DNA from: Gammaproteobacteria bacterium
GTDB taxonomy: Bacteria; Pseudomonadota; Gammaproteobacteria; Enterobacterales; GCA-2746155
DNA: 38,793 nt
NCBI GenBank assembly: GCA_030589945.1
Contig: JAUUZN010000018.1
Coordinates: 1-38,793, forward strand
Direction of reading: 5' to 3'
This document shows positions 1-38,793 of the stretch, one piece after another. The translations under genes and the position numbers were made by a program. The notes under the pieces were generated by a model, which saw only the letters and a list, made by a program, of their open reading frames with translations, was not told the origin of the DNA and made no database searches. How positions within the stretch are numbered: the first letter of the stretch is position 1; the number at the start of each line of letters is the position of its first letter.

Positions 1-2
1 AT

Positions 3-407
3 GACTCTCTAAAACATGTTAATAACTTACAATCATGGAGTCGTTCAGAGAAGCAATGGATTGATATTCCCTATCATTTTATGATTGATCCTTCGGGGAC
101 GATCTATGAAACGCGGCCGGTTAACATTCCAGGAGATACCAATACGGAGTATGATCCAACGTCCCATCTGCTAATTGAACTAATGGGAAATTTTGAGACC
201 CAAATACTTCCTAATAAGCAGTTGGATTCATTGGTCGTATTATTGAGCTTTTTGGCACAACGATTTGAAATTAATTCAGCGGATGTTAAAACCCACAGAG
301 ATTATTCAAAGCAGACAGTTTGCCCAGGTAGGAATGTTTACAAGTTGTTTGAAAATGGGACGATGCAAGTGAGATTGGATAATATGAAGGCACAAAGTCG
401 TCTTTAA
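3..407 (+). CDS. N-acetylmuramoyl-L-alanine amidase / PGRP-like domain protein, 5'-truncated
   Basis: The reading frame is open from base 3, so the gene starts upstream of the window; the ATG at 81 is internal. The visible 134 residues are the C-terminal half of an amidase_2/peptidoglycan-recognition domain. A conserved IPYHFMIDPSG...YETR segment matches the region holding the catalytic tyrosine, and a later THRDY...VCPGRN segment carries the His and Cys expected as zinc ligands. Enzymes of this family cut the bond between N-acetylmuramic acid and L-alanine of the stem peptide in the periplasm or outside the cell. The first zinc-ligand histidine and any signal peptide lie outside the window. 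The family is clear; the exact role (wall recycling, autolysis or defence) is not. Confidence 0.75.
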   Translation, partial: DSLKHVNNLQSWSRSEKQWIDIPYHFMIDPSGTIYETRPVNIPGDTNTEYDPTSHLLIELMGNFETQILPNKQLDSLVVLLSFLAQRFEINSADVKTHRDYSKQTVCPGRNVYKLFENGTMQVRLDNMKAQSRL

Positions 408-545
408 TATATTTATTGTTGGCTTTAAGTTTTGGTTTTATTGTCTATGCTTAAACTTAACTGGACAGAACATTAGAATTCTATGGAATACTGAAAATAT
501 TATTTTTACAAAGATTTTACATTTTTTAAACTAAAGGAGATACAA

Positions 546-851
546 ATGAGAAATATAATTGGAAAAGTTGCTATTGTTGGATTACTGAGTCTTTCAGGTT
601 CTGTCATGGCTGGAGACGTAGCTGCTGGCAAAACAACCTCGGGCTCTTGCATGGCATGTCATGGTGTTAACGGCGAAGGCAATGCTGCAATGTTAGCTCC
701 AAAATTGGCGGGTCAGATAGAAGTGTATTTGGTAAATTCGATTAAAGCATATAAAAGTGGTGCTCGTAACAATCCTCTAATGAGCCCAATGGTTGCTGCT
801 TTATCTGATGATGATATTGCTAACCTTGCTGCCTATTACGCAAGTCTTTAA
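546..851 (+). CDS. Small periplasmic class I cytochrome c
   Basis: This is a 101-residue protein with an N-terminal signal peptide (cleavage probably after MAG near residue 23), one haem-attachment motif CMACH (Cys35, Cys38, His39), and a NPLMSPM segment supplying the likely axial methionine (Met79 or Met82). It resembles the single-haem c5/c553 type that carries electrons in the periplasm. The start has a strong ribosome-binding site (AAAGGAG about 6 bases upstream). It stands alone between a truncated amidase and a convergent barrel gene, so no partner is evident. In a sulfur oxidiser it could serve a terminal oxidase or a sulfur-oxidation enzyme, but this is inference. Confidence 0.85.
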   Translation: MRNIIGKVAIVGLLSLSGSVMAGDVAAGKTTSGSCMACHGVNGEGNAAMLAPKLAGQIEVYLVNSIKAYKSGARNNPLMSPMVAALSDDDIANLAAYYASL

Positions 852-873
852 TTTTTAATTAAAGCTGGCATTT

Positions 874-2172
874 TTAGAAAGCATTAAAGAAATATCGAAA
901 GCCAATTTGCCATTGGCTTTCGATAAGTGCTTTATCAATTTGGGCATACGTTCTGGAAGGGCGGTTTGAATCGATTCGATTGTATTCGAAATTTATAAAG
1001 GTATTTTTAGCAAGAGGGTAGCGATAACTTAGAGTGAATGCGTTACCGTTTTCATCGTTATTATCACCCCAAATATTATCGTTATCATCAGTACTAAAAT
1101 ATTCCAGTCGGGCACTCAACAAGCCTACAGACATCTTCTTTGATAGTAATAAAAAGACATTTTCAAAATCAATATCGACAACATCAAAATTATCGACAAC
1201 CCTCATTCGGCTAAAGCCAGTCATGTACTGAAGAAGGAGAGTAAAATCTTTAGAAACTGATTTTTTTATTGCCAAATGTGTAAAGCGAGTTGTCCACGAA
1301 TATTGTCCTTCATCAACAAAGTCAGTACCGCCTCGATTGTCGTAATATCCAATTAATAACTGACCTTTCTTTCTCCAGTTCCACTGTGCATTGAGGTGAT
1401 ACCCTAAGCGTGAATCTACCTCTTTAAAAGGATCGGATAAATGTGCCTGATTTTCTAGCGCTTCACCTGGATAAAGGGCGGGAAAATGAGGAAATGGTAG
1501 CAGCTCATTCCAGAATGATTGGCGTGATGACTGAGTCCAACCGTGCCATGAGAGTAATGAACCATTAGTATCATTGGCTCTAAATATTGCCGCGGCTAAA
1601 GAAAAATCATACTGATGACCAGTGAGTTTTCCTAGCCGAGTCATACTCGCATCAATCCCTAAATGTCTGACTTCTTCACCAATCCAGGTGTTCATGGTTG
1701 AATAGGAAAGAGTGTAAGGTGATGACCAGCCTGTTGCATTATTCTCAAGAGAAATTTTCGGGTACATAAACCCTGCACGATACTGAAAGCGATAACCCTT
1801 TATGTTGGGAATATCCAAATATTTGAAGTGTGCCTCAATAATACCAACCCCGTCATTTTCTCCATCACCATAAGCATTTGTTACTAGATTGAAACTATAA
1901 TTATTTTCCCAATCAATTTTAAAATCGAATGCTAATTGTGCTAATGATAATTTACTACCATCTGAATATCGAAACTTGCCGTATCCACCCTTCAGATAGC
2001 TATTTTCGCTCTGACTTGTTGACACTCTAAGATCAACAAGTCCAGAAAGATGATATTCAGTACTCATTACCGGTGAGGAATTGAATAGAAAAATTAAAAG
2101 TAGAATTGGAACGGTTAGCTGATAGGAGGTTTTTATTGTTGGTGTAAAATTTAGAGAAAAGGACTTAAACAT
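874..2172 (-). CDS. Predicted outer-membrane beta-barrel (porin-like) protein
   Basis: The 432-residue product has a long hydrophobic export signal (about residues 18-37) followed by many alternating short amphipathic strands rich in Tyr, Trp and Phe. It ends in an aromatic residue (RYFFNAF), the usual outer-membrane assembly signal. No enzymatic motif is visible and I cannot assign a substrate. Its start overlaps the stop of the upstream c-di-GMP gene by 8 bases, so the two are probably translationally coupled. The cupredoxin-like gene lies upstream of both. I recall this three-gene arrangement from other marine gammaproteobacteria but cannot verify that here. The assignment as a barrel rests on composition and the C-terminus. 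Confidence 0.6.
   Translation of the reverse strand: MFKSFSLNFTPTIKTSYQLTVPILLLIFLFNSSPVMSTEYHLSGLVDLRVSTSQSENSYLKGGYGKFRYSDGSKLSLAQLAFDFKIDWENNYSFNLVTNAYGDGENDGVGIIEAHFKYLDIPNIKGYRFQYRAGFMYPKISLENNATGWSSPYTLSYSTMNTWIGEEVRHLGIDASMTRLGKLTGHQYDFSLAAAIFRANDTNGSLLSWHGWTQSSRQSFWNELLPFPHFPALYPGEALENQAHLSDPFKEVDSRLGYHLNAQWNWRKKGQLLIGYYDNRGGTDFVDEGQYSWTTRFTHLAIKKSVSKDFTLLLQYMTGFSRMRVVDNFDVVDIDFENVFLLLSKKMSVGLLSARLEYFSTDDNDNIWGDNNDENGNAFTLSYRYPLAKNTFINFEYNRIDSNRPSRTYAQIDKALIESQWQIGFRYFFNAF
893..925. other. Perfect 14-bp inverted repeat at the 3' end of the barrel gene
   Basis: Arms 893-906 and 912-925 are perfectly complementary (tatcgaaagccaat and its reverse complement) around a 5-base loop. The hairpin lies inside the last codons of the minus-strand barrel gene and about 40 bases after the cytochrome c stop. 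It has no clean U-run on either side. It may end cytochrome transcription or protect the 3' end of the barrel mRNA; this is inference. Confidence 0.55.
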
Positions 2173-4513
2173 AATCGGACTGCTTTAACCACGCTATAAA
2201 TTCTTCCGCCGGTTGCGGTCGTGCAATATAGTAACCCTGTATAAATTCGCAATCATGTGCAGCCAACCAATCAAGTCCTTTTTTTGTTTCCACACCTTCA
2301 GCGACAACAGATAACCCCATGTTGTGGGCAAGTTCGATGGTTGACTTAACAATAATTTTATCATCTTCATCGTCGGGCAATTTTTGAATGAATGACATAT
2401 CAATTTTTAACTCATGAACGGGTAACTGTTTGAGCTGTGCGAGCGATGAATATCCAGTTCCATAGTCGTCAATGGACAGGTGCATACCAAACTCTTTAAA
2501 TTTCGAGAGTAAAGCGATAGCCGTGACCGGATCATCAACCACAGCACTTTCTGTCACTTCAAGTTGAATCGCCTTTGCATTAAGATCATATTGATCCAAA
2601 ATAAAATTGACGGATGTAAAAAACTTATCATTTTTTAAATTTTGAGCGGACACATTAATGGCGATAGAAATTACAAATCCCTGTTTAATCCAGAGCGCAT
2701 GTTGTTTTGCAGCCTCTTCTAATACCCAAAGTGTTAATAGATCTATCTGACCTGTATTTTCGGCGATTGGAATAAACTTGTCAGGTGGAATCATGCCTTT
2801 TTCTGGATGAAACCAGCGGATCAATGCTTCAACGTGAGTGACTTTACCGGTTGCTAATTCCAACTTTGGTTGATAAAAAAGTTTAAGCTGATTTTCTGCA
2901 ATGGCATTGTGTAGATCGTTCATCAAATTAAGTCGTTCAGCCTGATCGACGTCCTGTGATTTATCGTAAAGTTTAAAGGCTTGTTTTTGATTGCGGGCCA
3001 TTTGCAGCGCTGAATCGGCCATCCTAATTAGATTGCCTGGATTATCATTTGAGTCACTACTAAGTACGACACCGATATTCGTTTGAAGATGCAAGGTCAT
3101 ACCATCAGCACAGTAGGGTGTTTCCATGGCCTGAGTAATTTGCTCAATCCATCGTATGACCGAGGCTTTCGAAAGTTGACTGACTAAAATAACAAACTCA
3201 TCAGTTCGTAGATGAGAAAGGAGATCGATATTTTTTATATTGCGTAATCGTTCACTAACCACCTTGATGACCTGATCTCCAACGCTATGTCCTAAGGACT
3301 CATTAATGGCCTTAATATGATTGATTCGAATTAGAAATATTGCGTGATTGATTTGTCCTTGTTCACGCCATTTTTTCAGAGTCTTGAATAAGCGGTTGCG
3401 ATTTGGCAAGTCAGTTAGTGGGTCATGAGATGAGTTATGCAAAATTTCATGCTCGCGCTCAAGAACGGCAATTTGCATTTGGTTAAACTCATCTGCCAAT
3501 TGACCGAACTCACTTGAATCATTCAACTCAACGGACGTTTCATAATTTCCTTGCGATATATGTTTTGCCTGCTGCACCAGTGTGCGAACTGGACGACTGA
3601 TTGAACCGGCTATCAGATAAGCTCCGAGAAGTGATAGAACGAATGTTAGCCCTGCAAGAGCAACAAGAAAAAGCCATCGTTGCTTAATAGTTGATAGTAA
3701 ATCTTCTCTTGAACCATATAGAACTGCTGTTAATTGTTGTGCACCTAGTCGACCTAAGGTAAGCGGTGTGCTGGTTTCAAAACTATCATCAATGCGTTGG
3801 CAGTTCGCCACCTTTTCATAGTCCATGGAATTTTTCTCCATGGAAGAACCGACAAGTGTGCATTGCTCCTGTTTGTTGGGATAGGAGTCAGAGAGATAAA
3901 AATTAATATGGAAGTTCGATAATTTAAAAAATGTATAGGCGAGATGGTCGTCCAGAACTCGCCCAAAACCAATCCAGCCAATGGTCTCTCGTCCAACATT
4001 TACTTCAGAGATGCTAAATTGATAAATGGTTTTGTCTATTTGATAAAATTTATTGCCATCTTCTAGTGAAAGCCAGTCTAGACTATATGGAAACGGCAAT
4101 CCCTGTTGGGGACCAATTTTGCGCTGTGTTAAATCATCCATCAGAGATTCTTGAATAATCTGTGCTTTGATTAAACCACTCTTATCAATGCTCATCGCAA
4201 TATCAGCGTTAACACGGTTTCTAAAGGACTCTAACGCAATTAAGAATGAACGGGTATCATCATTAAAATTTTCTGCAAGAATGCGATTACTGACCTGATT
4301 AAAATTATTCAATGTTAATCGACTTGTGGAAAAAATGGTTTCGAATATTGTCGATGCGGAAGCGAGTTCAGATTTTAATCGTAACTCTTCCTGATTTTGA
4401 ATGGCCATGCTAACAAACCAAAAAGCAACAAATTGGACAAGGAGTAGCAAACTGACAAAGAAGAAAAAAATTCGGCTTCGAAGGGTTTTGAATTTTGAAA
4501 AGTTAAGGGTCAT
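2165..4513 (-). CDS. Membrane HAMP-GGDEF-EAL protein, probable c-di-GMP phosphodiesterase
   Basis: This 782-residue inner-membrane protein has an N-terminal membrane segment (about 12-34), a periplasmic sensor region (35-280), a second membrane segment (about 282-304), HAMP (305-357), GGDEF (360-525) and EAL (540-775). The GGDEF signature is degenerate (LRTDEF at 435-440), so cyclase activity is unlikely. The EAL domain keeps EAL (562-564), NVS, EVTES, DDYGTGYSS, KID, VAEGVET and QGY, so it should hydrolyse c-di-GMP. The degenerate GGDEF may be a GTP-binding regulatory domain. The gene sits 5 bases after the cupredoxin-like gene and overlaps the barrel gene, suggesting that a periplasmic signal linked to those partners drives it. 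Confidence 0.88.
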   Translation of the reverse strand: MTLNFSKFKTLRSRIFFFFVSLLLLVQFVAFWFVSMAIQNQEELRLKSELASASTIFETIFSTSRLTLNNFNQVSNRILAENFNDDTRSFLIALESFRNRVNADIAMSIDKSGLIKAQIIQESLMDDLTQRKIGPQQGLPFPYSLDWLSLEDGNKFYQIDKTIYQFSISEVNVGRETIGWIGFGRVLDDHLAYTFFKLSNFHINFYLSDSYPNKQEQCTLVGSSMEKNSMDYEKVANCQRIDDSFETSTPLTLGRLGAQQLTAVLYGSREDLLSTIKQRWLFLVALAGLTFVLSLLGAYLIAGSISRPVRTLVQQAKHISQGNYETSVELNDSSEFGQLADEFNQMQIAVLEREHEILHNSSHDPLTDLPNRNRLFKTLKKWREQGQINHAIFLIRINHIKAINESLGHSVGDQVIKVVSERLRNIKNIDLLSHLRTDEFVILVSQLSKASVIRWIEQITQAMETPYCADGMTLHLQTNIGVVLSSDSNDNPGNLIRMADSALQMARNQKQAFKLYDKSQDVDQAERLNLMNDLHNAIAENQLKLFYQPKLELATGKVTHVEALIRWFHPEKGMIPPDKFIPIAENTGQIDLLTLWVLEEAAKQHALWIKQGFVISIAINVSAQNLKNDKFFTSVNFILDQYDLNAKAIQLEVTESAVVDDPVTAIALLSKFKEFGMHLSIDDYGTGYSSLAQLKQLPVHELKIDMSFIQKLPDDEDDKIIVKSTIELAHNMGLSVVAEGVETKKGLDWLAAHDCEFIQGYYIARPQPAEEFIAWLKQSDYV

Positions 4514-4518
4514 TAGTA

Positions 4519-5190
4519 TTAATAATCTTTAATAAAGTCTAAATTTTCGGTGCTTTCTTGTGTCGGACTGTCGGTCAATTCCTGATGCAATACAATTGAA
4601 TAGATTTCATTATCTTTGATAGTAATTTCTTTTGCGTAGTTAGCATCTTTATTTCCTAAGTATGGATGCCAATACTTTAGCTGGTATCGACCATCAGGAT
4701 TGATATTAAAAAAACTTTTACCCTCTGAGTTTGATTTAGAATAAAGGGAGCTGTCCACTATGAATAAATAACCACTCATCCAATCATGAATATTACAGCC
4801 CATTAGAGTTTGCCCACTTTTTAAATTGTCAATGGTGTTTTGTTCATTATGCTTAATTCTAAATGAGAATCTATTTTCTGAAGATGCCGAATAAATATGA
4901 TGGGTTATATCGTCATTATTAATAAATGTCGCCGCTTTTCCTTTTTGGCTCACGGAAATATAGGGACTAAATTCCATTTCAGACTGAAATATTTTAATCG
5001 ACTCATCTGTTCTACTATTTTGTACTTGCCTATCAAGGGGAAGCAAATAGACAACAATATTGCTCGCCGGCTTATTATTAGAGTTCAGAAGCTGAACGGT
5101 TATTTCTGCACCGTATAAATTGAAGGGGATACAAAACCCAAGGCTCAATGTCCCTAATAAAATATAATGTATTATTGACCGAATATTCAT
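4519..5190 (-). CDS. Cupredoxin-like periplasmic protein (methylamine-utilisation-protein-like)
   Basis: The 223-residue protein has a signal peptide (residues 1-28), then a short carboxypeptidase-regulatory-like strand region and a cupredoxin fold. Probable type-1 copper ligands are visible: His98 in ITHHIYSA, and the C-x2-H-x2-M loop MGCNIHDWM with Cys132, His135 and Met138. Such proteins bind copper in the periplasm and carry electrons or sense copper; relatives are often annotated as methylamine utilisation proteins without proof. It is the first gene of an operon with the EAL protein and the barrel. No clear Shine-Dalgarno sequence precedes the ATG. Its role as input to the downstream c-di-GMP enzyme is a guess from context. 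Confidence 0.7.
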   Translation of the reverse strand: MNIRSIIHYILLGTLSLGFCIPFNLYGAEITVQLLNSNNKPASNIVVYLLPLDRQVQNSRTDESIKIFQSEMEFSPYISVSQKGKAATFINNDDITHHIYSASSENRFSFRIKHNEQNTIDNLKSGQTLMGCNIHDWMSGYLFIVDSSLYSKSNSEGKSFFNINPDGRYQLKYWHPYLGNKDANYAKEITIKDNEIYSIVLHQELTDSPTQESTENLDFIKDY

Positions 5191-5439
5191 AAAAAATCTA
5201 ATTAATTTAAAGAGTTAACATTAATTTAGTTTATGCTATAAAAGTACTATCGACAAGAATCAGAGTCTTTAAACACAATAACATTACAATTTTGTGAACT
5301 ATCTTTCGAATCAAGGAGCTCAGTGAACAATAAATGTTGCATTACTCACCAAAGTTCGACTAATGTAGATTAATGACAATGGTTGAACTATCAGTCATAT
5401 CAAAAAAATTCAATCTCAAACACAGAAGGATTAGCGTGA

Positions 5440-5694
5440 ATGAATTCAATACGAATATTAATAATTGGTTGTTCATTATTTTTGACCTCATGCAGTAAGG
5501 TAAACCTGTCAAATTATGAAAAATTAAAGTCCGGTATGGATTACGCAGAAGTTATTACCTTAATTGGTGAGCCGACTCAGTGCACAGAAACATTTGGAAC
5601 AAGGAGTTGCATTTGGGGAAGCAAGGAAGGAGCCCATATCAAGGCTAATTTTTTAGGTGGGGCTGCAGTTCTCTTTTCATATAAAAATTTGTAA
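5440..5694 (+). CDS. Small outer-membrane lipoprotein, BamE/DUF3862-like
   Basis: This 84-residue protein has a lipoprotein signal peptide ending in the lipobox LTSC (Cys18). It is followed by a short domain with the pattern LKSGMDYAEVITLIGEPTQC and a later CIWGS strand, typical of the SmpA/OmlA (BamE)-like fold found in DUF3862 lipoproteins. The ATG has an AAGGA site 9 bases upstream. Its stop codon overlaps the start of the following hybrid kinase by one base (TAATG), so the two are probably made together. Function is unknown; it might be a periplasmic accessory to the sensor or unrelated cargo of the same transcript. Confidence 0.7.
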   Translation: MNSIRILIIGCSLFLTSCSKVNLSNYEKLKSGMDYAEVITLIGEPTQCTETFGTRSCIWGSKEGAHIKANFLGGAAVLFSYKNL

Positions 5695-8639
5695 TGATAT
5701 TCGAACCTATTTCATCCACTAAAAGTTTGTTCAAACAAATTAACCCGTGTTGTTTCACTGGTTTTGTTAGTCTATTGTTAAAATCTATAATTGTCTTATT
5801 TTCTTTACTGGTTTCAATGGTAAGAATTCTGGCTGCCGATCCTAGCGTAGCCTCTCATGAAGTAGCTAATAATCAATACAAGAAACCAGAATATATTACG
5901 GTTATTCTTATTGATAACAACAATCCTTTTTCATTCACCTTACCTACAGGTAAGCACGTAGGGATGTATGTTGATTTCTGGCAACTTTGGTCAAAATATT
6001 CAAACATCCCTGTTAAATTTGTGATGAAGGAATTTGAAGCATCTGTCCTAGCTGTTAACGATAAAAACGTCATACACTCTGGTTTGTTTAAAACTGACAA
6101 AAGGCTGGCTTCGTCTGAATTTACGCTACCCATACACAGTGTAAATACCGGTATCATCTATAATGACAACTATACTTCCGAGACCCTTTTAAGCGAGCTG
6201 ACTTCCGAGACTATTGCGGCACCAACTGGCAGTTTTCAATCATTTTTTTTGAAGGAGAACTACCCAACATTAAAATTCTACGGTTTCACCGATACAAATT
6301 TAACAATCAATAAGCTTCTTAATAATGATATCCAAGCCATTGTTGGAGAGCAGCCTTTTTTACGTGCTCAGGTTGCAAAAGTTGGTTTGGGATCGGTCTT
6401 AGTATTTTCAGATGAAGTTTTAGTCAGCAACACAATCCATGGGATGATTTCACTCGGTCAACCCGGATTTTTGAATTTTTTAAATAAGAGCATAAAAAAT
6501 ATACCCATCGATGAACTTGTTGCAATGGAAATTAAGTGGCTTCCAGACCTAAATCCATTCCATCAGGGTGAGGGGGCTTTAGCCACATTAACAATTGAAG
6601 AGCGAGATTGGTTAAAGACTCACTCTAACTACAAACTCGGTTTAGATTCTTCTTGGGCACCTTATGAATTTAAAGATGAAAATGATGATTATCAAGGCAT
6701 AACCGTTGATTATTTTAATTTTCTACGTAAGGCGCTCAATATCAGAATTAATCCAGTGAGTAACCTAAGCTGGACTGAAGCATTCACTGAATTGAAAAAG
6801 GGCAATATTGATATTATGTCTGGTATGGTGAGTACACCAGAACGCGCCAAGGTCCTTAACTTTACCGAACCTTATATTGTCATTCCTACGGTTGTTGTTC
6901 GGAGAAAAGGTACCTTTTATGCTGACTCGCTCAATAGTTTGTCTGGAAAAAGACTGGGTATAGTAGATGGCTATGCCTTTGTTGAACTTATTGGTAGGGA
7001 TTATCCACAAATTAATATCATTCCTGTTAAATCAGTTGCAGACGGTTTATTACAGTTACAAGAAAATAATATTGATGCCTTCATTGATGTTCATTCCGGG
7101 ATCAACTTTGAAATGGATCGACGACAAATCCTTGATCTAGAGATTGATTCATTTACTCCTTATAAATTAGAACTATCGGTTGCTATCCGCAAGGGACTAG
7201 AGCCATTGGTGCCGATCTTAAATAAAACGTTTGCACAGATGTCACTCAAAGATAAAGGGATTATTGATAATACGTGGCTAAGGACTCAGATTACAACAGG
7301 TACCGATTTAGTAACCATTCTAAAATGGACAATTCCCATCTTAACCATATTATTTTTAATCATTGTCAGTATTATTAGAATTAACCGTAGGATGGAAAGC
7401 GAGATAACCGATAGAAAGAAAGCAGAACAATTTCTCAAAGCAGCAAAGGATGCTGCAATTGTCGCTAATAAGGCAAAAAGTGATTTTCTAGCCAATATCA
7501 GTCATGAAATAAGAACGCCAATGAATGCGGTCATTGGGATGAGTCATTTACTAGAAGAAGAAGGTCTCAATGATAAACAATTAAAGTATATCGACATCCT
7601 AAATTCATCATCTTCAACTTTGCTAATGCTGATTAATGATATTTTAGATCTGTCAAAAATTGAGGCAGGAAAACTAGATCTTGAAGAAGCACCATTTATA
7701 TTAAGCGATTTAGTTTCTAACACCTGCTCTCAAGTAAAATTAAACATTGATGATAATCATGTAACCTTTATAACCAATATTTCGGATGAAATACCTAAAA
7801 TACTTTCTGGTGACACACTAAGGCTCGGCCAAATATTACTCAACATTCTTAGTAACGCCTGTAAATTTACCGAGCAGGGCAGCATTATTCTAGACGTCAG
7901 CTTTATTGAACGAACGAGGGAGACAATATCACTTTTATTTAAGATATCGGATACCGGAATTGGTATGAATGATGAGCAGCAAAGCCGATTATTTCAGACC
8001 TATAGTCAAGCTGACAGTTCAACAACTCGTAGATTTGGTGGTACCGGACTTGGTCTTTCTATTTCAAAGTCTCTTGCTGAATTAATGTCTGGAAGAATTG
8101 ATGTTGAAAGTGTGTTGGGAAAAGGAAGTCAATTTAGTATTTATGTAACGGTGAAATTGCTTATAGAAGATGAACGCGAACGTTTAAAGAGTGAGGTCGG
8201 TTTAACAGCTAACAATGAATTAGTTACTACCGAGGAAAACTCATCCATTTATTCTGAGTTCAGTCAGTTGTCGGGTAAAAATGTATTGGTGGTCGATGAT
8301 AATAAGGTAAACCTAATCGTCGCCAGCAAGATACTTCGCAAAGCCGGAATCAGGGTTACAAAGGCAATGAATGGTCAAGAGGCTGTAGATCTTGCAAATT
8401 CTGAAGATTTTGATGCAATTTTGATGGATATTCAAATGCCTATATTAGATGGTTACGCTGCAACGATTGAACTTAAGAAACTCTCAAAACACGAAAATTT
8501 ACCGATCATAGCTTTATCGGCCAATGTCATGAAGGATGACATTGAGCAATCGTTTGAGGTGGGTATGAGTGCTCATCTAGCCAAGCCGCTTGATATAAGA
8601 AAGTTATTCGAGGTTTTAGCAGAGTTGATAGTTGAATAA
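5694..8639 (+). CDS. BvgS-like hybrid sensor histidine kinase with tandem periplasmic binding domains
   Basis: The 981-residue protein has a membrane/signal segment (about 23-46), two periplasmic solute-binding-type domains (about 65-290, divergent; and 308-535, clear SBP_bac_3), a membrane segment (541-562), a histidine kinase core with the H-box SHEIRTP (His604), N-box LLNILSNACKF, G1 DTGIGM and G2 GGTGLGLSIS, and a C-terminal receiver (861-981) with the phospho-acceptor Asp912 in LMDIQMP. This is the BvgS/EvgS layout, in which the binding domains sense small molecules. Unlike BvgS there is no HPt domain after the receiver and no PAS domain evident between membrane and kinase. No response regulator is adjacent, so the output must be encoded elsewhere. 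Confidence 0.92.
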   Translation: MIFEPISSTKSLFKQINPCCFTGFVSLLLKSIIVLFSLLVSMVRILAADPSVASHEVANNQYKKPEYITVILIDNNNPFSFTLPTGKHVGMYVDFWQLWSKYSNIPVKFVMKEFEASVLAVNDKNVIHSGLFKTDKRLASSEFTLPIHSVNTGIIYNDNYTSETLLSELTSETIAAPTGSFQSFFLKENYPTLKFYGFTDTNLTINKLLNNDIQAIVGEQPFLRAQVAKVGLGSVLVFSDEVLVSNTIHGMISLGQPGFLNFLNKSIKNIPIDELVAMEIKWLPDLNPFHQGEGALATLTIEERDWLKTHSNYKLGLDSSWAPYEFKDENDDYQGITVDYFNFLRKALNIRINPVSNLSWTEAFTELKKGNIDIMSGMVSTPERAKVLNFTEPYIVIPTVVVRRKGTFYADSLNSLSGKRLGIVDGYAFVELIGRDYPQINIIPVKSVADGLLQLQENNIDAFIDVHSGINFEMDRRQILDLEIDSFTPYKLELSVAIRKGLEPLVPILNKTFAQMSLKDKGIIDNTWLRTQITTGTDLVTILKWTIPILTILFLIIVSIIRINRRMESEITDRKKAEQFLKAAKDAAIVANKAKSDFLANISHEIRTPMNAVIGMSHLLEEEGLNDKQLKYIDILNSSSSTLLMLINDILDLSKIEAGKLDLEEAPFILSDLVSNTCSQVKLNIDDNHVTFITNISDEIPKILSGDTLRLGQILLNILSNACKFTEQGSIILDVSFIERTRETISLLFKISDTGIGMNDEQQSRLFQTYSQADSSTTRRFGGTGLGLSISKSLAELMSGRIDVESVLGKGSQFSIYVTVKLLIEDERERLKSEVGLTANNELVTTEENSSIYSEFSQLSGKNVLVVDDNKVNLIVASKILRKAGIRVTKAMNGQEAVDLANSEDFDAILMDIQMPILDGYAATIELKKLSKHENLPIIALSANVMKDDIEQSFEVGMSAHLAKPLDIRKLFEVLAELIVE

Positions 8640-8793
8640 TGGATGAGCCGTTCAGATGCAAATACCTCAAAATAAGGCCTATTTGTTCAGATAACCGCCA
8701 ACTTTGTCACTAAATTAGTGATCTTAGACAATCTAAGTAACAACCGTGAGCAATTATGCTCTATATTTCTGTATAGTGTCTTTATAAGTTAAT

Positions 8794-8823
8794 TTGATTC
8801 AACGAGATAAAATTCAATATAAT
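8794..8823 (+). promoter_or_regulatory. Candidate sigma70-type promoter for the M36 protease
   Basis: TTGATT (8794-8799) and a perfect TATAAT (8818-8823) are separated by 18 bases, about 27 bases ahead of the protease start, which has an AAAGGACGG ribosome-binding site. A short inverted repeat (tcacta/tagtga, 8707-8721) lies about 75 bases upstream of the -35 and could be an operator. Assigned by consensus only. Confidence 0.5.
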
Positions 8824-8849
8824 TTTTATACTAAAGGACGGTTGTAAAA

Positions 8850-11800
8850 ATGCATAAATCAATTATAAAAATAATCATGTTCAGTACTGCTGCACTGGTA
8901 TCAATAGCAAGCACCGCACAAGGAACAGACTCTCTGAGAGATCGTGTAAATTCATCGAAAATTCATCCAATACAGCAGATTTCAGAGCGCTCAAGCACCA
9001 TCAGAAAAGAGAATCAAGGCGTTGGTTATTTCGATAAAAATTTAACAGCCCATACCTTCAATTGGAATAACGGCAGTATTAATAAAGTTGGCATCAATAA
9101 AGCCAAGAGTTTAACGTCTCAACACACCGCCGCCTTTGATAGCTATTTCAAGCAAATAGCACAAATTCACGGTGCAACAAAAATAGGCATGAGTCAGGCT
9201 AAGCAATCGAACTTACATGATACTGGCCGTGGTGGGTTAATTGCCCAATACGATCAAAAAATTAATAATATTGAAATATTCAATCGCAGTATCAGCATTC
9301 TCATTAATCGAGACAATGATTATATTGCATCATCAGGTTATTTTAGTGATGTAACGAAAGCGCCTCAGTCTGACTACTTATTGACAGAAGGTGAAATTCT
9401 CTCAATAGCGTTTAATCAAAATACCGGTGAAGAAATTTTTGTATATGATTTACCCCAAAGCCTTAAGTCACCAGGGTTTAAACGTTTAGATCAGCATGAA
9501 TATTCTGACAATTATCGATTAAGCAAAGATAGCCGTGTGAAAAAGGTCTATTTTACTCAATCTGACCGTAGTCTAACGCCAGCCTATTATGTGGAAATCT
9601 TCACCTCTCCATTAGGCAGTCGTGCTGCCAGTTCATTTAGCTATGTGATTGATGGTATTAGCGGTAAAGTATTGTTTAAACACAACCTAACCTCTCATGT
9701 AGACACCACCTATAAAGTATTCTCTGATGGCAGTGCGAAAAATGTGCCGCTTGATGGGCCCATCGGTAATGATTTATCACCGCATCCAACCGGAGACATA
9801 GCCGACACACCACCTCTAGCCGGTTCTTTTGTAGCACCGATAAGCATCACATTGAATTCGTTACCTTTCAGTAAATCGAATGATGGCTGGTTACTTGCTG
9901 CAGACACAACGACCAATGGTAATAACGTTAATGCTTACGCCGATATAGCCGGCGAGGATGGTTTTGATGAGGGAGATATTCGTCCTGAAATGACCGGTAC
10001 CAATGCTTTTGAATATGAGTTTGCAAGCTTCGCAGATGGTCTTACCGGTGACGGACAGAAATTTGCTGTGGTGAATTTATTTTATATTAATAACTTCCTG
10101 CATGATTGGTTCTACGACAATGGTTTCGATGAGTCTTCAAGTAATGCTCAACGAGACAATTATGGTCGCGGTGGCGCTCCAAGTGATGCACTTAAGGTTG
10201 AAGCTCAGGATTTTGGTGATGTCAATAATGCCAACATGACGACTCCAGGTGATGGTGTTTCTCCAACGATGCAAATGTATGTTTGGACATTCCTGAATGA
10301 TTCAAGCATCGATATCATTGGAGTAAACAACATTGCATTCACTCGTTCAATTTTTGGAGTGCAAAACTTTGATATTAGTGGCGTTTTATCAACCATAGAT
10401 GATGGTGATGATGCAGGAGGTACGCTTAGTACAACAGACGCCTGCCAAGCCATAATTACTGATTTAACTGGACTCATAGCTATTATTGATCGTGGCGATT
10501 GTGACTTTACGGTTAAGGTAAAACATGCACAGGAACAAGGCGCCATTGGCGTTATTATGGCCAATAACGTTGATGATCCTCCATTAATTACAATGGCAGG
10601 TGATGATACAAGCATCACCATTCCAGCAATACTTGTCACAAAGGTAAAAGGGCAAGAGATTAAGGATGCACTATTAGCCGATCCTACTCTGTCAGCCTCG
10701 ATATCATTTACCGATAAACCTCTCGACGGAACACTCGATAATGGCATTGTCGCTCATGAATGGGCCCATTATATGTCAAATAGATTGGTTAAGAACTCTT
10801 CCGGTCTTACCAACAATCAAGGTCGAAGTATGGGTGAAGGTTGGAGTGATTTTGTGGCCCTACTGATGATTGTTAAAGAATCAGACAACCAAGTGGTAGG
10901 TAACGACCAGTTCCAAGGTGTCTATTCATCGACCACCTTTGTGGGTGATGCATATAATGGAATACGTCGCGTTCCTTATTCTACTGATTTTGCAAAGAAT
11001 GCGTTGACCTATAAACACATTGAAAATGGTGTACCGTTACCAACGACTCATCCTGTTGCATATGGTGCCAGTGGGTCAAGTAATGCACAAGTCCATAATT
11101 CAGGGACAGTCTGGGCGAACATCTTATGGGAGGTCTATGTCTCTCTGATAAACAAGCCTGGCTACACCTTCGATGAAGCTCAGAATGCAATGAAAGACTA
11201 TTTGGTGGCGGGTATGAAACTGACGCCCTTTGCTCCGACCATGCTAGAAGCAAGAGAAGCTCTGTTAGCTGCAGCATTAGCTGCTAGCCCTGAAGATTTT
11301 CTTTTGATGCGAGCTGCCTTCACAAAACGTGGTATGGGAGCCTCAGCAGTTGCCCCTGATCGGGAGTCTGATAATCATGAGGGAGTGGTTGAAGATTTTA
11401 CAGCTGACGTTGATGTTCAAACATTGATGACCATTGATGACGATTCCTTTGATATCGGTAGTTGTGATAACGATGGTGTTCTTGATGTGAATGAAACAGC
11501 GACTATTAATCTGACTTTCAAGAATTATACAAACACCGCACTGCCTCAGTTTGATGTGGCTTTATCAACGACGTCTGATATTAGCTTCAATACATCAACA
11601 GTGACCGTTCCTGCAATGGCAGCATTTGGCGATGAAGAAATAACATCCGTTGAAATTACCGTTAACAGTGCAGCCTTTATGGATGAGATTAATTTTTCTG
11701 CAATAGTTGGACAGGTTGGCGCGGGTGCAGACGACTTTATCGAACCCGGTGCCATCAGTCGCAGTATTCTAGTTAACTTTGACTTTGAACAAACTTCAAT

Positions 11801-13094
11801 GAGTGATGACATGAGTTCAGAACTCACATCAGAATTTGATTGGACTGTTACGACAGACGATTCTATATCTTCATTTGAAGTCAGCGATCCTTTATTTGGT
11901 AATTTATCCTGGTACGGTCCTGACAGTGGAGCTCCTGGATATTCAGACTTGGTGACTCCAGAAATCAAGGTTGCTGCCACGGGTGCGATGAGCATTTCCT
12001 TTAACCATTTCTACTTTTATGAAACAACCGATGATGCTGATGGTAATCCAGTGTACTGGGACGGCTCTGTCATTGAGGTTTCTGTGGGTGGTGGTGATTG
12101 GGTGGATGTTATTGAATTCGGAGCGACACTCTCTGAAGCTTATAATGGAATAATTACGGATACCAACGACGCACTCGCAGGGAGAAACGCATACGTTGCC
12201 ACTAGAGAAGTCGGTAGCACTGTTATGTCTCCCAATACTTTGACCTTCCCAGATGGATTAGTGAATGGTCAAAATATTCGCGTTCGTTTTAGAATTGGTA
12301 CCGATGTGTCCGTGGGTGATTTTGGTTGGTTAATTGATGATGTAGTTATCACCAACGCAATCAATAACATGTTCAGTGACATCGTAGTCGAAGATAATTC
12401 ATGTCTTGTTGGTACAGCGCCAACTGTCAATGCGGGTGACGATATAGTGCAGACTGTTCCAAGTTCGGGTGATGTTACCGTCAACTTAACGGGAACTGCA
12501 TCGGATGTTGATGGAGATGATCTGACCGTGCTGTGGACCCAACGAGCTGGACCGACGGTTGTTATTGATAATGCAACCTCATTAGCAGCAAGCTTCACAA
12601 TGGCAATTCCAAGTGCCGATGCTTCAATGGTCTTTGAAATGACAGTTAGTGATGGTAACAATACCTCAAGTGATGTTGTTAACGTGCTCGTTCAACTGAA
12701 CACACCACCAACAGTAACTGCTTCAGATCTCACGATACGTGAAGGCCAGAGTGCGAGTATTACTGCCACAGGTAGTGACGCTGAAGGTGATGCATTAACC
12801 TATAGTTGGACGCAAACATCGGGACCATCAGTGGCTTTAAGTGGTGCAGATACAGCAACAGCTACATTTACTGCACCTCAGGTGACCACCGGGACTACTT
12901 TGACCTTTGACGTGGTCGCCAATGACGGTACTGTAAATTCAGCGACTGCGACTTCTACGGTTACTGTAACCAATACGCCTCCTGCACCCCCTACAACCTC
13001 AGGCGGCGGTGGCGGTGGCGGTTCACTACCCATTTGGTTAGTTGCTGCTTTAGGACTATTGGTTGGCGCTAAAAGACGACGCACATTGTCCTAA
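8850..13094 (+). CDS. Secreted M36 (fungalysin-type) zinc metalloprotease with PA insert and GlyGly-CTERM anchor
   Basis: The 1414-residue precursor has a signal peptide (1-24), an FTP/PepSY-type propeptide (about 50-290) and an M36 catalytic domain whose zinc site is VAHEWAHYM (His636, Glu637, His640) with the third ligand Glu663 in GEGWSDF. A protease-associated (PA) domain is inserted before the zinc site (about 530-615, with the GDCDFTVKVKHAQEQGAIG stretch). C-terminal to the enzyme come Ig-like and jelly-roll-like regions, two PKD/REJ-type repeats (about 1190-1290 and 1290-1375), a glycine run, one hydrophobic helix and a basic tail: a GlyGly-CTERM signal processed by rhombosortase in type II secretion hosts. 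It probably degrades extracellular protein. A strong terminator follows. Confidence 0.92.
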   Translation: MHKSIIKIIMFSTAALVSIASTAQGTDSLRDRVNSSKIHPIQQISERSSTIRKENQGVGYFDKNLTAHTFNWNNGSINKVGINKAKSLTSQHTAAFDSYFKQIAQIHGATKIGMSQAKQSNLHDTGRGGLIAQYDQKINNIEIFNRSISILINRDNDYIASSGYFSDVTKAPQSDYLLTEGEILSIAFNQNTGEEIFVYDLPQSLKSPGFKRLDQHEYSDNYRLSKDSRVKKVYFTQSDRSLTPAYYVEIFTSPLGSRAASSFSYVIDGISGKVLFKHNLTSHVDTTYKVFSDGSAKNVPLDGPIGNDLSPHPTGDIADTPPLAGSFVAPISITLNSLPFSKSNDGWLLAADTTTNGNNVNAYADIAGEDGFDEGDIRPEMTGTNAFEYEFASFADGLTGDGQKFAVVNLFYINNFLHDWFYDNGFDESSSNAQRDNYGRGGAPSDALKVEAQDFGDVNNANMTTPGDGVSPTMQMYVWTFLNDSSIDIIGVNNIAFTRSIFGVQNFDISGVLSTIDDGDDAGGTLSTTDACQAIITDLTGLIAIIDRGDCDFTVKVKHAQEQGAIGVIMANNVDDPPLITMAGDDTSITIPAILVTKVKGQEIKDALLADPTLSASISFTDKPLDGTLDNGIVAHEWAHYMSNRLVKNSSGLTNNQGRSMGEGWSDFVALLMIVKESDNQVVGNDQFQGVYSSTTFVGDAYNGIRRVPYSTDFAKNALTYKHIENGVPLPTTHPVAYGASGSSNAQVHNSGTVWANILWEVYVSLINKPGYTFDEAQNAMKDYLVAGMKLTPFAPTMLEAREALLAAALAASPEDFLLMRAAFTKRGMGASAVAPDRESDNHEGVVEDFTADVDVQTLMTIDDDSFDIGSCDNDGVLDVNETATINLTFKNYTNTALPQFDVALSTTSDISFNTSTVTVPAMAAFGDEEITSVEITVNSAAFMDEINFSAIVGQVGAGADDFIEPGAISRSILVNFDFEQTSMSDDMSSELTSEFDWTVTTDDSISSFEVSDPLFGNLSWYGPDSGAPGYSDLVTPEIKVAATGAMSISFNHFYFYETTDDADGNPVYWDGSVIEVSVGGGDWVDVIEFGATLSEAYNGIITDTNDALAGRNAYVATREVGSTVMSPNTLTFPDGLVNGQNIRVRFRIGTDVSVGDFGWLIDDVVITNAINNMFSDIVVEDNSCLVGTAPTVNAGDDIVQTVPSSGDVTVNLTGTASDVDGDDLTVLWTQRAGPTVVIDNATSLAASFTMAIPSADASMVFEMTVSDGNNTSSDVVNVLVQLNTPPTVTASDLTIREGQSASITATGSDAEGDALTYSWTQTSGPSVALSGADTATATFTAPQVTTGTTLTFDVVANDGTVNSATATSTVTVTNTPPAPPTTSGGGGGGGSLPIWLVAALGLLVGAKRRRTLS

Positions 13095-13112
13095 GTGAAA
13101 AGGGTTTGATTG

Positions 13113-13138
13113 AAGGAGAGCTTTGGCTCTCCTTTTTT
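13113..13138 (+). terminator. Rho-independent terminator of the protease gene
   Basis: A perfect 8-bp stem (AAGGAGAG / CTCTCCTT) with a 6-base loop runs into a T-tract, beginning 18 bases after the protease stop codon. It shows that the protease is monocistronic and argues against a start for the next gene at 13110, which would lie within the terminator. Confidence 0.85.
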
Positions 13139-13169
13139 ATCTCTAAATGGAAAAAGGGGTAAAGGAACT

Positions 13170-13706
13170 ATGAAATTGAAATTACTGATAAAATATTTAA
13201 TCATATTGAATCTAGCCATTGTTACTGGCTGCTCGACGCTAAAACAGGAGCAAGGGTTAGAGACTGGAATAACCCCATCGGTAAGTCAGACGACTGAAAT
13301 TAATACTGATCAGAAATTGACATCACAGACTTTGAATGTTCCAGACATGACATTTAGTGTCTATGACTGTCCAAATGAATACTGCTCGGGTTATTCGATT
13401 AGCCTAAGAAAGGGTGCCTATTTGAAGGTACAAAAAAATGGTGGGATGGATGACTGGAAACAATTAAGTCAGACAGACAAACATCACATTATCTATATTT
13501 TAGATCAGATTGAATTCCCGAATAAAAAAATCCGTTTATTTCCATCAAGCCCTGATTGCCCATACTATCAAACGGATGATGTCAGTTATCGAATAATTAT
13601 ACATCAGGATTCTAAACTGAACATGCTCGAAATTTATGGCGGCTGCAAAGAGATGCCAACCGCTTATAAAGCATTGCTTGATTGGTTTAAAGCGTTAAAT
13701 TCTTAA
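13170..13706 (+). CDS. Lipoprotein of unknown function
   Basis: The product is 178 residues from the ATG at 13170, chosen because it has an AAAGGAAC ribosome-binding site and begins a lipoprotein signal peptide with lipobox VTGC (Cys20). An in-frame upstream ATG at 13110 would put 20 non-signal residues ahead of it and start inside a terminator. The mature part is hydrophilic at first, then has a globular domain with several cysteines (DCPNEYC, DCPYY, GGCKE). It loosely resembles DUF6438-type proteins, but I am not sure. It converges on the NRPS gene with only two bases between stops, and no shared function is implied. Confidence 0.7.
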   Translation: MKLKLLIKYLIILNLAIVTGCSTLKQEQGLETGITPSVSQTTEINTDQKLTSQTLNVPDMTFSVYDCPNEYCSGYSISLRKGAYLKVQKNGGMDDWKQLSQTDKHHIIYILDQIEFPNKKIRLFPSSPDCPYYQTDDVSYRIIIHQDSKLNMLEIYGGCKEMPTAYKALLDWFKALNS

Positions 13707-13708
13707 TA

Positions 13709-16700
13709 TCAACTTTCAACAAGAGTAGGGCAGAGTGTATCGACTATTTGCCCGATACTGTCGACTAAGCTGTCCATCAACTGACCAATGGTCTCATCTT
13801 TAAAAAATGATTTGGAATAAGTGAGACGAATATTAAGTTCACCTGCCGTTACACCGGCTTCAAAATAAAGAAGATAGCAAAGGTGATTTCTACCGTCAAT
13901 TTCAGCAATACTTTGAAGTCCTTCAGTTGGGCGAAAAGCAATTTTGTCTGGAATAATCGCATCAATCTGTCCCACATAATTGAAAAATAATTCTGCACTT
14001 TTGCGTTCCACAATTTCAGGCTGCTTTTTAATGTATCTAAGAATATTGTAATCCATATTCCTAGTGGGAACCTCGGCAATTTGTTGTATGACATTATTTA
14101 TGAAAGTTTCGTCAATTAGAGACTCAGTATCACAGAATTTATCTGCTACTAATCTCACGGGGAATACCGTATTGACCCATCCAACTGTTCTTGAAAGGTT
14201 GATATCTGCAACACCGGAATTTCGACCATGGCCGCAAATGTTGACAGTTAAGCTGTTATCTTTGGTCCATTGTTGTGTGACCTTAAAAAAGGCAGCTAAC
14301 AATAGATCTTGTATTTTATAGCCATGTTCCCGAGGGATCTCTTTTAACAGCTTGTCAGTAAGTTCCATTGATGATTTTACAATGACGGTCTTTGCTGTTG
14401 ATTCACCATTTGTATTTGGGTTAAATTGAAAGTCGAGTGGTACCTTCGGACTAGGATTGATTGGAAAATTACCCCAATAGGAAAGAGCTTCACTAAAGTC
14501 TTTTTCGATTACATATTGTTGTAAATACTCGGTCCAAGTTTTCAAAGATGATGTTTTACCGGATAAATGATGTGTGAGTCCTCTTCTGGCATACTCATAA
14601 CATCGCATGAAGTCTTCAAAAACGATTCGAGATGACACCATGTCGAGTAATAGATGATGGCTGATGATGACCAGACTTCCAGAGTCTTTTTCTAATTCAA
14701 AGTAAACGGCCTTAATTAATGGCGCCCTATTTAGGTGCATGCCACGATGCCCCTGTTCAATGTAGCGGCGCATGGTTTCTTGCTGTTCATCGGCATCAAG
14801 TTCAATAAGGTTGAGATGAAAGACTGACTGACCGAGATCGGCAGTTGGACAATCAACCTGTACCCACTCACCTGAGTCTTTTTGTATGAACTTAACTCGC
14901 AGTGCATCATGATATTCAAGAACCTGTGTAAAGGCCTTAGTAAGAGCTCTGACTGAAACCTTTTTGATCACATCAAAGGAAAAACTTCGATTCCAATGAT
15001 TAGAATTAATAAACTGGTCATTAAAGAACTTGTACTGACGAGCAGTGAGCGGGTATTCACCGACAACTTCATTGTCAGAGTAAGATAGCTTGTTCATTTG
15101 CGTATCTTTGCAAACAATCACCTGAGATATTTCGGCAATGGTACGACTTTCAAATAGTGCGATGGTATCAATATGAATGCCTTGTTCTTCGGCGATAGAT
15201 GCAAATTGTATTGCCATTAAACTATCACCACCGAGTTCAAAGAAACTATCTTCTATACCAATTTTATTTTCAGGTATTTTCAATACACAAGACCAAATAG
15301 AAACTAAATGTTTTTCAATTTCAGTGGTTGCTGGCGTATATTGCTGAGTCTGGATGATCGAATCGGATATTGGAGGTAATCTTCCATAGTCGATCTTGCC
15401 ACTTTGAGAACGAGGAATGGATTCGATTTTTAAGAATAAGGCTGGAATCATATAGGACGGTAAAGACTGAGCAAGTTCTGCCTTAATCGTATGGACAAAT
15501 TCATGATCATTGATTTTTGTTGATTCATCCTTTTCAACAAAATAGGCCACTAGTCTTTGACTTTGTTTGTCTTCGATTACCGCGCAATCAGAAATAGATT
15601 CTATTCTTGAAAGTTCATATTCTATTTCACCCATTTCAATTCGGTAGCCACGAATTTTAACCTGATGGTCAATGCGGCCAAGAAAATCAATATTGCCATC
15701 AAGCAGATACCGAGCCTTGTCACCTGTTCGATACATTAGCTCGTCACTCGATTGGCTAAATGGATTGACAACAAAAGACTTCTCACTGAGTTCTTTGCGG
15801 TTCAAATAGCCCGTTGAAATTGATGGGCCGGCCAGATAGAGCTCTCCTACTACACCTTTGGCGACAAGCTTTAAATTGTCGTCGAGTATATAAGCGCTGG
15901 AGTATTGTAGAGGTTTTCCAATGGGGCAGGCCGGTAGATTAAATGTGGGCTCACACTGATAAAAACTTGCGTAGATGGTCGCTTCCGTTGGACCATAAAA
16001 GTTATATAACCGACTCTTATAATGCTGCTGAAAATTGTTAATTAAGCGAGGACTAAGGACTTCTCCTGCAGCGAGCATATACTTCAGGCTTTGTAATTTT
16101 TCCTGGGAGTGTGTTCGTTTAGCTTCTATGAGCAGAGCATTTAGCATTGACGGTACCATACAACTAACGGTTACCTTTTGTTCTGAGATGATATCTAAGA
16201 TTTGTTCTGGATATTTGTTTTGCCCCTGTTCTGTTAATGCTAGAGCGGCTCCACTGGTCAGAGGCCAAAAAATTTCTGCTACTGATACATCAAAGCTATA
16301 ATCGGTTGTTTGTAACATCACATCAGCTGGTGAGAGTGAAATTTCCTGTTGTAAGCATTGTAATTTCGGCATCAGGTTGCCATGAGATATTACAACGCCC
16401 TTGGGCTGTCCCGTTGAGCCTGATGTATAAATTATATAGGCAGTATCTGAATTATTAATCTTCAGTTCTAGGTTTAAAGTAGAGTAATCAGCCAATTTTG
16501 TTTGTTGAACATTGACACTTAGATTGGCTAGACCCTTACATAGCTCCGCGGTATCGTTCTCGAAAATAATAAAGTCGCACTTGGTATCATCCAAGATAAA
16601 TTGCAAACGTGAGCGAGGATAATCAGGTGCTATAGGTATATAACTACAGCCAGATTTCAGTATTGCTAACAAACTTGTTATGAGTGTTGCTCCTCGCTTT

Positions 16701-18301
16701 AGGCAGATTGCAACTCGTTGATGTTGCTGTAGTCCTTTATCAAGTAACAAATGAGCAAGTTGATTTGCTGAAGCGTTCAGTTGTTCATAGCTGGTAGTTG
16801 AACCTGAGGTTCTCAAAGAATTGTCATGAGCATACTCAGCAGCAGTATATTCAAATAAACTTACCAAGTTATTTTCAGGTCTTTGGTTATCATAATGATC
16901 AGGCTGACGAGATAAAACGCCCTTTGATAGCCTTTCGAGTTCAGTTGATTGAACATCACTGAGCAGGTTGAATTCGCTCAAGTGGGTCTCAGGTTTGTTG
17001 ACCATCTGATCCAATATTTGACGGATGTGTTGAATACCTTGATTGATAAATGCTTCATCAAACATTGATGTTCGGTATTCAAACCACAGACCAATTCCAT
17101 CTTCTAGTAGCTCATAAGACAGGGATAAATCATCATTTACATCATTATATTCAGATTCTAATGCCTGTGTTTCAACCCCTTCGAGTTCTAAGTTATAGAG
17201 TCTGGAGACAGTCTGTGCCATGGATAAATTAAACAGTTGACCATCAAAGTCATCAACATTTTCTCGAACAGCGTTAACGATATCCAATGCAGGAAACTTT
17301 TGATGGCGCTTATCTTCTTTTCTTGTTTTGGATACTCTTGCAAGGAGTTCTTGATAGGTTGGGTCGCCCGATAGATCAATACGAATAGGCACTATGTTAA
17401 CGAAAAACCCGAAGAGATGTTTATATCCTGGAGGACGAATACTAATTGGAAATCCGACCAAAATATCCTTGAGCGCAAAGTAGCGGTGGATGAATATACC
17501 AAAGGCACAAACCATGACATTAAAAAGCGTGGTTTTATTTTTTGATGTATGGGCTTTAAGCCCCTTGGCTAATTCATCAGGAATATCAAAATAGACACGA
17601 TGTCCCTGTTTATCATCTTTTAAAGAATTTTTGCGACCATAACTGTAATCGAAGTAATGATTAGCGCCATCGAGACGTTGCTGCCAATGCTCTTTTGAAA
17701 TAGCGTGCTTTACAGCATCAAACTGATTTCTTTTATCGTCATGAAACTCAGACCAGCCTTTAATTGTTGAGTCATAAGCCTGTTGAAGGCCTTGGTAACC
17801 ACCGTTATAGGCAATGGATAATGACTCAAGAAATAATACTGCAGAGCGACCATCAGAAATCATATGAGGAACCATACCAATGAAATAATAGGTATCTTCA
17901 GCAACCTTCATTAATGAAGCACGTACCAGTGGGAATGTTTTTAAATCGATGGAGGTATTTAAAGTTTTTGAGAGGAAATCTAAGCCCTGTTGCGCAAGTT
18001 CGGGGGTTTCAGCCTGACTGGGAATTGAGATATCCTCAAACTGTAAAAAATAGGTACCACTGCTTTTAATGCATTGGTAAGGAATTCCAGACTCTTCTCT
18101 AAAATAAACCTTTAATGAGTCGAAATATTGAACAATATCGAAAAGTGCTTGACCCATCTGCTTGACATCAATTTCACCCTTCAGTTTTACTTTGACACAG
18201 GTGTTGTATGACGTATTGTCAGGATGGAGTTTCCATTCTATCCAAAGTCCTTGTTGTTGTTTTGTAAGAGGAAATCGTTGTTCTGTATTATCAGATGGCA
18301 T
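13709..18301 (-). CDS. Single-module non-ribosomal peptide synthetase (C-A-T-E)
   Basis: The protein has 1530 residues. Condensation domain: about 5-450, with PHMISDG at 145-151 (first His replaced by Pro, catalytic His146 kept). Adenylation domain: about 475-990, with YTSGSTGQPKG from 625, FYGPTEATIY, YRTGD and SGKIDY. Carrier domain: LGGDSL with phosphopantetheine Ser1027. Last is an epimerisation-type domain (about 1060-1525) with HHLLLDM at 1215-1221, RTVGW and FNYVGQ. The E4 motif, normally EGHGRE, reads CGHGRN at 1356-1361, so the catalytic Glu is missing. By hand alignment to GrsA the specificity residues read D-V-A-C-L-A-F-I-Y-K, which I cannot match to an amino acid. There is no thioesterase; the starting C domain implies an acyl or peptidyl donor. 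Product unknown. Confidence 0.93.
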   Translation of the reverse strand: MPSDNTEQRFPLTKQQQGLWIEWKLHPDNTSYNTCVKVKLKGEIDVKQMGQALFDIVQYFDSLKVYFREESGIPYQCIKSSGTYFLQFEDISIPSQAETPELAQQGLDFLSKTLNTSIDLKTFPLVRASLMKVAEDTYYFIGMVPHMISDGRSAVLFLESLSIAYNGGYQGLQQAYDSTIKGWSEFHDDKRNQFDAVKHAISKEHWQQRLDGANHYFDYSYGRKNSLKDDKQGHRVYFDIPDELAKGLKAHTSKNKTTLFNVMVCAFGIFIHRYFALKDILVGFPISIRPPGYKHLFGFFVNIVPIRIDLSGDPTYQELLARVSKTRKEDKRHQKFPALDIVNAVRENVDDFDGQLFNLSMAQTVSRLYNLELEGVETQALESEYNDVNDDLSLSYELLEDGIGLWFEYRTSMFDEAFINQGIQHIRQILDQMVNKPETHLSEFNLLSDVQSTELERLSKGVLSRQPDHYDNQRPENNLVSLFEYTAAEYAHDNSLRTSGSTTSYEQLNASANQLAHLLLDKGLQQHQRVAICLKRGATLITSLLAILKSGCSYIPIAPDYPRSRLQFILDDTKCDFIIFENDTAELCKGLANLSVNVQQTKLADYSTLNLELKINNSDTAYIIYTSGSTGQPKGVVISHGNLMPKLQCLQQEISLSPADVMLQTTDYSFDVSVAEIFWPLTSGAALALTEQGQNKYPEQILDIISEQKVTVSCMVPSMLNALLIEAKRTHSQEKLQSLKYMLAAGEVLSPRLINNFQQHYKSRLYNFYGPTEATIYASFYQCEPTFNLPACPIGKPLQYSSAYILDDNLKLVAKGVVGELYLAGPSISTGYLNRKELSEKSFVVNPFSQSSDELMYRTGDKARYLLDGNIDFLGRIDHQVKIRGYRIEMGEIEYELSRIESISDCAVIEDKQSQRLVAYFVEKDESTKINDHEFVHTIKAELAQSLPSYMIPALFLKIESIPRSQSGKIDYGRLPPISDSIIQTQQYTPATTEIEKHLVSIWSCVLKIPENKIGIEDSFFELGGDSLMAIQFASIAEEQGIHIDTIALFESRTIAEISQVIVCKDTQMNKLSYSDNEVVGEYPLTARQYKFFNDQFINSNHWNRSFSFDVIKKVSVRALTKAFTQVLEYHDALRVKFIQKDSGEWVQVDCPTADLGQSVFHLNLIELDADEQQETMRRYIEQGHRGMHLNRAPLIKAVYFELEKDSGSLVIISHHLLLDMVSSRIVFEDFMRCYEYARRGLTHHLSGKTSSLKTWTEYLQQYVIEKDFSEALSYWGNFPINPSPKVPLDFQFNPNTNGESTAKTVIVKSSMELTDKLLKEIPREHGYKIQDLLLAAFFKVTQQWTKDNSLTVNICGHGRNSGVADINLSRTVGWVNTVFPVRLVADKFCDTESLIDETFINNVIQQIAEVPTRNMDYNILRYIKKQPEIVERKSAELFFNYVGQIDAIIPDKIAFRPTEGLQSIAEIDGRNHLCYLLYFEAGVTAGELNIRLTYSKSFFKDETIGQLMDSLVDSIGQIVDTLCPTLVES

Positions 18302-18618
18302 CGTTAGTTCCGTAACGGGTCTATGCTTATTACTTTTTATCTCGCTGTTAGTTCAGAGAAGTTTAATCTAATAATGTTACATAAATGTGGGCAAAAAAAC
18401 TATCGGATTAACCTTTAATCGCTTTAAACAAAGTAACATCTAAATGACTCATCAATACTGATAGTTCCGATCTTATAAATTATGTTGATAACAACTCATT
18501 AACATTGTTAGACTGCATTCAAATGATGACTGAATTAAAACAGCTGATTTACAAGAGCGACAATAGATTTAGTGTGTGATTAATTGACCGAATAATCAGT
18601 AAAAAATTGAGATTTAAA
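18302..18618. promoter_or_regulatory. Divergent promoter region between the NRPS and DAHP synthase genes
   Basis: About 317 bases without a gene separate two divergent starts. The best plus-strand promoter candidate is TTGATA (18485-18490), 18 bases, TAGACT (18509-18514), which is weak. Next to the NRPS start is a short inverted repeat (cgtta...taacg, 18302-18317). I saw no TyrR-like box, attenuator peptide or riboswitch. Nothing else recognisable is present. Confidence 0.35.
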
Positions 18619-19683
18619 ATGTTTTCTAAAAATGACGATATACGTATTCAACAAATTAAAGAATTACTTCCACCCGTAGCTTTGATTGAACGATTTCCTG
18701 CTACCACTGAAATATCTAAAACGGTTTATAACAGTCGCAAAGCTATCCACAATATATTCAACAATGAAGATGACCGATTACTTGTCATCATTGGTCCCTG
18801 TTCAATTCATGATCCGAAAGCTGCTATGGAATATGCTGAGTTATTGGTAAAATTACGTCAGCAGTATTCAGAAAATCTAGAAATAGTTATGCGTGTCTAT
18901 TTTGAAAAACCGAGAACCACCGTTGGTTGGAAAGGACTCATTAATGATCCTTATCTTGATAATACTTACCAGCTCAATGACGGTCTTCGAATTGGTCGAA
19001 AATTGCTCTGTGATATCAACGAAATTGGTATGCCAGCTGCGGGTGAGTTTCTCGATATGATTACACCTCAGTACATGGCTGATTTAATGTGTTGGGGCGC
19101 AATTGGTGCTCGTACCACAGAAAGTCAGGTTCATCGCGAGCTTGCTAGTGGTCTGTCTTGTCCCGTTGGATTCAAAAATGGTACCAATGGTAATATCAAA
19201 ATTGCCATTGATGCTATTCGATCAGCAAGTTCACCACATAACTTTCTGTCGGTAACCAAATATGGCCATTCCGCTATTGTTGAAACAACGGGAAATGATG
19301 ACTGCCATATTATATTACGCGGTGGAGTTACGCCAAACTATGATGCAGCTTCGGTAGCTGAAGTGACTCAGACACTCGAAAAATTTGAATTAAATACCAA
19401 GATAATGATTGATTGCAGTCATGCTAATTCAGAAAAACAATTCAAAAACCAAGTTAATGTCTGTGGCAACATCTGTGAACAACTGAAGTTGGGTGAAGAC
19501 AATATTTTTGGTGTGATGGTTGAGAGTCATCTGCAAGAAGGTCAACAAAGCTTGGTCAACAATGAAGCCAAAGTTTATGGTCAAAGCATTACTGATGGCT
19601 GCATAGGATGGCAAGATACAGAGCAAGTATTATCGATGCTTAATGATGCAGTCAGTAGCCGACGTCTGAGTAATAACAAATAA
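18619..19683 (+). CDS. aroG: 3-deoxy-7-phosphoheptulonate (DAHP) synthase, AroG/AroF class
   Basis: This enzyme condenses phosphoenolpyruvate and erythrose 4-phosphate, the first step of the shikimate pathway, in the cytoplasm. The 354 residues match class I AroG throughout: IKELLPPVALIERFPAT near the N-terminus, IIGPCSIHDP, EKPRTTVGWKG, AAGEFLDMITPQY, GARTTESQ, CPVGFKNGT, DCSHANS and GVMVESH. I chose the ATG at 18619 because the product then starts like E. coli AroG (M-x3-NDD-x-RI); the in-frame TTG at 18607 adds four residues. Its neighbour is the divergent NRPS, so it could boost aromatic precursors for that product, but ordinary housekeeping use is equally likely. Which amino acid inhibits it cannot be settled by eye. 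Confidence 0.93.
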   Translation: MFSKNDDIRIQQIKELLPPVALIERFPATTEISKTVYNSRKAIHNIFNNEDDRLLVIIGPCSIHDPKAAMEYAELLVKLRQQYSENLEIVMRVYFEKPRTTVGWKGLINDPYLDNTYQLNDGLRIGRKLLCDINEIGMPAAGEFLDMITPQYMADLMCWGAIGARTTESQVHRELASGLSCPVGFKNGTNGNIKIAIDAIRSASSPHNFLSVTKYGHSAIVETTGNDDCHIILRGGVTPNYDAASVAEVTQTLEKFELNTKIMIDCSHANSEKQFKNQVNVCGNICEQLKLGEDNIFGVMVESHLQEGQQSLVNNEAKVYGQSITDGCIGWQDTEQVLSMLNDAVSSRRLSNNK

Positions 19684-19723
19684 TATTTCTGAAGGGTCTG
19701 CAAATGTTTGTTGCTTAGTGTCT

Positions 19724-20386
19724 CTATGTTCGATCACCCTTAAGTGTTTTATCAATCAACTCTCGACTTAAGTTAATTGCATCATCCAAATTGTCATTGA
19801 GTGCTTGCCAAATCTGTTCAGAGTTCATTATATTCCAGAGTATGTTTTTTCTGATCGCTTGATCGTCAATGATATCTTTGAGTAAATCTCTAATTTCAGC
19901 CTGTAATAATGCCATCTGTGCATACTGTGGATTAATGGTATCGAGTAACTTCGCCTTAATGTATTTAGACAGAGCAGGGCTCTTTCCGTTGGTTGAAATG
20001 GTGAGGGTAATATCGCCCTGTTGAACAATGGCGGGAAAAATGACTTCCCCAACCTCATCGATTCGATTAACAAGGACACCGGATAAATTTGCGATTTCTG
20101 AGACTTTGTTATTAAATATTTTGTCGCTCGTCGCAGGTATGATCATGAAACAGTCAACCATCTGCTCAGCAAGGTTGCTATCACTAATTGTTGTTAGGTT
20201 AGTGGTTATCAGAGTCAGACAATCGGTATCTTTGGCAGCAGCAATAATTTTTTCAGAGAATTGACTACCCACCATCTTTACCTGCTGAGCGTTCAATAGA
20301 CTCAGTGCTTTACGTTCAGCGACCTTTCCCGCTCCGAAGATGACTACTTTTTTATCACTAAGATCAATTAACATTGGATAATGCAT
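19724..20386 (-). CDS. Stand-alone precorrin-2 dehydrogenase / sirohydrochlorin ferrochelatase (CysG N-terminal, Met8-like)
   Basis: The 220-residue protein corresponds to the first half of CysG: NAD-binding FGAGKVAERKA (17-27), then VNRIDE with the expected catalytic Asp110, and ISTNGKSPALSKYI (Ser131 at the CysG phospho-serine region). Such enzymes oxidise precorrin-2 to sirohydrochlorin and insert iron to give sirohaem, the cofactor of DsrAB. I chose the ATG at 20386 because it gives the usual MxYxPLxLDL-like start and has AGGA 9 bases upstream; starts at 20437 or 20482 would overlap dsrN. It follows dsrN by 43 bases and ends the dsr gene series. The methyltransferase half is absent, but a complete CysG lies across the locus. 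Confidence 0.85.
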   Translation of the reverse strand: MHYPMLIDLSDKKVVIFGAGKVAERKALSLLNAQQVKMVGSQFSEKIIAAAKDTDCLTLITTNLTTISDSNLAEQMVDCFMIIPATSDKIFNNKVSEIANLSGVLVNRIDEVGEVIFPAIVQQGDITLTISTNGKSPALSKYIKAKLLDTINPQYAQMALLQAEIRDLLKDIIDDQAIRKNILWNIMNSEQIWQALNDNLDDAINLSRELIDKTLKGDRT

Positions 20387-20429
20387 ATTGGAGAATCCTG
20401 CATTTAGAGTTCGATTATTAGAACTTGAT

Positions 20430-21827
20430 TCAGTCATTATGTTGAGCTTTGCTTGTTTTCGTAGATCGTACAAACTGCACAAAACGCTCGACCCACCTAA
20501 AGGATTGAGTGTTTCTTAGATGTGAAAAGTTTGCGAGTAGATTATGAATGACGAGACCGTCTGAAGTACCATTGATCCCAAATCCGCGATTTACTTTATA
20601 GGCGAATTGACTATCTTCAGGTAAATTTTCTAAACTAGCATAGTGAAATTCGTGTGCTGCAACTTCTTGAGAACTTTGTAAATCTGGCCAGAGCATTTCA
20701 GCAGTTTCAGTTAGTTTTGCATAACCCCGGCCCTGTGGCTTTTTATGCATGAGAATATCGCCTGGAATTACGCCAACCATAGGGTGTTGCTCATCTTGCC
20801 AACGGATAGACTGAGATAAATACATCAGTCCACCACATTCAGCATAGGTCGGTAAACCCCCTTCGATTGCTGTCTTAATGTCATTCATTAATGATGTATT
20901 TTGAGAAAGAGTTTCCATCTGTGTTTCTGGAAATCCTCCGCCAATGAATAAACCATCAACAGAAGGTAGATGCTCATCATTGAGGGTATCTATCGTGATG
21001 AGTTCAACGCCCAGACATTCAAATGCCTCGAGATCATCATCGTAATAAAAACCGAAAGCTGTATCTTGGGCTATCGCAATTTTTAGAGGTTGAGAAATTG
21101 AATTTATTTCGATGACATCTTTTATGACATTCACATTCGTTTCTACTGATGGCGGCTCAGAATCTATAAGGTTTTTTAAATCAACACCCTCTAAAATGGC
21201 CTTGGCTAAATTGTTAATGACTTTCTCAGCAACCTCACTCTCATTTGCTGGTTGAAGGCCCAGATGACGTTCCGGAATTGACAGGCTGCTGTCAAAACCC
21301 ACACTGCCAATAACCTTAAAGTCCGTATACCGTTCTATAGCAGCACGTAGCTTGCTTTCATGGCGAGAAGTACCGACCTTATTTAGGATTACGCCGGTAA
21401 AGTTAACTTCGGGGTCAAAAGATTGATAACCCTGTAATAGTGGTGCAATCCCTCGGGTGATACCGATGGTATCAATAGTCAGAATAACGGGAACATCGAG
21501 CAATTTTGCCATTGCTGCATTACTGTCAGAGCCTTCCAGATCGAGTCCATCGTACAATCCCTTGTTACCTTCAATAATACTAATGTCTGACAAGCTACCC
21601 TTTGTATTAAAAAGAGTTAATAGTTCTTCGTCATTTTGAGTATTAAAATCGAGGTTATAACAGGCCTGTTGAGATGCACTTCTTAACCAAATGGGATCAA
21701 TATAATCAGGTCCCTTTTTAAAGCTTTGAACTTTAAGTCCACGATTACTCAGCGCTCTGGTTAGACCAATGCTGATGGATGTTTTTCCGGATGATTTGTG
21801 GGCGGCGGCGATGTAATAACTAAGCAT
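20430..21827 (-). CDS. dsrN: DsrN, CobB-like sirohaem amidase
   Basis: DsrN is related to cobyrinic acid a,c-diamide synthase (CobB). In purple sulfur bacteria it is thought to amidate sirohaem to the siro(haem)amide found in DsrAB. The protein shows the ATP-binding P-loop AAAHKSSGKTS at the N-terminus, KKGPDYIDP, and a C-terminal glutamine amidotransferase domain with catalytic Cys331 in YAECGGLMYL and a later AHEFHY histidine. I place the start at the ATG 21827, giving the typical MxxYYIAAAHKSSGKT; an in-frame GTG at 21842 overlaps the upstream stop codon by one base (TAGTG). Position in the dsr operon and the absence of other cobalamin genes support DsrN over CobB. Confidence 0.9.
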   Translation of the reverse strand: MLSYYIAAAHKSSGKTSISIGLTRALSNRGLKVQSFKKGPDYIDPIWLRSASQQACYNLDFNTQNDEELLTLFNTKGSLSDISIIEGNKGLYDGLDLEGSDSNAAMAKLLDVPVILTIDTIGITRGIAPLLQGYQSFDPEVNFTGVILNKVGTSRHESKLRAAIERYTDFKVIGSVGFDSSLSIPERHLGLQPANESEVAEKVINNLAKAILEGVDLKNLIDSEPPSVETNVNVIKDVIEINSISQPLKIAIAQDTAFGFYYDDDLEAFECLGVELITIDTLNDEHLPSVDGLFIGGGFPETQMETLSQNTSLMNDIKTAIEGGLPTYAECGGLMYLSQSIRWQDEQHPMVGVIPGDILMHKKPQGRGYAKLTETAEMLWPDLQSSQEVAAHEFHYASLENLPEDSQFAYKVNRGFGINGTSDGLVIHNLLANFSHLRNTQSFRWVERFVQFVRSTKTSKAQHND

Positions 21828-21841
21828 GGCTAAGTTTAGCA

Positions 21842-22855
21842 CTAGTTGGTCGTTGAATGACTCATTTCTTGCCGATTTCGCTGTTGCCAGATCTGTGTTG
21901 CGTTTGACATGGCATCATCTTGGTCAATGGAGTGATCCATTAGTTTGAGAATGACGGCCATTGTTCCGATAATTGCAGTTTGTGCATAACTGGATAGGTC
22001 GTTTTCAGATTGCCAAATTTCAATGAGCTGTTTTGGGTCCATTTCAGTATCAATGGCCGTTCGCATTTCTGGCAGCATTCTCGTCCATTTGTCAGAGTGC
22101 AACTCACCACCATGCACAGAGCACATCTCAAAGGGTTTATTGGGTCGAACTTCAACTTCACCACCTTCACCTCTGAATACCGCCATATGTGGTTGCTCGA
22201 GTAACTGAGCGGCTCCTTGATGGACCGGCATATAGTTTGGATGAAAGATACCTTGAATGGAGTAGGGGGCGTTAAATGGATTGATCATTCTGCCTAATGT
22301 ATGAACCGGTGAACGCAATCCAAACAAAGTTTTGAGACCTATAATTTCGTGAAGTTTAGGGTTTAAATCTTCTAATGTGATGTAGGCGAATCCAGTTTCT
22401 TTAACGTTGTTACTTGCATCAGCAAGAGACTTTACGGGTTCAATGCCCAACTCTTTTAAAATATCACCGGTATACATGCGACCATCGGTATGTTGCTCGG
22501 CGCCATGCATCAAAATACTGACACCGGATTGCACCAAGGCAAGAGCAGATAATATAAAGTAGGGTAGTTGTCGTTTTTTACCAGCATAGGAAGACCAATC
22601 GACATCAACATTAGCGTAATCAGTAGGACGATCTAGGCTCTTTTGTACAGCCTTTACAAAACCAGCAATTTCTTCAGCAGTTTCTGTATTGACTCTCAGT
22701 AACATTAGAAATGCACCCAGTTGTTCGGGCTCAACGTCGCCTGCCATTATCATAGACATAGCGGATTCAGACTCATCAAAAGTCATTGGTCTTGAACGTG
22801 TAGGACCTCTGCCAAGAATCCGAACAAATTGTGCGAAAGGATGTTCTGTGGCCAC
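21842..22855 (-). CDS. TrpD2/YbiB-like protein (anthranilate phosphoribosyltransferase fold)
   Basis: This protein of about 337 residues has the class III phosphoribosyltransferase fold: an N-terminal helical domain (HPFAQFVRILGRG...LGAFLMLLRV) and a C-terminal alpha/beta domain. The PRPP-binding GTGGD motif of true TrpD is replaced by SSYAGKKRQLP, and the DE metal motif is not evident, so anthranilate phosphoribosylation is unlikely. E. coli YbiB of the same family binds nucleic acid. The likely start is GTG 22855, which follows the dsrP stop by 4 bases and fits the family N-terminus; TTG 22894 would overlap dsrP by 35 bases. Lying between dsrP and dsrN, it is probably co-transcribed with them; its role there is unknown. 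Confidence 0.8.
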   Translation of the reverse strand: MATEHPFAQFVRILGRGPTRSRPMTFDESESAMSMIMAGDVEPEQLGAFLMLLRVNTETAEEIAGFVKAVQKSLDRPTDYANVDVDWSSYAGKKRQLPYFILSALALVQSGVSILMHGAEQHTDGRMYTGDILKELGIEPVKSLADASNNVKETGFAYITLEDLNPKLHEIIGLKTLFGLRSPVHTLGRMINPFNAPYSIQGIFHPNYMPVHQGAAQLLEQPHMAVFRGEGGEVEVRPNKPFEMCSVHGGELHSDKWTRMLPEMRTAIDTEMDPKQLIEIWQSENDLSSYAQTAIIGTMAVILKLMDHSIDQDDAMSNATQIWQQRNRQEMSHSTTN

Positions 22856-22859
22856 AGTG

Positions 22860-24077
22860 TTATTCTGTTTTTGTTTGATAGTGTGGATCGGCAACAGAAT
22901 TTGCCAAGCTGTTAGGTAAGAACCGGAGAACCTTTAAACCCAGAAGGACGATGAGTGCTGTAATTGCAAAACCACCTAGACCCAGAGCAACCTCAGGTGA
23001 ACTTGGAACATAGCGGGTAATGACGCCATCACCAAAGGAAGACGATACTTCCATACCAGGGAACATGTTTAAAGGCCAGGCTTGAGCAGCAATTACAATG
23101 ACGTAGATTTGAGCAATGCCACCAACAACAATCAGTGAAGATGCCGTAAACAATGTAGATATGCTGATGTTGCGACCAGGATAAAGTAACATTGCAATTG
23201 GAATTAAACCACCGAGAACAACCTGAACAGCCCAAAATAAGAAGGTATATACACCACCATCAGCGAGTATGAAGTTTTCAACGCCAATATGCTGTGCTGC
23301 ATAGAGATTAGTTAAATGCTGAATGGTTGTGAAATAGAGAACACCTGCAGCAAATAGTCCGAGTAATTTACCCATTCGATTCACAACAGCCGAACCTAGT
23401 TCTCGACCTGTGCCGTTATTAGCGATAATCAGAATCATGCTAAAGGCAGCTAAACCAAAGGAAAATGACATATTAATAAACAAAGGTGCCATCACCGCTG
23501 AATCAAAGGCTTCACGGGCCACTAAAAACCCAAAGATAGAACCGGTTGCCGTAGTCAGCGCTAGACGCCATACAAAGGCAAAGGTACCAATGGCTTTAGC
23601 ATATTTGTTCATATGTCGGTCCATCTGCGCCCAGAGATAGAGCGCTACGACAGCGATAAAGCCGACATAAAAATTAATATTCCATGCAAAGATAGATTTG
23701 AAATTGTAATTAGTCATAGCCACGATGAGCCTATCTGGACGGCCTAAATCGAGAACTAAAACGGCTAAACCGCCTATTAATAAGGCAATTGAGATTAAGC
23801 TCGATAAGCGGCCCAAGGGTTTATAAATAACTTTCCCAAAGACGGTGCCAATGGACGCAACGTTGAGCGCACCCGATGCAGCAACGATTAAAAATATTGC
23901 TAATACATGAGGCATTCCCCATACCAGCTGATTATTCATGCCGGTTACATGATGTCCATTGTGCTCCATGTACCAGGCGGCAGATAATGCAATTGCAAGT
24001 ACGGCTAGCATAGCTCCAAAGAGCATCATGAAGCCTTTGCTATCGCCTTTAATTTCGCTGTAATGAATTTTTTTCAT
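22860..24077 (-). CDS. dsrP: DsrP, NrfD/PsrC-type integral membrane subunit of DsrMKJOP
   Basis: DsrP is the second membrane anchor of the DsrMKJOP complex and probably exchanges electrons with the quinone pool. The 405-residue protein is almost entirely hydrophobic, with about ten predicted membrane helices from residue 17 to 395, and fits the NrfD/polysulfide reductase family (GMPHVLAIFLIVAASGALN near the first helices, LDLGRPDR in the loop after helix 3). It follows dsrO by 18 bases, as in other sulfur oxidisers. It carries no cofactor of its own by sequence; partners are the iron-sulfur protein DsrO and the cytochrome DsrJ. Confidence 0.95.
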   Translation of the reverse strand: MKKIHYSEIKGDSKGFMMLFGAMLAVLAIALSAAWYMEHNGHHVTGMNNQLVWGMPHVLAIFLIVAASGALNVASIGTVFGKVIYKPLGRLSSLISIALLIGGLAVLVLDLGRPDRLIVAMTNYNFKSIFAWNINFYVGFIAVVALYLWAQMDRHMNKYAKAIGTFAFVWRLALTTATGSIFGFLVAREAFDSAVMAPLFINMSFSFGLAAFSMILIIANNGTGRELGSAVVNRMGKLLGLFAAGVLYFTTIQHLTNLYAAQHIGVENFILADGGVYTFLFWAVQVVLGGLIPIAMLLYPGRNISISTLFTASSLIVVGGIAQIYVIVIAAQAWPLNMFPGMEVSSSFGDGVITRYVPSSPEVALGLGGFAITALIVLLGLKVLRFLPNSLANSVADPHYQTKTE

Positions 24078-24095
24078 TGGCTAAAGAATTCCACT

Positions 24096-24875
24096 TTAAA
24101 TATTTCGATATCGAATACCTGGATTGACTCCAAGATCGGCTCTAATTTGTTTAGAAGAATAGGTCGCAATTCGTTTAGATATTTCACTCATCGGATCATT
24201 TAAGTCACCGAATAACATCGCACGTCCCTTATCATCACAAGCTTCAACACAGGCAGGTTGTTTACCCTCATCAATTCGATGAACGCATAAGGTACAACCT
24301 TCAGCGGTGCCTTTGCCGCGGGGGGCATGATCTTTCTGATTTTCGAGTACTTCATGAACAAAGGTTCGTGCATTGTAAGGACAAGCCATAATGCAGTAAC
24401 GACATCCAATACAGATGTGTTTATCAACAAGAACGATTCCATCGGCCCGTTTAAAGGACGCACCCGTTGGGCAGACATCAACACAGGGAGGTTCAGAGCA
24501 ATGTTGGCACATCACAGGCAGTGAAGTCTCACGTCCTGTTTTTGAATCTCTGAGTGAAATCTTTCTAATCCACTGAGGGTCAGTCTCGGGTCGATTATGG
24601 GTTAAGCCATTCTCTTTCGTACAGGCTGTTACACAGGCGTTACAATCTTCCTGGCATAAATCAGCATCAATGAGCATGCCCCAGCGAACCGCATCAGTAA
24701 CACCTGATTTTGCAGCAGCTAATAAATCAGGACCTGACAATACTCCGTAGAGTGTTACGCCAGAGGCTAGTGTTACGCCTGCAGCAGCGGCCGTTGAGCT
24801 TAGAAAAACACGACGACTGATATCAAACCCTTCAACGGTTGATTCTTGCTTATGGTTTTGAACTTGAGAACTCAT
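24096..24875 (-). CDS. dsrO: DsrO, Tat-exported periplasmic iron-sulfur subunit
   Basis: This 259-residue protein carries a twin-arginine signal (SRRVFL, Arg21-Arg22, then a hydrophobic stretch to about residue 50), so it is exported folded to the periplasm. Four cysteine groups for [4Fe-4S] clusters are visible: Cys74/78/81/85, Cys123/126/131/135, Cys155/158/161/165 and Cys194/197/209/213, the typical four-cluster arrangement of NrfC/DsrO proteins. It should pass electrons between the cytochrome DsrJ and the membrane subunit DsrP. The start overlaps the dsrJ stop by 4 bases (ATGA), implying coupled translation. Confidence 0.95.
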   Translation of the reverse strand: MSSQVQNHKQESTVEGFDISRRVFLSSTAAAAGVTLASGVTLYGVLSGPDLLAAAKSGVTDAVRWGMLIDADLCQEDCNACVTACTKENGLTHNRPETDPQWIRKISLRDSKTGRETSLPVMCQHCSEPPCVDVCPTGASFKRADGIVLVDKHICIGCRYCIMACPYNARTFVHEVLENQKDHAPRGKGTAEGCTLCVHRIDEGKQPACVEACDDKGRAMLFGDLNDPMSEISKRIATYSSKQIRADLGVNPGIRYRNI

Positions 24876-25336
24876 TGACTGTTCTCCATAACCTTCGTTT
24901 TAGCTTTTTTGTGTACTTCGTTAATTTCTTTATTGCTCAACTTACTTGCAGCCACATCAGGTTTCGATGCATGACATTGAAAACAATCTATAGTAACTGC
25001 AGCATAGTTGTGGCAAGACTTACAAAAATGTTTAGGATCAGCGACACTCACCGGTTGACCATCGTCACCATTCACTGCATGACAGGCAACACATTTTTTA
25101 AGACTATATTTTATGCTTCGATCACCCTTATGCATGGTTAAATCACGGTCATGCTGTAACAAATCCATATGGTTAAGACGCATAAAATCTTTGTCTGCGA
25201 GGCAGCTGTCACCTTTACCTTTGGTGATGTCTAATTGCGGTATTTCACCTGCAAAAACAAGGCTCGGTGCAACAGAATAGCTAGCACCGAGAACCATAAG
25301 TAGCATCACTGATTTTAATAAAGGCTTTAACAGCAT
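24872..25336 (-). CDS. dsrJ: DsrJ, periplasmic triheme cytochrome c
   Basis: The 154-residue protein has a signal peptide or anchor (residues 5-29) and three haem-binding motifs: CVACH (82-86), CKSCH (105-109) and CFQCH (118-122). DsrJ in Allochromatium vinosum has one haem with unusual His/Cys ligation; the Cys45 here, in GDSCLADKDFM, sits at the matching place near the N-terminus. Within DsrMKJOP it is the periplasmic redox subunit, proposed either to relay electrons or to act on a sulfur substrate. It lies three bases after dsrL and overlaps dsrO by four. Confidence 0.95.
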   Translation of the reverse strand: MLLKPLLKSVMLLMVLGASYSVAPSLVFAGEIPQLDITKGKGDSCLADKDFMRLNHMDLLQHDRDLTMHKGDRSIKYSLKKCVACHAVNGDDGQPVSVADPKHFCKSCHNYAAVTIDCFQCHASKPDVAASKLSNKEINEVHKKAKTKVMENSQ

Positions 25337-25339
25337 AAA

Positions 25340-27268
25340 TTAAGCTCCAAGTCCCATTTTGATGTAGCCAGATGGACAAACATCTTCACAGATATGACAA
25401 CCAATACATTTGCTATAGTCCGTATCAACATAGCGTCCCATAGTGGCTTTTGATTTTGGAACCGTAAAGATTGCATCCTGTGGACAGTAGATAACACAGT
25501 TATTACATTCAAAACACATTCCACAACTCATGCAACGGTCAGCCTCTTTGACAACAATATCTTCAGCTAGACCTTGGATTCGTTCACCAAAGAAGCCCAG
25601 AACGTTATCAGCTTTAATGGTACTTTCTTCACGAACATTACGTTCTTCATATTCCCAATGACCCAAATAGAGTTCATCTGCAGGAGCAATTTCTACCTTT
25701 GAACGATCTTCATAGTTATGAATTGCGTAATCGGCACTATCAGTACCCATTCCTGAGATATGATCATATTCAGTAGGTGCTAGACTGGTTTCATTCAGTT
25801 TTGCGAGAAGACTAAAGTGATGAACGTCAACCTTAGGACGCACATCAGGCTCTTCACCCTTCAAGAAGTTGTCAATTCCCGCTACAGCAATAGAACCGTG
25901 GCCAATGGCTGTTGTCAGTAGGTGTGGTTTAATTGCATCACCACCGACAAAGATATCGTCAAAGCCTTTAACGCGATAAAAAGGATCCGCATCAATTTGA
26001 CCCCAACCATTATCAAACTCTTCAAAACCGGTTAAATCACCTTTTTGACCAATGGCCGGAACGATTAAATCACATTCGATTTCACGCTCGGTGCCTTCTT
26101 TCAGTTCACATTTTCCTGTAGACCAGTCGGCTTCGATAACCTTAAGTGCTTTAGCACGACCATCTTCACCAATGATCACTTCAACGGGAGCCAGAGAATG
26201 CGCAATTTCAACACCTTCTTGAGTTACGTGAGTGAGCTCCATTTTTGTGGCTGGCATATTTGCGACAGGCCGTCTGTAGACGACAGTAACATCCGCACCT
26301 TGTCGACCAGCAGCAGTAGCAACATCATGCTCTGTATGGCCCATGATCACATTTTCAGGGTGATCGTGTTCTCTAACCTTATCAATATGTCCAATACGAC
26401 GTGCAACTGCTGCCACGTCCATTGCAGTATCACCACCACCAATGACCAATACCTTCTTGGCACTGTGTAGTAGACGACCTTGGTTATAAGCTTCTAAGAA
26501 TCGTACACCGCTGATGACATTGGGTGCATCACCACCTGGTATAGGTAGCGAAGACCCAGCCTGAGCACCAATACCAACGTAGGTTACATCATATTCTTCT
26601 CTTAATTGCTCGATGGTTATATCAACGCCAATCTTTGTTTTTGTGCGTACTTCAACACCCATATCAACAACACGTTGAATTTCGCCGTCAAGTACATTTC
26701 TGGGAATTCGATAATCGGGTATACCGTATCGAGCCATTCCACCTAATTTAGCTTGAGATTCAAAGATGGTAACAGCATGCCCAAGTTTTCTTAGACCATA
26801 TGCAACGGTTAAACCAGCGACACCACTACCAATAATGGCTATCTTCTTGCCAGTATCAGGACCTGCTTCTGGCAGTTTGAGCTTATGCTCAAGTGCATAA
26901 TCACCAATGTATTGCTCTACTGAGTTAATACCAACGTGATCTTCAACTTCATTTCGGTTACAACCGTCTTCACATGGAGCAGGGCATACACGTCCCATGA
27001 TTGATGGGAAGGGATTAGATTCGGTGACACGTTCGAAGGCATATTCTTGCCAAATAAGACCTTCTGGTGGCTTTTCAACGCCACGGACAATGTTTAACCA
27101 TCCACGAATATCTTCTCCAGCAGGACAACTGCCTTGACAGGGTGGTGCTCTGTGAATGTAGGTTGGACACTTATAGGACTTATCAGCAGTAAAAATTTCA
27201 TCCTGCCAAGGTAAGTGATCGTTATCTCCATCCTTATAACGGCGCTTCGTTAAAAGTTCTTCTGACAT
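25340..27268 (-). CDS. dsrL: DsrL, NAD(P)H-dependent iron-sulfur flavoprotein (GltD-like)
   Basis: DsrL is essential for sulfur oxidation in A. vinosum and couples DsrAB electrons to NAD(P)+. The 642-residue protein shows N-terminal cluster cysteines (Cys34, 44, 48, 95, 99, 103) of the glutamate synthase small subunit type, an FAD-binding IGSGVAGLTVAYGL near 146, an NAD(P)-binding VIGGGDTAMDVAAVARR near 281, and a C-terminal ferredoxin domain with many cysteines (Cys579-595 and Cys621/624/627/631). This C-terminal ferredoxin distinguishes DsrL from plain GltD. It is separated from dsrK by a 107-base AT-rich gap, the widest between dsrM and dsrP. Length is close to the family norm of about 650. 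Confidence 0.95.
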   Translation of the reverse strand: MSEELLTKRRYKDGDNDHLPWQDEIFTADKSYKCPTYIHRAPPCQGSCPAGEDIRGWLNIVRGVEKPPEGLIWQEYAFERVTESNPFPSIMGRVCPAPCEDGCNRNEVEDHVGINSVEQYIGDYALEHKLKLPEAGPDTGKKIAIIGSGVAGLTVAYGLRKLGHAVTIFESQAKLGGMARYGIPDYRIPRNVLDGEIQRVVDMGVEVRTKTKIGVDITIEQLREEYDVTYVGIGAQAGSSLPIPGGDAPNVISGVRFLEAYNQGRLLHSAKKVLVIGGGDTAMDVAAVARRIGHIDKVREHDHPENVIMGHTEHDVATAAGRQGADVTVVYRRPVANMPATKMELTHVTQEGVEIAHSLAPVEVIIGEDGRAKALKVIEADWSTGKCELKEGTEREIECDLIVPAIGQKGDLTGFEEFDNGWGQIDADPFYRVKGFDDIFVGGDAIKPHLLTTAIGHGSIAVAGIDNFLKGEEPDVRPKVDVHHFSLLAKLNETSLAPTEYDHISGMGTDSADYAIHNYEDRSKVEIAPADELYLGHWEYEERNVREESTIKADNVLGFFGERIQGLAEDIVVKEADRCMSCGMCFECNNCVIYCPQDAIFTVPKSKATMGRYVDTDYSKCIGCHICEDVCPSGYIKMGLGA

Positions 27269-27375
27269 TCTACTTATACTCCACAGCTAGTTGATACAAA
27301 TTATGTTTATTTACAACTATAAACTACATTAGAATAATGTTGTAAGCATTTGATATATTTAAATATACTTTACTT

Positions 27376-28905
27376 CTATTCGTCCTCGTCGTCTTCATCT
27401 TCTGCGTCGGGATCAATTTGACCTTCCATAATCAGAGCACTAGAGACAAGTTGATGGACACTGACAATTGCATCCATACCAATACCATATTTCGGCATGA
27501 CTTTTGAAAATTGAGACTTACAAATGGCACAGATTGCAGCCATATGTGTTACACCGTGCTCCTCGATAACCTCTGTTAAGGCATGCATACGAGGTGATGC
27601 TCCCTTAACTCGAAGTTCCATTAGATCATCGGTTAGTAATCCACCACCACCGCCACAGCAGTATGTGTTTTCATGAATTGTGTCCGGCGCCATATCAACA
27701 AAATTATTACAAACTGCTTTGATAATTTCCCTTGGAATTGTAAATTGACCGCCGGGTGTATTACCCATACGAGTCGCACGAGATACATTACACGAATCGT
27801 GGTATGTCAGTGTCATGTCATCGTTTAAAGACTTATCAAAGGTCAAAACATCTTTTTGTATGAGGTCATAAGTAAACTCACAGATGTGTTGAGGAATTGG
27901 ATAGTTCTGGTCAAGAAAATCGAAGGGACCGATTAATGTATTCCAAAAACTATAGGCAACACGCCAAGCATGGCCACATTCACCAATTATTATTCGTTTA
28001 ACACCCAAATCGATTGCTGCTTGGCGAATTCGCATCGACACTTCTTGCATCTGCTCGTAAGAACCAATAAACATTGCGAAGTTTGCAGCTTCAGAGGCAT
28101 ATGAGCTTAGCGTCCAGTTGACGCCTGCTTCATGAAATACCTTTGCGTATCCAATAAGACCATCCACATGAGGTTCAGCAAAAAAGTCAGCACTTGGTGT
28201 GATAAGTAGGATATCTGCGCCTTTTACATCAACGGGCAGTTTAACGACTAGTCCTGTTTCTTCTTCAATATCTTCTTCTAAACCTTCAAGGGTATCAATC
28301 AATGCAGGTTCAGGTAAGCCAAGGTTATTACCAATAACATGAACCTTGCCTAATATTTCATTACAGTATTTCTGGCCCATACCAATATGGTTCATAATAT
28401 CACGTGCTGCCATTGATACTTCAGCTGTATCAATACCATATGGACAATACACTGAACAGCGGCGACACTGTGAGCATTGGTGGAAGTAGGTGAACCAATC
28501 AGCCAACAACTCTTCTGTTAAATCTTGTGCCCCAACCAGCTTAGGAAAGAACTTACCCGCTAAGGTGAAGTAACGACGGTAAACTGAGCGGAACAGATCC
28601 TGTCGTGCAACAGGCATATTCTTAGGGTCACCGGTACCAATAAAATAATGACATTTGTCGGTGCAGGCTCCACATTTTACACAGGAGTCCATATATACTT
28701 TAAGAGCACGATTCTTTTCCAGCAACTCACCCATTTTTGCAATTGCACGGTCGTGCCAATCATCGACCAATACACCCGAAAATCCTAATGCTTCCTGATG
28801 TGCCGGGGCCGCAGGGAAGGGGGATGAATGGTCCATTGAACCCACATCAATAATCGGAATATCAAGATGTTCTTTCAGTTCTGGTGTTTCAAAATCAGTT
28901 GCCAT
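27376..28905 (-). CDS. dsrK: DsrK, HdrD-like cytoplasmic iron-sulfur subunit
   Basis: DsrK is the catalytic cytoplasmic subunit of DsrMKJOP and resembles heterodisulfide reductase HdrD; its substrate is thought to be the persulfurated or trisulfide form of DsrC. The 509 residues contain two [4Fe-4S] motifs, Cys75/78/81/85 and Cys144/147/150/154, and CCG-type motifs: HDSCN, then Cys416-Cys417 in YCCGGGGG and a later CAICKS (Cys459, Cys462), which hold the special catalytic cluster. The C-terminus is a strikingly acidic tail of Asp and Glu, about ten residues. It follows dsrM by 6 bases. Confidence 0.95.
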   Translation of the reverse strand: MATDFETPELKEHLDIPIIDVGSMDHSSPFPAAPAHQEALGFSGVLVDDWHDRAIAKMGELLEKNRALKVYMDSCVKCGACTDKCHYFIGTGDPKNMPVARQDLFRSVYRRYFTLAGKFFPKLVGAQDLTEELLADWFTYFHQCSQCRRCSVYCPYGIDTAEVSMAARDIMNHIGMGQKYCNEILGKVHVIGNNLGLPEPALIDTLEGLEEDIEEETGLVVKLPVDVKGADILLITPSADFFAEPHVDGLIGYAKVFHEAGVNWTLSSYASEAANFAMFIGSYEQMQEVSMRIRQAAIDLGVKRIIIGECGHAWRVAYSFWNTLIGPFDFLDQNYPIPQHICEFTYDLIQKDVLTFDKSLNDDMTLTYHDSCNVSRATRMGNTPGGQFTIPREIIKAVCNNFVDMAPDTIHENTYCCGGGGGLLTDDLMELRVKGASPRMHALTEVIEEHGVTHMAAICAICKSQFSKVMPKYGIGMDAIVSVHQLVSSALIMEGQIDPDAEDEDDEDE

Positions 28906-28911
28906 CAGTCA

Positions 28912-29652
28912 TTAACCTGCATCGGGTTTATTGGATTCAAGGGCTTCAGCCCAGGGTGCCAAATGACGTTTCTCTCTAGCATTATCCACCTGATTTCGGC
29001 TAGGACTAAAGAATACACCTGGAACATGAAGTAACTTTGAAAATGGAAATATAATCATCAGGCTGATAACAAGACTTAAATGGATGATGAGCAGTGGATC
29101 TGAAGGCATCGTCTGCCAATCAAAGTACATCAAGCCTAACATGAATTTTTTAAGTGCTAAAATATCGGTGTGTGCAACGAACTTCATAGTAAGTCCGGAT
29201 GCTGCAATGGCAATCAACAAAATCAACATCAGATGGTCAGATGGGCTCGATATATAACGTACGCGCTCTACAAAGATTCGCCTCATCCAAAGCGCAAACA
29301 GTCCAAATAACATTGCGAAACCAGCATAAACTCCAAAGGGTTGAATCAGTGGAACCCAAAACCAGACCGGTTCATTAAAATAACGAACATGTCGCAGTAG
29401 TACTAATGCCAACGCGACATGAAAGACCCAACCAAATAACCATATCCACTTATTTGATTTGAATAAACTTGCAAAAAATAGTACTTCTTTTGCAAGTCGA
29501 TTCGCTACACCTGCCTTCGTTAAAGGGGCAGGCGTAACCGGAATCTTAAAAGGAGCAGGCGTCTTGGCAAAAACCCAGATTTTATACCCAAGTCCCGCAA
29601 CTAAAACTAGCGTTGCCGTGTAAAAGAGTATGATAAATAGAGTAGTTAACAA
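28912..29652 (-). CDS. dsrM: DsrM, membrane cytochrome b subunit (NarI-like)
   Basis: The 246-residue protein has about five membrane helices (2-23, 69-87, 102-123, 139-156, 185-205). Histidines within or near them (His79, His88, His140, His191, His209) include the expected haem b ligands. DsrM anchors DsrK and exchanges electrons with quinone. The start codon appears to be TTG at 29652: it has a good GGAG site 7 bases upstream, and there is no ATG ahead of the first membrane helix. The C-terminal 35 residues are a soluble basic tail. It lies 26 bases after dsrC. Confidence 0.93.
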   Translation of the reverse strand: MLTTLFIILFYTATLVLVAGLGYKIWVFAKTPAPFKIPVTPAPLTKAGVANRLAKEVLFFASLFKSNKWIWLFGWVFHVALALVLLRHVRYFNEPVWFWVPLIQPFGVYAGFAMLFGLFALWMRRIFVERVRYISSPSDHLMLILLIAIAASGLTMKFVAHTDILALKKFMLGLMYFDWQTMPSDPLLIIHLSLVISLMIIFPFSKLLHVPGVFFSPSRNQVDNAREKRHLAPWAEALESNKPDAG

Positions 29653-29678
29653 GGCGCTTCTCCAATCTCAACTAGCGG

Positions 29679-30011
29679 TTAAATACAGCCAGTAGGTTTA
29701 GGTAGACCAGCAATCTTACAAGCTTGCTTAGCAGGTCCATAAGGGAAAAGCTCATAAAGGTATTTACTATTACCCTTTTCTTTACCCATTGTTTTCTTAA
29801 CGGCTTTAGTCAGTACGCGTACTGCAGGAGCAATTTGGAAATCTTCATAGTAAGAACGTAGGAAATTAACAACTTCCCAGTGGTCATCTGACATTTCGAT
29901 TTCTTCATCTTTAGCAATAAGATCCGCTAACTCAGGATTCCAAGTAGAAAGATCAATTAAATAGCCTTCTTCGTCTGCTTCGAAGATTGTTCCATTAATT
30001 TCGTAACTCAT
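29679..30011 (-). CDS. dsrC: DsrC sulfur carrier protein
   Basis: DsrC carries the sulfur atom on its flexible C-terminal arm as the substrate of DsrAB and DsrK. The 110-residue protein shows both redox cysteines of a true DsrC (not TusE or RspA): Cys98 in QACKIAG and the penultimate Cys109 in LPKPTGCI. The last residue is Ile where Val is common. A good ribosome-binding site (AAAGGAAA) precedes the ATG. A 66-base gap separates it from dsrH, containing a small inverted repeat (taattc/gaatta, 30041-30058). dsrC often has extra expression from its own promoter; a convincing one is not visible here. Confidence 0.96.
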   Translation of the reverse strand: MSYEINGTIFEADEEGYLIDLSTWNPELADLIAKDEEIEMSDDHWEVVNFLRSYYEDFQIAPAVRVLTKAVKKTMGKEKGNSKYLYELFPYGPAKQACKIAGLPKPTGCI

Positions 30012-30077
30012 AATATTTTTCCTTTCTTTAGATTAGGTCCTAATTCATCTGAGAATTAAAACTGAATAACTGCCTGA

Positions 30078-30383
30078 TTATAACCAGGACTGTACAGAAT
30101 CATGTTCTGCAACAAGATCGACAAAACCACCATAATCAACGACGTTCAGTCCATCAATTAAGGGCATATTTTCTAAGCCGCGAGCACTAACATCTGGCCC
30201 GAGCACATAAAAACTGAAATCATCCATTCGGCTAGCGATAAGATCGGCATGCTTGCCAGTACTGATTGCAGCGATAACGCCGTCTTCAATCAGTAGTACA
30301 GCACTACCCGGTTTAGCCACACGTAAACAACTTTCAAGTGTGTTTCGTTCAAAGGGTGATTTATTTACTGTATGCAACATCAT
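30078..30383 (-). CDS. dsrH: DsrH, subunit of the DsrEFH sulfurtransferase
   Basis: DsrEFH is a cytoplasmic hexamer that passes persulfide sulfur on to DsrC. This 101-residue protein (MMLHTVNKSPFERN...) has one cysteine near the N-terminus (Cys19 in LESCLRV), in the position of the conserved DsrH/TusB cysteine, and an LLIEDGVIAA strand typical of the family. I start it at the ATG 30383, which has a strong AAGGAG site and leaves a 10-base gap after dsrF. A longer reading frame from 30470 would overlap dsrF by 77 bases and lacks family sequence. Confidence 0.94.
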   Translation of the reverse strand: MMLHTVNKSPFERNTLESCLRVAKPGSAVLLIEDGVIAAISTGKHADLIASRMDDFSFYVLGPDVSARGLENMPLIDGLNVVDYGGFVDLVAEHDSVQSWL

Positions 30384-30393
30384 AAAACTCTCC

Positions 30394-30786
30394 TTAAGAG
30401 GTGAGGACAACGTCCTGTGCATCCATAATATCTTGAAGCTCAGCTGATGTTTTAACTTCAACATCAACAACCAAGTCGTCTGCTGTCAGGCCTCTCTCGT
30501 CCATAGACTCTTTCTCAACATAAAGTTTCTCAACGTCATAGCCGTCAAGTGCTCGATATGTTTTTGAAAAGTTTTTCATGCCTATAGCGGTCGTATCCTG
30601 ATCTTTTTTCATCTGATAAACGCCGTCGTCCATAAATACAAGACTGACATCCTGTTCAAACGCTGCTGCGATTAAAACAGTTTCGAGAGTTTCCAGCGCG
30701 TAGACTGTGCCGTAAGGAGCTTTACGATTAACGTATAAGAATTTTTTTACTACTTCTGGGCCGTCATCTTCATCTTCATCGTACAT
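30394..30786 (-). CDS. dsrF: DsrF, subunit of the DsrEFH sulfurtransferase
   Basis: The 130-residue protein matches the DsrF/TusC family: KKFLYVNRKAPYGTVYALETLETVL, then VSLVFMDDGVYQM. It has no cysteine, so it plays a structural role in the hexamer while DsrE supplies the active thiol. I start it at the ATG 30786, which has AAGGA upstream and sits 10 bases after dsrE. An earlier in-frame ATG at 30843 would overlap dsrE and add non-family residues. The N-terminus is unusually acidic (YDEDEDDGPE). Confidence 0.93.
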   Translation of the reverse strand: MYDEDEDDGPEVVKKFLYVNRKAPYGTVYALETLETVLIAAAFEQDVSLVFMDDGVYQMKKDQDTTAIGMKNFSKTYRALDGYDVEKLYVEKESMDERGLTADDLVVDVEVKTSAELQDIMDAQDVVLTS

Positions 30787-30796
30787 AATATTTTCC

Positions 30797-31156
30797 TTAG
30801 TCGCCGAAAACAACAAGTCTGTCGTTAATGATTCCAGCTTCAATTAACTGACCTAGGCCAGAGATTCTAAAGCCATCCGCAAGATTCTCATCTTTGATTC
30901 CGCGTCTTAACGCTGCAGCAATACAGACCACAAGGTCTACACCATGCTCTTGGGCCATTGCTGACCACAATTTGACCAAGTTACGATCATCCTGAGGTGG
31001 CTCTGACAATTTAGAAGCGTTGTTAACACCATCATTGTAGAAAAATACACGAGAGACCTCGTGGCCTTTTTCCATTGCAGCGACAGCAAACCGATAGGCA
31101 CTGTCAGATGCTTGATGGGTAAACGGACCTTCGTTGATTAAAATACCAAACTTCAT
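30797..31156 (-). CDS. dsrE: DsrE, catalytic subunit of the DsrEFH sulfurtransferase
   Basis: The 119-residue DsrE/TusD protein has its single essential cysteine at residue 78 (VVCIAAALRRGI), the same number as in A. vinosum DsrE. It takes up sulfane sulfur, probably from TusA or rhodanese donors, and hands it to DsrC. Presence of dsrEFH is diagnostic of sulfur-oxidising Dsr systems. The ATG has a GGGAG site 6 bases upstream. A 137-base gap with repeats separates it from dsrB, unlike the tight spacing within dsrEFH. Confidence 0.95.
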   Translation of the reverse strand: MKFGILINEGPFTHQASDSAYRFAVAAMEKGHEVSRVFFYNDGVNNASKLSEPPQDDRNLVKLWSAMAQEHGVDLVVCIAAALRRGIKDENLADGFRISGLGQLIEAGIINDRLVVFGD

Positions 31157-31185
31157 CTACGACTCCCTTACATAAACTAATAATA

Positions 31186-31205
31186 CGTTGTTAAACGTTG
31201 TTAAA
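31186..31205 (-). repeat. Tandem 10-bp direct repeat in the dsrB-dsrE gap
   Basis: The unit cgttgttaaa (plus strand) occurs twice with no spacer, about 30 bases upstream of the dsrE start. It may be an AT-rich leader element or an operator; no known binding site is recognised. Confidence 0.6.
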
Positions 31206-31223
31206 ATCTACTAAATGTATACG

Positions 31224-31263
31224 TATAGCTACTAAAAGAGGTTAAATGCTAATAGTAGCTATA
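31224..31263 (-). repeat. Perfect 11-bp inverted repeat in the dsrB-dsrE gap
   Basis: tatagctacta (31224-31234) and its exact reverse complement (31253-31263) flank an 18-base loop. In the dsr transcript this would form a hairpin 30 bases after the dsrB stop. There is no following U-run, so it is not a typical terminator; it could be an RNA processing or stability element separating dsrAB from dsrEFHC. Confidence 0.65.
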
Positions 31264-31293
31264 AATATTTAATTGCTTCTTATAAATGCTTCC

Positions 31294-32376
31294 TTAGAAA
31301 CGAATATGAGTAGAAGCGTTCAAAGATTGACGTGCACCGGTCCAATCATCAATGTGATGCTTGGTAAATGCTAGGCCCGTTAGCTTAAAGAATTGTGGCC
31401 AACCGATACGTTCAATCCATTCACCCATGCGTTCCCAAGCTTTTGCATTGTCCTTGTAAGCATGAAGGATGTTCTTAACAACATCAGCAACTTCAGGCCA
31501 ACGTGGAGCATTGTTAGGCAATCCAGCAACAACCAATTTATGGAACGTTGGCTTAGAGCGTGCATTTGAGTGCTTACCACCAACCCAGATTGCGATCTTG
31601 GTAGATTCAACACTGTTAATTTGCATTGGAGGACAAGGCGGATAACAGGCACCACAACAGATACATTTGTTTTCATCGATTTCTAGTGATGGCTTGCCAT
31701 CAACCATTGCAGGACGAATCGCTGCAACTGGACATCTTGCGACCACTGAAGGACGTTCACAAACGTTAGCAACCAAATCATGATTGATTGTTGGTGGTTT
31801 GGTGTACTGGACGTTAATTGCAATATCACCCTGTCCACCACAGTTGATTTGGCAACATGACGTTGTCATACGAACTCGGTTAGGCATTTCTTCATGGGTA
31901 AATTCATGATGAAGTTCATCCATCAGTGACTTTACAACACCTGATGCGTCTGTTCCTGGGATATCACAATGTAACCAACCCTGAGTATGCGAAATCATTG
32001 ATACTGAGTTTCCAGTTCCACCGACAGGGAAACCAGAATCTTCAAGGGTATCAATTAAAGGCGCTATTCGATCAGGATCAGTAATCATGTACTCGATATT
32101 ACTACGCGTTGTAAATCGAACATGGCCATCTGCAAAATCATCACCAATATCACACAATTTACGAATGGTACCAACGTCCATTTGACGCTGAGTTCCAGCA
32201 CGGATGGTCCATAATTCATCACCCGTTTTAGAAACATGATGTAAAACACCGGGGCGTAATCTGTCATGCCAATCCCATTGTCCATAGTTTTTCAACATGG
32301 TTGGGTGCATGTAGGGCTTTGGATCCATCACGCCGTGTTCTACGGGTCGACGTGGTTTTGCTTTTACTTCACTCAT
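31294..32376 (-). CDS. dsrB: DsrB, beta subunit of reverse dissimilatory sulfite reductase
   Basis: With DsrA it forms the cytoplasmic alpha2beta2 sirohaem enzyme that, in this oxidative type, makes sulfite from DsrC-bound sulfur. The 360 residues contain the sirohaem/[4Fe-4S] cysteines (Cys137 region, and SCCQINCGG with Cys174, 175, 179) and a ferredoxin insert (CPVAAIRP at Cys215, then KCICCGACYPPC, Cys238-248). The insert is typical of DsrB. Start and length agree with the family (about 350-360). It lies 68 bases after dsrA, with direct repeats in the gap. Confidence 0.97.
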   Translation of the reverse strand: MSEVKAKPRRPVEHGVMDPKPYMHPTMLKNYGQWDWHDRLRPGVLHHVSKTGDELWTIRAGTQRQMDVGTIRKLCDIGDDFADGHVRFTTRSNIEYMITDPDRIAPLIDTLEDSGFPVGGTGNSVSMISHTQGWLHCDIPGTDASGVVKSLMDELHHEFTHEEMPNRVRMTTSCCQINCGGQGDIAINVQYTKPPTINHDLVANVCERPSVVARCPVAAIRPAMVDGKPSLEIDENKCICCGACYPPCPPMQINSVESTKIAIWVGGKHSNARSKPTFHKLVVAGLPNNAPRWPEVADVVKNILHAYKDNAKAWERMGEWIERIGWPQFFKLTGLAFTKHHIDDWTGARQSLNASTHIRF

Positions 32377-32397
32377 TAACTTTTCTCCAGAATTTGT

Positions 32398-32432
32398 TTA
32401 GATTAATTTTTGATCTAATATTTTTGATCTAA
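32398..32432 (-). repeat. 12-bp direct repeats with inverted partner in the dsrA-dsrB gap
   Basis: tttttgatctaa occurs at 32407-32418 and 32421-32432 (period 14). The half-site ttagat at 32398-32403 is the complement of the atctaa in each copy, so alternative small hairpins can form. It lies just upstream of the dsrB ribosome-binding site (TCTGGAGAAAAGTT in the message) and could influence dsrB translation or mRNA processing. Inference only. Confidence 0.6.
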
Positions 32433-32444
32433 AAGTTATGATAA

Positions 32445-33707
32445 TTATTCATCACCAATTGCAGCTTGCTTACCATCTCGAGCAAACCACTTCTCAGCTT
32501 CTTCTTCAAAGTCATCAGTACGAACATAAGAACCAGTACGAGGATGGTTGATCATGTTTGGATCAACTTCGATATCCATGGCTTCTAAAAAGTTCGTAAG
32601 TCCAATACGGTCAATCGTTTCACCAATTCTTTCATGCTCAAGGGCATTATCAGCAAAGAAATCAACAACATTTTCAGTTAATTCTAGGAATTCTTCATAA
32701 TCTTCATCAGTTTCAAGACGGATGAATGGGAAAATAACGGTACCCATTGAATCGCCAATCTTCAGTGATCGTTTACCACCAATAAGAATAGTAGCGCCAC
32801 GTTCTTTACCCGGTGAAAGAGCTTTCGTCATTACATTGATGCAATGCATGCAACGTACGCAGCTTGGATTATCAATCTCAAGGGTGTCATCATCGTTCAA
32901 GCTAAGAGCACGAGTAGGGCAGTGACTGATAACCGTGTCAATCATTTGCTTGCGGCCAACTTTGGCAACGTGTTTCTTAACTTCTTCTTGGTTGACCTGT
33001 ATGTCGTCTTTCCAAGTACCGATTACGGCAAAGTCAGAACGGTGAATTGCATTCACACAATCATTTGCGCAACCAGAAAATTTAAATTTCATCTTATAAG
33101 GAAGAGCTGGACGGTGCATTTCATCAAGAAGATTGTCGATGACTTCTTTATGTGCACGTGACTCATCGTAGCAAGACTGCTCACAACGAGCTTGACCGAC
33201 ACAGCTCATTGAAGTTCGTAGAGCTGGACCAGCACCACCCATATCAAAACCCATTTCGTTGAGTTCATCAAATGCAGGCTGTACGTTATCTGTAGAACAA
33301 CCCTGAAACATGATGTCACCAGACTGTCCGTGTAATGCGATTAAACCAGAACCGTACTTTTCCCAAGTATCACACATGCCTCTTAATAGGTCTGTTGTGT
33401 AATGAAAGCCAGCAGGTGGTTGTATTCTTAATGTATGGAATTCTTTAGATTCAGGAAACTCTTCACTAACTTCAGAAAAACGTGGAATAACACCACCACC
33501 ATAACCAAATACACTAACTGTTCCACCTTTCCAATATCCAGTACGAGTTTCGTAAGAATGCTCAAGCTGTCCCATCAAATCTTTCATCATATTTGCATAG
33601 GGCTTGTCTTCAGCATTTGCCAGTGTTTTAAGACCGGTAACAAAGCTCGGCCACGGACCACTTTCTAGTTGGTCGAGATTAGGTGTATCGTGCGTCGGTT
33701 TAGTCAT
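32445..33707 (-). CDS. dsrA: DsrA, alpha subunit of reverse dissimilatory sulfite reductase
   Basis: This is the catalytic alpha subunit carrying sirohaem coupled to a [4Fe-4S] cluster. The 420 residues show the coupling cysteines in SCVGQARCEQSCYD (Cys169, Cys175, Cys179) and SGCANDC (Cys213, Cys217), and a ferredoxin-like insert with Cys263 (HCPTRA) and Cys283/286/289 (CVRCMHC). It is the first gene of the locus, with GAGGA as ribosome-binding site and a predicted promoter 80 bases upstream. Together with dsrEFH and dsrL, this indicates the oxidative, not sulfate-reducing, type. Confidence 0.97.
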   Translation of the reverse strand: MTKPTHDTPNLDQLESGPWPSFVTGLKTLANAEDKPYANMMKDLMGQLEHSYETRTGYWKGGTVSVFGYGGGVIPRFSEVSEEFPESKEFHTLRIQPPAGFHYTTDLLRGMCDTWEKYGSGLIALHGQSGDIMFQGCSTDNVQPAFDELNEMGFDMGGAGPALRTSMSCVGQARCEQSCYDESRAHKEVIDNLLDEMHRPALPYKMKFKFSGCANDCVNAIHRSDFAVIGTWKDDIQVNQEEVKKHVAKVGRKQMIDTVISHCPTRALSLNDDDTLEIDNPSCVRCMHCINVMTKALSPGKERGATILIGGKRSLKIGDSMGTVIFPFIRLETDEDYEEFLELTENVVDFFADNALEHERIGETIDRIGLTNFLEAMDIEVDPNMINHPRTGSYVRTDDFEEEAEKWFARDGKQAAIGDE

Positions 33708-33724
33708 GATAGTTCCTCGTTAGT

Positions 33725-33756
33725 CTTGCATTTTCTTGTCTAAGAAACACAGCAAG
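33725..33756 (-). promoter_or_regulatory. Hairpin in the dsrA 5' untranslated region
   Basis: A two-part stem, outer CTTGC/GCAAG and inner TTTCTT/AAGAAA around a 4-base loop, lies between the predicted transcription start and the dsrA ribosome-binding site. It may stabilise the 5' end of the message or control translation. No known riboswitch class is recognised. Confidence 0.45.
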
Positions 33757-33786
33757 AGTTAATACAAATGGTTTGTATATTTAATT

Positions 33787-33816
33787 ATTCTAATATAATA
33801 ATATAAGCCTTGTAAA
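33787..33816 (-). promoter_or_regulatory. Candidate sigma70-type promoter of the dsr operon
   Basis: On the minus strand TTTACA (33816-33811) and TAGAAT (33792-33787) are 18 bases apart, each one mismatch from consensus, giving a transcript start near 33780 and a leader of about 73 bases ahead of dsrA. The surrounding DNA is very AT-rich. Assigned by consensus only. Confidence 0.5.
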
Positions 33817-33900
33817 CGAAAAATTAAGCTCCCATACTATTTATCAGATTTCTAGTGGCGGTTAGGTGTTTAATTTTATCCAATTTCAGATAAAATATTG

Positions 33901-34851
33901 ATGGTGCTTATGCTTGATCAAAATTTCACAATTGCAGAGTTAGATAGGCGTTCAGAGCATTTCGACCTTGCTCTAGCGAAACCTTATCAGGTCTGGCGTG
34001 AAAAGAAATTAATGTCACTACAAAATGGTGAATTAATACAAAGATCGATTAATATTAGCACTTTTCCAGACGTTAGCAAGGAAGAAATTGAAGAAATTAA
34101 AGCACAATGTACAGATCACGGCGTTGCTTTCTATCACTTAGATAGTGATCAGTCACCATCAAAAATATCCACAAATGATTTAAGGGTTTTTGCTAAAACA
34201 TTAGGTCTTTTAATTCTCGATTACCATCACTGTACTGAAGAAGATGGCATTTCTGTTTTATCTGTATCGGAGAACCCCAAAAAGAAGTCATTCATACCCT
34301 ATACGAATCGCGGTCTAGGATGGCATACAGACGGTTACTATAATCAGCCACAGCAACAGATACGAACCATGATACTACATTGTGTGCAACCAGCAGCAGC
34401 AGGCGGAGAGAATGAATTATTGGATCATGAATTGATGTATATCCAATTAAGAGATGAGAGCCCACAGATCATTGAGGCATTAATGCAGACTGATTGTATG
34501 TCTATTCCGTCGTACATTGATTCTGATGGAAACAAGAGAATTGAGTCGAAGGGACCGGTATTTTATATCGATTCGAGTACAGGAAATTTACAGATGCGTT
34601 ATACCGCTCGTAAACATAATATAACGTGGAAAGACAATAAAGAAACTAAAGAAGCAGCATTAGCAATTACAAAACTATTGAACAACGAGAATAGTTACAT
34701 CCATAAACATCAACTAAAGGCTGGAGAGGGTATGGTGGCAAACAATATATTGCACAACCGTAGCCCTTTTATTGACAATAGTGATACCAAGCGACTCGTT
34801 TATCGAGCTCGATACTATGATTCGCTGGCAACAATTAATACTGAACAGTAA
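33901..34851 (+). CDS. Fe(II)/2-oxoglutarate-dependent dioxygenase, TauD/TfdA family
   Basis: Enzymes of this family hydroxylate substrates using 2-oxoglutarate and oxygen; TauD itself releases sulfite from taurine. The 316-residue protein shows the iron ligands WHTDG (His142, Asp144) and distal His285 in NNILHNRSPF, plus the 2-oxoglutarate-binding arginine region RLVYRARYYD near the end. It resembles TauD and gamma-butyrobetaine hydroxylase relatives only generally, so the substrate is unknown. Start choice is uncertain: TTG 33898, ATG 33901 or ATG 33910, none with a clear ribosome-binding site; a TAAAAT box at 33891 would give a nearly leaderless message. It diverges from dsrA and probably heads an operon with two small genes and cysG. 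Confidence 0.85.
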   Translation: MVLMLDQNFTIAELDRRSEHFDLALAKPYQVWREKKLMSLQNGELIQRSINISTFPDVSKEEIEEIKAQCTDHGVAFYHLDSDQSPSKISTNDLRVFAKTLGLLILDYHHCTEEDGISVLSVSENPKKKSFIPYTNRGLGWHTDGYYNQPQQQIRTMILHCVQPAAAGGENELLDHELMYIQLRDESPQIIEALMQTDCMSIPSYIDSDGNKRIESKGPVFYIDSSTGNLQMRYTARKHNITWKDNKETKEAALAITKLLNNENSYIHKHQLKAGEGMVANNILHNRSPFIDNSDTKRLVYRARYYDSLATINTEQ

Positions 34852-34897
34852 TATTTAACGGTACTATTTAACTGTAGGAATAAAGAGAGAGATTATT

Positions 34898-35101
34898 ATG
34901 ATTGAAGAACCACTCGACTTAAGTGCAATAATTATTCAAAATCCAGGGGTAAACTCCTTTAATGAGTTAAAAGCTATCATCAATGATTACGCAGCAGGCG
35001 AAGTCGTATTGCTTAACTTTGATGTAAAACCCGATTATCGAGATACACCTAAGAATTGGCAATGGCAGCTTGAAGGTGCCTTTATGAGACCCCCTAGTTA
35101 G
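34898..35101 (+). CDS. Small conserved-looking protein of unknown function (67 aa)
   Basis: I do not recognise this protein. It is short and acidic, has no cysteine, no signal peptide and no membrane segment, and is therefore probably cytoplasmic. A central hydrophobic strand (GEVVLLNFDV) suggests a small alpha/beta fold, and it has a tryptophan-rich end (NWQWQLEGAFM) followed by RPPS. An AGAGAG ribosome-binding site lies 8 bases before the ATG. It sits 46 bases after the dioxygenase and 12 before the next small gene, so it is probably an operon member working with one of these, for example as an assembly or partner protein. Confidence 0.65.
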   Translation: MIEEPLDLSAIIIQNPGVNSFNELKAIINDYAAGEVVLLNFDVKPDYRDTPKNWQWQLEGAFMRPPS

Positions 35102-35113
35102 TAGGTTTAAATT

Positions 35114-35323
35114 ATGAGTACAGAAGAATTAACAGAGATAGCCTCAATAGATGCTCCTTTTAAAAAGGAAGTATTATTTCAAGATGTAAAACTAGAATCT
35201 GATTTGAGACTTATCAGAATGCGTATCCGTGAAGGTACACGATTCACGATTATAGATTTTGATGAAGAAACGGCTCAAAATATATCAGATTTGCTCGCTA
35301 ATTGGGTCTCAAAGGATCAATAA
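35114..35323 (+). CDS. Small conserved-looking protein of unknown function (69 aa)
   Basis: This is a short, cysteine-free, probably cytoplasmic protein. The pattern IDAPFKKEVLFQDVKLESDLRL then MRIREGTRFTIIDFDEETAQ reads as a beta-rich core followed by a short helix. It reminds me of a small domain-of-unknown-function family (possibly DUF6967) found in sulfur and phototrophic bacteria, but that is from memory and uncertain. The ATG has an AGG about 9 bases upstream. It lies 12 bases after the 67-residue gene and 18 bases before cysG. Its function is unknown; context suggests a link to sirohaem supply or the adjacent dioxygenase. Confidence 0.68.
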   Translation: MSTEELTEIASIDAPFKKEVLFQDVKLESDLRLIRMRIREGTRFTIIDFDEETAQNISDLLANWVSKDQ

Positions 35324-35341
35324 CAAGGATAAATAGACGGT

Positions 35342-36742
35342 ATGGAATTTTTACCAATATTTTTAAGCAGTCGTGATAAAGCGATCGCTGTAGTGGGTGG
35401 CGGAGTTGCTGCCGCACGAAAAATTGATATTTTACTTCGATCAAATTGTGCAATTACTGTTTATGCAGATGATTTAATCGAAGAACTTGATGATCTTGCC
35501 AGTGAAGGGACCATTACACATCAGGCTCGTAATTTGACTGAGGCGGATCTTAACGACTGTATCGCTGCTTTTGGAGCCTCTGCAGATCCCCAAATAAATA
35601 CAGAACTTAGTGTCCTAGCAAAAAATGCATCAGTTCCGGTTAATATTGTTGATAATCCAAGCCTTTGTGATTTCATCATGCCTGCAACGGTTGATCGTAG
35701 TCCAATTATTATTGCAGTTTCTTCCAGTGGTACGACTCCATTACTCGCAAGGCTTTTGCGTTCACGCATTGAGACTGCAATACCAGCGGCTTATGGACGA
35801 TTGGCTAAATTTGCAGGAACCTATCGCGATCGAGTCAAAACAATGGTCACAGACAGTAAGCGTCGCCTGAGGTTTTGGGAAGTGATGACTAATGGGCCCG
35901 TTGCTGAACATATATTGGCTGGTAAGGACGAGGAAGCAATAGTGCTGGCAGATCAGATGTTAGATATAGCTGCACAGGATAACGAGCTAATTACCAAGGG
36001 TGAAGTTTATCTTGTGGGAGCCGGTCCAGGTGACCCAGATTTATTGACCTTTAGAGCGTTAAGGCTGATGCAGCAAACCGATGTGGTTTTATACGACAGA
36101 TTAATTGGTGACGGTATTCTAGATTTGGTAAGACGTGATGCAGAACGTATCTATGTTGGTAAACGTAAGGATGATCATGCGGTGCCACAGGAAGAAATTT
36201 CTGAATTACTGGTAACTCTGGCCAAGCAGGGCAAAAGGGTATTAAGACTCAAGGGTGGTGATCCCTTTACCTTTGGTCGTGGTGGCGAAGAGATTGAAGC
36301 GCTCACAGAACAGCAAATTTCATTTCAAGTGGTGCCTGGCATAACCGCTGCTCATGGTTGTTCAACCTACGCTGGTATTCCACTCACGCACCGTGATCAT
36401 GCGCAGATCTGCGTTTTTGTTACCGGCCATGTAAAAGATGGTGAATTAAACCTTAATTGGGACACGTTGGTAAAACCAAACCAGACGGTCGCTATTTATA
36501 TGGGCTTATCATCATTACCATTAATCACTGAAAATCTAATTAAGCATGGTGCATCTGAAGATCTACCCATCGCGCTTATTGCCGACGGTACCAGAGTCGG
36601 CCAGCGTGTAGTGACCGGTACACTGTCTAATATTTCAGATAAGGTTGAAAAAGAAGGATTACAAAGTCCAGCAATGATTATTGTTGGAACGGTTGTTACA
36701 CTTCGTGAAAAATTAAGTTGGTTTAAAGGTGCTAGCAATTAA
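35342..36742 (+). CDS. cysG: CysG, trifunctional sirohaem synthase
   Basis: CysG makes sirohaem from uroporphyrinogen III. The 466 residues include the N-terminal dehydrogenase/ferrochelatase (NAD site VVGGGVAAARK at 18-27, Asp104 in VNIVDN, Ser128 in AVSSSG), a linker helix region (about 140-215), and a C-terminal uroporphyrinogen III methyltransferase (from about 217: VYLVGAGPGDPDLLT, VLRLKGGDPFTFGRGGEE, VVPGITAAHGC, PLTHRDHA). Asp104 and Ser128 have the same numbers as in Salmonella CysG. Sirohaem is needed by DsrAB next door. The gene is last in the plus-strand operon; its stop codon overlaps a strong hairpin that probably ends transcription. Confidence 0.95.
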   Translation: MEFLPIFLSSRDKAIAVVGGGVAAARKIDILLRSNCAITVYADDLIEELDDLASEGTITHQARNLTEADLNDCIAAFGASADPQINTELSVLAKNASVPVNIVDNPSLCDFIMPATVDRSPIIIAVSSSGTTPLLARLLRSRIETAIPAAYGRLAKFAGTYRDRVKTMVTDSKRRLRFWEVMTNGPVAEHILAGKDEEAIVLADQMLDIAAQDNELITKGEVYLVGAGPGDPDLLTFRALRLMQQTDVVLYDRLIGDGILDLVRRDAERIYVGKRKDDHAVPQEEISELLVTLAKQGKRVLRLKGGDPFTFGRGGEEIEALTEQQISFQVVPGITAAHGCSTYAGIPLTHRDHAQICVFVTGHVKDGELNLNWDTLVKPNQTVAIYMGLSSLPLITENLIKHGASEDLPIALIADGTRVGQRVVTGTLSNISDKVEKEGLQSPAMIIVGTVVTLREKLSWFKGASN

Positions 36743-36788
36743 AAATAGGGGTCAGAGTGAATTTTAATTTACTCTGACCCCTATTTTT
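36741..36788. repeat. Palindromic hairpin element, copy 1 (probable bidirectional terminator)
   Basis: Perfect 18-bp arms (36741-36758 and 36771-36788, containing aggggtcagagt) enclose a 12-base loop, and a T-run follows on both strands. It begins at the cysG stop codon. The same core palindrome recurs after the nitrilase. The aggggtcagagt sequence is one I associate with repeats near REP-associated tyrosine transposases, though none is in the window. Confidence 0.85.
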
Positions 36789-36840
36789 AATCTATGACAA
36801 ACGGTAGCACTACGTTCAAACTATAATAATAGGATTTAAG

Positions 36841-37779
36841 ATGCCCAACGTCGCTGTTATACAAGAAGCTCCTGTTTATCTCGATAAAGTAAATACAATT
36901 ATAAAAGCCTGTGAACTGGTGAAGATCGCTGCATCAGAAGGTGCAGAGTTAATTGTTTTTTCAGAGGCTTTTATTCCAGGGTATCCTGCGTGGATCTGGC
37001 GTCTTAGACCTGGGGGTGATTGGGGACTTTGTGAAGAGACACATGCATTATTATTAAAAAATGCAGTCAACATTGATTCGAATGACCTACAGCCATTGAT
37101 GGAATGTGCAAAACAAAATCAGGTGACGATTGTCTGTGGGATGAATGAGCGTGATAATGGAACCAGCAGATCAACCCTCTTCAATAGTTTAGTCACAATT
37201 GGTACAGAAGGTAAAATTATCAACCACCATCGAAAATTGATGCCTACAAATCCAGAACGAATGACTTGGGGCTTTGGTGATGCTACAGGGTTAAAGGTTG
37301 TTGATACGCCTGTGGGTAGAATTGGTGGGTTAATTTGTTGGGAATCGTATATGCCGCTTGCACGCTACACTCTTTATTCTCAAGGTATTGAGATTTATAT
37401 AGCTCCTACCTATGACAGCGGTGATGATTGGATCAGCAGTATGCAACATATTGCAAGAGAGGGTCGTTGTTGGGTCATCAACAGTGGTTGTGCGATTCAG
37501 CGAGCCGATCTTCCCGATGATTTTCCAGAGAAAGAACGTCTCTATTCTGAAGATGAAGATTGGGTCAATCCTGGTGATTCAACCGTTATTGCTCCGGGTG
37601 GTGAGATTGTTGCTGGGCCAATGCGGCAAGAAAAAGGTATTTTATATTGTGACATCGATTCTGAAAAGAGTGCCACATCAAAACGGGCATTAGATGTGGC
37701 TGGACATTATTCAAGACCCGATATTTTTACATTAAAGGTTAACAATAAGGCCCAGAAATCCATTAAGTTTGAAGATTAA
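36841..37779 (+). CDS. Nitrilase (carbon-nitrogen hydrolase)
   Basis: Nitrilases convert nitriles to carboxylic acids and ammonia. The 312-residue protein has the full catalytic triad: Glu42 (FSEAFIPGYP), Lys132 (HHRKLMPT) and Cys166 (GLICWESYMPL, the CWE signature of true nitrilases rather than amidases). WGFGDATG and the downstream YIAPTYDSGDDW region also fit. The ATG has an AGGA site 6-7 bases upstream. It lies 98 bases after cysG with a hairpin terminator between, and a second copy of that hairpin follows it, so it is an isolated unit. Substrate (aromatic, aliphatic or cyanide-related) cannot be read from sequence alone. Confidence 0.92.
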   Translation: MPNVAVIQEAPVYLDKVNTIIKACELVKIAASEGAELIVFSEAFIPGYPAWIWRLRPGGDWGLCEETHALLLKNAVNIDSNDLQPLMECAKQNQVTIVCGMNERDNGTSRSTLFNSLVTIGTEGKIINHHRKLMPTNPERMTWGFGDATGLKVVDTPVGRIGGLICWESYMPLARYTLYSQGIEIYIAPTYDSGDDWISSMQHIAREGRCWVINSGCAIQRADLPDDFPEKERLYSEDEDWVNPGDSTVIAPGGEIVAGPMRQEKGILYCDIDSEKSATSKRALDVAGHYSRPDIFTLKVNNKAQKSIKFED

Positions 37780-37796
37780 TCTACAATTTTGTCAAT

Positions 37797-37834
37797 TAGG
37801 GGTCAGAGTGAATTAAAATTCACTCTGACCCCTA
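37797..37834. repeat. Palindromic hairpin element, copy 2 (probable bidirectional terminator)
   Basis: Perfect 18-bp arms (37797-37814 and 37817-37834, taggggtcagagtgaatt and its complement) enclose a 2-base centre, followed on the plus strand by a T-run. It is nearly identical to the copy at 36741-36788 and sits between the convergent nitrilase and nfeD, so it can end both. Confidence 0.87.
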
Positions 37835-37838
37835 TTTT

Positions 37839-38294
37839 TTAATTAACAACTTCAACCTTCAATGTGGCTCCATCAACATCGACAATGAGGACAAGTTTGT
37901 CTTTATCGAGATCGTCGCCATTGACTCTCCAAAAGGTATCATCAAGTTGAACGCGACCGACACCATTAACAATGGCTTCAATGAGAACCGTTTTTCGGCC
38001 AACCAATGCCTTTCCTCTTTGGTTCAGAACGCCTGATTCTGGATCATCGGATTCGTTATTTTTACTCCAATAACGCCAACCAAACAGACTGAGAACTGAA
38101 AATATTGAAAATATAAAGAATTGCCATTGCCAGCTAATCTCTGGAAAGATATAAAGCAGGGAGCCGACGAGCAATGCACCCGCTCCAAACCACATCAGTA
38201 CGAATCCAGGCAGTAACATTTCAAGGATGATTAACACCAACCCCAAAACAATCCAATGCCAATAAAGTAGGTCTTCAATGTTCAGAATTTCCAT
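37839..38294 (-). CDS. NfeD family membrane protein (short form)
   Basis: The 151-residue protein has two or three membrane helices (about 12-34 with the LEMLLPG turn, 37-51 and 55-72) and a C-terminal OB-fold domain (about 95-150: GRKTVLIEAIVNGVGRVQLDDTFW). NfeD proteins work with SPFH/stomatin partners in membrane microdomains. The gene lies 26 bases downstream of such a partner, the usual pairing. This is the short NfeD type without the serine protease domain. Specific physiological role unknown. Confidence 0.9.
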   Translation of the reverse strand: MEILNIEDLLYWHWIVLGLVLIILEMLLPGFVLMWFGAGALLVGSLLYIFPEISWQWQFFIFSIFSVLSLFGWRYWSKNNESDDPESGVLNQRGKALVGRKTVLIEAIVNGVGRVQLDDTFWRVNGDDLDKDKLVLIVDVDGATLKVEVVN

Positions 38295-38320
38295 AGAGTC
38301 ATTATTCCTTTAACGGGTTG

Positions 38321-38793
38321 TTATGCAACAGGATTAGATTTTATTCCAGCAGATTTAGCGAGCTCTGCAATACCTGCAATTGAGCCAATTACAGAACTGG
38401 CTTCTAACGGCATGAGTACAAGCTTAGAATTGTCGGCCGCGCCAATATCTTTAAGTGCTTCAATGTATTTTTGCGAGACAAAATAATTGATTGCTTGGAT
38501 ATCACCGCCAGCGATTGCATCCGATACCATTTTAGTCGCAGCAGCTTCCGCCTCTGCCTGTCGCTCTCTAGCTTCGGCTTCTAAAAAGGCAGCCTGTCTT
38601 GAACCTTCTGCTTTACGTATTTCAGATTCTTTTTGACCTTCCGCAATCAGTATGGCAGATTGTTTTGCGCCTTCAGCATCTAGAATCTGAGCACGTTTTA
38701 GACGTTCTGCTTTCATCTGTCTGCCCATCGCTTCAACAAGATCCTTCGGTGGTAAAATATCCTTAATTTCAATTCGAGTAACTTTGATGCCCC
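38321..38793 (-). CDS. SPFH/band 7 family protein (paraslipin, QmcA-like), truncated by window edge
   Basis: The frame stays open to the right end of the window, so the N-terminus (membrane anchor and most of the SPFH domain) is missing; the ATG at 38728 is internal. The visible 157 residues start with [22 protein letters not shown], then a helical, Ala/Glu/Arg-rich coiled coil ([15 protein letters not shown]...[18 protein letters not shown]), and a typical C-terminal [31 protein letters not shown]. These features match the QmcA/paraslipin group. It is followed by nfeD, its usual partner. Confidence 0.92.

Follow-up and report, generated by a model that had tools for sequence, protein, structure and literature searches.

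The window analyzed here, a stretch of 38,793 nucleotides, encodes an apparently stand-alone, single-module nonribosomal peptide synthetase (NRPS) with a terminal domain that belongs to the epimerization (E) domains by descent and fold, and in which three residues near-invariant among glutamate-bearing E domains have been exchanged identically in each of the five members found. We tentatively propose that, through these Glu→Cys, Trp→Ser and Thr→Asn replacements, an E-domain lineage may have been converted into a new catalytic terminal domain, serving either discharge or transfer of the product or a cysteine-based epimerization, and that this would let a single NRPS module act without any other NRPS part in the cell. 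E domains lacking the catalytic glutamate are usually dismissed as dead; here the loss is fixed and selective in a small family, and the question of what else E domains can do becomes addressable in one protein of ~170 kDa (as estimated from its length) at three named residues.

Domain architecture of the synthetase

Pfam searches with the window protein, the translation of an open reading frame with no internal stop (Table 1), recovered two Condensation stretches, AMP-binding, AMP-binding_C and PP-binding, the last coinciding with a sub-threshold match to an ACP model; neither a thioesterase nor a second module was found in the protein by these searches. A reading made from the sequence alone (hereinafter the sequence-only reading) had described a lone C-A-T-E module without a thioesterase or second module and had listed the motifs LLLAA (residues 1333–1337), HHLLLDM, CGHGRN, RTVGW and FNYVGQ; the intact frame, the single module seen by Pfam and the motifs themselves all bear this description out, and the source genome holds no PF00975 thioesterase above the cut-off. 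The source of the NRPS is described as a sulfur-cycling bacterium.

Table 1. Position of the NRPS gene, its domains and the motifs of its terminal domain in the window
Feature	Position	Strand	Residues	Basis
Single-module NRPS, C-A-T-E*	13709..18301	-	1530 aa	ORF translation and Pfam
N-terminal condensation domain, C*	16937..18283	-		profile match and tree
Adenylation domain with C-terminal subdomain	15395..16855	-	483-969	Pfam
Thiolation (carrier) domain, LGGDSL core	15119..15307	-	999-1061	Pfam
E*, terminal E-family domain without the E4 glutamate	13712..15076	-		profile, tree, structure model
HHLLLDMVSSR; the two His and the Asp retained, Ser1224 in place of the canonical Trp	14627..14659	-	1215-1225	alignment
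E4 CGHGRN; catalytic Glu replaced by Cys1356	14219..14236	-	1356-1361	alignment
E5 RTVGWVNTVFP; canonical Thr replaced by Asn1377	14159..14191	-	1371-1381	alignment
FNYVGQ, kept	13967..13984	-	1440-1445	alignment
FEAGV; family-specific Glu1481	13850..13864	-	1480-1484	alignment

The N-terminal condensation domain (C*) has PHMISDG (residues 145–151) as its active-site motif, with the second His, the Asp and the Gly kept. It places with non-DCL C domains in a branch of 39 rows (support 86), though on a long stem that adjoins a long-branch row, which makes any reading of its donor type from the tree tentative. A starter-C (acyl) subtype was considered but not adopted: among solved structures the best match is 5u89 (119.4 bits), ahead of the starter C domain of RzmA (60.1 bits). 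The best solved-structure matches of the A domain are LgrA (in two stretches), an entry named 'Peptide synthetase' (8xjz) and McyA. Its specificity residues, read by eye from the A-domain motifs with the PheA position map, are DVACLAFIYK, which reproduces the sequence-only reading.

An E-domain lineage with three fixed replacements

In a tree of the superfamily, the five terminal domains (E*) form a clade of their own (support 100) on a long stem, inside an E branch of 53 rows that is itself supported at 100, with other E rows beside them (support 83). On whether the domain groups firmly with active E domains, a point raised by the sequence-only reading, the answer is thus divided: it lies inside the E branch, but in a separate clade. 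The predicted structure (pLDDT 84.7) has as its top 11 structural matches entries that all hold E domains (Z 33.0–39.1), followed by C-domain entries at Z of at most 31.7. The terminal domain is therefore an E domain by both descent and fold, and, as had been claimed, one without the catalytic glutamate.

We compared E* with 47 other E domains, 44 of which carry the E4 glutamate. At this position all five E* have Cys, whereas the three Glu-less domains among the others have Leu, Leu and Gly; in alignments Cys1356 falls under the Glu of the E domains of PvdL and bacitracin synthetase 3. Of 17 columns invariant in at least 43 of the 44 Glu-bearing domains, 14 are kept in every E*, and the remaining three are swapped identically in every E*: besides Glu→Cys, the Trp at position 1224 and the Thr at 1377, each found in 44/44 Glu-bearing domains, are Ser and Asn, respectively. 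The latter two changes go beyond those named in the sequence-only reading. All five E* retain the two His and the Asp of HHxxxD. Measured against a canonical catalytic E domain, E* thus has the catalytic His of HHxxxD and lacks the E4 Glu, Trp1224 and Thr1377. The HHLLLDM variant had also been taken as a sign of loss; the change from DG to DM is real but less telling, because the last position of HHxxxDG is Gly in 26 and Ala in 13 of the 44 Glu-bearing domains. In sum, E* resembles the E domains of TycA, TycB3, GrsA and PvdL in fold, motifs, structural score (Z 33–39) and most near-invariant columns, but differs from them in its three replacements.

The five members are 38–54% identical to one another and yet share these replacements, which points to an altered function or to a structural part that has become fixed; for three ungapped columns picked at random, the chance of invariance throughout the five E* is p=0.014. 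Between the window protein and its counterpart in genome G013, E* is 53.9% and the A domain 48.9% identical, so that E* is eroding no faster than A. The identical replacements across the family suggest that E* took on another role rather than simply decaying. The earlier description of the domain as disabled-looking holds insofar as the usual epimerization is plausibly lost, but undersells a domain whose replacements are identical in five members. Literature searches, which covered open-licence PMC text, turned up no paper on an E domain with Cys in place of Glu.

The synthetase appears to operate alone

Genome searches of the kind suggested by the sequence-only reading recovered an Sfp-like phosphopantetheinyl transferase (a 284-aa ORF) in the source genome, where no partner module was detected: Condensation-family matches there are confined to the two domains of the NRPS gene, and PP-binding matches to its T domain and a fatty-acid ACP encoded between fabG-like and fabF-like genes. 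G013, G392 and G383 likewise have no Condensation-family matches outside the NRPS gene; G348 differs in carrying additional NRPS genes. Terminal E modules of the TycA/GrsA type, which donate in trans, have a C-terminal docking tail and a partner C domain. In a motif check the tail was absent from all five members, whose proteins end 3–22 aa past E*, and a second Condensation protein was found only in G348. Partner docking in trans, which had been offered as one use of the final domain, is therefore unlikely, given the missing tail and the lack of a second Condensation protein in four of the five genomes. In both respects the family also departs from TycA, TycB3, GrsA and PvdL, and the NRPS appears to operate without other NRPS parts.

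Possible roles of the terminal domain

The single explanation that we favor, though with considerable reserve, is that the E-descended terminal domain might have been recruited to discharge the T-bound product, or to transfer it, in a single-module NRPS that stands alone. In this scheme the A domain, to judge from its intact motifs and the Sfp-like transferase, would load one amino acid on the T domain, and the C domain would couple this residue to an acyl or aminoacyl donor, which we place outside other NRPS modules because no other donor was detected; candidates are an acyl-ACP, an acyl-CoA or the other subunit of an enzyme dimer. The terminal domain, having swapped the catalytic glutamate, along with two residues in neighboring motifs, for one fixed set, would then most likely discharge or transfer the product by means of the retained His1216 and an altered pocket around Cys1356 and Ser1224, in place of inverting an α-carbon for a downstream C domain. 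Against this, the conserved substitution set also fits a structural role, two of the five copies are interrupted, G348 has further NRPS genes, and a partner may be encoded in sequence that the source assembly lacks.

A nearly as likely alternative is that E* is catalytically silent and retained for structure or timing, with the A domain perhaps taking an achiral residue such as glycine. LgrA, a dimodular linear gramicidin synthetase that hands its product to further subunits, also ends in an E domain; the E* systems differ from it, in that four of their five genomes yielded no second Condensation protein. The LgrA domain is reported to be inactive (PMC8150014), the description on which we liken the two, and an E domain without HHxxxDG is reported in a Gly module of the diperamycin cluster (PMC10888640). 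The missing glutamate in all five E*, and in three of the 47 other E domains, would agree with silence; however, the retained His and Asp residues and the fixed new Ser, Cys and Asn would be unnecessary in a merely silent domain, and in four of five genomes no downstream partner was detected for which timing or docking would matter.

Less likely than either, indeed unlikely, is that E* still epimerizes, with Cys1356 and His1216 as an acid/base pair. Cysteine pairs act in other racemases, and the Cys, invariant in the family, occupies the very place of the Glu in a domain that has retained most of the E core; but two other residues, at 1224 and 1377, have changed as well, and four of the five genomes showed no downstream C domain that would require a D residue.

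An improbable reading is that the gene is a relic heading for loss. The family is rare and patchy, with five members known from one order (the source genome and four metagenome-assembled genomes, G013, G392, G383 and G348), that is, in 5 of 394 order genomes, and with no match in G001 of the same genus. Two of the five copies are interrupted, that of G348 by one in-frame stop and that of G383 by several breaks, so the gene may be dispensable; however, these are metagenome assemblies, in which the breaks may be errors. Moreover, the copies in the window, G013 (1517 aa) and G392 (1526 aa) remain open, with the A and T core motifs kept and with per-domain identities to the window copy of 43–67%. 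No sixth member was found in partly overlapping sets of 59 relatives and of 394 order, 40 family, 369 class, 3 family and 398 phylum genomes; with a model (A2) built from the same five, the best non-member listed scored 265 bits as against 733–779 bits for members. A scan of GTDB contigs used two peptide patterns drawn from the family itself, which divergent members would escape. Among plasmids, the best 8 of 212 records were 30.5–31.5% identical.

Very improbably, the catalytic acid might have relocated to Glu1481, a candidate for the glutamate at another position that would speak against the sequence-only reading, and would there sustain normal epimerization: this residue is invariant in E*, where 26 of the 44 Glu-bearing domains have Asn, but the other replacements would be left unexplained. 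As improbable is the passing of the product to a partner module, which may lie in the missing part of the source assembly (92% complete, in 224 contigs), since the four single-NRPS assemblies are 82–93% complete with Condensation matches in the NRPS gene only, and the tail is absent throughout.

Among known systems, the X domains of glycopeptide synthetases are, according to PMC8949500, C/E-family domains that lost catalysis and were reused as recruitment platforms; they are described there as nearest to LCL-type C domains and as mutated in HHxxxDG. We rejected an assignment of E* to the X domains, which it differs from in lying in the E branch and in keeping both His and the Asp. In the OaaC fatty acid amide pathway, a preprint (PMC13142362) has a condensation-superfamily domain join and release a small product without a thioesterase; OaaC is described as a C domain standing on its own, its A and ACP counterparts being separate, and, unlike E*, is not an E descendant. 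The E* family would also caution against inferring D residues from nothing more than an E domain.

Gene neighborhoods

In the four other genomes a protein of 177–205 aa is encoded upstream of the NRPS; a resemblance to DinB was suspected, but one copy (L054) had no match in Pfam, NCBIfam or PHROGs. Two genomes have an adjoining TANGO2 gene (PF05742), and two an MFS gene nearby, one (L055) named by Pfam and the other (L056) by its likeness. In two of the five genomes an α/β-hydrolase gene (PF20408, Abhydrolase_11) overlaps the end of the NRPS gene; its product could perform release, which would speak against the repurposing of E*, and release by a hydrolase outside PF00975 could be conceived more generally. 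The upstream protein, TANGO2 and Abhydrolase_11 (the three proteins of the query) were not detected in the source genome, and G057 carries all three despite yielding no match to E*; for these two reasons we dropped the gene neighborhood as a core explanation. In the window, AroG adjoins the NRPS gene divergently.

Architecture and descent of the NRPS terminal domain

The 1530-aa NRPS encoded in the window has an uninterrupted reading frame, in which Pfam recovers two Condensation domains, AMP-binding with its C-terminal part and PP-binding (a sub-threshold ACP model overlies the carrier stretch); the same scan of the protein found no thioesterase domain. E-domain active sites comprise the His of HHxxxDG and the Glu of EGHGRE (PMC7551626), and W227S/H743A TycA is described as an E-domain knockout (PMC11142918). 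The terminal domain aligns with the solved E domains of PvdL, bacitracin synthetase 3, TycA, GrsA and TycB3 (phmmer, E 1.2e-46 or better). The sequence-only reading had described it as an E domain with the E4 glutamate replaced: its motifs are correct on re-reading the translation, and in the printed alignments the Cys of CGHGRN occupies the column of the EGHGRE Glu of PvdL and bacitracin synthetase 3. The A-domain code, read by eye as DVACLAFIYK on what we take to be the right position map, is identical by eye in loci L054 and L055 of two other members and differs by one letter in a third (L053); hence their substrate is probably shared.

From the collected loci, 189 C/E-family domains passed our thresholds (>40 bits, >330 aa), of which 139 were distinct after removing identicals. 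The maximum-likelihood tree of these unites the five Cys-type domains in a single clade (support 100). This clade lies within a branch of 53 rows (100), together with all 47 other E rows and one labelled internal C. Support is 83 for the other E rows beside this clade, and in this quick search with some long branches both a sister and a nested placement fit. An AlphaFold model (pLDDT 84.7, 14 sequences) has as its 11 best structural matches only entries holding E domains (Z 33.0-39.1), with C-domain entries at Z 31.7 and below. The Cys-type domain thus belongs to the E domains by descent.

Distribution and other glutamate-less E domains

Members occur in 5 of the 394 genomes searched in the order: that of the window and the compared genomes G013, G392, G383 and G348. 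A GTDB contig scan returned 16 loci, including four of Cys type (Gammaproteobacteria CG22 MAG, Kangiellaceae CSMAG_169, Enterobacterales Faavne_M6_B3 and an uncultured Kangiellaceae), which we take to be the same four. Eleven others (L064-L074) carry a Glu-bearing E4-like stretch, L074 having also one without Glu, and the remaining locus, L075, yielded no E-domain stretch. Searches of 59, 40, 369, 3 and 398 genomes, either additional to these or overlapping with them, brought no further member. G001, of the same genus as the window genome, gave no match; G001 has an unrelated hybrid (Table).

Glutamate-less E domains, eight in our set and of three lineages, all end within 22 aa of the protein C-terminus. 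One, in L115 with a near-identical domain in L034 (G338), reads LLGHGKEA, shares the Thr-to-Asn exchange, lacks a tail, and forms a lineage apart from the Cys-type domains in the tree; by eye, a further NRPS gene lies upstream and MFS- and ABC-export-like genes follow.

Partners, carriers and release

Condensation hits in the window genome are only the two inside the NRPS gene, and those of G013, G392 and G383 likewise all fall inside theirs; G348 holds other NRPS genes. Four of the five genomes thus show no detectable partner. PP-binding searches of these four gave three hits in G392 and four in G013; in both the window genome and G383 they recovered the T domain plus an ACP with a fabG-like gene on one side and a fabF-like gene on the other. 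In the window genome the PPTase family has a single hit, in an ORF of 284 aa that exceeds an AcpS in length and that we read as probably of the Sfp type; the two PF00975 hits there are both under the family cut-off. All five NRPS proteins end 3-22 aa past the Cys-type domain and lack the C-terminal tail motif, as defined by our own crude pattern. The motif is present in 23 of the 47 other E domains; among the 24 without it, 20 run on for 30 aa or more, and the last four are L067, cut by the end of the locus sequence, and the three glutamate-less ones. The NRPS seems to work alone.

Possible roles of the Cys-type domain

The A domain would load one amino acid, and the N-terminal C domain, whose PHMISDG motif keeps the second His, would condense it with a donor from outside any other NRPS module; the Cys-type domain would then act on the T-bound product without epimerizing it. 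Beyond the observed domain order, descent and residue exchange, we tentatively favor its discharging or transferring that product. X domains are a precedent for reusing the C/E fold (PMC8949500); a condensation-superfamily protein, OaaC, provides one for release without a thioesterase (PMC13142362, preprint).

Nearly as probable is a silent structural domain. Inactive E domains are already known in LgrA (PMC8150014) and in diperamycin M8, a glycine module (PMC10888640), and complicate configuration prediction (PMC9431178, PMC3940840). What sets the present proteins apart from these systems is that the Cys/Ser/Asn set is fixed and the catalytic His kept, that the tail is missing and that four of the five genomes show no detectable partner. 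Seventeen columns are invariant in at least 43 of 44 Glu-bearing E domains, and 40 of these domains carry all 17; all five Cys-type domains keep 14 and have identical letters in the other three (Trp to Ser at residue 1224, Glu to Cys at 1356, Thr to Asn at 1377). The three other glutamate-less domains keep 13, 13 and 15. Pairwise identity among the five is 38-54%, with 102 of 424 ungapped columns invariant; the probability that three random ungapped columns are all invariant is 0.014, a modest value, and the columns were picked for being conserved elsewhere. A cysteine epimerase, with Cys1356 at the place of the glutamate, appears unlikely.

Less likely still is that the gene is a relic. The Cys-type domains of the window and G013 share 53.9% identity, their A domains 48.9%, T domains 57.1% and C domains 67.4%, and the residue pattern suggests something other than plain decay; the interrupted copies, with one in-frame stop in G348 and several breaks in G383, count against this, although they may reflect either pseudogenes or metagenome assembly errors. 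Relocation of the catalytic Glu to Glu1481 and a missing partner are both very improbable.

Genomic surroundings

In all four other genomes an unnamed 177-205-aa protein lies upstream of the NRPS (its L054 homologue has no Pfam or NCBIfam family); in two of the four each, TANGO2 adjoins the NRPS, an Abhydrolase_11 gene overlaps it and an MFS gene is near. We do not treat these neighbors as required, since the unnamed protein, TANGO2 and Abhydrolase_11 have no detectable copy in the window genome and are all present in G057, which has no match to the Cys-type domain; one match there spans the unnamed protein and TANGO2. The AroG-type gene is divergent from the NRPS and about 0.3 kb away; by eye, none was recognized among the ORFs listed next to the NRPS genes of the four other members. 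In the dissimilatory sulfite reductase set, DsrA, DsrB, DsrK, DsrO and a CobB-type gene exceed NCBIfam cut-offs, with DsrJ and DsrP below theirs; Kangiellaceae-type genomes are among the order-mates of this genome. Either the setting is unusual or the bin may be contaminated (4.44%). A siroheme synthase gene is flanked by the nitrilase and dioxygenase genes.

Table. Coordinates of the NRPS, its neighbors and features of compared loci
Feature	Sequence	Position	Strand	Remark
NRPS	window	13709-18301	-	C-A-T-E
AroG-type DAHP synthase	window	18607-19683	+	
Dissimilatory sulfite reductase set	window	20430-33707		
TauD-family dioxygenase	window	33898-34851	+	
Nit6803-like nitrilase	window	36841-37779	+	below cut-off
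Unnamed ~180-aa protein and TANGO2	L053	4975-6254		
Unnamed ~180-aa protein and TANGO2	L056 (G383)	7088-8551		
NRPS, broken copy	L056 (G383)	4782-7033		
NRPS, in-frame stop	L055 (G348)	around 11600-11630		
NRPS with LLGHGKEA domain	L115 (G253)	9183-13835		
Frame with tandem E-E at C-terminus	L074 (Lentzea albida)	4420-11562		LGGHGRED in the second E (Gly in place of Glu)
Hybrid	L059 (G001)	5727-16967		formyltransferase-like start, adenylation domain with luciferase-like monooxygenase insert, carrier, then PKS with thioesterase-like end (read from translations)
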